Part shown: piece by piece, positions 1 through 64,000 of the stretch | How the letters are laid out: each line of letters begins with the position of its first letter | How positions within the stretch are numbered: the first letter of the stretch is position 1 | From: an uncultured Fibrobacter sp. | Lineage (GTDB): Bacteria > Fibrobacterota > Fibrobacteria > Fibrobacterales > Fibrobacteraceae | Assembly (NCBI GenBank): GCA_946183925.1 | Contig: CAMHDS010000005.1 | Location: 1-64,000, forward strand | Length of the DNA stretch: 64,000 bases | Reading direction: 5' to 3' | Position numbers and translations under genes: made by a program | Notes under the pieces: model-generated | Database searches by the model: none | The model's input: the letters and a program-made list of their open reading frames with translations, nothing else | Told to the model about the DNA's origin: nothing

Positions 1-658
1 TGAGAATCCCTCGGAGGTTCTCTTTTAGGGAAATGTTTACCTTGTTTGTATCGCCGGTATATTTGTAGTAACCGTTGTCCACATGGGTGTACAGGCGCAA
101 ATGAGCTTTGTCGCTGAAGGTTGCCTTCAGGTTGACATAGTAATAACCATCTTCGAAAATCACGAATTGGTTTTTGATCAGTACTGCTCCATTACCGGGA
201 GTCACGAAATTTTCAAAAGTGCAATTATCTGAAATGCATTGAGGTAACAAGGGAAGTAAGGTTTGGCCCAGTTCGCTCATGATTCGCATCGTGTCTTTGG
301 ACAGCCCACTTGTGGCTGCCCAAAGGCTTATACGGTCCCCTTTTTTCAGGTTGCCGAAGAATAGGTTGATTTCTTTTGTCAGTGAATCTATGCAAAGAGT
401 CTTTTCGGGGCACTCTGTGCTGCCGGTAGAATCTGCCATTGGACGCTGGATATAGATATTGGTGGTGTCGTCCAAAACGATGTCATCATCATAATTTATA
501 TCAGCGCGGTTGCTTGTACCTGAACTGGAGTAAAAGGAACTGTCGGCATATTCACCATCGCCATCGTTGATGTCCGAATTGTTGGTGTGGCTTGTTTCGC
601 TGCAAGCGAGAAGTATTATGGCTGTTGCAGAAAGTAAAGTAAAAAGCATTTTTTTCAT
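1..658 (-). CDS. Lipoprotein of unknown function, C-terminus outside the window
   Basis: Reads leftward from an ATG at 658 and is still open at base 1, so about 219 codons are visible. The N-terminus (MKKMLFTLLSATAIILLACS) is a clear lipoprotein signal peptide with a lipobox ending in Cys-20, followed by a Ser/Asp-rich linker (SSFYSSSGTS) typical of surface lipoproteins in this window. The rest looks beta-rich; no family recognised. It begins 12 nt after the stop of the pectate-lyase-like gene, so the two are probably one transcription unit. It is missing from the ORF track because no stop is present. Confidence 0.8.
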   Translation of the reverse strand, partial: MKKMLFTLLSATAIILLACSETSHTNNSDINDGDGEYADSSFYSSSGTSNRADINYDDDIVLDDTTNIYIQRPMADSTGSTECPEKTLCIDSLTKEINLFFGNLKKGDRISLWAATSGLSKDTMRIMSELGQTLLPLLPQCISDNCTFENFVTPGNGAVLIKNQFVIFEDGYYYVNLKATFSDKAHLRLYTHVDNGYYKYTGDTNKVNISLKENLRGIL

Positions 659-670
659 CGTAGAGCCGTC

Positions 671-3600
671 CTAGTTCAAGATGTAGAACTTTTGTTCTGC
701 GCTAAAGGCTTCGCCATTGACTTTCAAGGTATACTTGCCCGTGGGGAACTCATGGGCCTTGAACTTGAAGTGGGTTTTCTTTTCGCCGGCGAGTTCTCGT
801 GCCGCCACCATGAGCATGCGACGACCGAACTCGTTGACGATTTCAATCTGTACAAATTGTGGATAACCTACTGTCAAATCGAAATCGCATTCCAGAGAGT
901 AAATGTCGATGTGCACTTTGGTCAACGTGTAACCTCCCTCCATCACGTCACCGCTTACGGAGCGGGTGTTGTCGAAGTAGCCCACATAAAGTGCCGGAGC
1001 GAGCCCCCTGTTTTGATTATGTGAATGAATGATGGTTTCGCCCGGCTCAACGGCGGTGAGAATCAGCGTGTACATGTTGGAGGGGTGCTTCCTCTTGAAG
1101 AACTCCGTCAGGGTAGGAGTGCGCAGGAACGCTCCCAACGGGGCCTTGGGGTTCAAGGTGATTAGTCCCAAGAAGTCGGCGTGCTTGGTGTCGACACCAC
1201 CGCCGGAGTTCTTGCGAATGTTAAAGTGTCCACCAGGCTGGGGCAGGTTTGCAGGGGCGTTTTCCCAGGTCAGTTCGTCTCCTCGCCAGTCCACGCCCAG
1301 CTTCCCTTCGCCAAAGTTCATGTCCCGGGATGTTTCTTTTAGGCCGAATATGTTGAACTGCACCGGTTTTTTCAGGGAGTCGGCATTGTATTCCAGCTTC
1401 AGGCCAGCATCGAAGAGTGGCCCCGGCAGGGCGGACAGGTCGAACTTCAGGTAAATCTTGCCTGCATCGTTGGTGTCGTTTGCCACCCTGAGGGCTGCGT
1501 CCGTATTGTGAGGCGTAAAGTTGTCGAAAGATGAAATCCAGGTGTCTACGCCCTTGCCGCTGGGGGCTCCATCTCCGGAGTTGTCAAAGGTGGTGTACTT
1601 CTTGTCGAACACGTAGACCTTTCCGGTGTCGGCGCCGGTCTTGGTTCCGTCGTTGGCGGTGAAAATCAAGTTGTAGCGTCCGCTACCGGTAAAGGAAACG
1701 TCGGTCTCGTACTCGGCGGTATCGGAGAAGATGACCTTACCGGGGCCTACACCTTTTCTCCAGAGCACCGGGTCCTTGCAGAGGCCGTTACCTCGACCGT
1801 CGTCTTCCACGGTGCCTACCAGGTGGATCTTGCCGGGCTGCACCACAATCATCTCGTCGGCGAAGGAGACCTTCGGGGCCTCGTTCTGGCCCTGCTTAGG
1901 GGCGTAACCGGTGTAAAGGGCCATGTTCACGCCGCCGGTGCTGTTCTTTTCAAGATCGGCGTCCGTAAGGGCATAGATGGCAGAACCCATGCGGGATTCT
2001 TCCACAATCTTCTTGTAGGGGTTTCCGCGGGTGAGGACTTCCTTGAGGCCTTCGATGGAAAGGCTTCCGTTGTCGTTGATGAACATGGGGGTGGTCTTTG
2101 CCTTGTCGCTTGCGATGACCAGCACGCCTAGGAGTTCGGCAGAACCTTCGTTAAAGTTCTGCAAGATGGTGTTACCGTCCTTGGAGGTAAGTCCCAGAAT
2201 CCAGATGTCGCCACCGTTGTTCTGGATCTTTGCGCCCTTGGTGTCGGAGAACATGGAAATCTGGCGGCCCCACAGGTGTTGCTGGTTGATCTGGATAGAA
2301 CCTACCGCAACGTCTTCCATGTAGATGTCGCCCACGCCCAGTTCGTTGGTCTCGAAGGACTTGAACATCATGTTCTTGAGGAGCACGGCGCGCTTGCTCT
2401 TGTGGATGATTCCGTTTCCAAATTCGGAGAAACGCTCGATGGTGATTTCGTTGAAGGCACCGTCCTCGATGATGAACTTGCCCTTACCGTCGATGCGGCC
2501 TTCGGTACCGAGAATCCGGCGGATACGGTTACGCAGGTAGATGTCGCGGTTGATGGTCCAGCGGCCTCCCGGCGGGAAATAAATCGTTTCGGCACCGTCG
2601 TCGATAGCGTCTTGTATGGCCTTGGCGTCGTCGGAACCGGTGTTCATCTTTCCGCCGTAGTCTCCGGCGATGGTAATCCAGGAGTCGGACTTCTGGTCGT
2701 TCAGGTTTGGGGTCTCTGCCACCGGAAGCCTCATGGACTGCTTGGGGCTGTGGCAAAGCTGGTGAGAAGCCTGGGTCACGAATTCCACGATCTCGTTGCC
2801 GACATAGGTTTCGGTAACGGCCTTGGGGGTGCTCTTGATTTTTTCCTCGAAACGGCTGGTGTTTACGGAACGGGCAAACAGCATGCCTTCGTTCTCGATG
2901 GCTACTGCAGGCTTGGACTGCTTTACACGGTTGTATTCCAGGGTGGCATCCACCAGGACCATGGAAGCTCCGTCGCCGTGGTTGAACACTGCCGGCACGT
3001 CTCCCTTGAAGCGGAGCCCGCGGCTGGACACCACCTGACCATCGTTTTCCAGGCCGTACTTCTTTTGGCCTCCCAGGGTCACGTGTTCCAGGGTGACGCT
3101 GTTGGTCTTGCCGGCAACATAGACGCCGGTTTCAAAGCCCTGGATTTCTACGTTTTCGAGAAGGAGGGGGCCGATATTTTCGGTGTGCCCCAGGTCAATG
3201 CCGTAAATGCCCAGGCTGTCGCCGGAATACACCTTCACGTTCTTGATGGTGCCCTGCTGGGCGGCGTTGAAACGGATACCTACGGCACCGGCGTTCTTTT
3301 TACCCGTGCGGATGGTAATGTCGCGGATGGAGTTCCTGGGCTTGAGCCCCGGGCCCTCGCCGGTAAACAGCACCGGAGCCGGGAAATCGGGATTGGTGAA
3401 CCCCTGGCATTCGTCGGCCAGGGCGATAATGGTGCCGCCGATGCTTGCACCCTGCAAAATAGTGCGGCTGTAGGCCTGTTCCGGTTTTTCGCTGGCGGGC
3501 CAGGTCAGGGTGTTGGTCACCTTGTAGATGCCATGGGGCAGGTATATAATGTAGTCGCCATCGGGGTGGTCGTTCAGCGCTTTCTGGATAGCCTCGGTGT

Positions 3601-3745
3601 CGTCGGTCTTTCCGTCGGCCTTGGCGCTATAGGGGGCCTTGGTCACGTCGACGACGTTGGAACCCAGAGGGAACGTCACCTGGGAAAATGCCGTGGTGGT
3701 CACGCTTAAAATCAGGACAAGACAAAACGAAAAAACACGAAACAT
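671..3745 (-). CDS. Secreted pectate-lyase-like beta-helix protein with DNRLRE-like module and C-terminal sorting-like domain
   Basis: A 1024-residue secreted protein. Residues 1-22 are a signal peptide (MFRVFSFCLVLILSVTTTAFS). Two Pectate_lyase_3-like beta-helix starts are visible, near 31-60 (VVDVTKAPYSAKADGKTDDT) and near 355-400 (GDYGGKMNTGSDDAKAIQDA, then YFPPGG). A beta-sandwich linker (about 625-710) precedes a DNRLRE/CBM-like module (about 720-885; DTWISSFDNFTPHNTDAALR, KIYLKFDLS). The last ~90 residues (VQIEIVNEFGRR, FPTGKYTLKVNGE) resemble the C-terminal domains of secreted FCB-group proteins. Inferred role: binding or cleaving plant cell-wall polysaccharide, perhaps pectin; substrate not determinable here. 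Likely co-transcribed with the lipoprotein that follows it. Confidence 0.85.
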   Translation of the reverse strand: MFRVFSFCLVLILSVTTTAFSQVTFPLGSNVVDVTKAPYSAKADGKTDDTEAIQKALNDHPDGDYIIYLPHGIYKVTNTLTWPASEKPEQAYSRTILQGASIGGTIIALADECQGFTNPDFPAPVLFTGEGPGLKPRNSIRDITIRTGKKNAGAVGIRFNAAQQGTIKNVKVYSGDSLGIYGIDLGHTENIGPLLLENVEIQGFETGVYVAGKTNSVTLEHVTLGGQKKYGLENDGQVVSSRGLRFKGDVPAVFNHGDGASMVLVDATLEYNRVKQSKPAVAIENEGMLFARSVNTSRFEEKIKSTPKAVTETYVGNEIVEFVTQASHQLCHSPKQSMRLPVAETPNLNDQKSDSWITIAGDYGGKMNTGSDDAKAIQDAIDDGAETIYFPPGGRWTINRDIYLRNRIRRILGTEGRIDGKGKFIIEDGAFNEITIERFSEFGNGIIHKSKRAVLLKNMMFKSFETNELGVGDIYMEDVAVGSIQINQQHLWGRQISMFSDTKGAKIQNNGGDIWILGLTSKDGNTILQNFNEGSAELLGVLVIASDKAKTTPMFINDNGSLSIEGLKEVLTRGNPYKKIVEESRMGSAIYALTDADLEKNSTGGVNMALYTGYAPKQGQNEAPKVSFADEMIVVQPGKIHLVGTVEDDGRGNGLCKDPVLWRKGVGPGKVIFSDTAEYETDVSFTGSGRYNLIFTANDGTKTGADTGKVYVFDKKYTTFDNSGDGAPSGKGVDTWISSFDNFTPHNTDAALRVANDTNDAGKIYLKFDLSALPGPLFDAGLKLEYNADSLKKPVQFNIFGLKETSRDMNFGEGKLGVDWRGDELTWENAPANLPQPGGHFNIRKNSGGGVDTKHADFLGLITLNPKAPLGAFLRTPTLTEFFKRKHPSNMYTLILTAVEPGETIIHSHNQNRGLAPALYVGYFDNTRSVSGDVMEGGYTLTKVHIDIYSLECDFDLTVGYPQFVQIEIVNEFGRRMLMVAARELAGEKKTHFKFKAHEFPTGKYTLKVNGEAFSAEQKFYILN

Positions 3746-3760
3746 GAAAACCTCGTTATA

Positions 3761-3793
3761 CGCCCTAAAATTAAGTTTTTAAGGGCGTTTTTT
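3761..3793 (+). terminator. Hairpin plus T-run between endA and the pectate-lyase-like gene
   Basis: CGCCCT at 3761-3766 pairs with AGGGCG at 3782-3787, extended by an A/T stem, and is followed on the + strand by TTTTTT. The T-run is on the + strand although both flanking genes read leftward. It may block antisense transcription or act as a structured leader. Confidence 0.5.
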
Positions 3794-3822
3794 GGAAACG
3801 CTTGCCTTGAAATGCCCCTGTT

Positions 3823-4596
3823 CTAGGGCTTGACTTCGCACTTTTCGAAAACGAAGGGGTTGTGGTCCCCCTGGACCTTGAAAATACGGCGGTCCCGCTC
3901 GCATTCCCTTTCGGTGACGGGGTACATCTTGTCCCAGGCCTCGAACAGCTTGCGGTCTTGGCTAGAGAGCTTGATGCCGTAGGTCTTTTCCATGTAAAAA
4001 TGCACCCGGGCAATGAGCCCGCGAACCTCTTTTCGGGGCTGGGCCTTTTTCAGCTTGAAATCCACGATGGTCTCGCATTCCCCGTACATGGGTTCCGGAT
4101 TGTTGGTCCACTGGGAATACATGAAGTTGCTCCGGTCCCCGTTGATTTCGCCGATGGCGGGGTAGAGGTTGTGCAGGTCCCCTTCCAGGATTTTGAACAA
4201 AGTATCGTTTGCGCTGCAGTTCTTGCGGCCGCCGTCCCTCCAGCAGGGCATAAAGTGCCCCATGTTGTGGGCGGTCACGATATGCTCCCATTCCACGGTC
4301 TCGGCACGCTTGAAACTCTTGCGTCGTGGATTTTCCCTGGGTCTAAAGTTGCAGGTGCTGTAGTCCACCTTTTTCTTGTCGTTGTATCTGCAGCCGCAAT
4401 AGATGGTCTCTTGCAGGTCGCCGTAGTAAATCCGCTTCATCTGCTGGCCAGCGCCCCGATAGTTGTAGTGCTGCGGAGGCGGCTCCTTGTCTACGGCGGC
4501 AAGGGAAAAGGAAATCGCGATGGCGGTAAGCGCAAGGGCACACCGCATTACAGGGAAGTGCCGCGCCGCCTTTCGGAATGTGGAAATAATACGCAT
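3823..4596 (-). CDS. endA: Endonuclease I family secreted nuclease
   Basis: 257 residues with a hydrophobic export signal (MRCALALTAIAISFSLAA begins at residue 17) and the Endonuclease_1 (EndA/NucM) beta-beta-alpha-metal core: EWEHIVTAHNMGHFMPCW then EGDLHNLYPAIGEINGDRSN, with NFMYSQW close behind. The family makes non-specific single- or double-strand cuts in nucleic acid in the periplasm or outside the cell; here scavenging of rumen or gut DNA is a reasonable inference. Several Cys (CGCRYN, CRDGGRKNC-like region) could form disulphides. The start at 4596 sits 8 nt from TATATTCC, consistent with a nearly leaderless transcript; Met-17 (4548) would give a shorter signal peptide. Confidence 0.88.
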   Translation of the reverse strand: MRIISTFRKAARHFPVMRCALALTAIAISFSLAAVDKEPPPQHYNYRGAGQQMKRIYYGDLQETIYCGCRYNDKKKVDYSTCNFRPRENPRRKSFKRAETVEWEHIVTAHNMGHFMPCWRDGGRKNCSANDTLFKILEGDLHNLYPAIGEINGDRSNFMYSQWTNNPEPMYGECETIVDFKLKKAQPRKEVRGLIARVHFYMEKTYGIKLSSQDRKLFEAWDKMYPVTERECERDRRIFKVQGDHNPFVFEKCEVKP

Positions 4597-4674
4597 GTCT
4601 TACTGGGAATATAAAAAAAGAATGCATCCAGGCCCGAGGTTCCTTAAACAGAGCATTATTCTCGAGTGGTTGGT

Positions 4675-4750
4675 AGGGGAAAGCCTTCCCCTGGCTCGCA
4701 TTACATTGCTCGCCACCCCTTCTGCGGGGGACACCCCCGCAACGCCCCCT
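4675..4750 (+). repeat. Two-hairpin dispersed element, copy 1
   Basis: Hairpin A is AGGGGAAAGCCTTCCCCT (4675-4692); a linker ends in ACCCCTTC; hairpin B is GCGGGGG-ACA-CCCCCGC (4724-4740), followed by a C-rich end. The same arrangement recurs at 43443-43553 (+) and 56224-56295 (-), with halves at 31960-32007, 50780-50797 and 50936-50952. It sits directly upstream of the folC promoter. Confidence 0.8.
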
Positions 4751-4764
4751 TGCAATAAAAAAAC

Positions 4765-4772
4765 TACATTTG
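4765..4772 (+). promoter_or_regulatory. TAnnTTTG -7 element of folC (leaderless)
   Basis: TACATTTG lies only 5 nt before the folC ATG at 4778. With initiation a few bases downstream of the element, the mRNA would start at or next to the start codon. Confidence 0.55.
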
Positions 4773-4777
4773 TGCCC

Positions 4778-6100
4778 ATGAATTCCGCAGGCATGCAATA
4801 TCTGGAGTCAAGGCTGATGTTCGGGATGGTTCCCGGTCTGGAATCTACCTTCAAGATTTGCGAGGCCTTGGGGAATCCGCAAAAATCTTTTCGCACTATC
4901 CATGTGGTAGGAACCAACGGCAAGGGCTCCTGCAGTTATTACCTTTCGGGGGTGTTGCAGGCCCACGGAATCAGGACCGGGCTCTACACCAGCCCGCATC
5001 TCATAAGCCTGCGGGAGCGGATTCGGGTGAACGATGTGCCCGTATCTGATGCTGATTTGGATCGCCTCTTTTTGCAGGTGAAGGCTGCCGCCGAAATCGC
5101 CCGCGTAGAACCTACGTTTTTTGAGGTGGTTACCGTGGCCGCCTTCCTCTACTACAGGGAGCAGGGCGTGCAGGTTGCGGTTTTGGAAGCGGGCATGGGC
5201 GGCCGTCTGGATTCTACCGCCGTCGCCCGCGGGAACATTGCCGTTGTCACCAGCATTGGGCTGGAACATACCGAAATCCTGGGTGCCACCGAAAGCGCCA
5301 TTCTGCGGGAGAAAATGGGGGTGATGCTGCAAGGGACGGCACAAGGGCCTGATGGGACTGCGCAGGCCAAGACCTTCATCGTGGGCGGCCTTTCTCTGGA
5401 ACTGCTACAGGAGGCAAAAGACTTCGCCGCCGCGGTCGAGGCGGAAATTCTAGTTCCCGAAATCCGTGAAGACATTGAACTGCCAAACTTGGGACGGCAT
5501 TATGTGGAGAACGCCAGCCTCTCCCTAGCGGCGGCGGAACTGTTCTTGCGGCAGGTGGGAGGGAATTTTCCGAATGCAATGCCCTACAGCGACGGCCTTG
5601 CCCGGGAGACCTTGAAGACCCGCTCCTGGCCAGGCCGCATGCAGCAACTCTATGATACCGACGGTTCGCTTCGCTTCATTCTGGACGGCACCCACAATTC
5701 CCATGCGGCAAGACGCCTGGCCGAAACTCTGGACCGCTACTATCCGGGGCAAAAGTTCCCCTGCGTCTTTGGAGCCCTCAAGGACAAGGATGTAGAGGAA
5801 ATGCTCAGGTTCCTTGTGCCCTACGTTTCGGAGTGGCACCTGGTCCGGACTCCTTACGAGCGTTTTCGCGAACCGTCGGAAATCGCCGGCATCTTGCAGA
5901 AGATGGGGGCGGTAGTCGCCTCTACGGGGCCTTTGTCAAAAGATGTTTTGGATAAAGTAACGGGCTCGCAGGGTGCTCAACCTACGCTTGTTACAGGCTC
6001 CCTCTACATGATAGGGGAGGTCATTGACCTGCTGAAAGATGATTTTGAAGAACTTGCCTTTTTCCGCGGCCTCACGAAAGCCACCAATGAACATAGGTAG
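4778..6100 (+). CDS. folC: Folylpolyglutamate synthase / dihydrofolate synthase
   Basis: The track ORF begins upstream at 4487, but the family N-terminus (MNSAGMQYLESRLMFGMVPG) starts at the ATG at 4778, giving 440 residues, the usual length. The ATP-binding loop is VVGTNGKGSCS, and the ligase motif EAGMGGRLDSTAV follows; a HNSHAARR-type C-terminal Mur-ligase segment (DGTHNSHAARRLAETL) is present. The enzyme joins glutamate to folates (and dihydropteroate to glutamate in bifunctional members) in the cytoplasm. The codons for the last ~14 residues (LAFFRGLTKATNEHR) are duplicated at 7882-7922, see findings. No Shine-Dalgarno; a promoter element abuts the start. Confidence 0.93.
   Translation: MNSAGMQYLESRLMFGMVPGLESTFKICEALGNPQKSFRTIHVVGTNGKGSCSYYLSGVLQAHGIRTGLYTSPHLISLRERIRVNDVPVSDADLDRLFLQVKAAAEIARVEPTFFEVVTVAAFLYYREQGVQVAVLEAGMGGRLDSTAVARGNIAVVTSIGLEHTEILGATESAILREKMGVMLQGTAQGPDGTAQAKTFIVGGLSLELLQEAKDFAAAVEAEILVPEIREDIELPNLGRHYVENASLSLAAAELFLRQVGGNFPNAMPYSDGLARETLKTRSWPGRMQQLYDTDGSLRFILDGTHNSHAARRLAETLDRYYPGQKFPCVFGALKDKDVEEMLRFLVPYVSEWHLVRTPYERFREPSEIAGILQKMGAVVASTGPLSKDVLDKVTGSQGAQPTLVTGSLYMIGEVIDLLKDDFEELAFFRGLTKATNEHR
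6053..6093 (+). repeat. folC 3' end, left copy of a 41-bp direct repeat
   Basis: CTTGCCTTTTTCCGCGGCCT and the following 21 bases recur at 7882-7922 with 39 of 41 identities. Together the copies bracket the FISUMP cassette. Confidence 0.85.
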
Positions 6101-6240
6101 CAGGCTACACGAATTTGTCATCCCCGCGACCTTCCTTGTCATCCCCGCGATCCCTCTTGTCATCCCCGCGCAGGCGGGGATCTGCTATCATCTCGGTCGG
6201 GGATCTCCCGTCCATCCCATTGTCACCCCGGGCATATCCT
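6101..6240 (+). repeat. TCATCCCCGCG palindromic repeats with a 21-bp period
   Basis: Starts right after folC. TTGTCATCCCCGCG occurs three times (about 6116, 6137, 6158), spaced 21 bp, which is three heptads; the last copy completes a palindrome, CCCCGC-GCAG-GCGGGG. This TGTCATCCCCGC...GCGGGGATC unit is a common type of intergenic palindrome and recurs at 6540-6560, 46790-46810 and 50843-50890. The minus-strand ORF 6105-6335 (RGDDK repeats) is a by-product of it. Confidence 0.75.
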
Positions 6241-6450
6241 TTAACAAATCTTTCCCTCGATGTGTGTTCCCTCGAGAGCAGATTCACTTCGTTCGACTGC
6301 TCTCTCGGGAAGCACACATCTCGGTCAAAAAACAAGCGTTGGCTTTGGCATACAAGTGCTTTTTCGGGTAAGAATATTTACTATAGGTCTGAGCAGTTAC
6401 AACAGGCGGAAACTCTTGTGACTGTTAGTCCCTGCGAGTTTCCCTCGAGA
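6241..6450 (+). repeat. ~200-bp dispersed repeat R200, copy 1
   Basis: Shared with 50960-51175. Common blocks are ACAAATCTTTCCCTC, an imperfect hairpin (TTCCCTCGAGAGCAG against CTGCTCTCTCGGGAA), AGCACACATCTCGGTCAAAA and a 36-nt hairpin at 6408-6443 (GGAAACTC ... GAGTTTCC) that is identical in all three sites where it occurs. Reading frames differ between copies (4-nt length change), so it is unlikely to be coding. It ends 250 bp before a FISUMP gene. Could be a structured RNA or a non-autonomous mobile element. Confidence 0.75.
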
Positions 6451-6699
6451 TGTCATCCCTTGCGCTTCTCCATTGTCATCCCCACTCCTACGTCATGACG
6501 GCCCTCGAGCCGCCACCTGGCATCATCGCCTCCATCTTTGTCATCCTCGCGTAGGCGAGGATCCGCTTGCATCCTCCATTGTCACCCCGGGGCCACACGA
6601 AACACCCCTCTTTCCCCGCATTTTACACTTTCTTCATTTGACATTCCCGAAAATTTTATATAGATTGCATACAAACAACCTTCTCAAGGGGAACTGGCT
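6451..6699 (+). repeat. Further TCATCCCC/CACCCCGG palindromes and FISUMP leader
   Basis: Holds several partial copies of the TGTCATCCCC unit, one palindromic (CCTCGC-GTA-GGCGAGG near 6544-6560), then an A/T-rich stretch with TATATAGATTG (6657-6667) as a possible promoter element and AAGGGGAAC as ribosome binding site before the ATG at 6700. No gene recognised. Confidence 0.55.
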
Positions 6700-7680
6700 A
6701 TGAAAAATCTTTTTTGGGGGCTTCCCCTTGCCGCCATGGCACTACTCGTCGCCTGCAGTAGTGGTTCAGGAACCAATAGCGAGCCTTTGGAAAATACCTC
6801 GAATTCCTCCTCAGGGGCAGACCTGTTTGCCGAGACTTTCGATGACCTGCCAGTTTGTACCGTAAATCGCGAAGGTGCAATCGCCTACGTGAAGGACGAA
6901 AAGGCCGCCTACGCATGCGAAGGCGGCGACTGGACTTTGGACGATGAAGATTCCACCGAAAGAAAATCAAATGGCGATACTGATAACGGTGGCAGCAGCG
7001 ACGCCAGCACAAACAACGTGGTCACCGGCACGCTTACCGACACCCGCGACGGACAGACCTACAGGACCGTGAAAATCGGTGATCAGGTGTGGATGGCGGA
7101 GAACCTGAACTACGCCTACACCGGCATTCCCTATGAATATAAAGGTTATACCTCCGATTCCACAAGCTGGTGCTACGACAACGACCCTGCCAACTGTGCC
7201 AAGTACGGTCGCCTTTATGCCTGGGCTGCGGCCATGGACAGCGTGGGCGAGTGGAGCACGAACGGCAAGGGCTGCGGCTATGGCAAGGAATGCTCGGTGA
7301 CGTCCCCTGTCCGGGGCATCTGCCCCGAGGGCTGGCACCTGCCAAGTAGGGCTGAATGGGACGCCCTGATTGTGGCCGTTGACGGTTCCATAACTGAATA
7401 CGAAAAGGACAATGTGGCGGGTTCCAAGCTGAGGTCCCAGACTGGCTGGACGGTGAGCGGCGTCACCAACGAGGATTCCTTCGGGTTTTCGGCGCTTCCT
7501 GCTGGCTACAGGGACTACTATGGGGTTTACGGCCAAGAGGGTCACAGCGCGATCTTCTGGGGTTCTACCGAGTACGGTAGCACTGGCGCGTACTACGTGG
7601 ATTTGGGCTACCGCGACGATGCGTACCTGAGCAACCTCGGCAAGTACCGCGGGTTTTCTGTTCGTTGTCTCAAGGACTAG
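6700..7680 (+). CDS. FISUMP-domain lipoprotein (one domain)
   Basis: 326 residues. The signal peptide ends in the lipobox LLVACSSG (Cys-20), followed by a Ser/Asn-rich linker. One Fibrobacter succinogenes major paralogous (FISUMP) domain runs from about 105 to 326: DTRDGQTYRTVKIGDQVWMA, then YGRLYAWAAA, CPEGWHLPSRAEWD, FGFSALPAGYRD, and the terminal GFSVRCLKD. These proteins are thought to be surface-exposed; their molecular function is not established. The CAKYGRLY and CPEGWHLP cysteines are shared with the double-domain paralogue at 51378-53102. The gene sits alone in a cassette bracketed by folC 3'-end repeats and is preceded by R200. Confidence 0.92.
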   Translation: MKNLFWGLPLAAMALLVACSSGSGTNSEPLENTSNSSSGADLFAETFDDLPVCTVNREGAIAYVKDEKAAYACEGGDWTLDDEDSTERKSNGDTDNGGSSDASTNNVVTGTLTDTRDGQTYRTVKIGDQVWMAENLNYAYTGIPYEYKGYTSDSTSWCYDNDPANCAKYGRLYAWAAAMDSVGEWSTNGKGCGYGKECSVTSPVRGICPEGWHLPSRAEWDALIVAVDGSITEYEKDNVAGSKLRSQTGWTVSGVTNEDSFGFSALPAGYRDYYGVYGQEGHSAIFWGSTEYGSTGAYYVDLGYRDDAYLSNLGKYRGFSVRCLKD

Positions 7681-7690
7681 CAAGTCGAGC

Positions 7691-7722
7691 GTCAAGGAAA
7701 TGAGTGTGCTCATTTCCTTGAC
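7691..7722 (+). terminator. Perfect 14-bp hairpin after the FISUMP gene
   Basis: GTCAAGGAAATGAG - TGTG - CTCATTTCCTTGAC is a perfect 14-bp stem with a 4-nt loop, 10 bp after the stop. There is no T-run, so it could be a terminator, an mRNA 3' stabiliser or a recombination palindrome. A second hairpin, GCGCTAC-GCA-GTAGCGC, lies at 7739-7755. Confidence 0.6.
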
Positions 7723-7766
7723 CGAAACGCAGTGGTCCGCGCTACGCAGTAGCGCCAGGACTAGTA

Positions 7767-7808
7767 TAGGGGCTAGGGGGTAGGATCTAGGATCTAGGGC
7801 CGAGGGAT
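7767..7808 (+). repeat. Heptad tract (TAGGGGC type), 3' side of FISUMP gene
   Basis: TAGGGGC TAGGGGG, then TAGGATC twice, TAGGGCC and GAGGGAT: six consecutive 7-bp units, G-rich on the coding strand of the gene just ended. Looser TAGG units continue to about 7850. Confidence 0.8.
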
Positions 7809-7881
7809 AGTTTTGAAGGGCGGAAGCACTTTTAGGCTAGGTCTTAGGGTCGCTGGTTACAAGATGTGTCATCTTGACGGC

Positions 7882-7922
7882 CTTGCCTTTTTCCGCAGCC
7901 TCACGAAAGCCACCAACGAACA
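7882..7922 (+). repeat. folC': Second copy of the folC 3' end
   Basis: 39 of 41 bases match 6053-6093. In the folC frame it reads LAFFRSLTKATNEHR, one Gly-to-Ser change; the AAT/AAC, CAT/CAC and AGG/CGA differences are synonymous, so it looks like the tail of a diverged folC allele. No stop follows HR; the frame runs on into the antitoxin gene's 3' side. Confidence 0.85.
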
Positions 7923-7943
7923 CCGAGAAGGGTTTAGTCCTCC

Positions 7944-8225
7944 TTACCTGCGTTTCATCTCCTGAATGGCTTCATTGAGGGTGTAGGTTTTAACTTTTGA
8001 CGGGTTTTTCCTGTATTTCTCGATGAGCTTGTCACCTTCTTTCATGGCCTTGATGGTTTCGCGGTTTGGGCGGTCAATGCCTATTTCGAAGGGGATTTTT
8101 CCTTCGCGCAGGACTTGCTTGGTGAACACGTTGTAGAGTCCGGAAATGGTCATCCCGACTTTTTCACAGAAATCGGCAATGCCCTTTTTGTCTTCGTCGT
8201 CCAGTGTGATTGTCAGGTTAGCCAT
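7944..8225 (-). CDS. RelB/DinJ-family antitoxin without a toxin
   Basis: 93 residues (MANLTITLDDEDKKGIADFC): an N-terminal ribbon-helix-helix DNA-binding region (ITLDDEDKKGIADFCEKVGM ending in TISGLYNVFTKQ) and the RelB/DinJ-type KIPFEIG segment, followed by a charged helical toxin-binding tail. These antitoxins neutralise a RelE/YafQ/YoeB-type mRNA interferase and repress their own promoter. A ribosome-binding-like GGAGGA follows the stop (TAAGGAGGA), but no toxin ORF exists; the DNA there is the duplicated folC tail. Nested palindromes upstream (8277-8315) fit an autoregulatory operator. A second RelB-type gene, with its toxin, is at 53887. Confidence 0.82.
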   Translation of the reverse strand: MANLTITLDDEDKKGIADFCEKVGMTISGLYNVFTKQVLREGKIPFEIGIDRPNRETIKAMKEGDKLIEKYRKNPSKVKTYTLNEAIQEMKRR

Positions 8226-8276
8226 TTTTTGCCTCGTTTGTGTGGTTTTTAAGTGTTTTGTCCATTAAAATTACAT

Positions 8277-8315
8277 AAAATACACTTGAAATACAAGTGC
8301 TTTTGTGTGTATTTT
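8277..8315 (-). promoter_or_regulatory. Nested palindromes, probable antitoxin operator
   Basis: Outer arms AAAATACAC (8277-8285) and GTGTATTTT (8307-8315) enclose CACTTG-AAATA-CAAGTG (8283-8299). They lie 50-90 bp upstream of the RelB-type start, a usual place for a ribbon-helix-helix operator. Confidence 0.6.
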
Positions 8316-8539
8316 GTCTCATTTTGCGTGTTGCCTCCGTTTTTGGTGTGCTTATCTGTATATAAGACGGAGATGTAGGCCGAAAAAAGCCTTGTAAAGG
8401 AAATTTTTACGATGGAGTGAAAGGGAGATACCCCGTCAAGCGGGGCATGACAAGAGGGGAGGTCCGGCATGACAGCAGGGGGGGACTTCTTGGAGGAAAC
8501 TCGCAGGGACTAACAGTCACAAGAGTTTCCACCTGCGGG
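8316..8539. repeat. Repeat-rich spacer with third copy of the 36-nt hairpin
   Basis: No gene seen. Contains CCCCGTCAAGCGGGG (8431-8445) and GTCCGGCATGACA-type repeat pieces. At 8495-8530, on the minus strand, lies the 36-nt hairpin (GGAAACTC arm, GACTGTTAGTC inner stem, GAGTTTCC arm), identical to 6408-6443 and 51135-51170. The rest of R200 is not present here. Confidence 0.75.
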
Positions 8540-8574
8540 CCTAATACCTACAACCTACTACCTAACCCCTAATA
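8540..8574 (+). repeat. Heptad tract overlapping the lgt stop
   Basis: Five units: CCTAATA, CCTACAA, CCTACTA, CCTAACC, CCTAATA. On the lgt strand it is G-rich and begins inside the gene; the lgt stop (8562-8564) and its last residues IRG are encoded by heptads. Confidence 0.85.
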
Positions 8575-9419
8575 GCAGCTTTCCTCTGCCGCACAATCAG
8601 CACGATGAGCCAAATGAGGCCGGTCAAAATCATGAGGCTGCACAGCGTCTGGCCGCGGCTCATGCCGAACAGGTCCACGCGTCCAATGTGGGCGTCGGGC
8701 ATGCGGAAAAACTCGATGAAGAACCGTGCGGTGCCGTAGCCTATCAGGTACAGGCAGGGCATCTTGTCGTGGAGTACAGGAATGCGGCGCAGGTTGTAGA
8801 GCGCTACGAACAAAAGAACGCCTTCGAAGAGCATTTCGTAGAGCTGGCTCGGGTGGTGGAGCACCGGCGGGCTCACCAGGCTGTCCTTTGCCAGCGGGAA
8901 CCACATGCCGATGGGGCTGGTGGTCACTTCGCCAAAGAGCTCCCCGTTGATGAAGTTCCCCCAGCGGCCCCAGGTGTAGGCGAGGGGCGCCAGCAGAAAG
9001 CACAGGTTCAGGGTTTTCCACAGGTCCATCTTGTTGCGCCTGATGCCGATGATGGTGAAGACGGTGCCAAGGATTAGCCCCCCGTGGTAGCTCATGCCCG
9101 AAATGCCCACGAAATGCCCGTTGCTCATGGGAATAAGGATTTCGGTGGGGTTGGCGAGGTAGTAGTCCGCCTTGTAGAAAAACACGTAGCCAAGGCGCGC
9201 CCCGATGATGATGCCCGCGATAATCCAGGTGAAAAGGCTGTCGAACTGTTCCTTGGTGTAGCCCAGGTTTTCTTTCTTGTTGATGTGGGTCAGGGTCAGG
9301 TAGCCCGTGACGAAGGCGAAAATGTACATGATGCCGTACCAGCGCACGGGGAAACTCCCCAGCGTGAATGCGGTTCCGTCAAAATACGTGGGAATCAGGT
9401 TCCACCAGGATAAATCCAT
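8562..9419 (-). CDS. lgt: Prolipoprotein diacylglyceryl transferase
   Basis: 285 residues, multi-pass inner-membrane enzyme that transfers diacylglycerol from phosphatidylglycerol to the lipobox Cys of prolipoproteins. The family signature is clear (GRWGNFINGELFGEVT), together with SFPVRWYGIMYI near the N-terminus, the YHGGLILG segment, and HPSQLYEMLFEGVLLF. The many lipoproteins in the window are its expected substrates. It starts 1 nt after the stop of the penicillin-binding protein gene, so the two share a transcript. Its last three residues and stop are made from a heptad tract. Confidence 0.95.
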   Translation of the reverse strand: MDLSWWNLIPTYFDGTAFTLGSFPVRWYGIMYIFAFVTGYLTLTHINKKENLGYTKEQFDSLFTWIIAGIIIGARLGYVFFYKADYYLANPTEILIPMSNGHFVGISGMSYHGGLILGTVFTIIGIRRNKMDLWKTLNLCFLLAPLAYTWGRWGNFINGELFGEVTTSPIGMWFPLAKDSLVSPPVLHHPSQLYEMLFEGVLLFVALYNLRRIPVLHDKMPCLYLIGYGTARFFIEFFRMPDAHIGRVDLFGMSRGQTLCSLMILTGLIWLIVLIVRQRKAAIRG

Positions 9420-9420
9420 G

Positions 9421-10812
9421 TTACTTTCCTTTCTTGGTGTTCAAATTCTGGTGCGCCCAGTAGTTCATGATCATGGCGGCCACCTGGGTGGCGGGCTGGC
9501 TGCGGACCTTCTGCAGGTCGTGAATCTGCAAGATGACCACCACGATGGCTTTCTTGGGGTCTTCCTTGGACTGGGCGAATCCCTTGAACCATTCGTAGCG
9601 TCCGTAGGGGTCGTGCCCGTCCAGGGAGCCGGTCTTTCCGCCGATGTCCAGGGCGTTGTAGTTCTTGCGGGCCATGTTCCGGGTGGAAATTTGCTTGCGG
9701 GCCGTTCCGTTTGTGATGGAGCGGATCATGGCCTGCCTAAGCCCGTAGTAGGTGTTCTCGCTGAAGGAACCTGCGTTCAGGGCGATGCGGTTCTTGGGAG
9801 CGTAGGGCGCGAGGTTTTCGGCCCAGGGGATTTCAAGAGGTTTCTTTGCGAGAATCGCCCGAACCTGTGCCGCCGCCAAAAGCGGGGTGAGGGTGGTGGA
9901 TTCCGTAAAGCCGCAGCTTACCTCGGCAAGTCCGTAGCCGCTGTCGGGCGGCGTGTAGCTGGAACGCCCCGGGATGCCGCTTGGGAAGTTGGTGTTGTAG
10001 CCCAGTTTCTTGGCTGCTTCTTTCAGTCTGCCTGCGCCAACGTTCAGGCCTATGAGGGCGAGAGGCGGGTTTGCGGACATGGCATAGGCGTCTTGCAGCT
10101 CGATGGTGGGGCCCGTGTAGTTCTCCTTGACCCGTAACTGGTTCTTGTACAGCGTGTGGTAAGAGCCGATCATGGGGATGGGGGTGTTCAGGGTGTAGCG
10201 CTTGCTGTCCATGGCGGCGGCGATGGTGATGGTCTTTGCCAGGGAGGCTGCGGGGAAGGTGTTCTTCACGAAAAAGTCCGGGGTGCTCTGGACCTTTTCG
10301 TCTTTGCGTTCGCCCCAGGCGATAATCTCGTTGGTCTGCACGTCCACCACCAAGATGACGCCGTACATGGGCTTGAATCGGCGGAGCATATTGTCGATTT
10401 TTTCGGCCAGGAACACGTTTTTCTGGGCCTTGATGTGGGTGGAGTCGATGACCTCGATTTCGGGGGGAACCTCGGGGGTGACCGCCGCGGTGATGGCGGC
10501 CTGGGCGTTGGCCATGTCTTCGGCCTTCTGCTCGGCGGGGGTCAGGGGCGAACCTTCGGCCATGGCGGTTTCGATGTCCCTTGCTCCGGAATCGCTTGCG
10601 GCGCTGTCGTTGACTGGATTACTGGCGGTGTTGCCTGCGGAGTCGGCGGCAACGAGGGGTGCTTCCGGCGCTTCGGGGAGCTTTGCGACATCTTCTTTTT
10701 TGCCGCCTCCGAAAATGCAGGAGCCTATCATGAAACATAGGGTCGCGAATATCCCTAGGGCGATAATGCGGTTGCGGAGCCGTTGGGCGTAGGGCAGGGG
10801 TTGAATGGGCAT
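9421..10812 (-). CDS. Penicillin-binding protein, transpeptidase domain, membrane-anchored
   Basis: 463 residues. The N-terminus has a hydrophobic anchor ending in FMIGSC (Cys-32), which could be a lipobox, then an Ala/Pro/Glu-rich linker to about 120. The transpeptidase domain shows all three serine-acyltransferase motifs: SLAK (190-193), SAN (246-248) and KTG (393-395, in IGGKTGSLDGHDPYGRYEW). It should cross-link or modify peptidoglycan in the periplasm. It lacks the N-terminal dimerisation domain of class B PBPs and the glycosyltransferase of class A, so its exact class is uncertain. Lies between orn and lgt with gaps of 3 and 1 nt; an operon is very likely. Confidence 0.87.
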   Translation of the reverse strand: MPIQPLPYAQRLRNRIIALGIFATLCFMIGSCIFGGGKKEDVAKLPEAPEAPLVAADSAGNTASNPVNDSAASDSGARDIETAMAEGSPLTPAEQKAEDMANAQAAITAAVTPEVPPEIEVIDSTHIKAQKNVFLAEKIDNMLRRFKPMYGVILVVDVQTNEIIAWGERKDEKVQSTPDFFVKNTFPAASLAKTITIAAAMDSKRYTLNTPIPMIGSYHTLYKNQLRVKENYTGPTIELQDAYAMSANPPLALIGLNVGAGRLKEAAKKLGYNTNFPSGIPGRSSYTPPDSGYGLAEVSCGFTESTTLTPLLAAAQVRAILAKKPLEIPWAENLAPYAPKNRIALNAGSFSENTYYGLRQAMIRSITNGTARKQISTRNMARKNYNALDIGGKTGSLDGHDPYGRYEWFKGFAQSKEDPKKAIVVVILQIHDLQKVRSQPATQVAAMIMNYWAHQNLNTKKGK

Positions 10813-10815
10813 CTG

Positions 10816-11370
10816 TTAAAGGGATTCCTTGAAGATGGTCTTGCGGTAGTAGGCCAGTTCGGCGATGCTTTCCCGGATGTCGTCCAGGGCCTGGTGCTTC
10901 TCTTGCTTCTTGAATTCGGGCAGGTTCGGGTACCAGCGGAAGGTCAGTTCCTTGATGGAACTGACGTCGATGTTCCTGTAGTTCAGCCAGCCCGTTACCT
11001 TGGGCATGTACTTGTACATGAACCTGCGGTCCTGCGTGATGGAGTTTCCGCAGAGCACGTTCAGTTTCTCCTGGGTGAAGGGCTTGATAAAGTCCAGGGT
11101 CATCTGGTCGGCATCGGCAATGGAAAAGCGGGATTTGCGGCAACGGTCGATAAGCCCGCTCTGCTTGTGGTGCTTGGAGTTCCACTCGTCCATGCCGTTG
11201 AAGATGTTTTCGGTCTGGTAGATGGCAAGCACCGGGCCTTCGGCGAGAATGTTCAGGTTCGGGTCGGTCACGATGGTGGCCACTTCGAGGATTACGTCTT
11301 TTTCGGGGTAGAGCCCCGACATTTCCAGGTCCATCCACACCAGGTTCGGTGCGCTTTTAATCTTTGCCAT
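10816..11370 (-). CDS. orn: Oligoribonuclease
   Basis: 184 residues from the ATG at 11370 (MAKIKSAPNLVWMDLEMSGL); the track ORF uses an upstream TTG. DEDDh 3'-5' exonuclease: WMDLEMSGL supplies the first two acids, LCGNSITQDRRFM the middle acid region, and HQALDDIRESI the catalytic His and last Asp. The enzyme finishes RNA decay by degrading 2-5-nt fragments and pGpG, in the cytoplasm. First gene of an orn-PBP-lgt unit with near-zero spacing. Confidence 0.93.
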   Translation of the reverse strand: MAKIKSAPNLVWMDLEMSGLYPEKDVILEVATIVTDPNLNILAEGPVLAIYQTENIFNGMDEWNSKHHKQSGLIDRCRKSRFSIADADQMTLDFIKPFTQEKLNVLCGNSITQDRRFMYKYMPKVTGWLNYRNIDVSSIKELTFRWYPNLPEFKKQEKHQALDDIRESIAELAYYRKTIFKESL

Positions 11371-11542
11371 AACGGTGCTAAATCTAGTTTTTTTCAAAAA
11401 GCTGAGAGCGGGTTATGAGCCAATGTTATCTTTTTATCGTAATTTTCTGCCGTTCCGTCAAATGATAAATAAAACCATTTAATGTAAGTTTTTTATTTTC
11501 TATATTAGCTCGCGTTAATTTGTTACACCAATAGGAGCAATT

Positions 11543-12772
11543 ATGGAAGACGTGGTAATCACTGGTATGGGTTGTGTTTCTGCACTTGGCAACAGCCCCG
11601 ATGTGCTTTGGGATAATCTTTTGCAGGGAAAGTCTGGCGTAGCCCTTATCGACCGTTTCGATACAAGCGCCCTCCCCATCAAGATTGCCGCTGCCGTCAA
11701 GGAATTTGACGGTTCTGAATTTTTCAGTGCCCGTGACCAGTCCCGTTTTTCCAAGTGCATCCAGTATGCCGTCTATTCCGCCTACAAGGCCCTGGCCAAC
11801 GCGGGGATTGACCCCAAGGCCGAAGACCCTTCCCGTTCTGGCGTGATTATCGGTGCGGGCATCGGCGGCATGAACTGCTATACCGAAAACGCTGTGACCT
11901 GGGGAACCCGCGGTCCTAACCGCGTGTCTCCCTTCTTTATCCCCATGTCCATTACCAACATGCCCGCCGGCGAAGTTTCTAACCGTACCGGTTGGATGGG
12001 TCCCTGCTTTGCTGTGGTTTCGGCCTGTGCAACTTCTAACCATTCCATCGCCGCCGCCTACGACGCTATCCGTCTGGGTCGTGCCGACATCATGCTGGCT
12101 GGCGGTACCGACGAGACGGTGAACCCGCTGGCCTTGGCTGGCTTTACCAACATGCATGCCCTGAGCAAGCGCAACGACGACCCCGAAACGGCATCCCGCC
12201 CCTTCGACAAGGACCGTGATGGCTTTGTGATGGGTGAAGGTTCCGGCATTCTGGTGCTTGAAAGCCTCTCTCACGCCAAGAAGCGCGGCGCCAACATTCT
12301 GGCCCGTATCGCAGGCGTTGGCATGAGTGCCGATGCCCACCACATGTCCGCCCCCCGCGAAGACGGCGAAGGCGTGCGTCTCGCTATCGAGATGGCGCTC
12401 CGCGATGCAGGAATTTCTCCGAACGACGTGGGCTACGTGAACACCCACGGCACTTCTACTCCTCTTGGCGACGTGGCTGAATGTTCCGCCCTGGAAAAGG
12501 TGTTTGGTGCCCGCGACAGCCTGAAGGTGAACTCCTCCAAGTGCATGATCGGGCATGCCCTGGGTGCCGCCGGCGCTCTCGAGGCTATTATTACCGTGAA
12601 GTCCCTGCAGAACCAGATGGTTCATGCTACGAGGAACGTGTTCAACCAGGACGAGCGCATCCATCTGGACGTGTGCGCAAACAAGAACACCAGTCACGAC
12701 TTCAAGTACGCCCTGTCCGACGGCTTTGGCTTTGGCGGCCAGAACAGCGTGCTTTTGCTTGCCCGCGACTAG
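11543..12772 (+). CDS. fabF: Beta-ketoacyl-ACP synthase II
   Basis: 409 residues, full length. The thiolase-fold condensing enzyme elongates acyl-ACP with malonyl-ACP in fatty acid synthesis. The catalytic Cys is in VVSACATSNHSIAAAYDAI, the two His in NTHGTSTPLGD and KCMIGHALGAAGALEAI, and the family Phe/Gly end DGFGFGGQN is present. The usual THAIG after the nucleophile reads SNHSI. No acpP or fabD next door. The leader has TATATTAG (about 11502) and a GGAG site 8 nt before the ATG. Confidence 0.94.
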   Translation: MEDVVITGMGCVSALGNSPDVLWDNLLQGKSGVALIDRFDTSALPIKIAAAVKEFDGSEFFSARDQSRFSKCIQYAVYSAYKALANAGIDPKAEDPSRSGVIIGAGIGGMNCYTENAVTWGTRGPNRVSPFFIPMSITNMPAGEVSNRTGWMGPCFAVVSACATSNHSIAAAYDAIRLGRADIMLAGGTDETVNPLALAGFTNMHALSKRNDDPETASRPFDKDRDGFVMGEGSGILVLESLSHAKKRGANILARIAGVGMSADAHHMSAPREDGEGVRLAIEMALRDAGISPNDVGYVNTHGTSTPLGDVAECSALEKVFGARDSLKVNSSKCMIGHALGAAGALEAIITVKSLQNQMVHATRNVFNQDERIHLDVCANKNTSHDFKYALSDGFGFGGQNSVLLLARD

Positions 12773-12780
12773 TCTTTTTC

Positions 12781-12788
12781 TATCTTTG
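12781..12788 (+). promoter_or_regulatory. TAnnTTTG -7 element of the DUF2279 gene
   Basis: TATCTTTG is 5 nt before the GTG at 12794, supporting that GTG as a leaderless start over the ATG at 12806. Confidence 0.5.
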
Positions 12789-12793
12789 CTGGC

Positions 12794-13753
12794 GTGAATT
12801 TTGCAATGCGAAAAATTCTCGCTGTGTTAGTGCTTGCGCTGGTGTGCCTTGTGCAGCCTTCGCTGTCGGCTCCCTACGATCCGCCCACTTGGCGCGATTC
12901 CACTTGGGACTACCGCAGCGAAGATTCCACGGACCTGGCAGGAGAAGTTTCCTGGCTCAAGGTAGGGGGTGTTGCGTCCCTGACGCTCATTGCCTACGGT
13001 GCCGCCTACTGGCTGGTGTTCGACAAGGGCTGGTGGGACGAGCAGGGCAACCATTTCCATTTCGAGAACGATTTTGACTACGCCCTGAACCTGGACAAGT
13101 TCGGTCATTTCGCCTCGGGCGTGGTCATGGGCGAACTCTTTTACGAGGGGTATCGCTGGGCAGGTGCTACGGAGTTCCAGTCCTACCTGTTTGCTGGGCT
13201 TTCCGCCATGATGACCCACATCGCCATCGATGTGAAAGACGCCTATTCTCCGGAGTGGGGCTTCAGTATCTTTGACGTACTCTCCGGGACGTTGGGCGGT
13301 TTCTTGCCCATGGCGGAGCGATACGTACCCTTGTTCAAGTACGTGGACCTTAAGTGGAGCTACTGGATTAACAGCAGGGCCTATTACGACCAGGGCAAGA
13401 TAGACGGAAAAAACCATACGTGCGTTTTTACCGACGACTATGTGAACCAGACTTTCTGGGCGTCCTTCAAGATTTATCGCATGTTGCCGGCAGGGGCCCG
13501 CGCCTATTACCCAAGCTGGCTTGCCATTGCGGCAGGCCTTAGTATTGACGATGGGGTCTTTTTGCACAACAAGGAGATTACCCCCCACAGGGAAGTGTAT
13601 ATCGCCCTGGACTACGACTTGGAGGCATTCCGCCCCCAAAGCCGCATGGCCCGCACCCTGATAAAGAGCCTGAATTATTTCAAATTGCCGGCTCCGGCGG
13701 TGCAAGTTTATCCTGAATTTCACTGGTTCTTGCTGTACCCGATTAAATTTTAG
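12794..13753 (+). CDS. DUF2279 (YfiM-like) exported protein
   Basis: 319 residues with a signal peptide (MRKILAVLVLALVCLVQPSLS). The DUF2279 core is visible: LNLDKFGHFASGVVMGELFY, then hydrophobic segments with AGLSAMMTHIAIDVKDAYSP and WGFSIFDVLSGTLGG. Function of the family is unknown; it is usually envelope-associated. The C-terminal 150 residues look beta-rich (EVYIALDYDLEAF, the terminal WFLLYPIKF). It precedes the Wzi-like barrel and the sugar dehydratase, so a role in surface polysaccharide or outer membrane is plausible. Start: GTG 12794 sits 5 nt after a promoter element; ATG 12806 is the alternative. Confidence 0.75.
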   Translation: MNFAMRKILAVLVLALVCLVQPSLSAPYDPPTWRDSTWDYRSEDSTDLAGEVSWLKVGGVASLTLIAYGAAYWLVFDKGWWDEQGNHFHFENDFDYALNLDKFGHFASGVVMGELFYEGYRWAGATEFQSYLFAGLSAMMTHIAIDVKDAYSPEWGFSIFDVLSGTLGGFLPMAERYVPLFKYVDLKWSYWINSRAYYDQGKIDGKNHTCVFTDDYVNQTFWASFKIYRMLPAGARAYYPSWLAIAAGLSIDDGVFLHNKEITPHREVYIALDYDLEAFRPQSRMARTLIKSLNYFKLPAPAVQVYPEFHWFLLYPIKF

Positions 13754-13794
13754 CCTGCGGTCGCATATTTGACTGCATTTTTCTGTATAAATCC

Positions 13795-13802
13795 TATATT
13801 TT
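13795..13802 (+). promoter_or_regulatory. -7 element of the Wzi-like gene
   Basis: TATATTTT, 5 nt before the ATG at 13808: leaderless arrangement. Confidence 0.5.
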
Positions 13803-13807
13803 GAGTG

Positions 13808-15316
13808 ATGCGTAAAAAGCACCAAATACGGTTATTCATGACCGTGTTGTTTGTTGTAATCGGAACCTCGGGGGCAGCCCCTGTGGTGGGTTCTGAACGT
13901 ACCCGGAATTTGCAGGGTCTGGAACATTCCCCCATACTCATGGAGTACCACAGGCAGACCGTGGGGGAGGACCGTCAGTTCTTTACCTACCCCAGGCGTG
14001 ATTACGGATTTATCCGGAACTTTACCCGTGCAGAATCCGGCGCAATGATGTTCATGGCCGATACCACCGGCGAGTTCTTTGGCAAGAGCCACAGTTTCGG
14101 TGTGGCTGCGTCCCCGGTGTTCGGGGCGGAATACTGCGGTAGTGAATTTCTGGGCGATACCCTGTGGCCCTCTTTTGACGGGGGCATTTACCTGCGGGGT
14201 TACGCCGACTCCCTGGATTTTGACCTGGATGCCCGCATGTATGCCGGCGAGCATTCCGCCAAGAAGCCCAAGAGTTTCGACGGCGAGGTCTTTGACGTGC
14301 AGACCAAGGAAGGCAACGCCGGTGCTGACTACGTGAGCTATTCCCGCTACAGGGCACACATGGCCCTGAACTATGCCTGGGCAAGGCTGCAGCTGGCCCG
14401 TGACGTACTCCACTGGGGACCGGGCTATTACAATAACCTTTCCCTGAACCAGTTCGCCTTGCCCTACAACATGCTCTCCCTGGACCTGACCTTTGGCCCC
14501 CTGCGAGTGTTCAGCGTGTATGCCGATTTGCGGGTGGACAGCTGGAGTTACAGCAGGAACAACCTGAACGACCGGAACCTGTATGCCCACCGCTACGAAC
14601 TGGCCTTGGGGAACTTGACTATCGGCATGAGCGAAATCCAGGTGCTATACAACGAGAACAAGCCCTGGCTCTTTGTGCCCATCGCTCCGCTTTTTATTGA
14701 AAAAGGCAACTACACCGAGCGAGTAAATAACGGGGCACTGGCCCTGGACATGAACTACCGCCTGTTCAGTGCAGTCCGCTTTTACGGAGAATTTTTCTTG
14801 GACGACCTGGAATCTCCCAATGCGATTTACGAGAACAAGTACAGCAACAACCGTTGGGCGGGTATGTTGGGCCTGCAGGCGGGACACGACTTTTACATCG
14901 GGCAAAGGCGTCTCAGCGCAGGCACCATTGCCGAAATTGCCCGTGTGGAACCCTACACCTATTGCCATTACGATACTGCCCATGCGCAGCTTGCAAACTT
15001 GGGAGCCCCTCTTGGGAACCCCAACGGCCCCAACAGCCTGGCGGTGGACTGGACGATGTATGCTCAAATAGGGCTTGGTTCCCTTGGACAGCTTTTTGCG
15101 GGCGTACATCAGAAATGGCTGTGGAAGGGAACCGATGCAGGCAGTGGCATCGAGGACCCTTACAAGACGGTGCGCAAGCGCTTTGCCCATGGTGCACCCA
15201 TGGCGTACACCGTGGCACCGGCTCTCGGGTACAACGGACGGTTTGTTGGCTTTTCAGGAGAATTGACCTTAGGCGACACCCGCGCTGCGGATGTCAGGAT
15301 TTCATTCATGTGGTAG
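13808..15316 (+). CDS. Wzi-like capsule-assembly outer-membrane beta-barrel
   Basis: 502 residues with a signal peptide (MTVLFVVIGTSGAAPVVG). Alternating beta-strand pattern throughout and a terminal aromatic (VRISFMW), as in outer-membrane barrels. RDVLHWGPGYYNNLSL matches the WGPG segment of the Capsule_assembly_Wzi family, which anchors or organises surface polysaccharide. The next gene, 3 nt downstream, is a UDP-sugar dehydratase of polysaccharide synthesis, supporting the assignment. GTG at 13805 is an alternative start, but the promoter element spacing favours the ATG at 13808. Confidence 0.8.
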   Translation: MRKKHQIRLFMTVLFVVIGTSGAAPVVGSERTRNLQGLEHSPILMEYHRQTVGEDRQFFTYPRRDYGFIRNFTRAESGAMMFMADTTGEFFGKSHSFGVAASPVFGAEYCGSEFLGDTLWPSFDGGIYLRGYADSLDFDLDARMYAGEHSAKKPKSFDGEVFDVQTKEGNAGADYVSYSRYRAHMALNYAWARLQLARDVLHWGPGYYNNLSLNQFALPYNMLSLDLTFGPLRVFSVYADLRVDSWSYSRNNLNDRNLYAHRYELALGNLTIGMSEIQVLYNENKPWLFVPIAPLFIEKGNYTERVNNGALALDMNYRLFSAVRFYGEFFLDDLESPNAIYENKYSNNRWAGMLGLQAGHDFYIGQRRLSAGTIAEIARVEPYTYCHYDTAHAQLANLGAPLGNPNGPNSLAVDWTMYAQIGLGSLGQLFAGVHQKWLWKGTDAGSGIEDPYKTVRKRFAHGAPMAYTVAPALGYNGRFVGFSGELTLGDTRAADVRISFMW

Positions 15317-15319
15317 ATT

Positions 15320-17296
15320 ATGGCGGATTTTAAAGAGAGAATCAAGGAGAGCGGGCATTTCAAGGCGCTGATGAACAGCTTTCGGTTGCGTAAGCGTGTA
15401 CTTGCCTTGGCCGATGCCTTTGTGGTGGCGGTGTCGGCTTTGATTGCCAACTACCCGCTGCCCCTTTTCGCCGAACGCATTGGTCGCCCGGATCTGTTTG
15501 TCATTATTATCACCAGCATTATCTCTTGTTTTGGAAGCCTCCTGTTCTTTGGTGCCTATAACAAACTGTGGCGCTATTTCAGCAAGCGTGATTACCTGAG
15601 TTGCGTCAAGGGAATTGTCGTGGGTATTGCTGTGGCGTACGGCCTGGTGTACCTGTTCCACAAGGACTTGTTCTGGGAATTTGCCTTGCTCCATGCTCTT
15701 GTCGCCGTAGTGGGGGTTTCCCTGTTCCGTTACTTGTTCCGCAGGACTTTTGTGTCATTGGTTTCTACGGGAATGCATGAGGCCGAACGTAAGCGCACCA
15801 TGATTATTGGTGCGGGAAACGCAGCTCAGCTTTTGTTAAATGAAATTCGTAATAACCAGACTGATGCAAGCCATGGGGAGAGTACTGGTTCTGCTAAGAA
15901 TATTAATCCGGTCTGCTTGATCGATGACGACCGCTATAAGATTGGCAAGCCTTTTGGTGGCGTGTTGGTTGCTGGAACCACGTCGGATATTCCCAAGGTG
16001 GTCAAGGAACTCCGGATAGAGCAAATAATCTTCGCTATCCCTAGCTGCCCTCCTAAAGACAGACAAACCATTCTGGATATTTGCGGCAAGACGGGCCTCC
16101 CCGTAAAGGTGTTGCCCTTTATCGGAAGCTTGTTGGATACATCTGCGGTAGGAACCGGTGCTACAAGCTTTGTAAGCCAGATTCGTGACATCAAGGTGGA
16201 GGATTTGCTAGGACGTGAACCCATCAAGTTCAACAATTCTGAAATTCGCGAGTTCATTGAGGGTAAAGTCTGCATGGTTACCGGCGGTGGTGGCAGCATC
16301 GGTAGCGAACTGGTGCGCCAGATTGCAAAGTACAGGCCCAAGCAGGTGATTATCGTGGATATCTACGAGAACAATGCCTACGAAATCCAGCAGGAACTGG
16401 TGATGGAGTATGGCGACCGACTGAACCTGGTAACATTGATTGCCAGCGTGCGCGACTATTTCCGCATGAACCAGATTTTCAAAAAATATGAGCCCCAGGT
16501 GGTGTTCCATGCGGCGGCCCACAAGCACGTGCCCCTGATGGAAAATAACCCCATGGAAGCCATCAAGAACAACGTGGTGGGCACTTTCAACATGGCCACG
16601 CTTTCCTTGCTGCATAACGTGAAAAAGTTCGTGATGATTAGCACCGACAAGGCCGTGAACCCCACTAACGTGATGGGGGCGAGCAAGCGCTGTTGCGAAA
16701 TGATTGTCCAGTTCTTTTCGCAACAGAAGGACTGCAAGACCGAATTCGTGACCACCCGCTTTGGAAATGTGCTGGGGAGCAACGGCTCCGTGATTCCCCT
16801 GTTCAAGCACCAGATTGAGCAGGGCAAGCCTGTGACGGTGACACACCCTGACATTATCCGCTACTTTATGACTATTCCGGAGGCGGTGAACTTGGTGCTA
16901 GAGGCGGCAAGCTTTGCTCACGGTGGCGAGATTTTTGTGCTGGATATGGGCCAGCCCGTGAAGATTGTGACCCTGGCCGAAAACCTAATTCGCATGTATG
17001 GCAAGGTGCCTTACAAGGATGTGGAAATCAAGTTCACGGGACTACGACCTGGAGAAAAACTGCTCGAAGAATTGCTGATGAACGAAGAGGGCTTGCAGAA
17101 AACCAAGAACAAGCTCATCTATATCGGAAAGCAGATAGAGATTGATGCCGATACCTTTATCAATGAACTGTGGACTTTGAAGAATGCTGCCCAGGAAAAC
17201 GACGACAAGACCGCCATTTCCGCTCTGCACCACATTGTACCCACCTTCACTACGCCCGAAGAATTCAACAAGACGGTAAGGATGCCGAAGGTGTAG
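15320..17296 (+). CDS. WbpM/CapD-type UDP-sugar 4,6-dehydratase, membrane-bound
   Basis: 658 residues. Four transmembrane helices (about 25-150), a CoA-binding-like Rossmann domain (IIGAGNAAQLLL), then a short-chain dehydrogenase domain with GGGGSIGSELVRQI. The active site reads STDKAVNPTNVMGASKR: Met in place of Tyr, the Ser-Met-Lys arrangement described for long WbpM-like enzymes. It should make a UDP-4-keto-6-deoxy-HexNAc precursor of O-antigen, capsule or glycan. Likely co-transcribed with the Wzi-like gene. Confidence 0.9.
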   Translation: MADFKERIKESGHFKALMNSFRLRKRVLALADAFVVAVSALIANYPLPLFAERIGRPDLFVIIITSIISCFGSLLFFGAYNKLWRYFSKRDYLSCVKGIVVGIAVAYGLVYLFHKDLFWEFALLHALVAVVGVSLFRYLFRRTFVSLVSTGMHEAERKRTMIIGAGNAAQLLLNEIRNNQTDASHGESTGSAKNINPVCLIDDDRYKIGKPFGGVLVAGTTSDIPKVVKELRIEQIIFAIPSCPPKDRQTILDICGKTGLPVKVLPFIGSLLDTSAVGTGATSFVSQIRDIKVEDLLGREPIKFNNSEIREFIEGKVCMVTGGGGSIGSELVRQIAKYRPKQVIIVDIYENNAYEIQQELVMEYGDRLNLVTLIASVRDYFRMNQIFKKYEPQVVFHAAAHKHVPLMENNPMEAIKNNVVGTFNMATLSLLHNVKKFVMISTDKAVNPTNVMGASKRCCEMIVQFFSQQKDCKTEFVTTRFGNVLGSNGSVIPLFKHQIEQGKPVTVTHPDIIRYFMTIPEAVNLVLEAASFAHGGEIFVLDMGQPVKIVTLAENLIRMYGKVPYKDVEIKFTGLRPGEKLLEELLMNEEGLQKTKNKLIYIGKQIEIDADTFINELWTLKNAAQENDDKTAISALHHIVPTFTTPEEFNKTVRMPKV

Positions 17297-17331
17297 ATTT
17301 TGGCGGGTGTCGCCGATCAGAGGAGAATGCT

Positions 17332-18531
17332 ATGAACTGGAAAATAAAAATTCTTGTTTCTTTCGCTATGGCCCTGTTCCTTGAGGCCTGCGGCGATTCG
17401 TCCAGTTCTTCTAGTGATGAGGACCAGGTGCTGCTCAGCACCACCGTCAAGAAAGACGGTATCGACATGCTGAGCTTTGGTAGCCTGAATCTGGACGTGG
17501 CGGCGGATTCGTTCCTTGCGGTATTTGAACTGGGGGACATTGTAACGGTGATGGTGGACGGTTACGACACCCTGGAAGTTCCCGTTGTGCCGGACTACGA
17601 CGCCGTTTCTCCTGGGGAACTGTTGCTGCGCGTAGTGTCGGGCAAGCCCCACGTGACCTTGGGCATCAACTTTGGGCAGCTTGCCGTAGCCTTTGGCATT
17701 GCGGAAAACGCCCCCGAAGGTTCGGAATACCCTTACCGGTTGAAGAATGTTAAGTTGCCAATCCAGGTGAACGTCTCCCTGAAGGATAAGGACGGCTTCA
17801 AGGAAAACCTTGAAATGCTGGAATACCAGAACTACGGGCTGGTCATTGAAAACTACCCGGACTTGTCTGTGGCAGATTTTGCCAACTTCAGGGAAATTAC
17901 CACCACGGGAATGGGGAAGGGTGTGCTCTATCGTTCCTCTAGCCCCATTGACCCGGTGGATGGCCGCAACACCTACGCGGATTCCCTGGCCAAGGCGGCC
18001 AAGGTGGCAACCTTCGTCAACCTGACGGACACGGACAAGGGAGCTAGGGCCTACGAGGGCTTTGACAAGTCCTACTACGCTACACAGAAGGTGGTTTACC
18101 TGTCGTTGCCGGCGTCGTTCACCACCAAACTTTTCAAGGAAGGTCTGGTAAAGGGACTCCGATTCATGATAGAAAATGAAGCCCCCTATCTGGTGCATTG
18201 CCAGATGGGCAAGGACCGTGCCGGATTCGTGAGTGCCATGCTGGAAGCCCTGATGGGGGCTTCTGCCGAAGAGGTGGAGAAGGACTATGTGAAGACCTAC
18301 GACAACTACTACAATGTGGTGCACGGCAAGCAACAGCGCCTTACGGAGTCGCAGCTGGACTGGTTCCAGGCCCTGATTGTCCGCAACATGAAAATGGCCT
18401 ATAGTGATGCGTGTGTGGATATTGAGGACTTTGAAAAAGTTGACCTAGCTAAGGCTACGGAACAGTACCTGGAAAAGTTGGGACTGTCCAAAAAAGAGAT
18501 AGCGGACCTGAAGGAAAAACTGTCTAAGTAA
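17332..18531 (+). CDS. Tyrosine-phosphatase-family lipoprotein
   Basis: 399 residues from the ATG at 17332, preceded by AGAGGAGAA; the track ORF starts too early. Signal peptide with lipobox LFLEACGDS, then a Ser-rich linker. An N-terminal beta-rich domain (about 40-180) precedes a Y_phosphatase3-like domain: NFREITTTGMGKGVLYRSSS, then the P-loop HCQMGKDRAGF with the catalytic Cys and Arg. The family dephosphorylates phosphotyrosine or phosphoinositides; this one would act at the membrane surface. Placed after Wzi and the dehydratase, it might serve envelope polysaccharide control, though that is inference. DRAG replaces the commoner DRTG. Confidence 0.82.
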   Translation: MNWKIKILVSFAMALFLEACGDSSSSSSDEDQVLLSTTVKKDGIDMLSFGSLNLDVAADSFLAVFELGDIVTVMVDGYDTLEVPVVPDYDAVSPGELLLRVVSGKPHVTLGINFGQLAVAFGIAENAPEGSEYPYRLKNVKLPIQVNVSLKDKDGFKENLEMLEYQNYGLVIENYPDLSVADFANFREITTTGMGKGVLYRSSSPIDPVDGRNTYADSLAKAAKVATFVNLTDTDKGARAYEGFDKSYYATQKVVYLSLPASFTTKLFKEGLVKGLRFMIENEAPYLVHCQMGKDRAGFVSAMLEALMGASAEEVEKDYVKTYDNYYNVVHGKQQRLTESQLDWFQALIVRNMKMAYSDACVDIEDFEKVDLAKATEQYLEKLGLSKKEIADLKEKLSK

Positions 18532-18535
18532 CAGT

Positions 18536-19018
18536 CTATTTGCCTTGCTCGTCTTCGGCGCGTAAGCGTTCAGCCTCTTCGACGCTGATGGTGCGCCCTT
18601 CGCAAATGTAGGCTTTCAATGTTCCGTCCGCTTTGAGCTGTTTCATGTCGCAGGTCTCTGCGATTTCACGGGATGTTTCAAGCGATGCGTTCCATTGCGA
18701 TACGAAAATATCGGAGTTTTCACCATATTTATTTTTCGCTTTTTCTGCTAGGGCGAGTTGGTCAATAATTTCTTGCTCACAGTTTGAATAGTTGGTGCTT
18801 GCCTTTGTATCTGTATTCGTTTGTAGTTCAAAGACTGGTTGGCAACCTGTAGGGGTTAAGTCTTGGAATGGTCCACTATTGGAATCGTCGGGAGTACCAT
18901 AGGTACAGGCAAATGCCTGGAGCGATAACGACGAGGCGATGATGCTTGTGAGGCTATAACGGCGGCTCCAGAATACGGCAACGATCCAGAGATAAACCTT
19001 TCGAAGAATCCTGCTCAT
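18536..19018 (-). CDS. Small lipoprotein-like protein with ACTYGTPDD motif
   Basis: 160 residues from the ATG at 19018, which has GGGGGC 9 nt upstream; the track ORF uses an earlier ATG at 19057. A hydrophobic segment ends in LQAFAC, a possible lipobox (Cys-38), directly followed by TYGTPDD. The CxYGxP pattern recalls radical-SAM-associated lipoproteins of Bacteroidota, but the similarity is short and no radical SAM gene is adjacent. The C-terminus is charged and helical (AEERLRAEDEQGK-like). Convergent with the phosphatase gene (4-nt gap) and divergent from the barrel gene. Function unknown. Confidence 0.65.
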   Translation of the reverse strand: MSRILRKVYLWIVAVFWSRRYSLTSIIASSLSLQAFACTYGTPDDSNSGPFQDLTPTGCQPVFELQTNTDTKASTNYSNCEQEIIDQLALAEKAKNKYGENSDIFVSQWNASLETSREIAETCDMKQLKADGTLKAYICEGRTISVEEAERLRAEDEQGK

Positions 19019-19086
19019 AGAGATACGCCCCCTTTGTCCGTTAAATATAGAAACCATTTTTTGTTATATTGAGTCGTGGAGGAAAA
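19019..19086. promoter_or_regulatory. Divergent promoter region
   Basis: On the minus strand TATATTTA (about 19038-19045) faces the ACTYGTP gene; on the plus strand TTATATTGAG precedes GGAGGAAAA and the ATG at 19087. Confidence 0.5.
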
Positions 19087-19809
19087 ATGAAGCTAAATTC
19101 GTTGACTCTGGTTATTTTTTTGTGTTCGGTGGCTTTGTCTGCTCAAGACAAATCTTTTTATTGGGGACCTCGAGCGTCCCTGAATATGTTTAGCGTTTAT
19201 AATACCAATTCTGTTCGCGTGCAGTACGGAAACCCTGCCGATAAGGTGATTCATCGAGATTCGTACAAAGATGCTTCTGGAGTAGGGATGGATTTTGGGC
19301 TGGCTGCAAGGTACATGTTTGGCTCTTGGGGTGCTGCCGTAGAATTAAATATCGGTCTTTGCATGCTTTCGATGGATAATGACCTCTACGGTCGGACATC
19401 CTATAATGCGATGGGGTATGCAAATCGTACCTCTTTGCAAGAAAACCTTGATTTCTTTCGGTTCTCAATGCCTATTATGTATTTCAAAAAGTTCGGTGAA
19501 CTTTTTTATGTTGAAGTGGGTCCGCAGCTTAGCCTGAATTATGCGGATGACCGAACCTTGGGAGAAGATGAGGAAATAGAATTGGGTGGCTGGAAACCTA
19601 ATCTATTCGGAGTTTCCGCTCTTCTGGGAGGGGGCTTCGACATGCCTGTCGGAAAAACGAAGTGGCTTGATATAGGTGGGCGGCTGGTTCTCGATTTTAC
19701 AAGGGTAGAGAGCGACTCGAAAGTGGAGCTTGAAGAATCGGAGTCTTTTAGAAAGGCTTCTTCGGCAAAGTTGTTCGCCTGGTATTCTTATCTAGCCTTT
19801 TATCTCTAA
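19087..19809 (+). CDS. Outer-membrane beta-barrel protein (PorT-like)
   Basis: 240 residues from the ATG at 19087, with GGAGGAAAA upstream. Signal peptide MKLNSLTLVIFLCSVALSAQ, then a compact barrel with repeated strand pattern: YWGPRASLNMFSVY, GMDFGLAARYMFGSWGAAVE, FFRFSMPIMYFKKFGELFYV, LLGGGFDMPVG, and the terminal YLAFYL. It fits the outer-membrane OMP_b-brl_2 type common in the FCB group. Overlaps the 3' end of the convergent cvfB by 4 nt. Role unknown. Confidence 0.75.
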   Translation: MKLNSLTLVIFLCSVALSAQDKSFYWGPRASLNMFSVYNTNSVRVQYGNPADKVIHRDSYKDASGVGMDFGLAARYMFGSWGAAVELNIGLCMLSMDNDLYGRTSYNAMGYANRTSLQENLDFFRFSMPIMYFKKFGELFYVEVGPQLSLNYADDRTLGEDEEIELGGWKPNLFGVSALLGGGFDMPVGKTKWLDIGGRLVLDFTRVESDSKVELEESESFRKASSAKLFAWYSYLAFYL

Positions 19810-20639
19810 CAAGCTCTGATGCCGTCGTCCTGGATTAGGATTTTCCCTTCGCGATAGAGGGTCCCGAGAATCTTCTTGAAGGTCTTCTTGGACATGCCGA
19901 ATTCCTTCTGGATGGTTTCCGGGTCGGTGTGGTCGCCGTAGGGCAGGAACCCGCCCGCCTCGGAGAGTTTGCGGAGCACTGCGTTCGGGCTATCGCTCTT
20001 CATGATTCCCTTGTAGCCTACAGGCGAAAGGTTCAGGGTGATTTTTCCGTCGCTGGTGAACCGCTGGATGTATCCCGGCATGGTGTCGCCGATGTAGATG
20101 CGTTTGGTGCCGGGCGTGACCATGAGGCGCCCCGTATAGCGGTAGTTCACCAGAAAGTCCACGTAGTCCGGCGTAACCTCGTAGGCGGCCAGTTCCACCC
20201 GCTCTCCCACATGGAGTTCAGAGGTGTCGGTATCGATGAAGCTCTTGATTTTTTCGGTAGCCACCAGACGGTTGCTCTTGTCGTCCAGCAGAATATAGAC
20301 CACGCAGCGGTCGCCCCGCTGGAGTTCTCCCAGCTGTTGCTTGTAGGGCAAGAACAGATCCTTGTTCAGTCCCCAGTCCAGGAACGCTCCCACGCGGTTT
20401 ACGTCCTTGACTTCCAGCACGGCGAATTCTCCGGCCTGGGCGTAAGGCTTCTGGAGGGTGGCGATAGGGCGGTCTTCGCTATCCATATAGACGAACACGT
20501 CCAGGATTTCGCCTTCTTCCAGGGAAAATTCCTCCCGGTTTCCAGGGAGCAACACCCTTCCGCCGGTTTCTAGCTCCAGGTAATAGCCCTGGGGCATGAT
20601 GCTTTCGACCCGGGCGCGATTGTATTTGCCGATTTCCAT
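19806..20639 (-). CDS. cvfB: CvfB-family S1 RNA-binding protein
   Basis: 277 residues. Three S1-like OB domains and a C-terminal winged helix, as in CvfB/YitL: MEIGKYNRARVESIMPQGYY, then GAFLDWGLNKDLFLPYKQQ (the family hallmark), VDFLVNYRYTGRLMV, and GDHTDPETIQKEFGMSKKTF. CvfB proteins bind RNA and affect virulence gene expression in Gram-positives; here the role is unknown. Promoter-like TATATTTTTATCG (about 20706) lies on the minus strand upstream. Confidence 0.88.
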   Translation of the reverse strand: MEIGKYNRARVESIMPQGYYLELETGGRVLLPGNREEFSLEEGEILDVFVYMDSEDRPIATLQKPYAQAGEFAVLEVKDVNRVGAFLDWGLNKDLFLPYKQQLGELQRGDRCVVYILLDDKSNRLVATEKIKSFIDTDTSELHVGERVELAAYEVTPDYVDFLVNYRYTGRLMVTPGTKRIYIGDTMPGYIQRFTSDGKITLNLSPVGYKGIMKSDSPNAVLRKLSEAGGFLPYGDHTDPETIQKEFGMSKKTFKKILGTLYREGKILIQDDGIRAC

Positions 20640-20737
20640 AATTGCCTTTCCGTTCAGGTGTCCGCGATTGCGGGGTTGATGTCGCGACCATCCGCGACGA
20701 TAAAAATATAGGATTTTATTATATTCAACAAAGATTT

Positions 20738-21727
20738 ATGATAGACTTTATCGGCGACATTCACGGTCACGCGACCGAACTGCGGGCCCTGCTAGAGAAG
20801 TTGGGCTATGTGGAACGTGGAGGTGTTTTCGCCTATCCGGGAAACGCCCGTAAGGTGGTTTTTCTCGGGGACTACATCGACCGGGGCTGTGAATCCCGGG
20901 AGACTATAGACCTGGTCCGTGCCATGCGGGACGCCGGAGCTGCTACCGCCCTCATGGGAAACCACGAATTCAACACCCTCTGTTTTTGGCAGCAGAACGG
21001 TGCTGGCGGTGGGCATTTTCTGAAGACTATTACGGGCGGCTACCTGCGGGACCATTCCTTCAACAAGGTGGCCATCCTTGCACGGACGGTAGAATCTTAT
21101 CGCGGACGACAGCAGGAATTCCAGGAGATGCTGGACTTTCTGAAGACATTGCCGTTCTATATGGAAACGGACTTGTTCCGGGCGCAACATGCCTGCTATG
21201 ACGCCGAATGCGTACAGACCCTGCGTGAGGCGGGCATTACAAGCTTTGCCGACGGAAATTTCGACGAACTGATTGCCCGTGCCTGCGACAGCCACAATGA
21301 ATTTGAAGATTCCCTGTTCCACCCTCTGGATATCTTGCTGAAGGGCCCCGAGATGGAGCTGCCTGCAGGCGGGACCTTCCGGGACGGCGAAGGCGTGGTG
21401 CGCAAGAAGATGCGGCTCCGCTGGTGGATTGACCCGAAGAACGCCACCCTTCAGGATATTGCGCTCCAGCCCGGCGTGGACTTTTCCGATGAACCCGTTC
21501 CTGAGGCTATTCGGTCTCGAAAGTTCTACGGCGAAAACGAACGGCCCGTGTTTTTCGGGCACTACTGGCTTAAAGGCGAGCCGGCCCTTATCCGCAAAAA
21601 CGTGTGCTGTCTGGATTACAGCATCGGGAGTTTTTTCGGGCATGGCCGTATGGTGGCCTACCGCTTTGACGGAGAGCAAACCCTTGATGCCCGCAAGTTC
21701 GTGTGGGTGGAGGGACCGTCGGTTTGA
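20738..21727 (+). CDS. PPP-type metallophosphatase (PrpE/Ap4A-hydrolase-like)
   Basis: 329 residues from the ATG at 20738; the track ORF starts 96 nt too early, before a TATATTCA promoter-like site. Metal-binding motifs are intact: GDIHGHATELRALL, VVFLGDYIDRGCESRETIDL, ALMGNHEFN, and a C-terminal FFGHYWLKG. It belongs with PrpE-like bis(5'-nucleosyl)-tetraphosphatases and related protein phosphatases; substrate not determinable. Its stop overlaps the probable TTG start of the ResB-like gene by 4 nt (TTGA). Confidence 0.85.
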   Translation: MIDFIGDIHGHATELRALLEKLGYVERGGVFAYPGNARKVVFLGDYIDRGCESRETIDLVRAMRDAGAATALMGNHEFNTLCFWQQNGAGGGHFLKTITGGYLRDHSFNKVAILARTVESYRGRQQEFQEMLDFLKTLPFYMETDLFRAQHACYDAECVQTLREAGITSFADGNFDELIARACDSHNEFEDSLFHPLDILLKGPEMELPAGGTFRDGEGVVRKKMRLRWWIDPKNATLQDIALQPGVDFSDEPVPEAIRSRKFYGENERPVFFGHYWLKGEPALIRKNVCCLDYSIGSFFGHGRMVAYRFDGEQTLDARKFVWVEGPSV

Positions 21728-22389
21728 AAACTCTCTCGTCTCTCGTCTCTCGTCTCTCGTCTCTTAAGCTGACCGTCTTTTTGCTGGTCGCGTTCCTTCT
21801 GGTCATATTCTGGGGCGTCTTGGGACAGGCAAACGCCGAAGCGGCTGGAATGCCGGCGTCTGTTGCGGTAGAACGATTTTTCGGGAGCTATTTCGTCTGG
21901 GTTTTTGACGTGGTTCCCGTGCCTGCCATGAAAAGCTTGGCGGTGTTGGCCTGCGTGAACCTGGTGGCCGCCATGATCTTTCGCATGCCCCGCGGTCTAA
22001 AGTTTGCTGGACTTTACGGAATCCACACCGCCCTGCTGGTGCTGCTTGCAGGGAGCCTTGTGGGCGGCGCTCTCCAGCGTGACTACAACGGCTACAAGAA
22101 CGTAGCGCCCGAAAGCGTGCCGGAAAAGTCCGGAACCTTGACCATGTTCCCCGCAGGAGACAGCCTCGGGACCGTAGCGGTGCAGTTTCCCCTGGAAACT
22201 GCCGGCTGGACCTACCATGTGGAGTATCGCGGGCGTTTTCCCATGTCGCCCAAGTCCTCCATCGACCTCTATACGGTAACCTACGACCCCATGCGTTTTG
22301 TGCCTTACGCCTTCATGAGCCTGGTGCTGGTCAGTCTTGTTTTTCATTATGTAGTCGTGGTGGTGCGCGCCCGTAAGGGGGACTCGTGA
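21724..22389 (+). CDS. resB: ResB-like cytochrome c biogenesis protein
   Basis: About 221 residues. The preferred start is the TTG at 21724, overlapping the previous stop as TTGA and preceded by GGAGGG; the GTG at 21703 is the alternative. ResB-like features: an N-terminal SLKLTVFLLVAFLLVIFWGV helix, two more helices, and a last helix (PYAFMSLVLVSLVFHYVVVV) after a periplasmic domain. Short for a ResB (usually 400 or more), so it may be a minimal version. It works with the next gene to deliver haem to apocytochrome c. Its first ~10 codons (TLSSLVSRLSSL) are encoded by a heptad repeat. Confidence 0.8.
   Translation: MKTLSSLVSRLSSLKLTVFLLVAFLLVIFWGVLGQANAEAAGMPASVAVERFFGSYFVWVFDVVPVPAMKSLAVLACVNLVAAMIFRMPRGLKFAGLYGIHTALLVLLAGSLVGGALQRDYNGYKNVAPESVPEKSGTLTMFPAGDSLGTVAVQFPLETAGWTYHVEYRGRFPMSPKSSIDLYTVTYDPMRFVPYAFMSLVLVSLVFHYVVVVVRARKGDS
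21731..21757 (+). repeat. Heptad tract (TCTCGTC) inside the ResB start
   Basis: Three perfect TCTCGTC units plus partial ones lie just after the metallophosphatase stop, C-rich on the coding strand of the gene that follows, but here they are translated as the N-terminus of ResB. Confidence 0.75.
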
Positions 22390-23939
22390 AACGGCTCTCT
22401 TCAGGACAGTTTGCGCATTTGTTGTTCCCGCACTTTTTATTCCTGCGCCCATTCCCGCGATTTTTGTTCGCGCCACTGCTGTTTGTGACGCTCCTGCTTG
22501 TGGCCTTGCCCTCGGCATGGGCTTCTGAACGGCCGGAACTGCGGACAGAATTGCAGGGTTCGGCGACGGCGGTGGTGTACCAGGGAGAAATCCGACCTTT
22601 TGCCTCTTTTGCGCGAGATGTGCTGGACAACTTTTCGGGAAAAGTTTCTTACCGCTGTGCCGAAAAAGACGCTGACCGCTGCCCACGTAAGATGCAGGCT
22701 ACCGAGGTGGCCTTGGGGATTATAAAAAATGAGCCCCGGAGTCGGGACTGGAAACTTTTCAAGGTCTTGCGGAGCGACGTTTCGGAGGCCTTGCACCTGC
22801 CGCCAGGCGAACGTTACGTGAGTTACGGCCAGCTGCAGCCTGCCTGGGACCTGCTGGAACTTTACGCCAGCCGAGATGACGGTCATGCCGCCACTCTGGA
22901 GATGAAACGGCTCTACGAAAATATCCAGCTGTTCGAGACCCTGGGAGATAGCGCCCGGGTGAAGGAGCTTTTCACCCTGGCAGAACCCGCCTTGGCCGAA
23001 AGCGGCCCCACGGTTCGGCGGATCAACCTGGAACTGGCCTACTACTTTGTGGACCCTGTGCTGTGGGCCTTCGTGACGGCATTTGTCGGGTTCTTGCTTT
23101 CCCTCTTGAACCTGAATTTCAAGAAGACGGCTCTGGACCGAGCCGCCAACGGGGCAGGCCTTGTGGCTTCGGTGGTTTTGGTTCTGACTCTTGCGGTGCG
23201 ATTTGCGGTGACGGGCCACCCGCCTATGGCGAATTTGTACGAAATTATTTTGTGGGTGGCCCTGCTGTTGGAGACCTTCGAGGTGGTGGCGTTTTTCCGT
23301 TGTCGCCGTCGCCAGTTCTCCCTGATGGTGCCTATCGCCTTCGTGGCGGCCCTGCTGTTGTTCTTTGCGCGGTTCGTGCTGGAAACCGGCGATGCCTTCC
23401 GGGCGCTGCCCGCCATCTTGAATTCTTCGGTGTTCCTTACCCTCCACGTGTTTACCATCGCCATAGGATTTGCAGGCATGATTCTTTCGGGAATCGTGGC
23501 CCATGTGGCCCTGTTCCGTTTCCGTGGCAGGGAAATCCCCCGAGATGAGCCCCTCGTGCCGCTGCTCTACGGCACCCTGGTTTTCGGTTCGGTCCTGACC
23601 ATAGTGGGCACTCTTTTGGGTGGGGTGTGGGCGGACTTTGCCTGGGGGCGTTTCTGGGGGTTCGACCCCAAGGAATGCGGTGCCCTCTTTGTAATCCTCT
23701 GGTCCATGCTGGGTTTACACCTGCGGGCCGGGCGCCTGGTGACAGGCCGGGGCTTTGTGCTGTTCAATGCTTTCAACGTGGTGGTCACCTTCCTCTGTTG
23801 GTTCGGAATCAACCTTCTGGGCGTGGGACTTCACAGTTACGGCTTCCAGAATGGCACGTTTACCTGGCTCTTGAGCTTTGTTTTGGCGGACTGCGCCTTG
23901 ATTCTCCTGTTAAATTTCTATTTTCGAAAACATGAGTGA
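22386..23939 (+). CDS. ccsA: CcsA/ResC-like cytochrome c assembly protein with extra N-terminal domain
   Basis: 517 residues. The C-terminal half is a CcsA-type haem handler with about 8 transmembrane helices: the PMANLYEIILWVALLLE region, and the haem-site motif WADFAWGRFWGFDPKECGAL (family WWxWDPKE-like), then a last His in LHSYGFQNG. The first ~215 residues are a signal anchor plus a soluble domain (RPELRTELQG, ARDVLDNFSG), absent from minimal CcsA but seen in ResC-type fusions of the FCB group. Start overlaps resB by 4 nt, so System II cytochrome c maturation is translationally coupled. Confidence 0.88.
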   Translation: MKRLSSGQFAHLLFPHFLFLRPFPRFLFAPLLFVTLLLVALPSAWASERPELRTELQGSATAVVYQGEIRPFASFARDVLDNFSGKVSYRCAEKDADRCPRKMQATEVALGIIKNEPRSRDWKLFKVLRSDVSEALHLPPGERYVSYGQLQPAWDLLELYASRDDGHAATLEMKRLYENIQLFETLGDSARVKELFTLAEPALAESGPTVRRINLELAYYFVDPVLWAFVTAFVGFLLSLLNLNFKKTALDRAANGAGLVASVVLVLTLAVRFAVTGHPPMANLYEIILWVALLLETFEVVAFFRCRRRQFSLMVPIAFVAALLLFFARFVLETGDAFRALPAILNSSVFLTLHVFTIAIGFAGMILSGIVAHVALFRFRGREIPRDEPLVPLLYGTLVFGSVLTIVGTLLGGVWADFAWGRFWGFDPKECGALFVILWSMLGLHLRAGRLVTGRGFVLFNAFNVVVTFLCWFGINLLGVGLHSYGFQNGTFTWLLSFVLADCALILLLNFYFRKHE

Positions 23940-24639
23940 GAATGTACCGAATGCAGAAGATGCCGCCGAGGAATCGGCGGAACTTCCGAAAGTGGAAAGC
24001 CGTGAAGACCTGATGCGCATTATCCAGGCCCTAGTCTTTGCGTCTCCGGATATCGTGACCCTGAAAAAGTTGCGGGAAATCCTGGGGGATTTCTTGGATG
24101 CCCGTACTGTGGCTGAGGCCTTGATTGCCGCCAACGATTCCCTGAACAAGATACAGTCTCCTTTCGAAATTGTGGAACAGGCCGGCGGTTACCGCTTTAG
24201 GACACGTGCCAAGTATTACCCCTGGGTGCGCAAGTTGTTCCCCGAAGCCAACGCCCGCAGGCTTTCCCAGGCGGCCCTGGAAACATTGGCCGTAATTGCA
24301 TACCAGCAACCCATCACCAAGGCCGCCATTGAACAGGTCAGGGGCGTGGCCTCTGTCGATGGACCTATCCGTAACCTGCTGGACAAGGGATTTATTTCTT
24401 TGGGTGCCCGTGCGGAGACGGTGGGGAACCCCTACACCTACGTGACCACCCAGGAATTCATGAAGTATTTCGGGATTAACCGTATTCCCGAAGACCTGCC
24501 CCGCTTGCGGGAATTCAGTGAGCTTCTGGAGGCGGGCAATCTGGTGCCCCAGTATTCGATTCCCGAAAGTTCTCCGGAGGAGCCCAAGCCCCCTGAGGAA
24601 GTTCCGGACCAGATTGAGCTGTCCATGGGAGAGACCTGA
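23932..24639 (+). CDS. scpB: Segregation and condensation protein B
   Basis: 235 residues: tandem winged helices of ScpB with SREDLMRIIQALVFASPDIV, then the hallmark LSQAALETLAVIAYQQPITK and AAIEQVRGVASVDGPIRNLL. ScpB binds ScpA and SMC to condense and segregate chromosomes. The N-terminal 20 and C-terminal 35 residues are acidic, Pro-rich tails. Overlaps ccsA by 8 nt and mutS by 1 nt. No scpA in the window. Confidence 0.94.
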   Translation: MSENVPNAEDAAEESAELPKVESREDLMRIIQALVFASPDIVTLKKLREILGDFLDARTVAEALIAANDSLNKIQSPFEIVEQAGGYRFRTRAKYYPWVRKLFPEANARRLSQAALETLAVIAYQQPITKAAIEQVRGVASVDGPIRNLLDKGFISLGARAETVGNPYTYVTTQEFMKYFGINRIPEDLPRLREFSELLEAGNLVPQYSIPESSPEEPKPPEEVPDQIELSMGET

Positions 24640-27257
24640 TGGCCGCTACGCCCTTGATGCAGCAGTACTACGAAATCAAGAAACAGAATCCGGGCTGCAT
24701 ACTTTTCTTTAGAATGGGGGATTTCTTCGAACTGTTCGAAGAAGACGCCGTTATCGCTTCCAAGATTTTGGGGCTTACCCTCACCAGCCGAAACAACGGG
24801 GCGGCGGGGGAGACTCCCCTTTGCGGGTTTCCGCACCATGCGGCGGACCGCTACGTGCCCAAGATGGTGGCCGCAGGCTACCGTATAGCCATTTGCGAAC
24901 AGGTAGAAGACCCAAAGCTTGCCAAGGGAATCGTGAAGCGGGACGTGGTGGAAATCATCAGCGCCGGAACCGCCATGGACGAGACCAACCTGAACGCCAA
25001 GGAGGCCAACTACCTCTGCGCCTATATGCCGGCGGAATCAGGAGACGAGTCGGTGTTCGCCTTTGCGGACGTGACCACGGGCTACCTTGCGGTGAGCAGG
25101 AGTTCCGTGCAGGCTTTTGAGTGCGAGTTCTGCCGCCGCATGCCCAAAGAAGTGGTGGTGGCCGAAGGTTGCGAAATCCCTTCGGGCGTCATGGACATTA
25201 TCCGCTCCGAAAACATCCTGATTACGGAGATTCCCGCTTTTCTGTTCGGGGCGGAGCACGGGCGGGACGTGCTGTTTTCCCACTTCAAGGTGGAATCCCT
25301 GGTAGGCCTCGGCCTGGACGGTCGCGACCGTGAAACGGCGGTGACGGGCGCCCTCTTGCAGTATTTGATGGACCAGAAAAAGTCCGAGCTTTCCCACTTT
25401 ACGGGTCTCGAGATTTTGAATCTGGACGACTACATGACTCTGGATCCCAGCACCTTGCGCAATCTGGAGCTGGTCCGCCCGCTGAACGCCGACGATTATT
25501 CTAGCACCTTGTGTTCCGTTCTGGACTTTACCGTTACCGCCATGGGCGGCCGCGTGCTGAAGGACTGGGTGAGTCACCCGCTGATTTCGGTGGAAAAAAT
25601 CAAGGCCCGCGAAGATGCCGTGTCCGAGCTGGTGGGGAACCCCATGGCCTTGGACGAACTGAAGGAATCCCTTACCTCTATTCTGGACATGGAACGCCTG
25701 ATGGGGCGCGTGGGGAGCGGTCGCGCCAACGCTCGTGACCTGGCGGGCATGGGTCGCTCCCTGTGCCAGGCTTCTAAGGTGGCCCGTGTGCTTTCGGAAC
25801 TGCATTCACCTCTGTTCCAGCAGTTCCGTCAGGTGCTGGAACTGGCCAAAGGCAGGGGAGAGGAACTTCTTCAGAATTTCAACGACGACTTGCCCCTGAC
25901 GGTCCGCGAGGGTGGCATGATTCGGGAAGGCGCCAACGTGGAACTGGACGCCATGAACGCCGATATCAAGGATAAGCGCCAGTGGATTGCCTCCCTGGAA
26001 AGCCGTGAGCGGGAACGTCTGGAAATCCCGAGCCTCAAGGTGGGCTACAACAGGGTGTTCGGCTACTACATCGAGATTACAAGGGCCCAGATGGCCAAGG
26101 CCACCAAGCCCATTCCCGACGAATACATCCGCAAGCAAACTACCGTCAACGCCGAGCGCTACATCACCCCCGAGATGAAGGAGTGCGAGTCTGTCATCAG
26201 CAACGCCGAGGTGAACATCCACGAGCTGGAATACCGCATCTTCTGTCAGCTCAGGGACCGGGTGAACAGCTGGCGCAGCGAACTTCAGGAAATCGCCGAC
26301 GCTATTGCCCGTGTGGACACTCTTTACAGCTTTGCCCGTGCCGCCCGTAAGTACAATTACGTGTGCCCGGAAGTCTATACCGGTACGGGAATTGAAATTC
26401 GGGGCGGTTTCCACCCTGTAATCGTGGCGGTGAATCCGGACTTGAATTTTATCCCCAACGATGTGGAACTTTCTCCCGAGACCACCCGCTTGATGCTCAT
26501 TACGGGCCCCAACATGGCAGGTAAATCTACTTACCTGCGTCAGACGGGGCTGATTGTGCTGATGGCCCAGATGGGCTGCTTTGTGCCTGCGGAATCGGCC
26601 CGCATAGGCGTTGTGGACCGGATATTCACCCGCGTGGGGGCTAGCGACCGCCTGAGCCGTGGTCTCAGTACCTTCATGGTGGAGATGATCGAGACGGCCA
26701 ACATTCTGCGGAATGCCACGCCTCACAGCTTGGTGCTGTTAGATGAAATCGGTCGCGGAACTAGCACCTTCGACGGCCTTTCTATCGCATGGTCTATCGT
26801 GGAGACTTTGCATAGCGAGCCTTCTCGCATGGCGCTGACGCTGTTTGCCACCCACTATCACGAACTCACCGGCCTTGTGGATTCCCTGGAACATGCGGGG
26901 AACTATCAGGTGGCGGTTCAGGAGAAAGGCGACAAGCTCATCTTCTTGCACAAGATTCTTGCCGGGGCTTGCGATTCTAGCTACGGTATCCATGTGGCGG
27001 AAATGGCGGGACTCCCCTCTACGGTGGTGCGCCGGGCCCGCAAGATTCTGCTCCGTCTGGAAAAGCAGAAGATCGACCCCAGTGACGAGGCGATTCACAA
27101 GAAAATAAAGGACAGGCCCCAGATGGACCTGTTCGCCGCCCCCGACGAGTCCCTGACGCTCTTGAAACAGGAAATCTGCCGCCTGCGTCCCGAAGAGATG
27201 ACCCCACTGCAGGCCCTGCAACGCCTCACGGAACTGAAGGAAAACTATGGGAAATAG
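24639..27257 (+). CDS. mutS: DNA mismatch repair protein MutS
   Basis: 872 residues, complete. The mismatch-binding motif is LFFRMGDFFELFEEDAV (Phe-x-Glu), the Walker A is GPNMAGKSTYLRQTG, Walker B region LVLLDEIGRGTSTFDGLSIA, and a C-terminal HhH-like ALQRLTELKE. MutS recognises mispairs and recruits MutL. ATG overlaps the scpB stop. Its TAG stop is the first three bases of a heptad tract. No mutL nearby. Confidence 0.96.
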   Translation: MAATPLMQQYYEIKKQNPGCILFFRMGDFFELFEEDAVIASKILGLTLTSRNNGAAGETPLCGFPHHAADRYVPKMVAAGYRIAICEQVEDPKLAKGIVKRDVVEIISAGTAMDETNLNAKEANYLCAYMPAESGDESVFAFADVTTGYLAVSRSSVQAFECEFCRRMPKEVVVAEGCEIPSGVMDIIRSENILITEIPAFLFGAEHGRDVLFSHFKVESLVGLGLDGRDRETAVTGALLQYLMDQKKSELSHFTGLEILNLDDYMTLDPSTLRNLELVRPLNADDYSSTLCSVLDFTVTAMGGRVLKDWVSHPLISVEKIKAREDAVSELVGNPMALDELKESLTSILDMERLMGRVGSGRANARDLAGMGRSLCQASKVARVLSELHSPLFQQFRQVLELAKGRGEELLQNFNDDLPLTVREGGMIREGANVELDAMNADIKDKRQWIASLESRERERLEIPSLKVGYNRVFGYYIEITRAQMAKATKPIPDEYIRKQTTVNAERYITPEMKECESVISNAEVNIHELEYRIFCQLRDRVNSWRSELQEIADAIARVDTLYSFARAARKYNYVCPEVYTGTGIEIRGGFHPVIVAVNPDLNFIPNDVELSPETTRLMLITGPNMAGKSTYLRQTGLIVLMAQMGCFVPAESARIGVVDRIFTRVGASDRLSRGLSTFMVEMIETANILRNATPHSLVLLDEIGRGTSTFDGLSIAWSIVETLHSEPSRMALTLFATHYHELTGLVDSLEHAGNYQVAVQEKGDKLIFLHKILAGACDSSYGIHVAEMAGLPSTVVRRARKILLRLEKQKIDPSDEAIHKKIKDRPQMDLFAAPDESLTLLKQEICRLRPEEMTPLQALQRLTELKENYGK

Positions 27258-27282
27258 GTGTTAGGTTGTAGGTTTTAGGGCT
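27255..27282 (+). repeat. Heptad tract (TAGGTTG) starting at the mutS stop
   Basis: TAGGTGT, TAGGTTG, TAGGTTT, TAGGGCT. The first TAG is the mutS stop. It runs into GCTGGTTACA, a piece also found after the heptads near 7851. Confidence 0.8.
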
Positions 27283-27307
27283 GCTGGTTACAGGAGGCTC
27301 TGAGCCT

Positions 27308-27324
27308 GCCCGGATTTGTTCCGG
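27308..27324 (+). repeat. Short palindrome CCCGGA...TCCGGG
   Basis: CCCGGA-TTTGT-TCCGGG, a small hairpin of the dispersed CCCGG-type in the mutS-dapB spacer. Confidence 0.45.
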
Positions 27325-27384
27325 GATGCTGGGGTCAGCGTCAACCAGAAATGAAAAGTTTAGAAGTAAAAAACAGGAGTAACA

Positions 27385-28215
27385 ATGTCTGTACAAGTAA
27401 TGGTAAATGGAATTCCGGGCAACATGGGCCGTATCGTGGCCGAAACCTGCGTGGCCCGCGGCCTGGAACTGGTCCCGTATTCCCTGACGGGCGAAATCAT
27501 CGTGGAAAACGAGGCCGAGGTGGCCGGCAAGACCGTCCAGCTCCTTAAGCCCAGCAACCGCGAAGAGCGCATCGGCGAGGTGCTGGCCAAGTACCCGAAA
27601 ATGATTTGCATCGACTATACCCACCCCACGGCTGTAAACGACAACGCCGCCTTCTACGTGAAGCACAAGATTCCTTTTGTGATGGGCACTACCGGTGGCG
27701 ACCGCGAAGCCCTTGCAAAGCTTGTGGCCGACGCCAACCACCCCAGCGTCATTGCTCCCAACATGGCAAAGCAGATTGTGGCTTTCCAGATGATGATTGA
27801 ATTTTTGGCCAAGGAATTCCCCACGGCATTTAGCGGTTACAAACTTTCCGTGGTAGAAAGCCACCAGAAGACCAAGGCGGACACCAGCGGCACGGCCAAG
27901 GCCGTGGTAGGGGACTTCCAGAAGATGGGATTCGACTTCTCTGTAGATGACATCGAGAAGGTCCGTAACGAAAAGGAACAGGTGGAACGGATGCACGTGC
28001 CCGAGGAATACCTGGGCGGTCACGCCTTCCACACCTACAGCCTGGACAGCGCCGACGGCACCGTGCATTTCGAGTTCCAGCACAACGTTTGTGGCCGCAA
28101 GATTTACGCCGAAGGCACCGTAGATGCGGTGAACTTCCTCGCATGCCACCTCGCAAACGGAACCGCCAAACCCTTCAACATGATGGACGTTTTGCGCTCT
28201 GGAAAAATGAGATAA
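27385..28215 (+). CDS. dapB: 4-hydroxy-tetrahydrodipicolinate reductase, plant-type
   Basis: 276 residues. Reduces hydroxy-tetrahydrodipicolinate in lysine/diaminopimelate synthesis. The NAD-binding loop is VNGIPGNMGRIVAE instead of the common GxxGRMG; FVMGTTGGDREAL and VVESHQKTKADTSGTAK hold the catalytic His and Lys. The sequence fits the plant-type DapB branch, which also occurs in some bacteria. Preceded by ACAGGAGTAACA as ribosome site. Supplies meso-DAP to the peptidoglycan made by the PBP at 9421. Confidence 0.9.
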   Translation: MSVQVMVNGIPGNMGRIVAETCVARGLELVPYSLTGEIIVENEAEVAGKTVQLLKPSNREERIGEVLAKYPKMICIDYTHPTAVNDNAAFYVKHKIPFVMGTTGGDREALAKLVADANHPSVIAPNMAKQIVAFQMMIEFLAKEFPTAFSGYKLSVVESHQKTKADTSGTAKAVVGDFQKMGFDFSVDDIEKVRNEKEQVERMHVPEEYLGGHAFHTYSLDSADGTVHFEFQHNVCGRKIYAEGTVDAVNFLACHLANGTAKPFNMMDVLRSGKMR

Positions 28216-28223
28216 GAAGTAAA

Positions 28224-28258
28224 CAGTGATTAGTGGTTAGTAAATAGGAATAATTAGG
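28224..28258 (+). repeat. Heptad tract, 3' side of dapB
   Basis: CAGTGAT, TAGTGGT, TAGTAAA, TAGGAAT, AATTAGG: G-rich orientation after a plus-strand gene, 8 bp past the stop. Confidence 0.8.
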
Positions 28259-28281
28259 CGGCTACGCCGCGATCATTAAAA

Positions 28282-28315
28282 CCTAACCACTGACCACTAA
28301 CCACCAACCACTCTT
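28282..28315 (+). repeat. Heptad tract, 5' side of the ABC permease gene
   Basis: CCACTGA, CCACTAA, CCACCAA, CCACTCT, T, then ATG. C-rich orientation before a plus-strand gene and complementary in style to 28224-28258. No Shine-Dalgarno is present. Confidence 0.82.
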
Positions 28316-29332
28316 ATGCGGTCCTACATCCTCCGACGCCTGCTTTTGATGATCCCGACCCTCATCGGGATTTCGCTGGTGTGTTTTATACTCATCCAGC
28401 TGTTGCCGGGCGGCCCTGTGGAGGAGATGATTTCCAGGGCCCAGCAGGCCGCCGCCATGAAAGGCGGGGTAGATGCGTCCAAGGCCCTGTCGCCAGACCA
28501 GATAGCCCAAATCCAGGCCTACTTCGGGTTTGACCAACCGGCCTGGAAGCGCTACCTGACCTGGCTCTGGAACGTGCTGCACCTGGACTTGGGCGCAAGC
28601 TACACCTATGGCCTCCCGGTATGGGACGTCATCGTGAGCCGGTTCCCCATATCCCTGTTTTTCGGAATCACTTCGTTCTTCTTGAGTTACCTGATTTGCA
28701 TTCCCCTTGGCCTCTGGAAGGCGGTGCATCACGGGAGCAAGCTGGACTCCCTCAGTTCGGGCCTGATATTCTCGGGCTACGTGATGCCGGGTTATGCCCT
28801 GGGCATCCTCCTGATTATTTTCCTTGCGGGCGGGTCCTACCTGGACATCTTTCCGCTGGGGGGCCTTACCAGCGACGACTTTGAGGATTTCTCTTTTTTC
28901 GGGAAAATCGTGGACCTGGGGCATCACCTGATTCTGCCGATTTTCTGCTACATGATTAGCGAGTTCGCCTTCCTGACCTTCCTCATGAAGAATTCCGCCC
29001 TGGAGGAACTGGGCAAGGACTACATGCGCACGGCCCTTGCAAAAGGCATGAGTTTCAAGCAGGCTTTGGTGCGCCATGCACTCCGCAACGCGCTCATTCC
29101 CATCGCCACCCGCCTCTCCGAAATCTGCACCCTCATGTTTGCGGGGGCGCTCCTTATCGAGAAGGTCTTTGATATCGACGGCATGGGCCTGCTATACTAC
29201 AATTCCATGGTGAACCGGGACTACAACGTGGTCATGGGCATCATCTTCCTCAGCAGCCTCATGGCCATGGTGGGCCGCCTTTTCAGCGATATCCTATACA
29301 CGCTGGTGGACCCGCGAATCAAGTTCTCGTAG
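28316..29332 (+). CDS. Dipeptide/oligopeptide ABC transporter permease (DppB/YejB-like)
   Basis: 338 residues, six transmembrane helices. N-terminus MRSYILRRLLLMIPTLIGIS and the segment RYLTWLWNVLHLDLGASYTY are typical of DppB/OppB/YejB; the inner-membrane coupling motif (EAA loop) reads DYMRTALAKGMSFKQALVRH, and the end is VDPRIKFS. It would form half of a peptide importer channel. No partner permease, ATPase or binding protein is adjacent, so the rest of the transporter must be elsewhere. A heptad tract occupies its leader. Confidence 0.9.
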   Translation: MRSYILRRLLLMIPTLIGISLVCFILIQLLPGGPVEEMISRAQQAAAMKGGVDASKALSPDQIAQIQAYFGFDQPAWKRYLTWLWNVLHLDLGASYTYGLPVWDVIVSRFPISLFFGITSFFLSYLICIPLGLWKAVHHGSKLDSLSSGLIFSGYVMPGYALGILLIIFLAGGSYLDIFPLGGLTSDDFEDFSFFGKIVDLGHHLILPIFCYMISEFAFLTFLMKNSALEELGKDYMRTALAKGMSFKQALVRHALRNALIPIATRLSEICTLMFAGALLIEKVFDIDGMGLLYYNSMVNRDYNVVMGIIFLSSLMAMVGRLFSDILYTLVDPRIKFS

Positions 29333-29516
29333 CTTCATTTTTTGTGTTATTGGCCCTTATTATAACGAAACGAAGGCCTGCGTTACAAGAAAACGGTTTC
29401 TAAACAGGGAATATTTGTTTTTGGCCGGTCCGTTCGTCTTGGATTTATTCATCGTGCATCCGCGATGCTCCGTTTAGAACAAAAGAAGTGGCGTTGCCGC
29501 ACTTGTTATGCTGTTT
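29333..29516. other. Convergent spacer, nothing recognised
   Basis: 184 bp between two convergent stops. Short A/T runs, no heptads and no strong terminator hairpin seen. Confidence 0.4.
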
Positions 29517-30554
29517 TTACAGCGGCAGTTCCATTTGTTCGGAGGCTTTGTGGCTGGGCATGCTCTTGTGAAGTAGCCTGTAGGCGTTGCTGGTAGCGAC
29601 GCGCCCCTGCTTTGTGCGGGAAAGCAGCCCCTTCTGGATCAGGTAGGGCTCGTAAACTTCTTCCAGGGTATCGGTCTCTTCGCCCAGGGCCGCCCCGATG
29701 GTACCCAGGCCTACTGGGCCCCCGTCGAACTTGTCAATCATCATGGAGAGGATTTTCCGGTCCATGGGGTCCAGGCCTTCGCTGTCGATGCCCAGCATCT
29801 GCAGTGTGCGTTCCGCCGCCTCCAGGTCGATAACGCCTGAACCGCGGACCTGTGCCACGTCACGGCAACGGCGCAAGATGCGGTTCGCGATGCGGGGAGT
29901 GCCGCGGCAGCGCCCGCCCAGAATCTGGGCGGCGTCTTGGGTCAGTTCAATCCCGAGAATCTTGGAACTCCTCATCAGGATTTGCATCAGGTCCTTTTCG
30001 TCGTAGAGTTCCAGCCGGTAGGATAACCCGAAGCGGTCGCGCAGGGGGCCGGTCAACAGGCCTGTGCGTGTGGTAGCGCCCACCAGGGTAAAATGCTTGA
30101 GGGGCAGGTTCACGCTTCGGGCCGCCGGGCCTGAATCCAGCATGATGTCCAGCCTGAAATCTTCCATGGCGGGGTAGAGGTATTCCTCGACGGTGCGGTT
30201 CAGCCGGTGGATCTCGTCGATAAACAGCACGTCGTTTTCTTGAAGCCCCGTAAGGAGCCCCGCCAAGTCGCTTGCCTTTTCCAGCACGGGCCCGCTGGTG
30301 ATGTGGATGTTCACGCCCATCTCTTTGGCGATGATACCCGCCAGCGTCGTCTTGCCGAGGCCAGGCGGCCCCGCAAAAAGGCAATGGTCCAGGGCGTCTC
30401 CCCGGTGCTTGGCCGCCTCTATGGCGATAGAAAGGCTCTCCTTGATGGAGGCCTGGCCCGTAAACTGCTCCAGACTGAGCGGCCGGAGGGTCTGCTCCAT
30501 TTCGGACTCGTCCATGGAGTTTTTACCGGGAGAAATGACGCGTTTGTCTTCCAT
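29517..30554 (-). CDS. ruvB: Holliday junction branch-migration helicase RuvB
   Basis: 345 residues from the ATG at 30554; the track start (TTG 30563) lies inside the promoter element. AAA+ motor: Walker A GPPGLGKTTLAG, Walker B LFIDEIHRLNRTVEEYLYPA, sensor GATTRTGLLTGPLRDRFG, and a C-terminal winged helix (EPYLIQKGLLSRTKQGRVAT). Works with RuvA/RuvC, not in the window. TATATTTG lies 6 nt from the ATG, and the overlapping TGTATATTTGTGCA resembles the LexA box (half-site GTGCA), fitting an SOS gene. Confidence 0.95.
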   Translation of the reverse strand: MEDKRVISPGKNSMDESEMEQTLRPLSLEQFTGQASIKESLSIAIEAAKHRGDALDHCLFAGPPGLGKTTLAGIIAKEMGVNIHITSGPVLEKASDLAGLLTGLQENDVLFIDEIHRLNRTVEEYLYPAMEDFRLDIMLDSGPAARSVNLPLKHFTLVGATTRTGLLTGPLRDRFGLSYRLELYDEKDLMQILMRSSKILGIELTQDAAQILGGRCRGTPRIANRILRRCRDVAQVRGSGVIDLEAAERTLQMLGIDSEGLDPMDRKILSMMIDKFDGGPVGLGTIGAALGEETDTLEEVYEPYLIQKGLLSRTKQGRVATSNAYRLLHKSMPSHKASEQMELPL

Positions 30555-30560
30555 ACTGCA

Positions 30561-30568
30561 CAAATATA
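30561..30568 (-). promoter_or_regulatory. TATATTTG element of ruvB, overlapping a LexA-box-like site
   Basis: TATATTTG (30568 to 30561) is 6 nt from the ATG. TGTATATTTGTGCA (30570 to 30557) shares TG and TTGTGCA with the box upstream of lexA. Confidence 0.45.
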
Positions 30569-30623
30569 CACTTGTACAGGTGGTTCTGTCAAGATGTCTT
30601 TAACAAAAAACACTTTGGGGTAT

Positions 30624-30637
30624 TGCTTTTTTGTGCA
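30624..30637 (+). promoter_or_regulatory. LexA-box-like site upstream of the radical SAM gene
   Basis: TGCTTTTTTGTGCA keeps TGC-N6-GTGCA of the lexA site (TGCCCAATTGTGCA). It ends 8 bp before TATATTAG (30646-30653), so bound LexA would cover the promoter. Confidence 0.4.
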
Positions 30638-30686
30638 GTTTTATATATATTAGTGCACGTAAGAGCAACTAAACAAAAAAGCAATT

Positions 30687-31937
30687 ATGGATGTTCGGGA
30701 AAAATTGAGAATTTTATCGGCGGCGGCCAAGTACGACGTGTCCTGTTCTTCCAGCGGGTCCAGCCGCTGTGCGCCTCCTGGCGGGCTGGGAGATGCCTGC
30801 AGTGCCGGAATTTGCCACACCTGGGCCGCCGACGGACGCTGCGTCTCCCTGCTGAAGGTTCTGCTCAGCAATGCCTGCAAGTACGACTGCGCCTATTGTG
30901 TGAACCGCCGGAGCAACGACGTTCCCCGGGCCACCTTTACGCCTAAAGAGCTTATCCAGCTGACCATCGAGTTTTATCGCCGGAACTACATCGAAGGTCT
31001 GTTCCTGAGTTCGGCGGTGATCAAGGATCCGGACTATACCATGGAACTTCTGGTGAAAATCGCCCGGGAACTCCGGATGGTGCACCGTTTTGGCGGGTAC
31101 ATCCATCTGAAGGCCATTCCCGGGGCCAGCGCCCGGCTTTTATACGAGGCGGGGCTTTACGCCGACCGGAGCAGCGTGAATATCGAGGTCCCTTCTGACA
31201 GGTCCCTGCAGTACCTCGCTCCCGAGAAGAATTTTGCCTCGGTATATGCACCCATGAACTTCTTTGCCGAACGCAAGCTGGAATACAAGGCTTCCGTGAG
31301 CCGCTACACCCCGAGTTTTTTGCCGGCAGGGCAGAGTACCCAGATGATCGTGGGCGCGTCGGGGGAGTCGGACTACCAGATTCTCTCCCTAACCTCGGGG
31401 TTTTACAACAAGCAAAAGCTCAAACGTGTATACTATTCGGGCTATGTTCCTATCAATGCGGACAAACGCCTGCCGGTGCTTACCACCAAGCCCCCGCTGG
31501 TTCGGGAACACCGGCTTTACCAGGCGGATTGGCTTATGCGTTTTTACAAGTTTCGCTACGATGAGATTCTGGATGAGGCCCATCCGAACTTGGACTTGGA
31601 ATTGGATCCGAAAATCGGCTGGGCGCTGCGCCATCCGGAAATGTTCCCGGTGGACTTACAGCATGCCGACTACGAGATGATTCTCCGTGTTCCGGGAATC
31701 GGCGTCAAGTCCGCCCAGCTTATCGTCTCGGGCCGTCGCTTTGCCAAGATCCGGCTGGAACAGCTGAAAAAGATGGGGGTAGTCCTCAAGCGGGCCAAGT
31801 ACTTCATCTACCACCCCGACACTCCGGCAAGCCTGCGCAGGCTCTATCCCGAGATGGTGCGGCCCCTGCTCCTTCCGCGGCCAAAGCCCGGCCAACTGGA
31901 CCTGTTCGCGGGCACCCCGCTGGCCCTACCTGCATAA
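30687..31937 (+). CDS. Radical SAM protein, putative DNA modification/repair (UDG-linked family)
   Basis: 416 residues. The SAM/4Fe-4S motif is CKYDCAYC near residue 72; two further Cys groups (CSSSGSSRC, CSAGIC) precede it. The C-terminal third has a helix-hairpin-helix, LRVPGIGVKSAQLIVSGRR, a DNA-binding fold. This matches the family annotated as putative DNA modification/repair radical SAM protein, which is nearly always encoded next to a uracil-DNA-glycosylase-like partner (TIGR03915/DUF4130), exactly the gene that follows here. The reaction is unknown. A LexA-box-like site overlaps its promoter. Confidence 0.88.
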   Translation: MDVREKLRILSAAAKYDVSCSSSGSSRCAPPGGLGDACSAGICHTWAADGRCVSLLKVLLSNACKYDCAYCVNRRSNDVPRATFTPKELIQLTIEFYRRNYIEGLFLSSAVIKDPDYTMELLVKIARELRMVHRFGGYIHLKAIPGASARLLYEAGLYADRSSVNIEVPSDRSLQYLAPEKNFASVYAPMNFFAERKLEYKASVSRYTPSFLPAGQSTQMIVGASGESDYQILSLTSGFYNKQKLKRVYYSGYVPINADKRLPVLTTKPPLVREHRLYQADWLMRFYKFRYDEILDEAHPNLDLELDPKIGWALRHPEMFPVDLQHADYEMILRVPGIGVKSAQLIVSGRRFAKIRLEQLKKMGVVLKRAKYFIYHPDTPASLRRLYPEMVRPLLLPRPKPGQLDLFAGTPLALPA

Positions 31938-32004
31938 GGCGCGACCATGATTCCGGCAAGAAGGGGTGGTGAGCTACGCAGTGCGAACCAGGGGAAGGCT
32001 TTCC

Positions 32005-32144
32005 CCTAACCACCAATCACGAAACATTTCTCATCCCACGCCCCGCACCCCACATTAAAACCTCTTGTTCCCATCAGCCCTAACCCCTAAATCCTAATCT
32101 CTACAACCTACTACCTAACCCCTAGATCCTAGCCCCTAGATCCT
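32005..32144 (+). repeat. Heptad tract, 20 units
   Basis: In one phase: CCTAACC ACCAATC, ACGAAAC ATTTCTC, ATCCCAC GCCCCGC, ACCCCAC and so on, becoming CCTAACC/CCTAGAT-type units (AGATCCT AGCCCCT AGATCCT in this phase). C-rich orientation towards the downstream plus-strand gene. Confidence 0.85.
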
Positions 32145-32196
32145 AAAAAGTTTTCAGTCCTCAGTATATATTTGGCGCCAAAGGCGCGACTATAAG

Positions 32197-32292
32197 AACT
32201 CACAACTCATAACTGACAACTCATTACTCATCCCACACCTCACATTCCACATTCTTAATTCCGAACTCCGAATTCCGAACTCCGAACTCACC
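32197..32292 (+). repeat. Heptad tract with three motif families in one phase
   Basis: AACTCAC AACTCAT, AACTGAC AACTCAT, TACTCAT, then CCCACAC CTCACAT, TCCACAT, TCTTAAT, then TCCGAAC TCCGAAT, TCCGAAC twice, TCACC and the ATG. The 7-bp phase does not break when the motif changes. Confidence 0.88.
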
Positions 32293-33054
32293 ATGTCCCT
32301 TTCCATCCAATACGATTCTACATTTGAAGGCTTCTTGAGTGCAGTCTTCGAGATTTACCGCCAGCATCTTGAAGTGGGCGAAATCCGTCCGGACCGTTCC
32401 GCGGCTCCGGCAGATATGTTCCTGCAGCCTTTCCATATCGAGACCAGCGAGGAGTCGGCGGCCCGCCTCCATCGCGCCATCGTAAACTTTGCAAGCGAAG
32501 AGGTCTATAACTTGCTCCATGCGGCGTTCCTGTCGGAGGAGGTGGGCGTAGAGATGAAAATTTTCGCCTTTCTGAAAAAGCTTTTTTCTGGAACGGACCC
32601 TAGCTATGGACAAAATCCTGCTTCGGCGGAAATGCTCCCGCTTTACAAGCTGGGCCAGTCCGTGCGTAGGGAGGCGGGGGGAATGCTTGGCCTGGTCCGT
32701 TTTGCCGTAGGTCCCGATAACATGCTCTGTGCCGAAATTGAACCGAAATATGACGTACTGATGCTTATGGAAGCTCATTTTTCCAAGCGTTTCGCCAATG
32801 AAAAATGGCTGATTTACGATTCCAAGCGGGACTACGGCCTGTTTCACGACCGAGCAGGGTGTCAGGTGGTGACATTGCCGGGCTACAAGTCCGGCGCCAT
32901 GGACCTGAAAGATTCTTTTACCGACCTGTGGAGGGAATTCTACAAGTCCATCGCCATCAAGGAACGGGAGAACCCCAAGCTTTTGAGGCGTTGCCTGCCT
33001 GTCCGTTACTGGAACCACCTGCCGGAGCGCTCCATGGCAACGGCGGTTACGTAG
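32293..33054 (+). CDS. UDG-superfamily-like partner protein (TIGR03915/DUF4130)
   Basis: 253 residues (MSLSIQYDSTFEGFLSAVFE). It matches the family always paired with the radical SAM protein upstream: YDSTFEGFLSAVFEIY at the start, a middle KLGQSVRREAGGMLGLVRF, AHFSKRFANEKWLIYDSKRD, and the C-terminal DUF4130-like LWREFYKSIAIKERENP. In other genomes this is called a probable DNA metabolism or uracil-DNA glycosylase-like protein; biochemistry is not established. No ribosome binding site; a heptad tract abuts the ATG. Confidence 0.85.
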   Translation: MSLSIQYDSTFEGFLSAVFEIYRQHLEVGEIRPDRSAAPADMFLQPFHIETSEESAARLHRAIVNFASEEVYNLLHAAFLSEEVGVEMKIFAFLKKLFSGTDPSYGQNPASAEMLPLYKLGQSVRREAGGMLGLVRFAVGPDNMLCAEIEPKYDVLMLMEAHFSKRFANEKWLIYDSKRDYGLFHDRAGCQVVTLPGYKSGAMDLKDSFTDLWREFYKSIAIKERENPKLLRRCLPVRYWNHLPERSMATAVT

Positions 33055-33196
33055 TGCTCGACCATGTGACCCGCCCGACTTTGCGTTTTTTCGCCGTCTA
33101 GGTTGATTTCTTTTTACGAAACTTCGAAAAAATCCTGGCCTTTTTCTTTTTCCAGATTATATATTTTATGTAAGAAATGATAACTGGAGTGTTCCA

Positions 33197-34819
33197 ATGG
33201 TAAAAACGGCTGCGAAACCGGGATTTTTTGTTCAGGACAGGTACCTTTACAGCAAGGACAACGAGAAGGTCATCCTTCGCGGGGTGAACCATATGTTCAT
33301 CTGGACCGACCGGGAAGGCAAGACCATTCCCGAAATCGCAAAGACCGGCGCCAACTGTGTCCGTATCGTCTGGAACACCCGCGGTCGTATCAGCGACCTG
33401 GACAATATCATGGGGCTATGCATAGCCAACGGCATGATTCCCATTCCCGAGATTCACGATACCACGGGTAACTGGGACCGCCTCCCTGAAGCTCTGGACT
33501 ACTGGCTTCGTGAAGAAACCCTGCAGGTGCTCTCCAACCACCAGGAATACATGATTCTGAACGTGGGTAACGAGCCCGGCGCCGGCGAGATTCCCGAAAG
33601 CGAATTTTTTGACGTGTACCGCATGATTGTGACCAAGATGCGCGCTGCCGGAATCCGCGTGCCCATCATGATCGATGCCGACATGTGGGGTCAGGACGAA
33701 AAGATTCTCCTTTCCGTGGGCCCGAAGCTTTTGCAGGCGGATCCGGAACATAATTTGATTTTTTCCATCCACATGTGGTGGCCTAGCGAAAAGCACGACC
33801 CTGCCCGTACAGGTTTTGCCACCGTTCAAGAACGTATTACCGCTACACTCGAAAAATCTGTGGAACTGAAGCTGCCCTTTGTGGTGGGCGAATTTGCGCC
33901 GGTGGCTGCCGGTGGCGCAAAAGAAATCCCCTACAAGCATATCATGGCCGAGGCGGAACGCCTGAACATTGGTTGGATGGCCTGGAGTTGGGGTCCCGGA
34001 AATTACGACAGCCCCGAAATGGACATGACCGCCCATAGTTCCTTCAATACACTTGTGGGCTGGGGCAAGGAAGTGGCGGTGGATAGTCCCCTTGGAATTC
34101 AGAACACCAGCGTGATTCCGAATTTTATCCAGAACAAGGACTACGTCACCGGGTTCCAGGGAACAGGGACAAACCTTATCCAGAACGGTGATTTTTCTGA
34201 TGAAAACCCGCTGGAAAACTGGGTCACCGATTTCTGGGGTGGCAAGGCCGACGTCAAGGTGGAAGATGGTGTGGTCCACTTTGACATTTCCAAGGCTGGC
34301 AAGGAAACTTGGGGCCTGCAGTTCAAGCAACATCTGCCTCTCCGAAACGGGGTCACCTACATTTTCAGTATGCGTGCCAAGGCAGACAAGCCCCGTACCT
34401 TGAATGTGAACATCAAGAAGGATGCCGAAGTCTATACGCCCTATGCCAACGGTCGTATCCTGGACTTGAGCACAAGCTGGCAGAGTTTCAGCTGGAAGTT
34501 CACCATGAAAGAGGACTCCGATGCCGAAGCCCTGCTGATTTTCGACATGGGCGGCACTCCGATTTCTTGGTCTCTGGCCGACATCTCCTTGGTGCAGGCT
34601 AGGAGTGTGGCGGACCGCCTGAACCGCACCTTCCAGCGCAATGTGCAGAAGAACTCCGGCTACTTCAACGCCCCTAATGGGCCGTGGCAGCTCTTGCTAT
34701 ACTCTGCCAAGGGCGATCTTTTGCAGGTCCTTGACGAAGGCAAGGGTGGCGAGGGCATGCGCTCTTACCCGAAACTGGAACAGAGCGGCATCATGGTGGT
34801 TAAAGACAAGCTTAGTTAG
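33197..34819 (+). CDS. Glycoside hydrolase family 5 with carbohydrate-binding module
   Basis: 540 residues. GH5 catalytic domain at about 8-300: VILRGVNHMFIWTDREG, acid/base Glu-126 in LNVGNEPG, nucleophile Glu-232 in FVVGEFAP, and the HMWWPSEK and GWMAWSWGPG subsite segments. The sequence suits an endo-mannanase or related GH5_8-type enzyme. A CBM4/9-like module follows (about 330-475; NLIQNGDFSDENPLENWVTD), then a small C-terminal domain (GPWQLLLYSAKGDLLQVLDE). No signal peptide is visible from this start, and no better start lies upstream, which is odd for an enzyme with a CBM. GGAG precedes the ATG. Overlaps the convergent lepB-like gene by 8 nt. Confidence 0.88.
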   Translation: MVKTAAKPGFFVQDRYLYSKDNEKVILRGVNHMFIWTDREGKTIPEIAKTGANCVRIVWNTRGRISDLDNIMGLCIANGMIPIPEIHDTTGNWDRLPEALDYWLREETLQVLSNHQEYMILNVGNEPGAGEIPESEFFDVYRMIVTKMRAAGIRVPIMIDADMWGQDEKILLSVGPKLLQADPEHNLIFSIHMWWPSEKHDPARTGFATVQERITATLEKSVELKLPFVVGEFAPVAAGGAKEIPYKHIMAEAERLNIGWMAWSWGPGNYDSPEMDMTAHSSFNTLVGWGKEVAVDSPLGIQNTSVIPNFIQNKDYVTGFQGTGTNLIQNGDFSDENPLENWVTDFWGGKADVKVEDGVVHFDISKAGKETWGLQFKQHLPLRNGVTYIFSMRAKADKPRTLNVNIKKDAEVYTPYANGRILDLSTSWQSFSWKFTMKEDSDAEALLIFDMGGTPISWSLADISLVQARSVADRLNRTFQRNVQKNSGYFNAPNGPWQLLLYSAKGDLLQVLDEGKGGEGMRSYPKLEQSGIMVVKDKLS

Positions 34820-35735
34820 CGGAGCTCAGGTCCAAAACGTCTTTCAAGAAGGCCGTAACTTTATTCAGGTAACCGCCGACGATTTTAGGTATGTGGCGGT
34901 GAGAGTAGACGTATCTACCAAGCAGTTGTGACTTGGAAAAAAATCCCAGTTCTCGAGAATCCGGGGCGTGTTTCAGTTTTTCACTGATGATGAAATAGTA
35001 ATCATCCTGAGCAACGATTTTTTCGATAAGGCTTGAATCCGCCTTGTTACGGAATTCGCGCTTTATTTTTACAGGCGTGTTGCCGATTTCTCGCTGGAAT
35101 ACCTGAAGTTCCAGCAGGTAACGGTCTTGCCAGGGGAGAAGGTCCACCTCTTTCAGACTGACTTGACGATTGCCGAGTTTTAGAGCTCCCAACATGTCTA
35201 GGGGGAGTTCCCGTTCACCCTGCCAAAGGGATGTTTTGACATAGAAGGGGATCTCCTGCTCCTGCATGATGCTGATGGCGTAATCTTGCTCAACATCGTT
35301 CAGTTTGCTCATGTAAAGGGTATCGCCCTTCTTGGGGACATCTATTTTTCGTGTTTCGATGAACACCTCTTCGTCGTTAAGCTGCTTGGTCTTGTTCTTG
35401 ACACGAACCTTACCGTTGTTGTAGAACTTGACCTTATCGCCTGGCATGGCCAGCACTCTGCGGACCAAAGTTTCCCTGTTCTTTTGGCGAGCCCAGACGA
35501 TGTCATCGACCTTTAGTTTGTCGATACAGCGGGGAAGCTTGCAAATCCAGACCACGTCGTCTTCCTTGAACTTGGGATACATGGCGGAATCGCTGAGCCT
35601 TAAGGGCTCCAATACGTAAAACCTGCCGTACAAGGCCGCAGCGAAAAATAGCACCAACAGAAACACCAAGAAAAAGATAAATGTCTTGGAATTCCGTAGC
35701 TGACGCTTGTTGACGATGTGCCTGAGAGAAGCCAT
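34812..35735 (-). CDS. lepB: Signal peptidase I homologue with Arg at the catalytic Lys position
   Basis: 307 residues, S26 family. One transmembrane anchor (IFFLVFLLVLFFAAALYGRF), then the catalytic Ser box RLSDSAMYPKFKEDD. The box that normally carries the general-base Lys (IKR..GLPGD) reads LVRRVLAMPGDKV, so Lys is replaced by Arg. The last box is SEKLKHAPDSRELGFFSKSQ, with DSR kept but the preceding GDN changed. Placed 21 nt after lepA, as in the classic lepA-lepB operon, so it is in the usual signal peptidase position yet may be inactive or use another base. The middle ~110 residues are longer than in E. coli-type cores. Confidence 0.85.
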   Translation of the reverse strand: MASLRHIVNKRQLRNSKTFIFFLVFLLVLFFAAALYGRFYVLEPLRLSDSAMYPKFKEDDVVWICKLPRCIDKLKVDDIVWARQKNRETLVRRVLAMPGDKVKFYNNGKVRVKNKTKQLNDEEVFIETRKIDVPKKGDTLYMSKLNDVEQDYAISIMQEQEIPFYVKTSLWQGERELPLDMLGALKLGNRQVSLKEVDLLPWQDRYLLELQVFQREIGNTPVKIKREFRNKADSSLIEKIVAQDDYYFIISEKLKHAPDSRELGFFSKSQLLGRYVYSHRHIPKIVGGYLNKVTAFLKDVLDLSSAN

Positions 35736-35756
35736 ACCAGAAAGTGAATGACGGAA

Positions 35757-37577
35757 CTACTCGCCGTTTCCGTTGGAGTTGTCCGAAAGGGAAAGCACGG
35801 CCAGGAACGCCTTTTGCGGGACTTCTACCGAGCCGATGCTCTTCATGCGCTTTTTGCCTTCTTTCTGCTTTTCCAGGAGCTTGCGCTTGCGGGTGATGTC
35901 GCCGCCATAGCACTTGGCCAGCACGTCCTTGCGCACGGCCTTCACGGTAGAGCGGCTGATGATCTTTCCGCCGATGGCGCCCTGGATGGCCACGTCGAAC
36001 TGTTGCCGTGGAATCAGGTCCTTCAGCTTTACGCAGATGGCATTGGCGTAGGTGTTTGCCTTGTCCCTGTGGATAATCACCGAGAAGGCGTCCACCGGGT
36101 CGCCGTTCAGCAAAATGTCCAGCTTCACCAGGTTGTTCCGCCGGTATTCGCTGGGAGCGTAGTCCAGGCCGGCATAACCGCGGCTCACGGACTTGAGCCG
36201 GTCGTAGAAGTCGAACATGATTTCGGCGAGAGGCAGGTTATACTTGAGAATAACCTTCTCCTCGTCGATGTATTCCATGGTCTCGAATTCCCCGCGTTTT
36301 TCTTCGCAGAGGGTCATGAGGGCGCCAACGTAGTCCTTGGGCGTAAAAATTTGGGCCTTTACGTAAGGCTCTTCGATGTGGTCGTAACGGCTGGCATCGG
36401 GGAGCTTGGAGGGGCTCTCGATTTTCACCATGGAGCCGTCGCTCATGTGCACATGGTATTCCACGTTGGGGACGGTGGTAATGATATCCACGCCGAATTC
36501 TCTGTCCAGGCGTTCCTGCACGATTTCCATGTGCAAGAGTCCCAGGAACCCGGTGCGGAAACCGAAGCCCAGGGCGTCGGAAGTTTCCGGCTCCCAGCTC
36601 AGGGCGGAATCGTTCAGGCGCAGTTTTTCCAGGGCTTCGCGCAAATCCTTGTAGTCTTCGGGGTCGATAGGGTAGATGCCCGAATAAATCATGGGCAAAA
36701 TATCCTTGTAACCCGGGAGCGGTTCTGCGGCAGGATTTGCGGTATCGGTCAGAGTGTCGCCGATTTTGACATCGCTGATGGTTTTCACGTTGGCAAGCAC
36801 GTAGCCTACCATGCCCTCGGTTAGTTCTGGCCGGGGGTCGCGGTGCATGCTGAAGGTTCCCACTTCGGTCACCATGTATTCTCCGCCGGTTTTCATCATG
36901 CGGATTTTCATGCCGGCCTTGAGGGTACCTTCTACGATGCGGATGTAGTTGATGACCCCGCGGTAGCTGTCGTAGACGGAGTCGAAAATTAGGGCCTTCA
37001 GGGGTTTTCCACTGTCGCCCTTGGGGGCGGGAATCTCGTCAACGATTTTGTCCAGGACTTCGCCTACGTTCAGCCCCGTCTTTGCCGAAATCCGGGGAAT
37101 CTTGTCCGGGTCATAACCAAGCAGGTCGCCTACCAGCTGGGCGATGTGGTCTGGCTGCGCTCCTGGCAGGTCCACCTTGTTCAGCACGGGAATCACCGTC
37201 AGGTCGTTTTCGATGGCGAGGTAAAGGTTGCTGAGGGTCTGGGCCTCGATGCCCTGGCTTGCGTCCACTACCAGGATAGCGCCTTCGCAGGCCGCCAGGG
37301 ATCGGCTCACCTCGTAGGTAAAGTCCACGTGCCCCGGGGTGTCAATCATGTTCAAAATGTATTCTTGGCCGTTCCGTTCGTAAACCATGCGGATGGCGTG
37401 GGCCTTGATGGTAATGCCGCGCTCCCGTTCCAGGTCCATGTCGTCCAGCAGCTGGTTCGTCATCTCGTTCTTGGAAACGGTCTTGGTCAGTTCGATAAGG
37501 CGGTCGGCCAGGGTGGATTTTCCGTGGTCGATATGGGCGATAATGCTGAAATTTCTGATGTTGTCGTTTTGCGGCAT
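35757..37577 (-). CDS. lepA: Elongation factor 4 (back-translocase)
   Basis: 606 residues. GTPase with G1 [16 protein letters not shown], switch region [18 protein letters not shown], and NKVDLPGA; the LepA-specific C-terminal domain includes [20 protein letters not shown] and [22 protein letters not shown]4 acts on stalled or mis-translocated ribosomes. First gene of lepA-lepB. TATATTTG (37602-37609, minus) is 24 nt upstream of the ATG. Confidence 0.96.
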
Positions 37578-37702
37578 AGGGAATTTCTTTTAAGGTCAGC
37601 ACAAATATAGAAATCCGCCCATAGTTTTTTTATTTTTTTTGCCCTGCCCCTTTACTTTTTCTATATTACCATCGATATTTAAAATGGGGTAGTTGCTCAC
37701 CT

Positions 37703-38230
37703 ATGAAGTTTATTTTCCGTGTTTTTGTAGCTTTATTGTTTGCCGTTGAGTTTTCCTTTGCCGAAGGCAAGGTTTTTAACAAGGACTATTCGGAGATTAA
37801 AGAAATTCAGGCGATTATTACCACCCACGAAGGTGAAATCGTCCTTTCCCTCGATTTCAAGGCTGCGCCCAATACGGTGGCGAACTTTGTGGAGTTGGCA
37901 AATAAGGGCTTTTACAACGGACTGACGTTCCACCGGGTGATTCCTGGATTTATGATTCAGGGGGGAGATCCCGAAGGGAATGGCAAGGGTGGTCCGGGGT
38001 ACACCATCGATGACGAAATAAATGAACTTAAACATGAAACTGGTGTGATTTCCATGGCCAATCGTGGCCCCAATACCAATGGTTCGCAGTTTTTTATTAC
38101 CCAGCTGCCTCAGCCTCATCTTGATGGTAAGCATACGGTTTTTGGAAAAGTTTTGTCCGGGCAAGACGTCGTTTGCCGCATTGAACAGGGCGACCCTATT
38201 ATAAACATCAAAATACTGGAAAAGAAGTAA
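37703..38230 (+). CDS. Cyclophilin-type peptidyl-prolyl isomerase, exported
   Basis: 175 residues with signal peptide [20 protein letters not shown]. Cyclophilin core: [20 protein letters not shown], then [20 protein letters not shown] and [12 protein letters not shown]. The catalytic Arg (FHRV) and the QFFIT segment are intact; the active-site Trp is His (HLDGKH), as in cyclosporin-insensitive bacterial forms. Helps fold exported proteins in the periplasm. 3 nt before the next gene. Promoter-like TATATTAC near 37663. Confidence 0.9.
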
Positions 38231-38233
38231 TCT

Positions 38234-39346
38234 ATGGCTACAAAGAAAAAAGCTTCACCTGTGAAGAAAGCCCCTGTAAAGGCTGCTGCCAAGAAGGCTG
38301 CTCCTGCTAAGGCTCCCGTAAAGGCTGCGGCCAAGAAGGTCGCTGCGAAGGCGCCTGCTAAAAAGGCCGCCCCTGCGAAGGCGCCTGCAAAGAAGGCTGC
38401 TCCAGCGAAGAAGGCGGCCCCCGCCAAGAAGGCTGCTCCTGCGAAAAAAGCGGTTCCTGCGAAGAAAGCCGCACCTACCAAGAAGGCAGTGCCTGCAAAA
38501 GCACCTGCCAAAAAGGTTGCCCCTGCAAAGAAGGCCACACCGGCTAAGAAGGTTGCTCCAGCAAAGAAACCGGCGGTGAAAGCTCCCGCTAAGGCTCCTG
38601 CCAAGAAGCCTGTTCCTGCAAAGGCTCCTTCCATCAAGAATTCCGCCCCCGCCAAGGAAACTCCGAAGGCCACCAAGAAGGACAAGGTCGAAAAGGCCGT
38701 CGAGGTCAAGAAGGTCAAAGGTGGCAAGAAGCCTGCGCCAGCTCCTGTCAAAACGGAAACCGTAGCCGAAGAGGTGGTGGAAACGGCTGCCGAAACCAAG
38801 GGCACAAAGCAGGGCAAGGGCGGCAAACCCAAGATTGAACTGCCTTTTGCAGTGCTCCTGGAAGGTGGCAAACGTCTTTCCAAGACCATCATGTTCTACG
38901 AAATCGACGAGCACGAAGATGGTGCCAACAAGAAGAAAGTGTCCTCTGAACTCAAGAATCTGGAAAAGAAGCCCACCATGGCGATTCGCCACAAGGCTTC
39001 CCTTGCCGAAGAGACCCAGGAAGAGCTGACGGAACGTATCCTGAAGGAACTGGAAGAACAGAACCTGGCGTTCACCCGCGAGGCGGCCACTCAGATTTGC
39101 ACCCGCTGCAACAAGAACCTGGTCTCTCCGGAATTCTGGGTGGACAAGCACCTGGGTTACTGCGAAGAATGTGCCGCTATCCTCAAGCTGGGCCAGTCCA
39201 AAGAAGCTCGTAAGGTGGATTACCAGATGGGGCTTCTCGGCCAGGATTCCCTGGACGAAGAGGATGAGGATAATGAATTTATGGACGGCCCTGATGCCGC
39301 TGACCTGAAGGAAGCGGAAGAGGAACTGGCCGAACTGGACGATTAA
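38234..39346 (+). CDS. Histone-H1-like Lys/Ala/Pro-rich protein with DksA-type zinc finger
   Basis: 370 residues. Residues 1-~135 are repeats of KKAAPAK/KAPAKKA, like AlgP or eukaryotic H1 tails and expected to bind DNA. A short folded region (KIELPFAVLLEGGKRLSKTI) and a helical segment (EETQEELTERILKELEEQ) lead to CTRCNKNL...GYCEEC, a C-x2-C-x17-C-x2-C finger with the spacing of TraR/DksA proteins. The last 35 residues are acidic (DEEDEDNEFMDG). The fusion suggests a nucleoid protein that could also touch RNA polymerase, but that is inference. Probably co-transcribed with the cyclophilin. Confidence 0.8.
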   Translation: MATKKKASPVKKAPVKAAAKKAAPAKAPVKAAAKKVAAKAPAKKAAPAKAPAKKAAPAKKAAPAKKAAPAKKAVPAKKAAPTKKAVPAKAPAKKVAPAKKATPAKKVAPAKKPAVKAPAKAPAKKPVPAKAPSIKNSAPAKETPKATKKDKVEKAVEVKKVKGGKKPAPAPVKTETVAEEVVETAAETKGTKQGKGGKPKIELPFAVLLEGGKRLSKTIMFYEIDEHEDGANKKKVSSELKNLEKKPTMAIRHKASLAEETQEELTERILKELEEQNLAFTREAATQICTRCNKNLVSPEFWVDKHLGYCEECAAILKLGQSKEARKVDYQMGLLGQDSLDEEDEDNEFMDGPDAADLKEAEEELAELDD

Positions 39347-39365
39347 TCGTTATAGGTCGTTGAAT

Positions 39366-39402
39366 AAAAAAGCGCAGACCCTTAGATGGATCTGCGTTTT
39401 TT
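39366..39402 (+). terminator. Intrinsic terminator after the H1-like gene
   Basis: AAAAAAGCGCAGA ... TCTGCGTTTTTT: a 6-bp core stem flanked by A-run and T-run, so it could work in both directions. Confidence 0.75.
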
Positions 39403-39482
39403 GCTTAAATATGTATGGCCGCGACGATGAATCTTGCGAACCGAAATGTGTGAATAAAGTGCGCGATTAAGGACGCGTATCC

Positions 39483-40136
39483 CTAGTTTACCTTGCGCAT
39501 GACCCCGATGACGCGCCCGGCAATAGAAAAGTCCTTGTTGCTCTTGACAATGATGGGGCGGTATTTGGGGTTGGCGGGCCTAAGCTCGATATGGTCGGAG
39601 GAAGGCTGGTAGTACTTGACAGTAGCCTCGTTGTCGATCTGGGCTACGATGATTTCGCCCCGTTCGGCAGACTTCTGCTGGCGGGCAAAGACCAGGTCGC
39701 CGTCGAAGATGCCGGCATCGATCATGGAATCGCCGCGGACCCTCAGGGCGAATACGTCGCTGCGGCAGGCGAGGAAGTCGCGGTCTACGGTAACGGTGCC
39801 TTCCAGGTTTTGGACGGCCAGGATGGGAGCGCCTGCGGCCACTCGGCCCACGATGGGAATCTCGACGGTATTGCTTCGGGCGGAAGAGGCGTTCTTGCCA
39901 TTGTCGGTATCGAGAATCTCAATGCCGCGGCTGAGACGGGGAGAGCGGTTGATGTAGCCCTTCTTGATGAGGGCTGCCAAGATGGAACGGACCCCGTTAG
40001 TGGAGGAAATCTCGAAATGGGTGCCGATTTCCCGGACTGTAGGGGGCATGTGGTTTTCTCTGGAATACTTCTTGATGAACTCGTAAATCTCGGCCTGGCG
40101 TTCGGTCAAGTCCTTCTTTTTGCCTGAATGTTCCAT
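39483..40136 (-). CDS. lexA: SOS repressor LexA
   Basis: 217 residues. N-terminal winged helix ([20 protein letters not shown] and [11 protein letters not shown]), then the S24 peptidase: cleavage site [10 protein letters not shown] (Ala-Gly), Ser in [14 protein letters not shown], and Lys in [11 protein letters not shown]. It represses DNA damage genes and self-cleaves when RecA is active. Its own promoter carries the palindrome TGCCCAATTGTGCA. GGGAGG precedes the ATG. Candidate targets inside the window are ruvB and the radical SAM repair gene. Confidence 0.96.
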
Positions 40137-40184
40137 TTTGAACCTCCCAGTATAGGGTTTGGAATTTCTATACTATAAATATAA

Positions 40185-40198
40185 TGCACAATTGGGCA
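40185..40198 (-). promoter_or_regulatory. LexA box upstream of lexA
   Basis: On the minus strand TGCCCAATTGTGCA, one base from the F. succinogenes LexA box I recall (TGCCCAGTTGTGCA). It lies beside TATATTTATAG, so repression would be by promoter occlusion. Confidence 0.85.
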
Positions 40199-40280
40199 TT
40201 TGTCAATAGGTTCACTGCACAAAATTTCATTTTTTTTAGTGCCTTGGTCGATTGTAGGAAACCTAAACTACCACCAATGC

Positions 40281-40305
40281 AAAAACCGTCGGCTTTTGCC
40301 GACGG
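40281..40305 (-). terminator. Terminator of the Asp-rich lipoprotein gene
   Basis: CCGTCGGC-TTTT-GCCGACGG perfect 8-bp stem (40286-40305), followed on the minus strand by TTTTT, 26 bp after the stop at 40331. Confidence 0.85.
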
Positions 40306-40330
40306 CTTTGTTTAATTTTTAGAATAACGA

Positions 40331-40645
40331 CTACTTGAAGTATTCTTCAAACTCGCTATAATCGAAATCATCGTCATTATAGAAGTCACTGTAGTCATCG
40401 TCGTCGTCATCGTCGTCGTTGTATCGATCGTCGTCATCGTCGCCGTCATCGTCGTCGTAAATTTCAACCTTGTTGTTCTTTACGGCATTTTCTGCCTTTT
40501 CTAGGATGTCGGCAGGATCATTGACAACAGACGGTGGCGTAACGGAGTCATCTCCAAGGCGTGATGCAGAAGGGTTGCCGTCACCAGAACAGGCAACAAA
40601 AACTACGGAGAAAACCAGGATCGAAAGTGCTAGAATCTTATTCAT
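40331..40645 (-). CDS. Small lipoprotein with poly-aspartate tail
   Basis: 104 residues. Signal peptide and lipobox SVVFVACSGD (Cys-19), a short linker, then an extreme acidic tail: DDDDGDDDDDRYNDDDDDDD followed by DYSDFYNDDDFDYSEFEEYF. The tail is written in GAT/GAC triplet repeats, prone to length change by slippage. The tail could bind cations such as calcium, but no family is recognised. Follows the barrel gene by 13 nt and ends with a terminator, so the two form an operon. Confidence 0.8.
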   Translation of the reverse strand: MNKILALSILVFSVVFVACSGDGNPSASRLGDDSVTPPSVVNDPADILEKAENAVKNNKVEIYDDDDGDDDDDRYNDDDDDDDDYSDFYNDDDFDYSEFEEYFK

Positions 40646-40658
40646 TTTTTTTCTCCTG

Positions 40659-41957
40659 TTAGAATGTGAACATTGCGCTGAAGCTTCCGATCAAGCCAGC
40701 CCAGTTGTTGTTGTAAAGGTTGTCGGCGATAGCGGCTTCCAGGGTGAGACTCTTATACTGGAACCTAGCGCCGGCGTTTGCCAGAGCAGAGCCGGTTTTC
40801 ATAGATATGATGCTTCCTTTGTCAGAGTCGCCATCCTCCTTGTATTCTTCGCTAGCATAGGAGAACACTTCCCAATCAAAAGAAGCTCCGCCAAAGATGA
40901 TCCAGTTTTCAGAAACAGACATTTCGGCAAGAAGGTTCGGTGTAGTATAGAGACCGATAATCATGTAACTGTCCTCTTCTTTTGTAGGACTGTTTTCAAT
41001 CTTGTCAAAGAACACAAGAGGAAGTCTTGTGTTCAAGCCGGCGAAGATGCGAGCATCTTCTTTTTGTGCCAGCGGGAACGCGAGGTTGAAACGGGGCGTC
41101 GCCATCAGGTAGGAACCGGGATTGGTGGTTTCGACAGTTTTTCCTCCAGCCTTCACTTCTTGGCTATCTTCATGCCGCAAGAAATCTGCGCCCAGAGACC
41201 AGAAAATCGTCTTTGCTGAGGGACTGTTGGAAAGGGTTACGGCACCACCGAGATTCCATTTGCTACTGTTGAATTTTGTTCCGTCGCTTTCGGAATCAAC
41301 ATCGGCGTTGAATGTTTGCCAATAGGCATTGGCAGCGATGTCTAATGCACCAAGGGGAGCGGCGAACTTGAGCCCCACAATGTCTCCGGACTCTGTAAAT
41401 GATGCATCGGTTTTAGAGGTGCCGCTTTTGTCTTTTTCTTCGGATGAAATCCAATGTTTGGCTAAAGCCAGGTCTAGGGCAATGCCGAAGCCCTTGGTTG
41501 CCAAACCGGCGGTCAACATGCCAACATCGCCTGCGGCATTGTCAAAAGCGAGCAAGTATGTGAAACTGCCTTTGCTGAGAGCTATAGCGCCATACTGGTC
41601 AGTGGGTTCCACATAGGCAAGGGTACGGCCGAACATCTTATAGGGAACGCTCATGTCGCCACGTACAGTAGAAGCTCCAGCTTCGTTGCCAACCCTATTA
41701 TAGGCACTGCCATGGAGTACATTAAGAGAACCTGCGGTTGCCGCGGATTCCTCTGGAGTGCTCTCCGTAATGGCTGCCGCAGGAGCTTCCTCCTTTGTTT
41801 CTTCGACTGCCGGTGCAGGAGCGGGTTCGGAAGCCTCTTCTTCCGGAGCGGTTTCTGCAACCGGAGTGCTGGCCTCTTCAGAGGGGGCCTCGTAATCCTG
41901 AGCGAATGCTGCTGAAACAGCAAGCATAGCGATTGTTGAAACAATTTTAAGATTCAT
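40659..41957 (-). CDS. Porin-like outer-membrane beta-barrel with acidic Pro/Ala/Glu linker
   Basis: 432 residues from the ATG at 41957 (TTG 41960 in the track). Signal peptide MNLKIVSTIAMLAVSAAFAQ, then a linker of ~65 residues rich in E, A and P (EEEASEPAPAPAVEETKEEA), then a barrel of about 16 strands ending in FSAMFTF. Strands such as GMLTAGLATKGFGIALDLAL and SLTLEAAIADNLYNNNWAGL show the alternating pattern. The linker may contact peptidoglycan or other partners. No enzyme motif. Co-transcribed with the Asp-rich lipoprotein. Confidence 0.78.
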   Translation of the reverse strand: MNLKIVSTIAMLAVSAAFAQDYEAPSEEASTPVAETAPEEEASEPAPAPAVEETKEEAPAAAITESTPEESAATAGSLNVLHGSAYNRVGNEAGASTVRGDMSVPYKMFGRTLAYVEPTDQYGAIALSKGSFTYLLAFDNAAGDVGMLTAGLATKGFGIALDLALAKHWISSEEKDKSGTSKTDASFTESGDIVGLKFAAPLGALDIAANAYWQTFNADVDSESDGTKFNSSKWNLGGAVTLSNSPSAKTIFWSLGADFLRHEDSQEVKAGGKTVETTNPGSYLMATPRFNLAFPLAQKEDARIFAGLNTRLPLVFFDKIENSPTKEEDSYMIIGLYTTPNLLAEMSVSENWIIFGGASFDWEVFSYASEEYKEDGDSDKGSIISMKTGSALANAGARFQYKSLTLEAAIADNLYNNNWAGLIGSFSAMFTF

Positions 41958-42032
41958 CAAATGTCCTTTTTTTGAGTTTAGGATAAATTTAATTAAAATA
42001 AACTAAAAATGATGTTTTTTAGAGGCGGTTGA

Positions 42033-43319
42033 CTACTTTTTCGGTTCAATCCTTTCCATGCCACCCATGTACGGCCTCAGCACTTCAGGAATCAAGAGCG
42101 AGCCGTCCTTCTGCTGGTAGTTGTCGCAGATGCCCACCATCACGCGCGGGGTGGCAAGTCCGGAACCGTTCAGCGTGTGCACGAACGTGTTCTTGCCGTT
42201 AATCTTCGTCTTGATGTTAGCGCGGCGGGCCTGGTAGTCTTCGAAGTTACTGCAGGAGCTCACTTCGAGCCACTTCTTTTCGACCGGAGCGTAAACTTCA
42301 AGGTCATAGCACTTGGCGGCACCGAAACCGAGGTCGCCCTTGCAGAGGGCCAGACGGTGGTAGGGCAGTCCCAGCTTTTCCAGGAGCTTTTCGCCGAAGC
42401 GGGTGAGTTCCTCGTGGTCTTCGTAGCTGTGTTCCGGATGGGCGAAGTAGACCATTTCCACCTTGTTGAACTGGTGCAGGCGGAGGAGTCCGCGGGTATC
42501 CTTGCCGTAAGAACCGGCTTCGCGGCGGAAGCAGGCGGAGTAGGCGCAGATGCGCTTCGGGAGTTCGGATTCCGGAATCACTTCGCCGGCATAAAGGTTG
42601 GTCAGCGGCACTTCGGCGGTCGGGATGAGGAACAGGTCGTCGTCCTTGTCGCAGCGGTACATGTCTTCTTCGAACTTCGGGAGCTGGCCCGTGCCGCGCA
42701 TGGTATTGCGGGTAACGAGGTACGGCGGCGTGAATTCTTCGAAGCCGTTCTTCATGTGTTCGTCGAGGAAGAACTGGATGAGGGCGCGTTCCAGGCGGGA
42801 ACCGAGACCGCGGTAGACCGGGAAGCCGGAACCGGAAATCTTTGCGCCGCGTTCGAAGTCAAAGATGCCGAGGCGTTCGCCCAAGGTCTTGTGGTCCACG
42901 CGGGCGAAGTCGTCGTTCTTGGTGTAGTAGTCAAACGGAATTGGGCCGTCCTTCTCGACCACGTTGTCCGAGCTGTCCTTGCCTTCCGGAGAACGCGGGG
43001 CAATGTTCGGCACGTGCATGAGCATTTCGGTCTGCTTGTAGTCCAAATCCTTGAGCTTCTTGTCGAGTTCGTCGATCTTGTCGCCGAGCGCGCGCATTGC
43101 GGCAACGGCCTCGTCGGCGTTCTCGCCCTTCTTCTTCAAGTCGCCAATCTTCTTGGATTCGGCGTTGCGTTCGCTCTTGAGGCGTTCCACTTCGGTGAGG
43201 AGCGGGCGGCGTTCGTTGTCGATGGCGAGAACGTCCTTCAGGCTCACTGTGGTGTACTTCTTTTCGGTTTCAGCAATGTAGTATTCCGGATTTTCGCGGA
43301 TTTTCTTGATGTCAAGCAT
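42033..43319 (-). CDS. serS: Seryl-tRNA synthetase
   Basis: 428 residues, complete class II synthetase. N-terminal coiled-coil arm (RLKSERNAESKKIGDLKKKG), motif 2 CFRREAGSYGKDTRGLLRLH, the serine-site IPTAEVPLTN, and motif 3 region NGSGLATPRVMVGICDNYQQ ending IPEVLRPYMGG. Charges tRNA-Ser. Upstream on its strand are TATCTTTT and a C-rich heptad tract (43366-43407). Confidence 0.96.
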   Translation of the reverse strand: MLDIKKIRENPEYYIAETEKKYTTVSLKDVLAIDNERRPLLTEVERLKSERNAESKKIGDLKKKGENADEAVAAMRALGDKIDELDKKLKDLDYKQTEMLMHVPNIAPRSPEGKDSSDNVVEKDGPIPFDYYTKNDDFARVDHKTLGERLGIFDFERGAKISGSGFPVYRGLGSRLERALIQFFLDEHMKNGFEEFTPPYLVTRNTMRGTGQLPKFEEDMYRCDKDDDLFLIPTAEVPLTNLYAGEVIPESELPKRICAYSACFRREAGSYGKDTRGLLRLHQFNKVEMVYFAHPEHSYEDHEELTRFGEKLLEKLGLPYHRLALCKGDLGFGAAKCYDLEVYAPVEKKWLEVSSCSNFEDYQARRANIKTKINGKNTFVHTLNGSGLATPRVMVGICDNYQQKDGSLLIPEVLRPYMGGMERIEPKK

Positions 43320-43365
43320 TTTATGCCTCGGATGATAAAAATTTTACGCGGGAAAAGATAGAAAA

Positions 43366-43407
43366 AGTGGTTGGTGATTAGTGGTTGGTGGTTAGGAACG
43401 AAGGACG
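43366..43407 (-). repeat. Heptad tract, 5' side of serS
   Basis: On the + strand AGTGGTT, GGTGATT, AGTGGTT, GGTGGTT, AGGAACG, AAGGACG; so C-rich on the serS strand, about 50 bp before its start. Confidence 0.8.
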
Positions 43408-43442
43408 AAATAGACTCCCAGATTGTATAGGCTAGATTGTGT

Positions 43443-43553
43443 AGGGGAAGGACTTCCCCTCGCTTCCTTCGACCCTCTCAGGTCCCCGAGCTTGACGAGG
43501 GGCCGAAGGGCGCTACCCCTTCGCCTAGGGGGACACCCCCTAAGACCCCCGCG
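43443..43553 (+). repeat. Two-hairpin dispersed element, copy with internal insertion
   Basis: Hairpin A AGGGGAAGGACTTCCCCT (43443-43460), ACCCCTTCG, hairpin B TAGGGGG-ACA-CCCCCTA (43526-43542). Between them is an inserted imperfect palindrome (CCTTCGACCCTC ... GAGGGGCCGAAGG) containing a CCGAGCTTGACGAGG piece. Confidence 0.78.
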
Positions 43554-43570
43554 TTCTAATCAGTATTTTC

Positions 43571-43578
43571 TAGATTTG
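43571..43578 (+). promoter_or_regulatory. TAnnTTTG -7 element of lptE
   Basis: TAGATTTG, 4 nt before the ATG at 43583; leaderless arrangement. Confidence 0.55.
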
Positions 43579-43582
43579 AGCC

Positions 43583-44098
43583 ATGCTTTTTGCAAGATGT
43601 TTATTTCGGTCTGTCCCCATGTTTCTGGCCGTCCTATTGGCAAGCCTCCTTTCGGGCTGTTACAGCTTTACGGCGTCCACGCTGCCAAGCCACATCAAGA
43701 CGGTCCAGATTCACGAGGTTGAAGACAAGACTTTGGACCCGGTGCTGGCCAACAACATCCGCGCAGGCGTGCTGGACATGTTCAAGAGCAACGCGGGCGG
43801 TGTCCGTATTGTAAACGAGAATGCCAACGCCGATTTCGAGATGACTCTTCTCAGTTACACCAACAAGCCCGAAAACTACAACAGCTCTAGTGACGTAGAG
43901 ACTTACCGCGTTACCATTAGGGTGAGCGTCAAGTTCTACGACAACGTGAAGGACAAGATTATTTACGAGAACAAGTCCCTTTCGGCGGACGGAACCTACG
44001 ATGTGGCCAAGAACGAATCCGAAGATCGTCATGGCCAGGCTCGCGCCATCGAGAAACTGCAAGACCTGATTGTAGCCAATGCTCTTGCAAAGTGGTAA
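43583..44098 (+). CDS. lptE: LptE-like LPS-assembly lipoprotein
   Basis: 171 residues. Signal peptide and lipobox LLSGCYSF (Cys-26), then the compact LptE-like fold: LPSHIKTVQIHEVEDKTLDP, a middle NADFEMTLLSYTNKPENYNS, and the helical end ARAIEKLQDLIVANALAKW. LptE plugs the LptD barrel and delivers lipopolysaccharide to the outer leaflet. The N-terminal GCYSFTASTLPSHIKT matches the DUF/LptE form seen in the FCB group. Directly followed by a 119-bp heptad tract. Confidence 0.83.
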   Translation: MLFARCLFRSVPMFLAVLLASLLSGCYSFTASTLPSHIKTVQIHEVEDKTLDPVLANNIRAGVLDMFKSNAGGVRIVNENANADFEMTLLSYTNKPENYNSSSDVETYRVTIRVSVKFYDNVKDKIIYENKSLSADGTYDVAKNESEDRHGQARAIEKLQDLIVANALAKW

Positions 44099-44099
44099 A

Positions 44100-44218
44100 C
44101 AGTGATGAGTCGTGAGTCATGAGTTGTGAGTGCACATTTCACATGCCACACCTCACATTCCACACCTCCCTAGATCCTAGCCCCTAAATCCTAAATCCTA
44201 AATCCTAACCCCTAACCC
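44100..44218 (+). repeat. Seventeen uninterrupted heptads from lptE to the next ATG
   Basis: CAGTGAT, GAGTCGT GAGTCAT, GAGTTGT GAGTGCA, CATTTCA CATGCCA, CACCTCA CATTCCA, CACCTCC, CTAGATC CTAGCCC, CTAAATC three times, CTAACCC twice, then ATG. Exactly 119 bp = 17 x 7. The first five are G-rich (3' type), the rest C-rich (5' type), so the tract can fold on itself. Confidence 0.9.
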
Positions 44219-45001
44219 ATGCGCAAATTCAGAGTTGTACTTGTTGAACCGGAACACCCTCACAATGTGGGCTTTGTGGCCCGTGCCATGCATTGCTATG
44301 CCTTGGATGAACTGTATATCGTCTACCCCAGGCGCGAAAAGGTAATTGAAAACTCTTACCACACGGCCCCCAACAGCCACGAGGTTTTGGATAAGGCGAC
44401 CATTGTCCACAAGTTCGAAGATGCCATTGGGGACTGCGCCTGCGCGGTGGCCTTCAGCCGCCGCATCTACGGTTCGGCTATCAAGCACACCATGATGCCC
44501 GGGCTTCCGGCACTGCTGCCCGAAGATGGAACCATCGCTCTCGTGTTCGGGCGGGAATCCTGTGGGCTGGAGACCGAAGAGGTGAATGCCTGTACCTACC
44601 AGTGCGAGATTCCCGTGCCGGGACTCATGAGCCTGAACTTGGCCCAGGCGGTGACGGTAGGCCTGTACGAACTTTGCCGTAGCGGAGCGTTGGCCAACGG
44701 CGAGGGTCGTGCCAAACGGACCACTCGGGGTGTGGCGGAAACGGGTCCTGCCACCATCGAGCAGATCGATAGCTTCAAGAAGTTTATGGACCGCTACCTC
44801 ACAGGGCAGTACCACGACCAGGCCTGGCGGGACAATTTCCTTAATACGCTTTTGCAGCGCCTGCACCCGACCCGGAACGAACTTTCGGCCTTGTTCGGGC
44901 TTATCCGCAATATTGCTGGCAAGCCAGCCCGCTTGGAGCATGCGGCAGAAAAGGCCGCCAAGGCAGCTAAAGCTGCCGATACTACAGAAAACGCGGATTA
45001 A
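44219..45001 (+). CDS. TrmJ-like SPOUT RNA methyltransferase
   Basis: 260 residues. SpoU-type SPOUT fold: motif 1 LVEPEHPHNVGFVARAMHCY, motif 2 IALVFGRESCGLETEEVN, motif 3 GLMSLNLAQAVTVGLYEL. Closest in style to TrmJ (2'-O-methylation of tRNA position 32), with a C-terminal helical tail ending in an Ala/Lys-rich AEKAAKAAKAAD. The exact RNA target is not certain. No Shine-Dalgarno; the heptad tract ends at its ATG. Overlaps the convergent phosphatase gene by 4 nt. Confidence 0.87.
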   Translation: MRKFRVVLVEPEHPHNVGFVARAMHCYALDELYIVYPRREKVIENSYHTAPNSHEVLDKATIVHKFEDAIGDCACAVAFSRRIYGSAIKHTMMPGLPALLPEDGTIALVFGRESCGLETEEVNACTYQCEIPVPGLMSLNLAQAVTVGLYELCRSGALANGEGRAKRTTRGVAETGPATIEQIDSFKKFMDRYLTGQYHDQAWRDNFLNTLLQRLHPTRNELSALFGLIRNIAGKPARLEHAAEKAAKAAKAADTTENAD

Positions 45002-46299
45002 TTCTTGTTGGCAATCTTGCCGTAGAATTCACGAAAATCATCCCAGCGGTAGTAGGGGGCGGCGGGGCAGTTCTTTACCGTCGCAGAATCACAGGCCACA
45101 GGCAGTTTCTGCTCGATTTCGTTGAGCATAACCTTCACCAGAATGGGGGAGTCCTTCTTTGCGGACTTGTAAAAGACAAACTGCACGTTGGCGGCCATGG
45201 GGCAGATTTCATAGTCCCGCCAGACCTTGTGCAGGCCTTCCATTTCGGCAATCTCGATGCCCATGTTTAGCGAACCGTTTTGCATTTGCAGCAATACGGC
45301 GAAGGGAAACACCATGGTGTCGTGGCCAAAGCGCAGTGTGACGACAGGCTGTTTTTCGGTTTTTGCTTTGGTCGTGTCGGAATCAATCACCTTGTCCGCC
45401 ATTTCGAGGACATTTTTCAGGAGGGGGCGTGCGTTTTCTAGGCCTTCTTTTTTGCCGAAGGGATTGTTCCCGAGAACGCTGTACCACCAGGCGTTCTGGG
45501 CTCGCCACCGGGCAAAAAGTTCGTCTTCGGTCCACAGGTCATCAAAGCTGAACTTAATTTCGGGGCTGCCCTGAAGGCTGTTTCCGATTTCGTAAATTTT
45601 GCTATAAAGGTCGCCCGCATTCACGTTCTTCTTGACATAATTGCTGTCGTTGAAAATCGCATTCATCATGCGGGTGGGGGCCACATGGCTGTACATCTTT
45701 TCGTTTTCTTTTTGCCAGGCGGGAGTGTTGGATTCGCTGATGATTTTCCCGAAATCTAGCGGGTTGATAAAGCTCATCAGGTACTTGCCCGATTCTTGAT
45801 GGATGTCCAGTTTCGACTTTTGGGCCCGCAGTTCTTCCAAAAAAGCCGCCATGCTCACTACGCACCGGACCGAAGTGCTAGCGTAGGCTTCGATGTAGGC
45901 GTCGTTCTTGAAAATCTCGGGGAAGTTCTTCACCATGCGCTTGGCAATGCCCTGGTGTTGTGCGACTCCCAGTTGCGTCAGGTCTCCTGCCCGCGGGGCG
46001 GCATATTCGTCCAGATATTTGGCGCGCTCCAGCAGGCTCTTGCCCAGGTCGGTCAGTTTGCCGGCAGAGTCGGCTTTTGCAAGAGTGCTATAGAGAAAAT
46101 GGTAATGGTCGGCGGGCTGATGAAAGCGGCTGCCGTGCCTGCCATAGTGGCTTATATAGAACGGCTTGTAACCGGCGGGAGCCTTGGTGTACTTAGCGGT
46201 GGGAGTGGGGTAGGCGTAGTAGTTGCTGCCCATCTGGCGAAAATCCTGGGCAAATCCTGAGATTGCCACCGCGAATAACAGCGCAAGAATTTTTTTCAT
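44998..46299 (-). CDS. Secreted histidine-acid-phosphatase family protein
   Basis: 433 residues from the ATG at 46299 (MKKILALLFAVAISGFAQ signal peptide); the track start is 48 nt upstream. Histidine phosphatase branch 2: nucleophile motif ISHYGRHGSRFHQPADHYHF and the proton-donor LRFGHDTMVFPFAVLL. Such enzymes remove phosphate from phytate, sugar phosphates or nucleotides in the periplasm. Phytate from plant feed would suit a rumen or gut organism, though the substrate is not shown. Two Cys in the C-terminus (ACDSATVKNC) could form a disulphide. Confidence 0.87.
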   Translation of the reverse strand: MKKILALLFAVAISGFAQDFRQMGSNYYAYPTPTAKYTKAPAGYKPFYISHYGRHGSRFHQPADHYHFLYSTLAKADSAGKLTDLGKSLLERAKYLDEYAAPRAGDLTQLGVAQHQGIAKRMVKNFPEIFKNDAYIEAYASTSVRCVVSMAAFLEELRAQKSKLDIHQESGKYLMSFINPLDFGKIISESNTPAWQKENEKMYSHVAPTRMMNAIFNDSNYVKKNVNAGDLYSKIYEIGNSLQGSPEIKFSFDDLWTEDELFARWRAQNAWWYSVLGNNPFGKKEGLENARPLLKNVLEMADKVIDSDTTKAKTEKQPVVTLRFGHDTMVFPFAVLLQMQNGSLNMGIEIAEMEGLHKVWRDYEICPMAANVQFVFYKSAKKDSPILVKVMLNEIEQKLPVACDSATVKNCPAAPYYRWDDFREFYGKIANKN

Positions 46300-46319
46300 A
46301 TTTTCTAGTCCCGATTGAA

Positions 46320-46345
46320 TGCCAGATGGCGGGTCGCGGCCCGCC
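46320..46345. repeat. Palindrome GGCGGGTCGCGGCCCGCC
   Basis: TGGCGGGTCGCGGCCCGCCATGAC, a GGCGGGxxxxCCCGCC hairpin of the REP-like type, 5' of the phosphatase gene. Confidence 0.5.
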
Positions 46346-46351
46346 ATGACG

Positions 46352-46422
46352 TAATCACAAACTACACTTCACATTACTCATAACTGACCACCAACCACTA
46401 ACCACTAACCACTGACCACTTT
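46352..46422 (-). repeat. Heptad tract overlapping the hisI stop
   Basis: TAATCAC, AAACTAC, ACTTCAC, ATTACTC, ATAACTG, ACCACCA, ACCACTA twice, ACCACTG, ACCACTT on the + strand. The hisI TAG (46405-46407) and its last four residues VVSG are encoded by the tract. Confidence 0.85.
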
Positions 46423-46755
46423 AAAAAAGCAACTTCTCGCACCTGTGTGGCAAGCGACCTGCGGCCCCTGCATGCGCACCTTGAAGAGCAGTGCGTCAGA
46501 GTCGCAGTCGGCGGCCCATTCCACGACGGTCATCACGTTTCCGCTGGTGTCGCCCTTGTGCCAGTATTCCTTGCGGCTCCGGCTCCAGAATACCATTTCG
46601 CCACATTCGTGGGTGCGGCGGAGGGCTTCCTCGTTCATCCAAGCCATCATCAGCACGTCGCCCTTGTCAGCATCCTGAACGATAGCCGGCGCGAGCTTTA
46701 CGCCGTCCACTTCCACTTCGAACTTTATTTCTTTGATTAACTCTTCAAATTTCAT
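46405..46755 (-). CDS. hisI: Phosphoribosyl-AMP cyclohydrolase
   Basis: 116 residues, the monofunctional HisI type. Metal and substrate motifs: [38 protein letters not shown], the acid patch [13 protein letters not shown], and [12 protein letters not shown]. Opens the adenine ring in histidine synthesis. Cys residues at the end bind Zn. The terminal KVVSG is encoded by the flanking heptad repeat rather than by family sequence. No HisE fusion and no other his gene nearby. Confidence 0.93.
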
Positions 46756-46784
46756 AACTAGTTAGCAGTTCTTGTTTATTAAAG

Positions 46785-46812
46785 GAGATTCCCGCCTTCG
46801 CGGGAATGACAT
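46785..46812. repeat. Palindrome CCCGCCTTCGCGGG
   Basis: GATTCCCGCCTTCGCGGGAATGAC, a member of the GTCATTCCCGC dispersed palindromes, in the hisI-proA spacer. Confidence 0.6.
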
Positions 46813-46823
46813 TTTATTCCCAA

Positions 46824-46855
46824 AATCCGAACTCTGAAATCCGAATTCCGAATTA
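46824..46855 (-). repeat. Heptad tract (TCCGAAT type) at the proA stop
   Basis: AATCCGA, ACTCTGA, AATCCGA, ATTCCGA on +. On the gene strand it reads TAATTCGGAATTCGG, the TAA being the proA stop. Confidence 0.82.
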
Positions 46856-48124
46856 TCCTCTCACTTGTCCGTTTCCGCGGAGCACCCATTTGTAGGTGCA
46901 GAGGCTTTCCACGCCCATGGGGCCCCGGGCATGCAACTTGTCGGTCGAAATGCCTACTTCGGCACCGAGACCGTATTCGCCACCGTCGGCAAAGCGGGTG
47001 CTGGCGTTCACCATGACGCTGCTGCTATCGACATTGGCCACAAAGTAGTCCTGCACGCTTGCGTCTTCGGCAACTACGGCTTCGGTGTGGCGGCTGCTGT
47101 TCTGCTCGATATGCTCGCAGGCTTCGGCCACATTGTCCACGAACTTGACGCTTGCCTTGAGGGCCAGGTATTCGTGGTGGTAATTGCTGTCGTCGCCGAT
47201 GTCCTTGATACGGCTGTCGTGACTCTGAGCGTCCTTGTTTCCGAAGAGTTCCACACCACGATCGGCGAGGCAGTCCAAGAGTTTCTTGACGTTTGCCGCA
47301 TCGATGTGGCGGTCGATAATCACGCATTCCATGGCGTTGCACACGCCGGTGCGCTGCGTTTTGGCGTTAATCAGGATGTTCACCGCCTTGTCCATGTCGG
47401 CTGACTTGTCCACATACACGTGGCAGATGCCGTTGAAGTGCTTGATGACGGGAATCTTGCTCTGTTCCACCACGGCGCGGATCAGGCGCTCGCCACCGCG
47501 GGGGATTACCAGGTCGATGCAGTCGCTACGCTGCAACAGCATGCCCACCAGGTCGTGGCTCGTTTCGGTCACGAGCTGCACGGCGTCTTCGTCAATGCCG
47601 TTTTCGGCGAGGGCTTTGTGGAAAATCCCGGCGAGGCACTTGGCGGAATTCAGCGATTCCTTGCCGCCGCGCAAAATCACGGCGTTCCCCGCCTTAAAGC
47701 AGAGGCATGCGCCGTCGATGGTCACGTTCGGGCGGCTTTCGAAAATGAAGAACACAGAACCGATAGGTACGGCGATACGGCTAATCTTGATACCGTTCTT
47801 CAGTTCCCGGCTTTCCAGCACCCGGTTCAGCGGGTCGGTAAAGGCGGCGATTTCTTCGGCCCCCTTGGCCATGGCCTCAATGCGGGCGTCGTTCAGGGTC
47901 AAACGGTCCATCTTGGCGTCGTCCAGCTTGCCGGCGGCGGCTTCCAGATCCATCTTGTTGGCGGCCAGGATTTCCGGCTTGTGTTCCCGGAGCAACTTTG
48001 CCACCAGGTTCAGCACGGCGCTCCGTTTTTCGCCAGAGAGGGTGCGCAGGTTCTTGCTTGCTTTTTTGGCGTTTTTCGCCAAAAGGTCGGAATATTCGTC
48101 CAAGTTGGAATAATTTTTAGTCAT
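46853..48124 (-). CDS. proA: Gamma-glutamyl phosphate reductase
   Basis: 423 residues. Aldehyde-dehydrogenase fold with catalytic Cys in TQRTGVCNAMECVIIDR, NADPH-site GSVFFIFESRPNVTIDGACL and KAGNAVILRGGKESLNSAK. Makes glutamate semialdehyde in proline synthesis. proB is not in the window. TATATTAA is only 4 nt from its ATG: leaderless. Its TAA stop begins a heptad tract. Confidence 0.95.
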   Translation of the reverse strand: MTKNYSNLDEYSDLLAKNAKKASKNLRTLSGEKRSAVLNLVAKLLREHKPEILAANKMDLEAAAGKLDDAKMDRLTLNDARIEAMAKGAEEIAAFTDPLNRVLESRELKNGIKISRIAVPIGSVFFIFESRPNVTIDGACLCFKAGNAVILRGGKESLNSAKCLAGIFHKALAENGIDEDAVQLVTETSHDLVGMLLQRSDCIDLVIPRGGERLIRAVVEQSKIPVIKHFNGICHVYVDKSADMDKAVNILINAKTQRTGVCNAMECVIIDRHIDAANVKKLLDCLADRGVELFGNKDAQSHDSRIKDIGDDSNYHHEYLALKASVKFVDNVAEACEHIEQNSSRHTEAVVAEDASVQDYFVANVDSSSVMVNASTRFADGGEYGLGAEVGISTDKLHARGPMGVESLCTYKWVLRGNGQVRG

Positions 48125-48304
48125 GTTTTTAATATAGAAACTTGTTTTTTCACAAAAAGAAGTGTATTTTCAAAATACAGGTTTGTTTTTACCCTCGACA
48201 TTGAGTGGTAGTCTAGGGTATCGGACTTGGGTGTAAGAGCCCGACGTTCAACGTCGGGTTTCTTTTTTTATATCTTTATACCGTAAAATAAAGAACGGTA
48301 AGTA
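48125..48304 (+). promoter_or_regulatory. Divergent spacer with palindrome and an orphan + strand terminator
   Basis: Contains TGTATTTT-C-AAAATACA (48163-48179), a 17-bp perfect palindrome; then an unassigned stretch; then CCCGACG-TTCAA-CGTCGGG followed by TTTCTTTTTTT (48240-48269); then TATCTTTATACC before xth. No + strand gene precedes the terminator, so a short RNA may be made here. Confidence 0.6.
48240..48269 (+). terminator. Strong intrinsic terminator without an upstream gene
   Basis: 7-bp GC-rich stem, 5-nt loop, then a 10-base T-rich run on the + strand only. The region to its left on + is antisense to the proA leader. Confidence 0.8.
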
Positions 48305-49126
48305 ATGAACATTTACAGTTGGAACGTCAACGGAATCCGTTCCGCCCTCAAGAAGGGGCTGGAAAACTGGTTCCACGAGACCAATCCCGATATCCTGTGC
48401 CTCCAGGAAGTCCGCGCCGAGACAGACCAGATTCCGGAATCCATGGCCAAGCCCGAGGGCTACTTTGCCTACTGGAATCCTTGCCAGCGCAAAAAGGGCT
48501 ACAGCGGGGTAGGCGTGCTTACGAAAATCGAACCCGACGCGGTGAACTACGGCTTTGACATCGAGGAATTCGACGTGGAGGGCCGCGTGCTGCAGCTGGT
48601 GTTCCCGGACTGGGTGCTCAACAGCATCTACTTCCCCAACGGCGGCTCCGGCGATGACCGCCTGGACTACAAGCTCCGCTTTTACGACGCCTTTTTGGAA
48701 AATTCTGAGCGCTGGATTGCCGACGGCAAGCACGTGCTTACGGTGGGCGACTACAACACCTGCCATAAGGAAATAGACATTGCCCGTCCCAAGGAAAACG
48801 AGAACGTGAGCGGCTTCTTGCCCGTGGAACGCGCCTGGATGGACAAGTACGTGGAGCACGGCTTCGTGGACTCCTTCCGCAACCTGCATCCGGACACACG
48901 GGACGTTTACTCCTGGTGGTCCAACCGCTTTGGCGCCCGGGGCAGGAACGTGGGTTGGCGTCTGGACTATGCCTTTGTAGATGAGTCCCTGATGTCCAAC
49001 GTGGTCCGCTCCGAAATCCACACGACGGTCATGGGTTCGGACCATTGCCCCATCAGCATCGAACTGGAACCACCCTTCGCACCGTTGCCCATAAAGTCCG
49101 CATCTGTAGAAGCGGAAGTCCAATAG
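48305..49126 (+). CDS. xth: Exodeoxyribonuclease III
   Basis: 273 residues. AP endonuclease/exonuclease fold: MNIYSWNVNGIRSALKKGLE, catalytic Glu in DILCLQEVRAETDQIPE, the DYNTCHKEIDIARPKENE segment, NVGWRLDYAFV, and the final GSDHCPISIELE. Repairs abasic sites. Ends 3 nt before a terminator hairpin. Confidence 0.95.
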   Translation: MNIYSWNVNGIRSALKKGLENWFHETNPDILCLQEVRAETDQIPESMAKPEGYFAYWNPCQRKKGYSGVGVLTKIEPDAVNYGFDIEEFDVEGRVLQLVFPDWVLNSIYFPNGGSGDDRLDYKLRFYDAFLENSERWIADGKHVLTVGDYNTCHKEIDIARPKENENVSGFLPVERAWMDKYVEHGFVDSFRNLHPDTRDVYSWWSNRFGARGRNVGWRLDYAFVDESLMSNVVRSEIHTTVMGSDHCPISIELEPPFAPLPIKSASVEAEVQ

Positions 49127-49127
49127 A

Positions 49128-49158
49128 AAAAGTCGCCCTTTCGAGCGACTTTTCTTTT
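49128..49158 (+). terminator. Terminator after xth
   Basis: AAAAAGTCGC ... GCGACTTTTCTTTT: 6-bp stem with A-run and T-run, probably bidirectional for the convergent xth and aminotransferase genes. Confidence 0.75.
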
Positions 49159-49174
49159 AACACTTTTCCGAAAA

Positions 49175-50476
49175 TTACGAGTGCAGGTATTCCACGATGG
49201 CGTCGTGGATGGTGGTAAACACTTCCCGCAGTTCCTCTTCGTCTTCTTCCAGGAGCGTCACGCGGAAACCCTTCAAGTCCGTGCAGAAGCTGGTGCTGGG
49301 CACCACGCAGATGCCCTTCGCGCCTAGCAGGTAGTAAACGAAGCGGTAGTCCAGGTTCGTGGTCTTGCTGCACCATTCTTCCACCTTCTTCTTGATAATC
49401 GGGTTGTCGATTTTCAGCGTCTGGTGGCTGTTCAGCGTGCCTTCGCGGAAGATGATGGTGTTGTAGAACGCGCCGTAGGTGGGGTTGAAGTAGAGTTCTG
49501 GAATGTCCGAAAGGATTTCGTTGATGATGGCGCTTCGGCGGCCAATCTTCTCGTTCAGCGCGGTGCGGTGCTCGATAAAGCGCGGATCGCCGAGAACGCG
49601 GGGGATAGTCATCTGGGGGAGTGTGGTGGAGCAGACTTCCACCATCTTGGCGTTGTCGATAGCGCGGCAGAAGGCGTCGAACTGTTCGTCCTTGTCCCGG
49701 TTGTAGTATTCGGCCCAGCCGCAGCGAGCGCCCGGCCAGGGGTATTCCTTCGAAATGCCCTTGAGCGCGATGCCCGGAACGTCGCCGATGTATTCGGCCA
49801 GGGCGTAGGCGTGGGCTCCATTGTACGTAATCTTGTTGTAGATTTCGTCGCAGATGATGAACAGGTTGTAGCGCTTGGCGATATCCACAATCTTCTTGAG
49901 GATATCCAGCGGATAGACCATGCCCGTCGGGTTGTCCGGGTTCAGCACCAGGATGCCCGCGATGCTCGGGTTGTACTTCACCTTGTTTTCCAGTTCTTCC
50001 AGGTCCGGGTACCAGTGGTTTTCGGGCTGGAGGCTGTAGGTGATGGGGGCCGTGTGGGCATGTGCTGCTTCGGCGGAACTGTGGGTGGAGTAGGCCGGGG
50101 CAGGTCCGATAATGCGGGTGTTCATGGAGAGCAGGCCGTAGATGGTGGCGATGGCGTCACCCAGGCCGTTGAAGAACAGGATGTCGTCCACGCTAATCTG
50201 CGCGCCGCCCAGCTTGTTGTTCTCCTTCACCAGGAATTCGCGGGTTTCCAGCATGCCCTTGGAGGGGCAGTAGCCGTAACTGCGGTTGGTCTTGACCAGG
50301 TCCACTACGATGTCCTTGATCCAGTCGGGCAGTTGGCATTTCTTTTCGATGGGGTCTCCGATGTTTTCCCAGTGGATGGGGAGACCCAGGGCCTTGAGCT
50401 GGTTCGCCTTCTTCACGATCTCGCGGATTTCGTAAGAAAGTTCCTTGGCACCTTCGCTCAAAAGTCTTCTGCGCAT
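49175..50476 (-). CDS. PLP-dependent aminotransferase (alanine/aspartate type)
   Basis: 433 residues, fold type I. PLP-binding residues visible: NPDNPTGMVYPLDILKKIV, IICDEIYNKITY, the Schiff-base Lys in LKGISKEYPWPGARCGW, and a C-terminal FRVTLLEEDEEEL substrate Arg. N-terminal YEIREIVKKANQLKALGLPI resembles AlaA-like glutamate-pyruvate aminotransferases. Substrate specificity is not certain. Confidence 0.87.
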   Translation of the reverse strand: MRRRLLSEGAKELSYEIREIVKKANQLKALGLPIHWENIGDPIEKKCQLPDWIKDIVVDLVKTNRSYGYCPSKGMLETREFLVKENNKLGGAQISVDDILFFNGLGDAIATIYGLLSMNTRIIGPAPAYSTHSSAEAAHAHTAPITYSLQPENHWYPDLEELENKVKYNPSIAGILVLNPDNPTGMVYPLDILKKIVDIAKRYNLFIICDEIYNKITYNGAHAYALAEYIGDVPGIALKGISKEYPWPGARCGWAEYYNRDKDEQFDAFCRAIDNAKMVEVCSTTLPQMTIPRVLGDPRFIEHRTALNEKIGRRSAIINEILSDIPELYFNPTYGAFYNTIIFREGTLNSHQTLKIDNPIIKKKVEEWCSKTTNLDYRFVYYLLGAKGICVVPSTSFCTDLKGFRVTLLEEDEEELREVFTTIHDAIVEYLHS

Positions 50477-50575
50477 TTTATGCTCCTATGGAGTTGTCGA
50501 AAAATCACTTGTTTTACGGCGTAATTATAGAATAATAAAACAATGAAATTTCTTTAAGTTAATGGTTTTGGGTAT

Positions 50576-50602
50576 GAAAAAAGCAGCCTTTTACGGGGCT
50601 GC
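50576..50602 (-). terminator. Minus-strand terminator
   Basis: GCAGCC-TTTTACG-GGGCTGC with AAAAAA on its left, so on the minus strand the stem is followed by TTTTTT. It would end transcripts coming from the 50.6-53 kb island. Confidence 0.75.
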
Positions 50603-50631
50603 CCTTGAAACTTGTTATCTGGATTTTGGCG

Positions 50632-50742
50632 TTATGCCTTACAGACCTTGGTTTCTCTGGACAGCCCCACAATAGCTCGGGCTGCTGCCGGGCTTGTTGC
50701 GATTGCAGTTGCTGCGATGTTCTGTCCAAAGAATTTGTTCAT
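50632..50742 (-). CDS. Possible 36-residue small protein
   Basis: Too short for the track. ATG at 50742, TAA at 50632-50634, product starting MNKFFGQNIAATAIATSPAA and ending in LSRETKVCKA; mostly small and hydrophobic in the middle. A strong terminator follows 30 bp after the stop, which favours a real transcript, but no clear ribosome site or homologue is known to me. Could equally be part of a 3' untranslated region. Confidence 0.3.
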   Translation of the reverse strand: MNKFFGQNIAATAIATSPAAARAIVGLSRETKVCKA

Positions 50743-50959
50743 GTGCAAAAAAATAGTTCCAGGTGCGGAAGTTGTCAAGAGGGGGAGGTCTCCCCCTGAT
50801 TGCAGCCTTGCCTCGTTGAGTCACATCCCTGCGTGCCATTCTTGTCATCCCCGCGCATCCTTCGTTGTCATCCCCGCGAAGGCGGGGACCTCCCTTCATC
50901 TACACACTCGGCAAGTCTTCCTTCACCCCCACGCCTAGGGGCGCTGCCCCTAAAACCCC

Positions 50960-51175
50960 TTTTTTACAAATCTTTCCCTCAATGTGTACGTTCCCTCGCT
51001 CACAGGAACTCACTTTGTTCGACTGTTCGCTCAGGAAGCACACATCTCGGTCAAAAAACACAAACAACGGCTCTGGTATGCAAGTGTTTTGTGGTCAGAA
51101 CCTGTTTTTGCAGGCAAGAACAGGTCTCGTAGGAGGAAACTCTTGTGACTGTTAGTCCCTGCGAGTTTCCGCCGA
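50960..51175 (+). repeat. ~200-bp dispersed repeat R200, copy 2
   Basis: Matches 6241-6450 in blocks: ACAAATCTTTCCCTC, hairpin arms TTCCCTCGCTCACAG against CTGTTCGCTCAGGAA, AGCACACATCTCGGTCAAAA, and the identical 36-nt hairpin at 51135-51170. Two arm pairs changed together relative to copy 1 (A-U to C-G, G-C to A-U). It points at the 3' end of the FISUMP gene, 200 bp away. Confidence 0.75.
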
Positions 51176-51377
51176 GAGTCTTTTGAAGATGTTATACATA
51201 ACTGTTTAGACAATTAGACATGGTTTTTGTCTAAACATTTTTGCCATTGAAACTGCGGAAATAGACAGTGAAGTAAAACATCATCTAAAAGTACACTAAC
51301 ATTGAATACGCAACAAAATAATTTATGTTACATTTCGTCGTAACATTTTCTTTTGCCTTGTTATGATATTGCAGTTC

Positions 51378-53102
51378 TTAATCTTTCAAACATCGGACAC
51401 TATATGCTTCATACGTACTTGACTTCCGCCAATTTGTGACATTAACCCATTCATCCCACCAGGTATACTTACAAGAATCTTCCTCGATGCAAATGATATC
51501 ATAGCCTGTGGATTTACTCCAAAAGCACCCATAACCACCTGCGCTCTTAAATTGTCCATTTGTAAAGGCGGGGTAAATGCCATAATAACCGCCCGATACA
51601 TAATAATAGCCCGCAGGCAACCAAGAAAAACCAAAGGCGTCGGGACCTGAAGCATTTATAACTTCAATCCTCGTGTTATCTCCGGGTCCAATACCTTGAG
51701 AAGTGCATAGGTCAAAATCCCGCGGGTAATAGTAAAACCCTATCGAATCGCTCCATCCTTTTCTAGACCTTAATAATGGCCCTGGGTATTTGACATATCT
51801 AAAGAGGGTTTTCCATTCAGATGTATCGGGTAAATGCCAACCCTTGGGGCAGATGTTTTTTGCCGTTGAATAGGGATAAAGCCTTCCGTACCTTTTTTCA
51901 TATTTTGCGCAATAAATCGAGCTGTCGTTATAGCATGCGTTATCACCATATTCATAGTTCATGTTTTCTGCCATCCAAACCTGATTCCCAATTTGAACGG
52001 TCTTGTAATACTGCCCATCGCGGCTATCAATAAATTCGCCATAGTCTATATTCGGGTTCAAATTGTTCATTTTTGGATCAAAACTGCTAGAAGATGAAAT
52101 TTCAATTATGGGAGAAGGACCTTCGATACATCGTATCGAATATAAATACAAATCCTTGTATTTTATTGATTCGCGATAAAAGCCTATATCATTACTTATT
52201 GTAGGAGTATAAATGCAATATCCCGCACTGGTACATTCATATTCTCCGGCACTCCAAAAGGTCGTCGCAGAACCCACACTGTAAAAATCATCATGATACC
52301 CACCTAGATAGTTTCCTGCCGGAAGTGCAGTAAATCCAAAATCATTTGTTCCATTTTTATCCCAACCCGATGCAGATTTGAGGGTTGTTTTTGCTGTTCC
52401 CGAACCAACATACGACACAAGAGTGTCCCATTCATCTATTGTGGGCAAATGCCACCCTTGGGGGCACACGCTATTGGCCGCCGACCAGTTGTACAGTCGC
52501 CCATATTTAAAGCATGAATCAACAGAGTTGTTGTAGCACATGCTCTTTAAAGAGTCAATATTGTAGTTTAGATTTTCGGCCATCCATACCTGATTTCCAA
52601 TTTTAACAGTCTTGTATTTTTGTCCATCACGGCTGTCAGTGAATTCGCCGTAGCTTATATTTGGATTTAGGTATGACCAAGCTTCCTTCATTTTGGATGA
52701 ACTGCTTGACGAATATGTGTCACGAACTGAAGAACTAGAACTTGTCGGCGATGATATATTTTCACTTGAAGAAGATTCAATCGTATTTATTGACGAACTT
52801 GACGGCAAAAGCAAATAAGATGATGAAGAAATTGCCAGAATGGGTGTGTCTTGATTTGCCGGATTGATTGTTTCATCACCTTGTTTCGTCCAGATGCCAT
52901 TTGCACAACCATAGTAGGCATTCTCTGTTGTGACAAGAATCGACATTCCATTCTTTTCTTCGTTACACATTCCAAGTTCAAACCTTTTTTCTACCTCGGA
53001 TACAGGCGACGAATTAGTTGCATCGGACCCAGAGTCGGAACCGCAGGCAGTTATGAGGATTAATGCAAGAACAGTTGTCATTATAGAAATTACTTTCCGC
53101 AT
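51378..53102 (-). CDS. FISUMP-domain lipoprotein (two domains)
   Basis: 574 residues. Lipobox LILITACGSD (Cys-20), a Ser-rich linker (SSSYLLLPSSSS and SSPTSSSSS), then two FISUMP domains: about 148-335 (DSRDGQKYKTVKIGNQVWMA, CPQGWHLPTIDEWD, FGFTALPAGNYL, LYSIRCIEG) and about 345-574 (DSRDGQYYKTVQIGNQVWMA, CPKGWHLPDTSEWK, FGFSWLPAGYY, YSVRCLKD). The two domains share the NLNPNIxYGEF lead-in, so an internal duplication is likely. AT-rich relative to the core genes. Begins 3 nt after the GIY-YIG-like gene with AAGGAG, so both are co-transcribed. Confidence 0.92.
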   Translation of the reverse strand: MRKVISIMTTVLALILITACGSDSGSDATNSSPVSEVEKRFELGMCNEEKNGMSILVTTENAYYGCANGIWTKQGDETINPANQDTPILAISSSSYLLLPSSSSINTIESSSSENISSPTSSSSSVRDTYSSSSSSKMKEAWSYLNPNISYGEFTDSRDGQKYKTVKIGNQVWMAENLNYNIDSLKSMCYNNSVDSCFKYGRLYNWSAANSVCPQGWHLPTIDEWDTLVSYVGSGTAKTTLKSASGWDKNGTNDFGFTALPAGNYLGGYHDDFYSVGSATTFWSAGEYECTSAGYCIYTPTISNDIGFYRESIKYKDLYLYSIRCIEGPSPIIEISSSSSFDPKMNNLNPNIDYGEFIDSRDGQYYKTVQIGNQVWMAENMNYEYGDNACYNDSSIYCAKYEKRYGRLYPYSTAKNICPKGWHLPDTSEWKTLFRYVKYPGPLLRSRKGWSDSIGFYYYPRDFDLCTSQGIGPGDNTRIEVINASGPDAFGFSWLPAGYYYVSGGYYGIYPAFTNGQFKSAGGYGCFWSKSTGYDIICIEEDSCKYTWWDEWVNVTNWRKSSTYEAYSVRCLKD

Positions 53103-53105
53103 ATA

Positions 53106-53624
53106 TCACTCCTTGCGTTGGGATATCGGGCCTTCAAAAAGGGGATTATATTTGTAGTGAAGTATGGCTTCAACTAGCTCATTTGAAAATTCTGGAGCTG
53201 ATTTAAGGAAGAGAATGTTGATTCGTATAAAATTGTTTCTTATGAAATCCCCAACATCACCTATTTCTTTCCCTAAAGGTTTGTTATTCAAAATACTTCT
53301 TGCAAGATTGCTTCCGCTTGATTTGGGATTATAGTGATGCCCATCAAATCTAGCGGTAGACTTTGGGCCAACACGACCGATTTTGAAGAAACGGTTTCCG
53401 CTAAACCTTATGCATTCGTTCAAATAAAAAATGTAAACAGCTCCTTTCAACTCGCCGTATTTATTCTTATACGAATTAAAAGTATGTTGATCGGACGGAA
53501 GGTCAATGATAAAGTCGATTCCCGCCTTTAGGGGTTTTTCTAAAAGAAGTGTACTTTTTTCAATATATTTGGGGAGATCCCTCATCATTTGCTGAAGTTC
53601 TTTTTGATTTTTTTCTTTAGCCAT
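53106..53624 (-). CDS. GIY-YIG-like nuclease domain protein
   Basis: 172 residues from the ATG at 53624, which has GGAGG 6 nt upstream; the track start is 21 nt earlier. The C-terminal ~110 residues fit a GIY-YIG-type fold: KGAVYIFYLNECIRFSGN, FFKIGRVGPKSTARFDGHHY, and a late Glu in LVEAILHYKYNPLFEG. The N-terminal ~55 residues are helical (LQQMMRDLPKYIEKSTLLLE). The usual GIY/YIG pair is only partly kept (VYIF), so activity is unsure. Its pairing with a surface lipoprotein is unusual. AT-rich, probably acquired. Confidence 0.6.
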   Translation of the reverse strand: MAKEKNQKELQQMMRDLPKYIEKSTLLLEKPLKAGIDFIIDLPSDQHTFNSYKNKYGELKGAVYIFYLNECIRFSGNRFFKIGRVGPKSTARFDGHHYNPKSSGSNLARSILNNKPLGKEIGDVGDFIRNNFIRINILFLKSAPEFSNELVEAILHYKYNPLFEGPISQRKE

Positions 53625-53840
53625 CGCAGCCTCCATCGTATACACCTATGGAGTTCGCCCCTGCTCAACAAGAGCTAAACTCTCTAATATGTCCGATTTA
53701 AAAATAAATTAAAAATGCCGCGATGGAATAGAAAACTTATAAAAAAGAGTGTGCTTGTTGTGAGAATATTGATTTTGAGATAATTTTTGCAATTTGCAGA
53801 AATTTGCATATAATTACGTGAAAATAATGAAAAATATTGC

Positions 53841-53867
53841 AATTTTTGTGCAAAAATTGTATATTTG
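53841..53867 (+). promoter_or_regulatory. Operator palindrome and TATATTTG promoter of relB-yoeB
   Basis: AATTTTTG-TG-CAAAAATT (53841-53858) is directly followed by TATATTTG (53860-53867). An antitoxin bound here would cover the promoter. The A-rich AAAGGAG ribosome site follows. Confidence 0.65.
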
Positions 53868-53886
53868 CATAAAAAAGGAGTCGCTT

Positions 53887-54150
53887 ATGGCACAGGCTAC
53901 AGTTTCTGCACGTATCGACAGCAAGGACAAGGAAAGTTTCGACAAGTTCTGCAGCAATGTAGGGCTGTCCACGTCTGCCGCCATATATATGTTTGTGAAA
54001 AACGTCATCAACGAACGTCGCATCCCCTTCGAAGTCCGCGAACCCTCCGTCCGCTACAACGCAAACGACATCGAAGCCCTCAAGAAAGGCATCGAGCAGT
54101 TGAACGCCGGCAAGGGCGTTGAACACGAACTTATTGAGGTGGATGACTGA
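53887..54150 (+). CDS. relB: RelB/DinJ-family antitoxin
   Basis: 87 residues from the ATG at 53887, with AAAAAGGAG upstream; the track ORF begins earlier. Ribbon-helix-helix (TVSARIDSKDKESFDKFCSN), then LSTSAAIYMFVKNVI and RRIPFEV, typical of RelB/DinJ, and a toxin-binding tail (EALKKGIEQLNAG). It neutralises the YoeB-type toxin encoded next and should repress its own promoter through the palindrome at 53841. The stop overlaps the toxin ATG by one base. Confidence 0.9.
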   Translation: MAQATVSARIDSKDKESFDKFCSNVGLSTSAAIYMFVKNVINERRIPFEVREPSVRYNANDIEALKKGIEQLNAGKGVEHELIEVDD

Positions 54151-54413
54151 TGAAGAAGATTTGGTCGGACAAAGCCTGGGATGATTACCTTTACTGGCAA
54201 ACACAAGACAAGAAAACCCTCAAAAAAGTAAACCAACTAGTCAAAGACATTGAACGCAGTAATTTTGAAGGACTAGGCAAACCCGAAGCGTTAAAGGGCA
54301 ACTTGAGCGGATTCTGGAGCCGCAGAATCGACGATGCCAACCGTTTGATTTATCGAATTAACGGCGAGTTTATCGATATCCTTTCGTGTAAAGGACATTA
54401 CGAGAACGTTTGA
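54150..54413 (+). CDS. yoeB: YoeB/Txe-family mRNA interferase toxin
   Basis: 87 residues: MKKIWSDKAWDDYLYWQTQD, NQLVKDIERSNFEGLGKPEA, LKGNLSGFWSRRIDDANRLI, and the catalytic end YRINGEFIDILSCKGHYENV, with the Glu, Arg and final His-Tyr of YoeB. Cleaves mRNA in the ribosome A site when free of antitoxin. YoeB is usually paired with a YefM antitoxin; here its partner is RelB/DinJ-like, a mixed pairing seen in some genomes. Confidence 0.92.
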   Translation: MKKIWSDKAWDDYLYWQTQDKKTLKKVNQLVKDIERSNFEGLGKPEALKGNLSGFWSRRIDDANRLIYRINGEFIDILSCKGHYENV

Positions 54414-54434
54414 TTAAAAAGTATTTTTAATGTC

Positions 54435-54851
54435 ATGACCCACGGAACAATATACGATCCCATCCGCAAGAAGGATGTGCCTGACACCCCCGAAGAACGG
54501 GTGCGTCAGGCCACAATCCGTTTTCTGCTGGACGAGGTGAAGGTCCCTGCCCACCTGATTACAGTGGAGTTCGGCCTGAGTTCCGTTGACCCCAAGACGG
54601 ATGACCGGGTGGACATCGTGGTGCACGATTTCCGTAACGGGAACGACCAGGCGAAACCCTGGCTTTTGGTGGAATGCAAGGCTCCCGGCGAATACACCTG
54701 GGAGGCTTTGCAGGTTCAGCTGAACAAGTACCTGCAGATTCTCACGCCCAAGTTCGTGATGCTTTCGTTGGGAGACTGTGAGCGTTTTTTTGAAATGGAC
54801 GCCGCCACCAAGAGATTTGTTAAGGTTGAGCGGCTTCCTGAATTCCGTTAG
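54435..54851 (+). CDS. Stand-alone HsdR N-terminal-like (PD-(D/E)XK) protein
   Basis: 138 residues. Matches the HSDR_N_2 type (type I restriction enzyme R subunit N-terminus): PEERVRQATIRFLLDEVKVP, then the nuclease site DRVDIVVHDF and PWLLVECKAPGEYTWEALQV, giving the D...ExK triad. No helicase, hsdM or hsdS is present, so it is not a full restriction system; many genomes have such lone copies of unknown role. Overlaps the 3' end of the convergent trmFO by 32 nt, including coding sequence. Confidence 0.8.
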   Translation: MTHGTIYDPIRKKDVPDTPEERVRQATIRFLLDEVKVPAHLITVEFGLSSVDPKTDDRVDIVVHDFRNGNDQAKPWLLVECKAPGEYTWEALQVQLNKYLQILTPKFVMLSLGDCERFFEMDAATKRFVKVERLPEFR

Positions 54852-56196
54852 GCGGGTATTCGAAGGAGCGGCGTTCCGCAATCCACTTGCGTACAGCTTC
54901 GACTGCACGGGCGCCCAGAATCTCTTTCTTGTTCTTTTTCTTGAGGCCTTCGTGGTGGGGGAGCAGCCCGAAGTTGAAGTTCATGGGCTGGAAATTTTCG
55001 TTTTCCTCTACCAGCCGGTTCATGAGGGACCCGATGCAACTTTCGTCGGGGAGCGGGTCGGCATGCCCGTGCAAAATGGTCTGGGCCATGTTCCAGGCGG
55101 CATACCATCCGGTAGCCACCGCCTCAGTGTAGCCTTCGCTTCCGGTGATTTGCCCGGCGAACCAGGTGGGCGGAATGCCCTTGGCGCATTCCAAATCCGG
55201 ACGCAATCTTAAAGTGGCATCTAAGAACTTGGGTGATTCGATGAAGGTGTTCCGGTGCATGCAGCCGAGGCGTGCAAATTTCGCATTGCGCAAGGCCGGC
55301 ACCAAGGTGAAGATTTCTTTTTGCGTGCCCCACTTGAGGCGGGTCTGGAAACCCACCATGTTGAAGAGGGTCTTCTGCTTGTTTTCGGCCCGGAGCTGTA
55401 TTACCGCGTACCACAAATGCCCATTGTTGCCAAGCCCGAGACCGATGGGGCGCATGGGCCCATGACGGAGAGTCTCGTAGCCGCGGCGGGCCATTTCTTC
55501 GACGGGCAGGCAGCCTTCGAACAGTTCGTTCTTTTCGAAGGGGCGGGGCTCCACGGCTTCGGCCTCGCACAGTTTACGGACAAACTCCGTATAGGTTTCC
55601 TTGTCCAGGGGGCAGTTGATAAAGTCCGCCGTCTCGCCCTTTTCCCAGCGGTTCATATAGAAGGCGTGGTCAAAGTCGATGCTGTCGGTCTCTACCACAG
55701 GGGCGATGGCGTCGAAGAAATGGAGGCGCTCGCTCCCCAGCCGCTTGAAGATATCGTCGGCGAGCGCGTCGCTGGCCAGCGGCCCCGCCGCGACTAAGGT
55801 CGGGCAGTCTCCTTCGAGGCTGGTGACTTCTTCGCGGTGGAGCGTGATGTTGGGAGATTCTGCAATTTTCTTTTCTACCGATTCGCTGAAAATGTCCCGG
55901 TTCACGGTGAGGGAATCGCCAGCGGGAACGGCGGCTTCACGGGCGGAGTCCAAAAGGAAACTCCCCAGCATGGTGAGTTCCTGCTTTAAAAGTCCGTGTG
56001 CCGATGTGACGCCCAGCGCCTTGAAACTGTTGGAGCAGACGAGTTGCGCCAGGTGGCCGTCCTTGTGGGCGGGAGTCTGCTTGACCGGACGCATCTCGTA
56101 CAGGTCCACCTTGAAACCGCGGCTCGCCAGCTGCAAAGCCGCCTCGCAACCTGCGAGACCGCCACCTATGACTCTTACTCGTTGCTGTTCGCTCAT
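54820..56196 (-). CDS. trmFO: tRNA (m5U54) methyltransferase, folate/FAD-dependent
   Basis: 458 residues. FAD-binding VRVIGGGLAGCEAALQLASR and GFKVDLYEMRP; VCSNSFKALGVTSAHGLLKQ; the C-terminal QITGSEGYTEAVATGWYAAW. Makes ribothymidine at position 54 of tRNA using methylene-tetrahydrofolate. FolC supplies the polyglutamylated folate. Upstream is a C-rich heptad tract (56209-56236) and a two-hairpin element. The last residues overlap the HsdR_N-like gene. Confidence 0.95.
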   Translation of the reverse strand: MSEQQRVRVIGGGLAGCEAALQLASRGFKVDLYEMRPVKQTPAHKDGHLAQLVCSNSFKALGVTSAHGLLKQELTMLGSFLLDSAREAAVPAGDSLTVNRDIFSESVEKKIAESPNITLHREEVTSLEGDCPTLVAAGPLASDALADDIFKRLGSERLHFFDAIAPVVETDSIDFDHAFYMNRWEKGETADFINCPLDKETYTEFVRKLCEAEAVEPRPFEKNELFEGCLPVEEMARRGYETLRHGPMRPIGLGLGNNGHLWYAVIQLRAENKQKTLFNMVGFQTRLKWGTQKEIFTLVPALRNAKFARLGCMHRNTFIESPKFLDATLRLRPDLECAKGIPPTWFAGQITGSEGYTEAVATGWYAAWNMAQTILHGHADPLPDESCIGSLMNRLVEENENFQPMNFNFGLLPHHEGLKKKNKKEILGARAVEAVRKWIAERRSFEYPPNGIQEAAQP

Positions 56197-56208
56197 TTCA
56201 TTCGCTTT

Positions 56209-56236
56209 GAGGTTTAAGGTACGGGGTTTTAGGGGT
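56209..56236 (-). repeat. Short heptad tract, 5' side of trmFO
   Basis: GAGGTTT, AAGGTAC, GGGGTTT, TAGGGGT on +: C-rich on the trmFO strand, 12 bp before its start, running into the two-hairpin element. Confidence 0.6.
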
Positions 56237-56295
56237 GTCCCCTAGGAGAAGGGGTAGCGAGCTACGAAGTGCGAGCGAGGGGAAGGCTTTCCCCT
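56224..56295 (-). repeat. Two-hairpin dispersed element, reverse copy
   Basis: On the minus strand: AGGGGAAAGCCTTCCCCT, CGCTCGCACTTCGTAGCTCG, CTACCCCTTCTC, then TAGGGG-ACA-CCCCTA. Aligns along its length with 4675-4750; hairpin B stems differ by paired changes (CGGGGG/CCCCCG against TAGGGG/CCCCTA). Confidence 0.82.
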
Positions 56296-56384
56296 TTTTG
56301 CCAGTTAGTGCTCGTCGGTTCACTTGGACTGGATCCTTCATGCTTCGCATTCAGGATGACACACTTGCGTTTTACTCATCGGTC

Positions 56385-56419
56385 AATTCCGAATTCCGAA
56401 ATCTGAATTCCGAATTAAT
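56385..56419 (-). repeat. Heptad tract (TCCGAAT type) at a stop codon
   Basis: AATTCCG twice, AAATCTG, AATTCCG, AATTAAT. On the gene strand the stop TAA starts TAATTCGGAATTCAG. Confidence 0.82.
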
Positions 56420-56876
56420 TCGTCACCACTTTCCGGTAGCTCTTGGCGTTGCCGATCCAGAGCTTCACCAGGAGTTCTTCTAGGGAGGCGGTGGAGACGC
56501 ATTCGGGGTCGGCATCCTGGATTTCGTCGGAAATCAGGTTTGCTTGGGTCAGGTTCAGCATGCCGTAGTACATGGCTTCCATGAGCTGGGAGGCGAATTT
56601 CGGGGAAATCCGCGCCACCGCGTCCATGTCGTTCAGGGGCGGCAGTTGGGTCTTGTCGGGGCTGAACTGGTCCAGGTTGTCCATGGTCCACATGTCGGCG
56701 GCCTTGCCCATGTCGTCGCTGGGGGCGATTTTCAGGAGCTTTTCCTTGTAGGCGTTCCATTCCACGTTGGTGGTCTTTCCCGCCTTGCGCACGGACTTCA
56801 AGAAGGACAGGACGGCGTAGTAGAGGTCCTTTTCTCTCTGGTTCATCTCTTTCTGCGAAGCGGGAATCATGGCCAA
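56415..56876 (-). CDS. Conserved-looking protein of unknown function
   Basis: 153 residues (MAMIPASQKEMNQREKDLYY; Met at 56870 is an equal choice). Predicted mostly helical, no signal peptide, with NQREKDLYYAVLSFLKSVRK, KFASQLMEAMYYGMLNLTQA and a C-terminal LEELLVKLWIGNAKSYRKV. No family recognised. Starts 10 nt after purH, so it is probably in its operon. The last two residues and stop come from a heptad tract. Confidence 0.65.
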   Translation of the reverse strand: MAMIPASQKEMNQREKDLYYAVLSFLKSVRKAGKTTNVEWNAYKEKLLKIAPSDDMGKAADMWTMDNLDQFSPDKTQLPPLNDMDAVARISPKFASQLMEAMYYGMLNLTQANLISDEIQDADPECVSTASLEELLVKLWIGNAKSYRKVVTN

Positions 56877-56886
56877 ACCTGCGGGA

Positions 56887-57939
56887 TTAGTGGCGGAAGT
56901 GCCTCATGCCGGTGAACACCATGGCCACCCCAAGCTTGTTGCAGGCTTCGATGGAGAGGTTGTCCTTCTTGGAACCGCCCGGTTGCACGATGTACTGGAC
57001 GCCGGCCTTGGCGGCGGCTTCCACGTTGTCCGGGAAGGGGAAGAAGGCGTCGGAGCCCATGACGACTTCGCTGAACACCTTCTTTTCGAGAGCCTTGAGA
57101 CCGGCCTTGTCGATGCACTTGCCCTTTTCGTTGAAGAACTTCTGGGCGGCCTTCATGCGGGCCACGTTGTCGCGGACGCGGGGCTGGCAGAGGCGGAGGT
57201 TACTATCGATGCGGTTCGGCTGGCCGGGGCCAAGGCCGATGACCTGGAAGTAGCCGCGGGCGTATTCGTAACCCATGACGATGGCGTTAGACTTGGTGTG
57301 CTTGGTCACGATCCAAGTGAAGCGGGCGAGGGCTTCCTTGTTCTTTGCAAACTTCTTCTTGGTGACGCATTCGAACTTTTCGTAAACGTCCACGTCGCGG
57401 TCCTGAACCAGCATGCCACCGATCACGTGCTTATAGACCTTACAGCGGGTTGCCTTCTTGATCTTGCCCACTTCAAGGAGACGAATGTCCTTGGACTTGT
57501 TCTTCAAAAATTCCAGAGCGTCCTTGTCGAATGCCGGGGCGAGAAGGATTTCGACGAACTTGCCCTTCAGGAATTCGGCGGTTTTCAGGTCCACCTTCTT
57601 GGTAACGGCGATCACGGAACCGAAGGCCGACACCGGGTCGCCTTCCCAGGCGGCTTCCATGGCGTTGCGCAGTGTCTTGCCGGTAGCAAGGCCACAGGGG
57701 TTCATGTGCTTTACGATAACAACGGCATTTTCGTCTGCGAATTCGCGGGCCATTTCCAGGGCGGCGTCAGCATCCACGATGTTGTTGTAAGAAAGTTCCT
57801 TGCCCCACAGCTGCTTCGCGGTAGCGAGGCTTGCTTCGGTGCAGGTCGGGTCGCGGTAGAAGACGGCGGACTGGTGGGAGTTTTCACCGTAGCGCATCGG
57901 CTTCGGGTCAACGAATTTCAAAACGAGTTCTTCGGACAT
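56887..57939 (-). CDS. purH: AICAR transformylase without the IMP cyclohydrolase domain
   Basis: 350 residues from the ATG at 57939 (MSEELVLKFVDPKPMRYGEN), AAAGGAAAA upstream; the track start is earlier. AICARFT domain motifs: LRYGENSHQSAVFY-like MRYGENSHQSAVFYRD, the catalytic Lys-His of VIVKHMNPCGLATG, and DAFFPFPDNVEAAAKAGVQY then IVQPGGSKKDN. The MGS-like IMP cyclohydrolase half of PurH is absent, so the last step of IMP synthesis needs another gene. Uses 10-formyl-tetrahydrofolate. TATATTTT (about 57970) is its promoter-like element; heptads lie just upstream. Confidence 0.93.
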   Translation of the reverse strand: MSEELVLKFVDPKPMRYGENSHQSAVFYRDPTCTEASLATAKQLWGKELSYNNIVDADAALEMAREFADENAVVIVKHMNPCGLATGKTLRNAMEAAWEGDPVSAFGSVIAVTKKVDLKTAEFLKGKFVEILLAPAFDKDALEFLKNKSKDIRLLEVGKIKKATRCKVYKHVIGGMLVQDRDVDVYEKFECVTKKKFAKNKEALARFTWIVTKHTKSNAIVMGYEYARGYFQVIGLGPGQPNRIDSNLRLCQPRVRDNVARMKAAQKFFNEKGKCIDKAGLKALEKKVFSEVVMGSDAFFPFPDNVEAAAKAGVQYIVQPGGSKKDNLSIEACNKLGVAMVFTGMRHFRH

Positions 57940-57981
57940 GATTTTTCCTTTGTGATTTACAGGATAAAATATAGAAAATAA

Positions 57982-58093
57982 GGCTCGAGGCACGGGGCGC
58001 GAGGCACGAGGCTCGGGGGCGAGATTAATGTGGAGTGTGGAATGTGAAGTGTGAGATTAATCATTTTTCATTACACATCACACATTTCACACT
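57982..58093 (-). repeat. Sixteen heptads between purH and the NifU-like gene
   Basis: GGCTCGA GGCACGG, GGCGCGA GGCACGA, GGCTCGG, GGGCGAG, ATTAATG, TGGAGTG TGGAATG, TGAAGTG, TGAGATT, AATCATT, TTTCATT, ACACATC ACACATT, TCACACT; the next base begins the NifU stop (CTA). Three motif families keep one phase, and the G-rich part faces purH, the C-rich part the NifU stop. Confidence 0.88.
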
Positions 58094-58915
58094 CTAAAAC
58101 AAACTGGCCGGCGGTTTGTTGTCGTCGAGGCCCGGCAGATTCGGGTTGGGCGGGATATTGTCCAGCGGGTCTTCGGGTTCTACAATCAGGTTGTAATAGA
58201 CGTTGTTCTTCAGTTCGTCTTCGATGTAGAAAAGGGTGCCGCCCATGGCAGAGCCGCAACCGGCGCAAGCCCCTTGGTAGCGGATTTTCAGGCGGTTGTC
58301 GTCGGTCAGGTCCAGCACTTCCAGGTCGCCGCCGTCGCCTTGCAGCATCCCGCGCACGGACTGGTGGAGCCAGGCTTCGATCTTTTCGATTTTCTGCGGC
58401 TTGGTGAGGGCGTTCCATTCGGCGTCGGCTTCGGCGCGGCCCTCGGCGGTCTGGGTACGGTACTTGATGCGCTCCATCTTCTCGCGGACCAAAATAGCGG
58501 TGGCCTTCTTTTCGGGGTAGGCCTCCAGCACCCGCTGGATAAGCGTGTTCATTTGTTTGAGTTCCGGAGCGGAGGCGTCAAAAGCCGGCACGTCGGGGGT
58601 GTCCCGCAGTTCCTGTTCCAGACTTTCGGCGGTAATGGCGCAGGCTTCTTCCACCGTGACCATCTGGATTTTCTTGCAGAAGGTGTCGGCGAGAGCGGTA
58701 AAAATGGGCCCGCCGTAGGTGAAGAACCTAGTCTCCAGAATCTTGTCGCATTCCGGGTCTATCATCAGGTAGACCTTCAGGCTCGCTTCCTTCACGTCTA
58801 CAAGGGCAAGTCCCTTCTCGTCGGCTTCAATCTGGAAAATCGCGCCCCTGTACTTGGGGGCCTTTGCAATCTCCTGCACCTTCTTGGAAAAATTCGCACA
58901 CAGTTCTTCGCTCAT
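58094..58915 (-). CDS. NifU-like protein: degenerate IscU-like domain plus Nfu domain
   Basis: 273 residues. The N-terminal half aligns with IscU/NifU_N, but the scaffold box (usually KTYGCGSAIA) reads FFTYGGPIFTALADT, without the cluster Cys. The C-terminal half is an intact Nfu domain: VRGMLQGDGGDLEVLDL and YQGACAGCGSAMGGTLFYIE with its CxxC. It probably carries a 4Fe-4S cluster to target proteins rather than building one. The tail (PLDNIPPNPNLPGLDDNKPP) is disordered. TATATTTG is 8 nt before the ATG. Confidence 0.85.
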   Translation of the reverse strand: MSEELCANFSKKVQEIAKAPKYRGAIFQIEADEKGLALVDVKEASLKVYLMIDPECDKILETRFFTYGGPIFTALADTFCKKIQMVTVEEACAITAESLEQELRDTPDVPAFDASAPELKQMNTLIQRVLEAYPEKKATAILVREKMERIKYRTQTAEGRAEADAEWNALTKPQKIEKIEAWLHQSVRGMLQGDGGDLEVLDLTDDNRLKIRYQGACAGCGSAMGGTLFYIEDELKNNVYYNLIVEPEDPLDNIPPNPNLPGLDDNKPPASLF

Positions 58916-58937
58916 AACGGGGGCAAATATAGATAAT

Positions 58938-59005
58938 TATGAATTAGGAAATAGGAATTGTTTGCTAGAATAGAAATCTAACTCCGAACTCCGAATTCCG
59001 AATTA
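58938..59005 (-). repeat. Heptad tract between the NifU-like and DUF748 genes
   Basis: TATGAAT, TAGGAAA TAGGAAT, TGTTTGC, TAGAATA, GAAATCT, AACTCCG twice, AATTCCG, ending in the DUF748 TAA stop. Phase holds across the change from TAGGAAT to AACTCCG. Confidence 0.82.
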
Positions 59006-61324
59006 CTTCACGTCCACCGTCACTTTGTACATGGGCTTGCCACGGTAGCTGTTCAGTCCCTTGGCTGTCTGGACTTTCAGGTTCTTGGCGGTGACGCCCT
59101 TCTGCTGTTTCAGAACCTTCAGCAGTTCCTGGTTGCGCTTGCTTGCCAGGTCGGTGAGGTCTTTTTCCATGGCGGAGCCATCGAAATCCTTGTCGTGTTC
59201 GCGGGCGAATGCCTTGAAGTTTGTGTCCCAGTCCTTGATTTCGGCGGCGGCCTTCTCGTCAATTTCGTTGAGGGTCGCCTTGCCTTCTTTCTGCTTGTAG
59301 TATTCCTGTTTCAGCTTGTGGAGCTTGTGTTCTTTCAGGATTTTGGCGGGATTGTAGTACTGGGTGTAGGTGAGGGTGAGTTTCGGATCTTTGGCCAGGG
59401 CCTCGGTCATCTTGGATGCCTTGGCAAACTGTTCGCTGGTAAATGTTCCGCTAGAAACATCAATCAGGATTTCGTCGTCCTTGCCCAGGTTCAAGCCTAC
59501 GGCATTTGCTCCAGACGTGGCCACGTTGCCTACGATCTTGATGGGGGAGAGGGCTACTTTTACCAGTAGTTTAGTGATGGTGTCCCACACGATTTTCAGG
59601 TAAGAAAATTCGGGGTCCTTCAGGTTGCCCTTTACGGGAACGTCGAACTGGATCTTGTCATCCTTGTCCTTGAGCACGTAGAGCCCCACCTTCATGGGCA
59701 CGGGGTATTCCGGGTCCACAGAGTCGTCCTTGTCGCCAACCTCAATGTTGTAGATGTCGATGGTGTTCTTGCTATCGACATTGAAGTTGTTCATTTTGTT
59801 GTCACTGGCGAAGGCCATGGTACCTGCGGTAATGGGGTAGCCCGTAAAGTGCAGGCTGTAGCTGCTGAAATGCTTGAGGGCCAGGTTCTTGACGCTTACG
59901 TAGGCGTCCATGGTACCGATGTCGTTGATGGCGCCCTTGTACTTGACGGACACGGAGCCTCCTTCGGGGAAGGCGGCGCTCACGTTTACATTGCAGGGCT
60001 TGTCGAAGTTGATGTTGGAGCCGTTCACCGTGATGGCGGAGACCTTGTAGTTAAACGGTTTGGAAAGGGTGTAGTCGTTGGCGGTGACGGTGGTGTTTTG
60101 CACTAGGAGTTTCGTGATGATGGCGTCCAGCTTCTTGGCGGGTTCGGCCTTGGCGGCACTTGTAGAGTCTGCCGAGGTTTCGGGAGCCGGTGCCACCAGG
60201 GAATCCAGCGGGACGGCGTTGGAATCGGCGGCTACGGTGTCTGCCTTGGCGGCATTGGTCCCTGAGCTTGTCGAAGGGGGAGTGAGCAGCACATCGATGT
60301 TGGTCTTTCCGCCCTTGTACAGGTCCAGATGGGCGAATGCGCCGTCCACCACTACGGAGTCGATGCGGAACTTGAACTTTTCTAGGTTGGCTTCGGCAAT
60401 GCCCACGCCCACGTGGCCTGCCCCGATGGTCTTGTCGTTCACCTCGGTGACCACAACGCTATCTACGCTGACAATGCCCTTCACGTTGGAAGCGAGAATA
60501 CTGTTCAGGTTGCCCTGGATGTCCATGTCCGCGGAGAGGTTTCCCTTGAAATCCTTGATGTTCACGAAGTCGTTGAGGTAGGGCTTGCCTGCCGCTAGGG
60601 CGAAATCCTTGAGGCCCACGTTCAAATTGAAGTCGTTGGTGGCCGCATTGACGGTCACTTTCACGTTCAGGTCGCCGCCGTCGGCGAACTTGAGGCTCAC
60701 GCCCACGTCGGTCTGCTTGTTGCTCAGGTAAACGGCGGGAATGGCCACGCCAAAGTCCTTGATGTGAATCTTGGAGCCCACCTTGGCGTCTTCGTAGATG
60801 ATGTTGCCGTTCTCGAAGACGATGTTCTTGACGGAAATGCTCACGGGGAGTCCGTCGGCGATTTCGGCCGCGTTGATCATGCCGGTGGAATCGGTGGCGG
60901 CACTGTCGACCGCTACGGTGTCTGCGGCGGTGGAGTCGGACTGGGAGAGAAAATCCAGAATGTCGCTGAAGTTGAAACGGTCCCCGCTCTGGACCACGTG
61001 CACGTAAAGTCCCTTCATGTAGATTTCGCCTACGCTGGCCGTTCCGGTAACGATTCTCGTGGGGTTCAGGTTGATGCGAAACTTTTCGAAGGAGACAAAG
61101 GGCGTTTTGCCGTCCCGTTCCAGTAGGGCGAAGTTATCTACGTTGACGGTCCAGGTCAGGGGACTCAGGCTTACGCTTTCGATGTTGACCTTTCGGCCGA
61201 TGTATTCTTCGGAGTGGGCCACGATGTAGTCTTTCACGAACCCGGGGGCAAGTTTCAGGGCGGCAAAAACCAGGACGAACAGGACGGCGACGACAAACAG
61301 GATAATCTTCACGGACTTTTTCAT
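59003..61324 (-). CDS. DUF748 (AsmA-like) envelope protein
   Basis: 773 residues. One N-terminal membrane anchor (KIILFVVAVLFVLVFAALKL), then the long beta-rich AsmA/DUF748 body, with the domain start HSEEYIGRKVNIESVSLSPL, repeated LKFADGGDLNVKVTV-like strands and DAYVSVKNLALKHFSSYSLH. Such proteins span the periplasm and are implicated in lipid transport or outer-membrane maintenance. An insert at about 350-400 is low complexity and contains PPSTSSGT, the translation of a dispersed DNA repeat (60260-60278). The C-terminus holds OmpA/DUF748-like helices. Stop at the start of a heptad tract. Confidence 0.85.
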   Translation of the reverse strand: MKKSVKIILFVVAVLFVLVFAALKLAPGFVKDYIVAHSEEYIGRKVNIESVSLSPLTWTVNVDNFALLERDGKTPFVSFEKFRINLNPTRIVTGTASVGEIYMKGLYVHVVQSGDRFNFSDILDFLSQSDSTAADTVAVDSAATDSTGMINAAEIADGLPVSISVKNIVFENGNIIYEDAKVGSKIHIKDFGVAIPAVYLSNKQTDVGVSLKFADGGDLNVKVTVNAATNDFNLNVGLKDFALAAGKPYLNDFVNIKDFKGNLSADMDIQGNLNSILASNVKGIVSVDSVVVTEVNDKTIGAGHVGVGIAEANLEKFKFRIDSVVVDGAFAHLDLYKGGKTNIDVLLTPPSTSSGTNAAKADTVAADSNAVPLDSLVAPAPETSADSTSAAKAEPAKKLDAIITKLLVQNTTVTANDYTLSKPFNYKVSAITVNGSNINFDKPCNVNVSAAFPEGGSVSVKYKGAINDIGTMDAYVSVKNLALKHFSSYSLHFTGYPITAGTMAFASDNKMNNFNVDSKNTIDIYNIEVGDKDDSVDPEYPVPMKVGLYVLKDKDDKIQFDVPVKGNLKDPEFSYLKIVWDTITKLLVKVALSPIKIVGNVATSGANAVGLNLGKDDEILIDVSSGTFTSEQFAKASKMTEALAKDPKLTLTYTQYYNPAKILKEHKLHKLKQEYYKQKEGKATLNEIDEKAAAEIKDWDTNFKAFAREHDKDFDGSAMEKDLTDLASKRNQELLKVLKQQKGVTAKNLKVQTAKGLNSYRGKPMYKVTVDVK
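60260..60278 (-). repeat. CCCTTCGACAAGCTCAGGG repeat inside the DUF748 gene
   Basis: On the gene strand CCCTTCGACAAGCTCAGGG encodes PSTSSG. This short dispersed repeat occurs in many bacterial genomes, usually between genes; a related piece is at 43487-43497. Here it sits in frame within a disordered stretch. Confidence 0.75.
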
Positions 61325-61596
61325 GGGCTATAATTTAGAAATGTTAGGCAAGAAGGTGCTTTTTTCTGCTTTTTTTGCTTTCAGTGGAATATTTTTTTAT
61401 AAATTTGCAGCCGTGATTGCTCTTTTTGCCGTTTTTTCGGCAAAACCTGCTCTGTTATTTTGGAGCGAACCTGGCCGTCAAGTCTCCCCGAGGCGTTATT
61501 AAGATGGCCCCCTAACACATTCACTTGCAATCACCCCCTCTGCAGGTCTTTTCCAGCCTGCAGTCGCGGTTCAACCCTTACTTATGAGGTGCCTAG
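61325..61596 (+). promoter_or_regulatory. Long structured leader of the 61597 gene
   Basis: TAAATTTG (61400-61407) is a TAnnTTTG promoter element. From there about 180 nt of leader holds TTTTGCCG-TTTTTT-CGGCAAAA (about 61427-61448) and CTGCAGG...CCTGCAG (61540-61563) before the ATG. No known riboswitch recognised. The DUF748 promoter on the other strand includes TTATAGCCC near 61330. Confidence 0.5.
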
Positions 61597-62229
61597 ATGG
61601 AAATAATCACTCTCGCATGCTCTGCTCTTGCAGTCGTGCTCTGTATCGTTATCCTGACTAAGGTTAACAAGATTCTTGACAACCTTCACACTCCTATCGT
61701 TAAGAAGCTCACCCCGGACATGAACCTGAGGCCTAACTCTCGTCGTCCTGTCTCTGCCCAAGAAATGGCACAGCGTGGTGATCGCAACAACAAGGGTGAT
61801 CGCAAGGATCGTCAGAATAAAGACAACCGCGGTGAAAAGAACGGCCAGGCCCAGCAGGGTCAGAACCGTGACCGCAACGAACAGCGCGATCGCGGCAACC
61901 GCCGTGACCGCCGTGACGGTCGTCCTGACCGCAACAATCGTCGTGAAATGAACGCCGAAGCCCAGGCCGCTTCTTCTGAAGCTCCCGTGGCCCAGCCTGC
62001 CGAAGCGGCCGCTCCTGCTGCCGCCGAAGGTCGTCGCCCCCTGGCTCCGCGCATTCCGGTTGAAACTCCGGCCGCTCCTGTCAGCGCTCCCGTGGCTCCT
62101 GCAGCACCTGCTGCCGCTACCGCCGAACCTGCTGTGGAAGTCGCCGAAACCACCTTCGATCCCGCCAAGGTCCGCTATGGCCGCCGCAACGTGATCAAGA
62201 AGGCTCCGGAACTCTCCGACGAAGCATAA
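61597..62229 (+). CDS. Single-pass membrane protein with Arg/Asp/Asn/Gln-rich low-complexity tail
   Basis: 210 residues. One transmembrane helix at the very start (IITLACSALAVVLCIVILTK) followed by a positively charged cytoplasmic tail: NKGDRKDRQNKDNRGEKNGQ, NRDRNEQRDRGNRRDRRDG, then an Ala/Pro-rich stretch and a short conserved-looking end (FDPAKVRYGRRNVIKKAPEL). The RD/RN repeats look like RNA-binding disordered regions and are built from CGTGAC-type codon repeats. No family known to me. Ends 24 nt before a terminator. Confidence 0.75.
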   Translation: MEIITLACSALAVVLCIVILTKVNKILDNLHTPIVKKLTPDMNLRPNSRRPVSAQEMAQRGDRNNKGDRKDRQNKDNRGEKNGQAQQGQNRDRNEQRDRGNRRDRRDGRPDRNNRREMNAEAQAASSEAPVAQPAEAAAPAAAEGRRPLAPRIPVETPAAPVSAPVAPAAPAAATAEPAVEVAETTFDPAKVRYGRRNVIKKAPELSDEA

Positions 62230-62253
62230 TCGCGAAAAGCCAAAAGCTTGATA

Positions 62254-62282
62254 GAGCCCTCGGTCTTAGGACCGGGGGCTTT
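62254..62282 (+). terminator. Intrinsic terminator
   Basis: AGAGCCCTCGGTC-TTAG-GACCGGGGGCTTT, followed by ATGTTTTT. About a 10-bp stem, 25 bp after the stop at 62229. Confidence 0.85.
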
Positions 62283-62313
62283 ATGTTTTTATAATGGGGT
62301 TGTCAGGTGCTGC

Positions 62314-62946
62314 CTAGCGCCAGCGGCGATGGTTGTCCGGCCCGTCGAAATCGTCGTAGCGGTCGTCGTAGTTTTCGGGATAGTCGCCGTCGTCGTAGTT
62401 GTCGTCCCGGTCGGGGAATCCCGATTCCAGTTCGGTGAAACTGGGCTCCTCGATGTTCACCACCTGGACTTCGAAAATCAGGTCCTTGCCTGCGAAGGGG
62501 TGGTTCCCGTCCACCAGCACGGTATCCTTGTAGATTTCTTTCACGATGTAGATGCCGTCGGCGTCGTCCTCGTCGTCCAGGTTCAGTCCGTCCACGAACT
62601 CGTCGGCGGTGTCGGGCAGCTGGAATTCCCGGATGTCGTTGTCCAGCATCATCTCCAGCTCCATGCCCAGCCAGAGTTCGCCTACGTCCTGCAACTCTTC
62701 TTTGGGAACTTGGAGCAGCAGGTCGTCGCGGTAAGGTCCGTAGCCTTGGTCGAAGGGAATTTCTACGGTGAACTTTTCGCCCAGCTTGCGGCCTTCCAGG
62801 GCGGTTTCAAGTCCGGGGATAATGTTGTCGTAGCCGTGGATATATACAAAGGGGTGGCTTGGAGGGATTTCCTCCAAGATGCGCCCACTCATCTCTTTGA
62901 GCGTGTAGGCGATGCTTACCTTCGTCTTTGCTTCTACGGTTTCCAT
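62314..62946 (-). CDS. SlyD-like FKBP peptidyl-prolyl isomerase
   Basis: 210 residues. FKBP with inserted flap domain, as in SlyD: KVSIAYTLKEMSGRILEEIP, FVYIHGYDNIIPGLETALEG, KFTVEIPFDQGYGPYRDDLL, and VLVDGNHPFAGKDLIFEVQV. The C-terminal tail is Asp/Tyr/Arg-rich (DDNYDDGDYPENYDDRYDD) rather than the His/Cys metal tail of E. coli SlyD. Folds prolyl bonds in the cytoplasm. TATATTTG (62961 to 62954) is 7 nt from the ATG; the opposite gene's promoter is 10 bp away. Confidence 0.9.
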   Translation of the reverse strand: METVEAKTKVSIAYTLKEMSGRILEEIPPSHPFVYIHGYDNIIPGLETALEGRKLGEKFTVEIPFDQGYGPYRDDLLLQVPKEELQDVGELWLGMELEMMLDNDIREFQLPDTADEFVDGLNLDDEDDADGIYIVKEIYKDTVLVDGNHPFAGKDLIFEVQVVNIEEPSFTELESGFPDRDDNYDDGDYPENYDDRYDDFDGPDNHRRWR

Positions 62947-62983
62947 GGTGCGCCAAATATAGAATTTTTACTACATTACACCC
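62947..62983. promoter_or_regulatory. Compact divergent promoter, 37 bp
   Basis: Minus TATATTTG (62954-62961) and plus TACATTAC (62972-62979) lie back to back, each 4-7 nt from its start codon. Both genes should make leaderless mRNA. Confidence 0.6.
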
Positions 62984-63712
62984 ATGCTTTACGGTATTTG
63001 TTCTGATATTCATTCCAATGCTACGGCTTTTCGTGCCGTGCTGGAATCCATGAAAGAAAACAAGGTGGAACGCCGGATTTGCCTGGGCGACCTTGTGGGT
63101 TACGGTGTCGATGCCAACGAATGTGTACAGCTTGCCAAGGAAAACATGGACGTGTGTCTGATTGGAAACCACGACAGCGTGGCTATCAAGTACGAGTCCA
63201 GTATGGGCTTTAACCCTTACGCCAAGCAGGCCGTGGAATGGACGCAAGAGAACATGAATGCCGAATCGGTGGCCTACATCCGTTCGTTGCCCTACATTCA
63301 CGAAGAAAACGACATTACCTTTGTGCATGCGTCGCCCATGTCCCCTGCGGACTGGCTCTACATTACCGACCTGGAAGACGCCCTGAACGCTTTTGACCAT
63401 TTTTCTGGAACCTACTGCTTTATCGGGCACACCCATAGCCCTGTGATTGTGGCAAGCCGCCCCATGGCCATTCCCAAGGTGCTGGACGAATACGAATACA
63501 CCATCGAGAATACGGAACGCCTCTTGGTGAACGTGGGTAGCGTAGGCCAGCCCCGTGACCGGGATTGCCGCGCCAGCTGGTGCCTGCTGGATACGGAGAC
63601 CAAGTGCATCCGCATTATCCGCGTGGAATACGATGTCTTTATCACCCAGGAGCGCATGCGCAAGGCGGGAATGCCCAATTTCCTCATCGACCGCCTGAGC
63701 GTGGGGAGGTAA
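62984..63712 (+). CDS. Calcineurin-like metallophosphoesterase
   Basis: 242 residues. Metal motifs: GICSDIHSNATAFRAVL, CLGDLVGYGVDANECVQL, LIGNHDSVAIKY, FVHASP and FIGHTHSP, the YfcE/MJ0936-type phosphodiesterase order. Ends in a normal C-terminus (LIDRLSVGR). Substrate unknown; cAMP or related diesters are typical of the group. A heptad tract follows its stop. Confidence 0.87.
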   Translation: MLYGICSDIHSNATAFRAVLESMKENKVERRICLGDLVGYGVDANECVQLAKENMDVCLIGNHDSVAIKYESSMGFNPYAKQAVEWTQENMNAESVAYIRSLPYIHEENDITFVHASPMSPADWLYITDLEDALNAFDHFSGTYCFIGHTHSPVIVASRPMAIPKVLDEYEYTIENTERLLVNVGSVGQPRDRDCRASWCLLDTETKCIRIIRVEYDVFITQERMRKAGMPNFLIDRLSVGR

Positions 63713-63713
63713 G

Positions 63714-63770
63714 TAGTGATTAGGGCGTAGCCCGTAAACAGTGATTAGTATACAGTGATTAGTATACAGG
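63714..63770 (+). repeat. Heptad tract, 3' side of the metallophosphoesterase gene
   Basis: TAGTGAT, TAGGGCG, TAGCCCG, TAAACAG, then TGATTAG TATACAG twice. G-rich orientation, 1 bp after the stop; the last part is a 14-bp double unit. Confidence 0.82.
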
Positions 63771-63800
63771 ATCGCTGATATCAAGATGTTTTTTTGCATA

Positions 63801-63876
63801 TCCTAACCACCAACGGCCTTACGGCTTACGGACCTTCGGTCCTAACCACTAACCACTAATCACTAACCACTAAATT
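63801..63876 (+). repeat. Heptad tract, 5' side of rlmH, in phase with its ATG
   Basis: After CCTAACCACCAA and CGGCTTACGG-type units come CTAACCA twice, CTAATCA, CTAACCA, CTAAATT, then ATG at 63877. C-rich orientation, complementary in style to 63714-63770. Confidence 0.85.
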
Positions 63877-64000
63877 ATGAAATGGGTTCTCGCAGTTTTT
63901 GGTAAGGCCGGCTCGCCGTTTATCGCCGACGAGGTGGACAAGTACGTGAAGCGGCTCCGTGGGGGAATGTTCCCGCTGGAGGTAGTGGAACTGAAGGAGT
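63877..64000 (+). CDS. rlmH: 23S rRNA pseudouridine-1915 N3-methyltransferase, 5' part
   Basis: 41 codons before the window ends: MKWVLAVFGKAGSPFIADEV, then DKYVKRLRGGMFPLEVVEL. The start (VFGKAG), the EYxKR-like DKYVKRL and the PLEVVELKE strand fit the N-terminus of RlmH, a small SPOUT methyltransferase acting on the 70S ribosome. No Shine-Dalgarno; a heptad tract forms the leader. Confidence 0.8.
   Translation, partial: MKWVLAVFGKAGSPFIADEVDKYVKRLRGGMFPLEVVELKE

Follow-up and report, generated by a model that had tools for sequence, protein, structure and literature searches.

Oriented heptad repeats at Fibrobacter gene edges as candidate arms of polar, quasi-palindromic spacer modules

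Tandem 7-nt repeats in the spacers of a 64,000-nt stretch of DNA from an uncultured Fibrobacter sp. (contig CAMHDS010000005.1, positions 1 to 64,000, below called the window) raise a question of polarity. Units that follow a stop codon are G-rich, and units that precede a start codon are C-rich. The initial annotation described this pattern between a dapB-like gene and a permease gene and at a series of other sites, and considered roles in the mRNA. We asked whether the pattern is a rule, and whether a role in the mRNA is required to explain it.

The spacer at 28216-28315 (+ strand) has the dapB-like gene (27385-28215) to its left and an ABC-permease-like gene (28316-29332) to its right; both labels rest on the initial annotation and on inspection of the N-terminus rather than on a family search. 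The spacer is filled with heptads, and its sequence, its predicted fold and its absence from several relatives suggest a quasi-palindromic module. GTAAACAGTGATTAGTGGTTAGTAAATAGG stands directly after the TAA stop, and CCTAACCACTGACCACTAACCACCAACCAC directly before the ATG at 28316. The G-rich arm after the stop, GTAAACAGTGATTAGTGGTTAGTAAATAGGA (28220-28250, + strand), consists of TTAGTGG-type units, as had been described. It is followed by a hairpin core, TCGCGGC-GTA-GCCGCC (28257-28272, - strand), which is one of 13 intergenic copies in 1.2 Mb. The C-rich arm (28283-28311, + strand) is built of CCACTAA-type units, again as described, and ends 4 nt before the ATG, without a Shine-Dalgarno (SD) sequence. 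The view of the spacer as an imperfect inverted repeat was borne out, and its RNA is predicted to fold into a strong hairpin of -33.1 kcal/mol (z = -6.5) with a stem spanning from stop codon to start codon. No Rfam match at gathering score was found anywhere in the window.

Other heptad tracts of the window follow the same polarity. G-rich tracts were found downstream of the + strand gene ending at 7680 (7767-7806, +, TAGG family) and starting at the TAG stop of the gene 24639-27257 (27255-27279, +); the gene after the latter tract retains its own SD leader. On the - strand, a tract that is G-rich on the sense strand overlaps the stop of the gene 8562-9419 (8540-8572), another lies at the 3' end of the gene 46405-46755 (46364-46419), and AATTCGG-type tracts are located at the stops of the genes 46853-48124 (46820-46854) and 56415-56870 (56385-56416). 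A C-rich tract in which several unit families occur serially (32197-32289, +) precedes the ATG at 32293. To its left lie a second copy of the hairpin core, TCGCGCC-TTT-GGCGCC, with TGAGTTG-type arms on its flanks (32174-32189, -), and a C-rich tract of the CCTAGAT/CCCCTAA family that the initial annotation had not listed (32071-32145, +). This last tract, 148 nt before the ATG at 32293, fits the expectation of C before starts, yet the upstream stop is slightly nearer. The tract at 43367-43393 is G-rich on the + strand and thus C-rich on the sense strand upstream of the - strand gene 42033-43319.

Several spacers carry both arms. At 44101-44218 (+), a G-rich TGAGTTG part after the stop at 44098 is followed by C-rich CACATTC and CCTAAAT units up to the ATG at 44219. 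Two spacers lie between pairs of - strand genes. The first (57981-58091) is G-rich on the + strand from 57981 to 58055 and then C-rich to 58091, so that the site noted at 57982 is in fact two tracts, the G-rich one facing the 5' end of the left gene and the C-rich one lying at the 3' end of the right gene. The second (58935-59004) is G-rich on the + strand at 58935-58957 and C-rich at 58980-59004. TTAGTGG-type arms, G-rich then C-rich, also fill 63713-63860 (+), from the gene end at 63712 to the next start; this spacer is the last in the window and is not part of the gene-pair counts given below. Once each tract was assigned to a gene strand, all sites listed by the initial annotation conformed. 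We also note that the region 50477-53826 was nearly gene-free in our own calls despite open frames at 51378-53102 and 53106-53645, and had no Rfam match; it possibly contains genes of unusual composition.

We extended the analysis to 1.20 Mb of the window's own draft genome, in which our own gene caller, rather than a curated annotation, placed 941 genes and their starts. Period 7 was the only strongly enriched intergenic period, with 135 lag-7 segments at threshold 10, compared with 1-11 segments at each further lag examined in the range 4-13 and with about 4 in shuffled sequence. Scoring the strand of each tract against its nearest gene edge gave orientations that were far from equal. Classed in this way on the sense strand, 160 tracts were mostly G-rich at 3' edges (67 G, 14 C) and C-rich at 5' edges (9 G, 69 C; Fisher p = 1e-20). 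For tracts at most 20 nt from an unambiguous edge, defined by the other gene edge being at least 25 nt further away, the G-rich to C-rich ratio was 53:2 at 3' edges and 0:39 at 5' edges. The statement that the rule has no clear exception is thus nearly true close to gene edges, but not further out, where polarity fades beyond about 40-80 nt. Tract-free spacers of the same genome had no comparable G/C skew.

The TTAGTGG unit behaved alike in loci retrieved by pattern matching, for the most part a single locus from each genome (within 40 nt, 8:2 at 3' edges and 0:8 at 5' edges, p = 0.001). Two near-complete genomes had fewer tract spacers, 12-14 per 400 kb, with G-then-C order in 4/4 two-armed spacers and small, mixed single-arm counts at 3' edges. 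In the sister genus G102, 100 kb yielded one weak lag-7 segment, which may mean that the tracts are restricted to Fibrobacter, although few outgroups were sampled.

A spacer that reads G-then-C still reads G-then-C after reverse complementation, and "G after stops" and "C before starts" are therefore one strand-symmetric rule. Restated, the rule says that a spacer read along the + strand starts G-rich at its left edge and finishes C-rich at its right edge, whatever the orientation of the flanking genes (++, --, +- or -+), and that at either end of a gene it is the G-rich strand that leads away from the coding sequence. In our genome, the G-then-C order was found in 35/35 two-armed spacers (11 ++, 12 --, 5 +- and 7 -+), and in relatives in 26/27. 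The symmetric rule does not by itself point to transcription or translation, and a role in the mRNA is not required. Nor is pairing between the untranslated regions of one mRNA, because divergent and convergent spacers obey the rule as well.

The explanation that we favor, with slightly better than even confidence, is that the tracts belong to polar, quasi-palindromic spacer modules that spread by recombination, their polarity being inherent to the module and kept by exchange between like arms. The heptad tracts would form the arms of short non-coding modules occupying the junctions between Fibrobacter genes, each reading 5'-[G-rich heptads]-(often a short hairpin core)-[C-rich heptads]-3' whichever strand is followed. 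When such a module fills a spacer, its G-rich strand exits each flanking gene, which yields G after stops and C before starts. The uniform order of the two-armed spacers, the shared core and the matched arms argue for this reading, as do junctions that are empty or variably filled, spacers 97-100% identical between flanks of about 87% identity, the persistence of polarity upstream of likely -10 boxes and, at 5' edges, in units free of start codons, SD and stops, and the lack of skew in tract-free spacers.

The core, TCGCGSC-N3-GSCGCC, is a dispersed hairpin with 13 intergenic copies and 1 genic copy in 1.2 Mb and none in shuffles. The intergenic copies always lie inside tract spacers and occur in both genomic orientations. 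The S positions covary, GGC occurring with GCC or GCC with GGC. In every copy the 5' flank is G-rich, and in nearly all the right flank is C-rich, the exceptions running on into a further tract. Different copies carry different unit families, yet within any one copy the two arms match (p = 0.03 in our genome, p < 5e-5 with relatives included). The pattern was present in 57/80 Fibrobacter genomes, each of which gave 0-2 matches with a reversed control.

The same unit families serve 5' and 3' edges in similar numbers. The commonest units (AGTTATG, AGTGGTT, AATTCGG, AGTTGTG and ATTTCGG) lack GGG, which is found only in some families such as TAGGGG. The innermost arms of a spacer are complementary (p ~2e-4 at 28 nt), but the outermost arms are not, suggesting that modules are layered or recombined; a simple inserted palindrome in every spacer is ruled out by the latter result. 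A second palindromic repeat class, of the GTCATCC...GGATGAC type, fills spacers too, sometimes within heptad spacers (examples are a spacer in locus L080 and positions 8721-9039 of contig C27 of our genome).

Some observations count against the module reading. With non-complementary outermost arms and many one-armed spacers (38 G-only and 37 C-only in our genome), the complete module is in the minority, and the shared core is confined to 13/121 tract spacers. A Y1 transposase of the REP type (PF01797) was absent from our genome, a draft of about 81% completeness, at E 1e-3, and no target duplication was seen when empty and filled junctions were compared, the relatives being too diverged to define insertion ends. 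Modules alone would not require the anchoring to gene edges, where polarity peaks at distances up to 20 nt.

For a comparison across species we used 57 Fibrobacter loci around dapB (L-numbered), the relatives being mostly metagenome-assembled. Several species lack any spacer at the dapB-permease junction (TAAATG or TAATG); in others it is filled by G-then-C modules of about nine different families. Even the nearest relatives of the window, with dapB 96-97% identical, have wholly different modules at this junction. Conversely, spacers were identical over 194/194 nt for L081/L101 and L081/L100 and over 99/99 nt for L082/L099, with flank identities of 0.88 in each case. The spacers of L071/L091 match at 113/116 nt (flanks 0.86), a weaker case because both contigs belong to one assembly. 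This assembly (UBA4375) contains two dapB contigs with 86% identity, suggesting that the genome bin probably mixes two species.

The high identity of the shared spacers gives way to that of the flanks within about 5-24 nt from the stop and the start codon. The flanking-gene tree separates the genomes that share an allele, and forcing them together was rejected for three alleles (p 2e-47, 2e-7 and 7e-8), which rules out that these alleles descended jointly with their flanking genes. In a fourth case (L092, L093 and L098, 125/126 nt) the grouping was not rejected (p 0.49), and common descent with strong conservation may apply. Across all orthologous spacers, those with heptads tended towards two extremes, no relationship or almost complete identity, regardless of flank identity, whereas the identity of orthologous heptad-free spacers declines gradually with that of their flanks. 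The 194-nt allele was found at full length at only three places in 80 genomes, whereas its left arm is a dispersed repeat in 75/80 genomes, mostly located just after stops (18/24 scored). Arms are thus dispersed repeats, and entire spacers pass between species as cassettes. In the spacer after the permease gene, L092 and L093 have identical left arms and right halves of different C-rich heptad families. Judging from this alignment, an arm has been swapped and polarity kept.

The main rival explanation, to which we give a limited but appreciable chance, is RNA-level selection acting separately on each edge and favoring G-poor leaders before starts and C-poor, backup-stop-rich sequence after stops. 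At the 5' side it would provide unstructured, SD-less initiation via S1-like binding without false starts, and at the 3' side the 7-nt steps place backup stop codons in all three frames. Composition agrees with this (leader tracts contain 6% G, 3' tracts 11% C), and an SD 4-mer was found in only 1/33 leaders whose tract lies no further than 12 nt from the start, compared with 331/563 other genes with a spacer, 41% of which lack such a match. SD-less starts adjoining tracts include those at 28316 and 44219 of the window. Within 10 nt of 3' edges, units with a stop codon followed the rule at 41:1 and stop-less units at 14:3, the latter being about even in relatives; the weaker rule in stop-less units means that tandem stop codons possibly contribute. 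However, the 5' rule is equally strict in units without start codons, SD-like words or stops. It also holds upstream of likely -10 boxes, where clear edges gave 12 C to 1 G (14:7 with ambiguous edges included), and this explanation needs two separate selections to account for a rule that is geometrically single. Avoidance of start codons, SD sequences and stop codons as the sole cause is rejected for the 5' side, and only partly for the 3' side.

The proposed role of CA-rich leaders in translation survives in part: tract leaders are G-poor and nearly devoid of SD, which fits SD-less initiation, but this is not supported as the general cause of polarity. Rho loading, also proposed, would be expected to favor C-rich RNA after stops, opposite to what is observed. 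The near absence of SD beside tracts, a further point against modules alone, shows that 5' function is affected, and translation may thus also select orientation. Modules and RNA-level selection are not mutually exclusive. We also observed a TAYAWT box with a peak 6-8 nt before the ATG in our genome (44/923 genes at 6-7 nt; consensus approximately TTTACTAYATT-N6-ATG; example L104 11840-11900), suggesting leaderless promoters in Fibrobacter.

Hairpins in operon mRNAs appear a distinctly improbable cause. According to this explanation, which resembles roles proposed for REP/BIME elements, paired arms join stop and start and either keep translational coupling or protect the upstream mRNA. The dapB-permease spacer, with stop and start at the base of one stable stem, fits well, its junction is empty and tightly coupled (TAAATG) in several relatives, and two-armed codirectional spacers are on average more stable than tract-free ones (mean z -2.75 vs -1.68). 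However, tract-free convergent spacers are just as structured, the outermost arms, nearest to stop and start, are generally non-complementary, and divergent and convergent two-armed spacers keep the same order. The suggested duplex between 3' and 5' untranslated regions is thus plausible for 28216-28315, but not for divergent and convergent spacers, which obey the rule as strictly without such a pair. Least credible is a mutational or replication-strand bias, with heptad slippage oriented by transcription and neither module nor function: tandem 7-nt arrays with lengths differing in steps of 7 (7 nt between L071 and L072) agree with it, but a uniform transcription-strand bias would orient both gene ends alike and is ruled out by their opposite polarity, and tract-free spacers are without skew.

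For the polar modules we envisage the following course. Unit sequences would drift and be homogenised along and between arms, probably through 7-nt slippage and fold-back copying, and cassettes would probably be exchanged by short-tract recombination. By geometry, exchange between like arms keeps polarity. Selection may purge modules that invade coding sequence and favor G-poor sequence beside starts. An RNA-level regulatory role would not be needed, although single spacers are predicted to fold into strong hairpins. More tentatively, and with considerable doubt, polar arms at gene edges could be general recombination joints that preserve polarity whatever gene or orientation is joined, making Fibrobacter spacers swappable cassettes. 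If so, one junction could replace another across loci and species, the breakpoints falling at stop and start codons.

Known systems share parts of this picture. Cyanobacterial STRR heptanucleotide repeats are tandem heptads between genes, and the Fibrobacter tracts are like them in this respect. REP/BIME and MITE-type palindromic repeats are dispersed, non-coding, hairpin-forming intergenic elements with a shared core. The Fibrobacter modules resemble REP and stem-loop families in having a multi-copy hairpin core dispersed between genes. Unlike REP/BIME, they have heptad-array arms of variable unit, and no Y1 transposase was found in the draft.

The closest match is the GGGNATC-type of intergenic, G-quadruplex-capable heptads that Rehm et al. 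(2015; PMC4692102) described in Xanthomonas and Nostoc. Their G-rich strand is the antisense strand in the 50 nt before ORFs and the sense strand in the 50 nt that follow stops, the repeats lie nearer to the 5' neighbouring ORF regardless of orientation, and each Xanthomonas genome has 70-75 convergent (G then C) pairs; the polarity was left without explanation. Intergenic tandem 7-nt units and the same polarity at both gene edges are common to both systems. However, the Rehm type is a single unit family (GGGNATC/GGGGAYT), whereas Fibrobacter has many families, most without GGG, sometimes a shared hairpin core, and spacer switching between species. Oriented TAACTGA heptads in Beggiatoaceae, Cyanobacteria and Bacteroidetes (MacGregor, 2015; PMC4679880) lie a few nt upstream of starts that mostly lack SD, with rare reverse sets after stops. 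This system shares oriented heptads and SD-poor starts with Fibrobacter, but has a single unit and is mainly a 5' feature; three tandem TAACTGA units were found in 0/60 Fibrobacterota genomes searched.

Intergenic region switching, or horizontal regulatory transfer, is likewise known (PMC5890482 and references therein). In Fibrobacter, too, orthologous genes are separated by spacers that bear no relation to each other and do not follow the gene tree, but here switching is seen between species at about 87% flank identity, with boundaries about 5-24 nt from stop and start, and involves heptad modules. No report of polar heptads in Fibrobacter was found in the literature searched, which covered few subscription journals. 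New here are the extension of the rule to a third phylum with numerous unit families, mostly lacking GGG; its strand-symmetric formulation; a hairpin core that recurs with interchangeable arms; and spacers that are nearly identical although their flanks have diverged. The variety of units in a third phylum shows that polarity requires neither G-quadruplexes nor any single sequence, and with the strand-symmetric formulation for gene edges a cause based on transcription is no longer needed. Nearly identical spacers in diverged flanks are natural experiments on how such repeats spread and whether swaps change expression.

Follow-up and report, generated by a model that had tools for sequence, protein, structure and literature searches.

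Short tandemly repeated repetitive (STRR) heptanucleotides form several intergenic families in cyanobacteria, and on that description they resemble the repeats considered here. In Xanthomonas and Nostoc, heterogeneous 7-mers (GGGAATC / GGGGA(C/T)T) build hundreds of arrays, about 90% of them intergenic and of a size varying between species (Rehm et al., 2015, PMC4692102, in which the STRR of Calothrix are also cited). Xanthomonas has some 70 convergent plus/minus array pairs, and its G-strand arrays lie close to the 5' neighboring ORF (mean 28 versus 160 nt) (Rehm et al., 2015). The TAACTGA direct repeats of Beggiatoaceae, Cyanobacteria and some Bacteroidetes are likewise intergenic. They consist of 2-6 copies of one heptamer, mostly located immediately upstream of start codons where Shine-Dalgarno sequences are rare, with inverted pairs nearly absent; 7-nt indels separate close strains, and relatives with shorter gaps lack the repeats (MacGregor, 2015, PMC4679880). 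The preference of bacterial repeats for a 7-bp unit and the intergenic position of such arrays have lacked an explanation since the excess was noticed. In the open-access literature, no earlier report of heptanucleotide or intergenic repeats in Fibrobacter was found.

The window, a 64,000-nucleotide stretch from an uncultured Fibrobacter sp. (contig CAMHDS010000005.1; the draft genome is hereafter G000), contains such an array between lptE and a trmJ-like gene (Table 1). Both gene identities agree with those of the preliminary description; the trmJ-like gene also matches TIGR00050 (E 1.8e-41), although under the cut-off of this model. After the lptE stop codon (TAA, 44096-44098) and a single A, 17 heptads run in register over 44100-44218, up to the ATG at 44219. 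The 17 x 7 filling first noticed from the sequence is thus confirmed, as are the families GAGTCAT, CATTCCA and CTAAATC, but how exact the fit is depends partly on where the ends are placed, the match being poor in the first unit (CAGTGAT) and where families meet (44128-44141 and 44163-44176). Identity is 0.68 at lag 7 and 0.66 at lag 14, every other lag up to 20 giving at most 0.32. Since 5000 Markov shuffles reached a lag-7 identity of 0.27±0.045 (maximum 0.46), the tract is not due to chance. The G000 draft is split into 167 contigs, and such fragmentation could suggest an assembly artefact or chance low-complexity sequence; this explanation is already refuted, both by the excess over shuffles and by a like tract with equal flanks in the independent assemblies UBA4375 and RUG831, and it retains practically no credibility.

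Table 1. Genes, parts of the heptad tract and comparable gaps in the window.
Feature	Position	Strand	Match or sequence
Possible Bacteroidetes-type -7 box, seen in the sequence	directly before lptE ATG		TAGATTTG
lptE (LptE family)	43583..44098	+	PF04390, E 5.5e-07, above cut-off
Left arm of tract	44100..44134	+	CAGTGAT GAGTCGT GAGTCAT GAGTTGT GAGTGCA; G-type strand is plus
Middle of tract	44135..44169	-	CATTTCA CATGCCA CACCTCA CATTCCA CACCTCC; TGTGGAATGTGAGGTG family on minus strand
Right arm of tract	44170..44218	-	CTAGATC CTAGCCC (CTAAATC)x3 (CTAACCC)x2; TTAGGGG-like read inward from trmJ edge
trmJ-like SpoU-family RNA methyltransferase	44219..45001	+	PF00588, E 2.3e-24
Cassette of the same kind	28202..28322		TTAGTGG arm, GC hairpin core GGCGGCTACGCCGCG, CACTAAC arm
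Composite heptad gap	32071..32304		CTAACCC, ACTCACA, CACATTC and AATTCCG families, GGCGCCAAAGGCGCG core
Heptad gap with both arms	57958..58103		GAGGCAC/TGTGGAA left, CATTACA right

The tract is one among hundreds in its genome and not a special leader. A lag scan of 464 kb of G000 (7 contigs) revealed 78 tracts at lag 7, dispersed over these contigs and intergenic in 69 cases. The 7-bp unit is in clear excess over neighboring periods: 36 tracts were found at lag 14, a single one at lag 5 and none at lags 8 and 13, and the repeats at lags 6 and 9 are nearly all inside genes. BLAST with the tract lists 50 places in G000, the tract itself included, and a gap at G000:C3 55574-55730 shows its order of families (GAGTTGT-type left arm, TGTGGAATGTGAGGTG middle, TTAGGGG right arm) in reverse orientation. 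TAACTGA units also occur in G000. The surveys further covered 0.2-0.4 Mb each of G060 (UBA4375), G022, G005 and G030. Per 100 kb, about 15 intergenic lag-7 tracts were counted in G000, 17 in G060, 13 in G022 and 14 in G002, and 3-5 in G005, G030 and G028; five Fibrobacterota genomes that lie outside the family yielded a single tract in 390 kb. In this sample, heptad tracts belong to the genus. They form a dense set spread over many related genomes, an extrapolated 400 or so in each.

Repeats of other kinds also occur in the window. A dispersed repeat of about 220 bp (6229-6459 and 50960-51180, with a half-copy at 8478-8538) recurs at numerous sites in each of the four relatives searched, with 75-95% identity. 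Tandem repeats at 38276-38568, mainly of 18-bp period with units such as GCACCTGCAAAGAAGGTT, probably encode a Lys/Ala/Pro-rich stretch.

The heptad tracts follow an orientation rule. At the left side of a gap they are G-rich (TTAGGGG, TTAGTGG, CGGAATT, GAGTTGT, TGTGGAA, GAGGCAC), and at the right side they carry the complements. This arrangement holds for 47 of the 55 skewed tracts of G000 (23+24 fit, 3+5 do not; Spearman p 3e-8) and again for 32 of 39 in G060 (17+15 versus 5+2). It is independent of gene direction, the G-rich strand being read inward from either gene edge. When all arms are aligned on this strand, a single register emerges with the skeleton K-M-G-K-N-N-Y, at 3.49 bits versus 2.44±0.04 in column-permuted controls. 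On inspection, a role as all-frame stops or Rho-loading sites was rejected, because gene direction has no bearing on the orientation and stops are lacking in the CGGAATT family.

Centers of cassettes are often GC hairpins (GGCGCCAAAGGCGCG, GGCGGCTACGCCGCG) or GTCATCC...GGATGAC palindromes. One alternative explanation is a structural RNA or DNA element whose arms would pair as a long hairpin, ending transcription, protecting mRNA or forming a cruciform. In many gaps, the arms on either side of a GC core are indeed complementary and of one family (e.g., L042 5327-5433, fold z -8.8), and own arms match better than swapped arms, if slightly (p 0.04); half-gap complementarity over all 47 gaps gave p 0.07. 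However, relative to shuffles, the folding of heptad gaps is not better than that of the remaining gaps (p 0.40), so that a hairpin was rejected as their defining property. The lptE-trmJ tract itself folds weakly (z -0.6 as DNA, -1.8 as RNA), 44 of 200 shuffles folding as well as DNA and 9 of 200 as RNA, and its two arms come from different families. We hence regard a structural role as quite unlikely. Rfam covariance models gave no match within 44099-44218 and one sub-threshold match elsewhere. The latter, to Clostridiales-2 RNA (RF02937; 25 bits versus a gathering score of 59), lies on the minus strand at 43462-43558, within GC-rich, repeat-like sequence that precedes lptE.

The assemblies related at the locus are Fibrobacter from rumen and gut (e.g., UBA4375, RUG831, RGIG5144). 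The spacer between lptE and trmJ measures 120 bp in G000 and 106 bp in its closest relative UBA4375, a difference of 14 bp corresponding to 15 heptads instead of 17. In UBA4375, the left arm has an equal number of units of different sequence and the right arm is shorter by two units. In RUG831, the spacer is remodelled (186 bp) and has a different center, which is REP-like. The nearest other genomes have spacers of 18-19 and 4 bp and a further clade spacers of 33-37 bp, all without heptads. The multiples of 7 anticipated among relatives are thus seen in the nearest one; the counter-evidence named beforehand, spacer lengths that do not differ by 7 and no repeats, occurs in the next relatives (186 bp with another center; 18, 18 and 4 bp without repeats) and not in the closest. 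As the three heptad-bearing loci (G000, UBA4375, RUG831) form one clade (support 92/100), a single gain suffices, and sequence comparison suggests that the tract was gained recently, inside this clade. Many other Fibrobacter have another gene in front of trmJ, at a distance of 0-3 bp, and some gaps before trmJ with a different preceding gene hold their own heptads of other families.

These comparisons bear on how trmJ is expressed. By inspection, neither a Shine-Dalgarno sequence nor a sigma-70-like promoter is visible on the plus strand of 44100-44218; the preliminary description had seen no room for a conventional form of either. From this it had been argued that the tract itself must be the leader or that the genes are co-transcribed through it. 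The first alternative is not supported: more than 45 orthologues conserve the trmJ start ATG, orthologues without any heptads use this same ATG, and genes without Shine-Dalgarno are ordinary in G000, a simple test finding a match for 36% of genes (9% in shuffles) and none for 64%. Since trmJ orthologues without heptads start at this ATG, the gene does not depend on the tract for its start, and read-through from the preceding gene is the default. Co-transcription of lptE and trmJ is most simply, and probably, the right alternative, because in relatives without the tract the two genes are 4-37 bp apart.

A regulatory leader, in which the heptads would bind an RNA-binding protein or their number would set trmJ translation, could be envisaged by analogy with the TAACTGA repeats of Beggiatoaceae, since such regulation has been proposed for heptamers immediately before start codons (MacGregor, 2015, PMC4679880). 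The tract indeed adjoins a start codon devoid of Shine-Dalgarno, and the repeat number differs among close strains. Yet conservation with the gene, as expected of a translational leader or repeat-binding site, is not observed: the tract is absent from most trmJ orthologues, and the heptad family beside a given gene varies freely. Moreover, tracts adjoin stop codons as well as starts, between genes of all orientations. A leader function is accordingly improbable. Separately, the Bacteroidetes -7 box TAnnTTTG is enriched about 4-6x upstream of divergent Fibrobacter genes (compare 43560-43582 in the window), and often lies 0-10 nt from the start codon; this position suggests very short leaders in Fibrobacter.

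Heptad gaps turn over rapidly. A comparison of G000 with G060 shows that 2 of 15 heptad gaps, versus 35 of 39 others, have stayed within 2 bp of the same length (Fisher p 2e-7); two other close genome pairs agree with this contrast. Small changes are often single units, and length steps of 7 nt recur between close relatives: besides the 120/106 bp of lptE-trmJ, the gap at 12773 measures 124/117/110 bp in G060/G002/G022, and that at 62947 measures 220/206 bp. Indels are multiples of 7 in 16 of 51 cases in heptad context versus 32 of 281 elsewhere, although many in heptad context are not, which counts against a reading by 7-bp steps. Within arrays, unit similarity falls with distance (lag 7, 0.58; lag 42, 0.33), a pattern expected from local duplication. 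Large changes swap the entire cassette, and most gap changes resemble replacement of the whole gap. At site 28216, for instance, the TTAGTGG cassette is replaced whole by CGGAATT arms in G060 and G002. Arrays have thus been caught adding and dropping single units, and the orientation rule constrains any explanation.

How cassettes enter a gap is a distinct matter. They could be non-autonomous MITE-like elements with heptad terminal inverted repeats, mobilised by a transposase in trans, younger copies being nested in the centers of older ones. Clean filled/empty sites with TTTTA on both sides exist at 62947, where the inserted element has inverted GAGTTGT ends, and at 20640, and the equal family order at 44100-44218 and G000:C3 55574-55730 would also fit. 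But these clean sites are the only two, the ends of cassettes differ in family and length so that there is no fixed terminal repeat, and no transposase is linked. In G000 (81% complete), the REP-associated tyrosine transposase (PF01797) had no match, whereas control genomes matched, and no other mobilising enzyme was identified for the cassettes. No match supporting a phage or plasmid origin of the tract was found either. We therefore give the MITE-like explanation little weight. Both clean sites are divergent gaps (20640-20737 and 62947-62983) in which G060, and at 62947 also G022, carries the insertion between two promoter-like boxes.

Some heptad gaps are more alike than the genes around them. 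The gap at 46756..46852 is identical at 97/97 positions in four genomes, against 88-94% identity in their flanking genes; in G081, whose nearby genes share 80-88% identity with their G000 counterparts, it is 98% identical. Three pairs were examined closely, and in these the mismatches begin again within 10-30 bases of entering each gene. Similarly, the gap at 46300..46404 is 99% identical in G002 (aligned columns) with flanks at 89%, and G060 and G022 carry another cassette there. With flanks below 92%, the excess of gap over flank identity is 0.085 at 8 heptad loci versus 0.021 at 15 others (p 3e-4), a lead to gap-limited transfer or constraint and not more, because the test was made after seeing one case, on few loci sharing genomes, and synonymous sites in the coding flanks evolve fast. 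The near-identity of some gaps between species could reflect constraint, implying function. If it holds, gap-limited near-identity would suggest that intergenic DNA moves between species without its genes. A broader proposal, tentative and on the unlikely side, is that heptad cassettes in Fibrobacter gaps form a mobile pool and recombine between species independently of flanking genes, through a process in 7-bp register that recognises gene edges or palindromic arms; an inward rule shared with Xanthomonas and Beggiatoaceae would make this a general, undescribed intergenic element.

The explanation we favor, and hold to be fairly probable, is that the tract belongs to a genus-wide class of intergenic heptad cassettes, and that it arrived by exchange or insertion, changes by 7-bp slippage and was gained once at lptE-trmJ. 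Such a cassette would comprise one or two arrays of drifting 7-mers, G-rich inward, often around a small GC hairpin or REP-like core. Its entry into a gap would be through insertion or strain-to-strain exchange, after which it would lengthen, shorten and homogenise in 7-bp steps via slippage or unequal exchange. At this locus, one gain would have taken place in the ancestor of G000, UBA4375 and RUG831, between genes otherwise 4-37 bp apart. trmJ would most likely still be expressed by read-through from lptE, starting without Shine-Dalgarno from the G-poor, C-rich right arm. Heptad cassettes are treated here as mostly tolerated filler.

The closest known kinds are the intergenic heptamer arrays of Xanthomonas, Nostoc and Beggiatoaceae, of which the Fibrobacter version is a variant and not the same repeat, because its several families share only KMGKNNY and no single heptamer dominates. 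With Xanthomonas and Nostoc, it shares period, intergenic location and variation in array size; with Xanthomonas it also shares convergent pairs, and the siting of the G-strand arrays there can be read as the same inward rule. In contrast to their single heptamer family and the emphasis on G-quadruplexes, Fibrobacter has many families on one skeleton, and its arrays change family internally and often surround a GC or REP-like core. With the TAACTGA repeats of Beggiatoaceae, it shares period, intergenic siting directly before start codons, the rarity of Shine-Dalgarno sequences, 7-nt length steps and relatives with short repeat-free gaps but, unlike them, it has multi-family arms at both gene edges. 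The GTCATCC...GGATGAC palindromes at the center of some cassettes recall REP/BIME/REPIN elements, which are dispersed, high-copy intergenic palindromes associated with RAYT transposases; REPs are not defined by 7-bp arrays, and no linked Y1_Tnp gene was found in G000. Several families on one skeleton, palindromic cores and the replacement of entire cassettes distinguish the Fibrobacter version.
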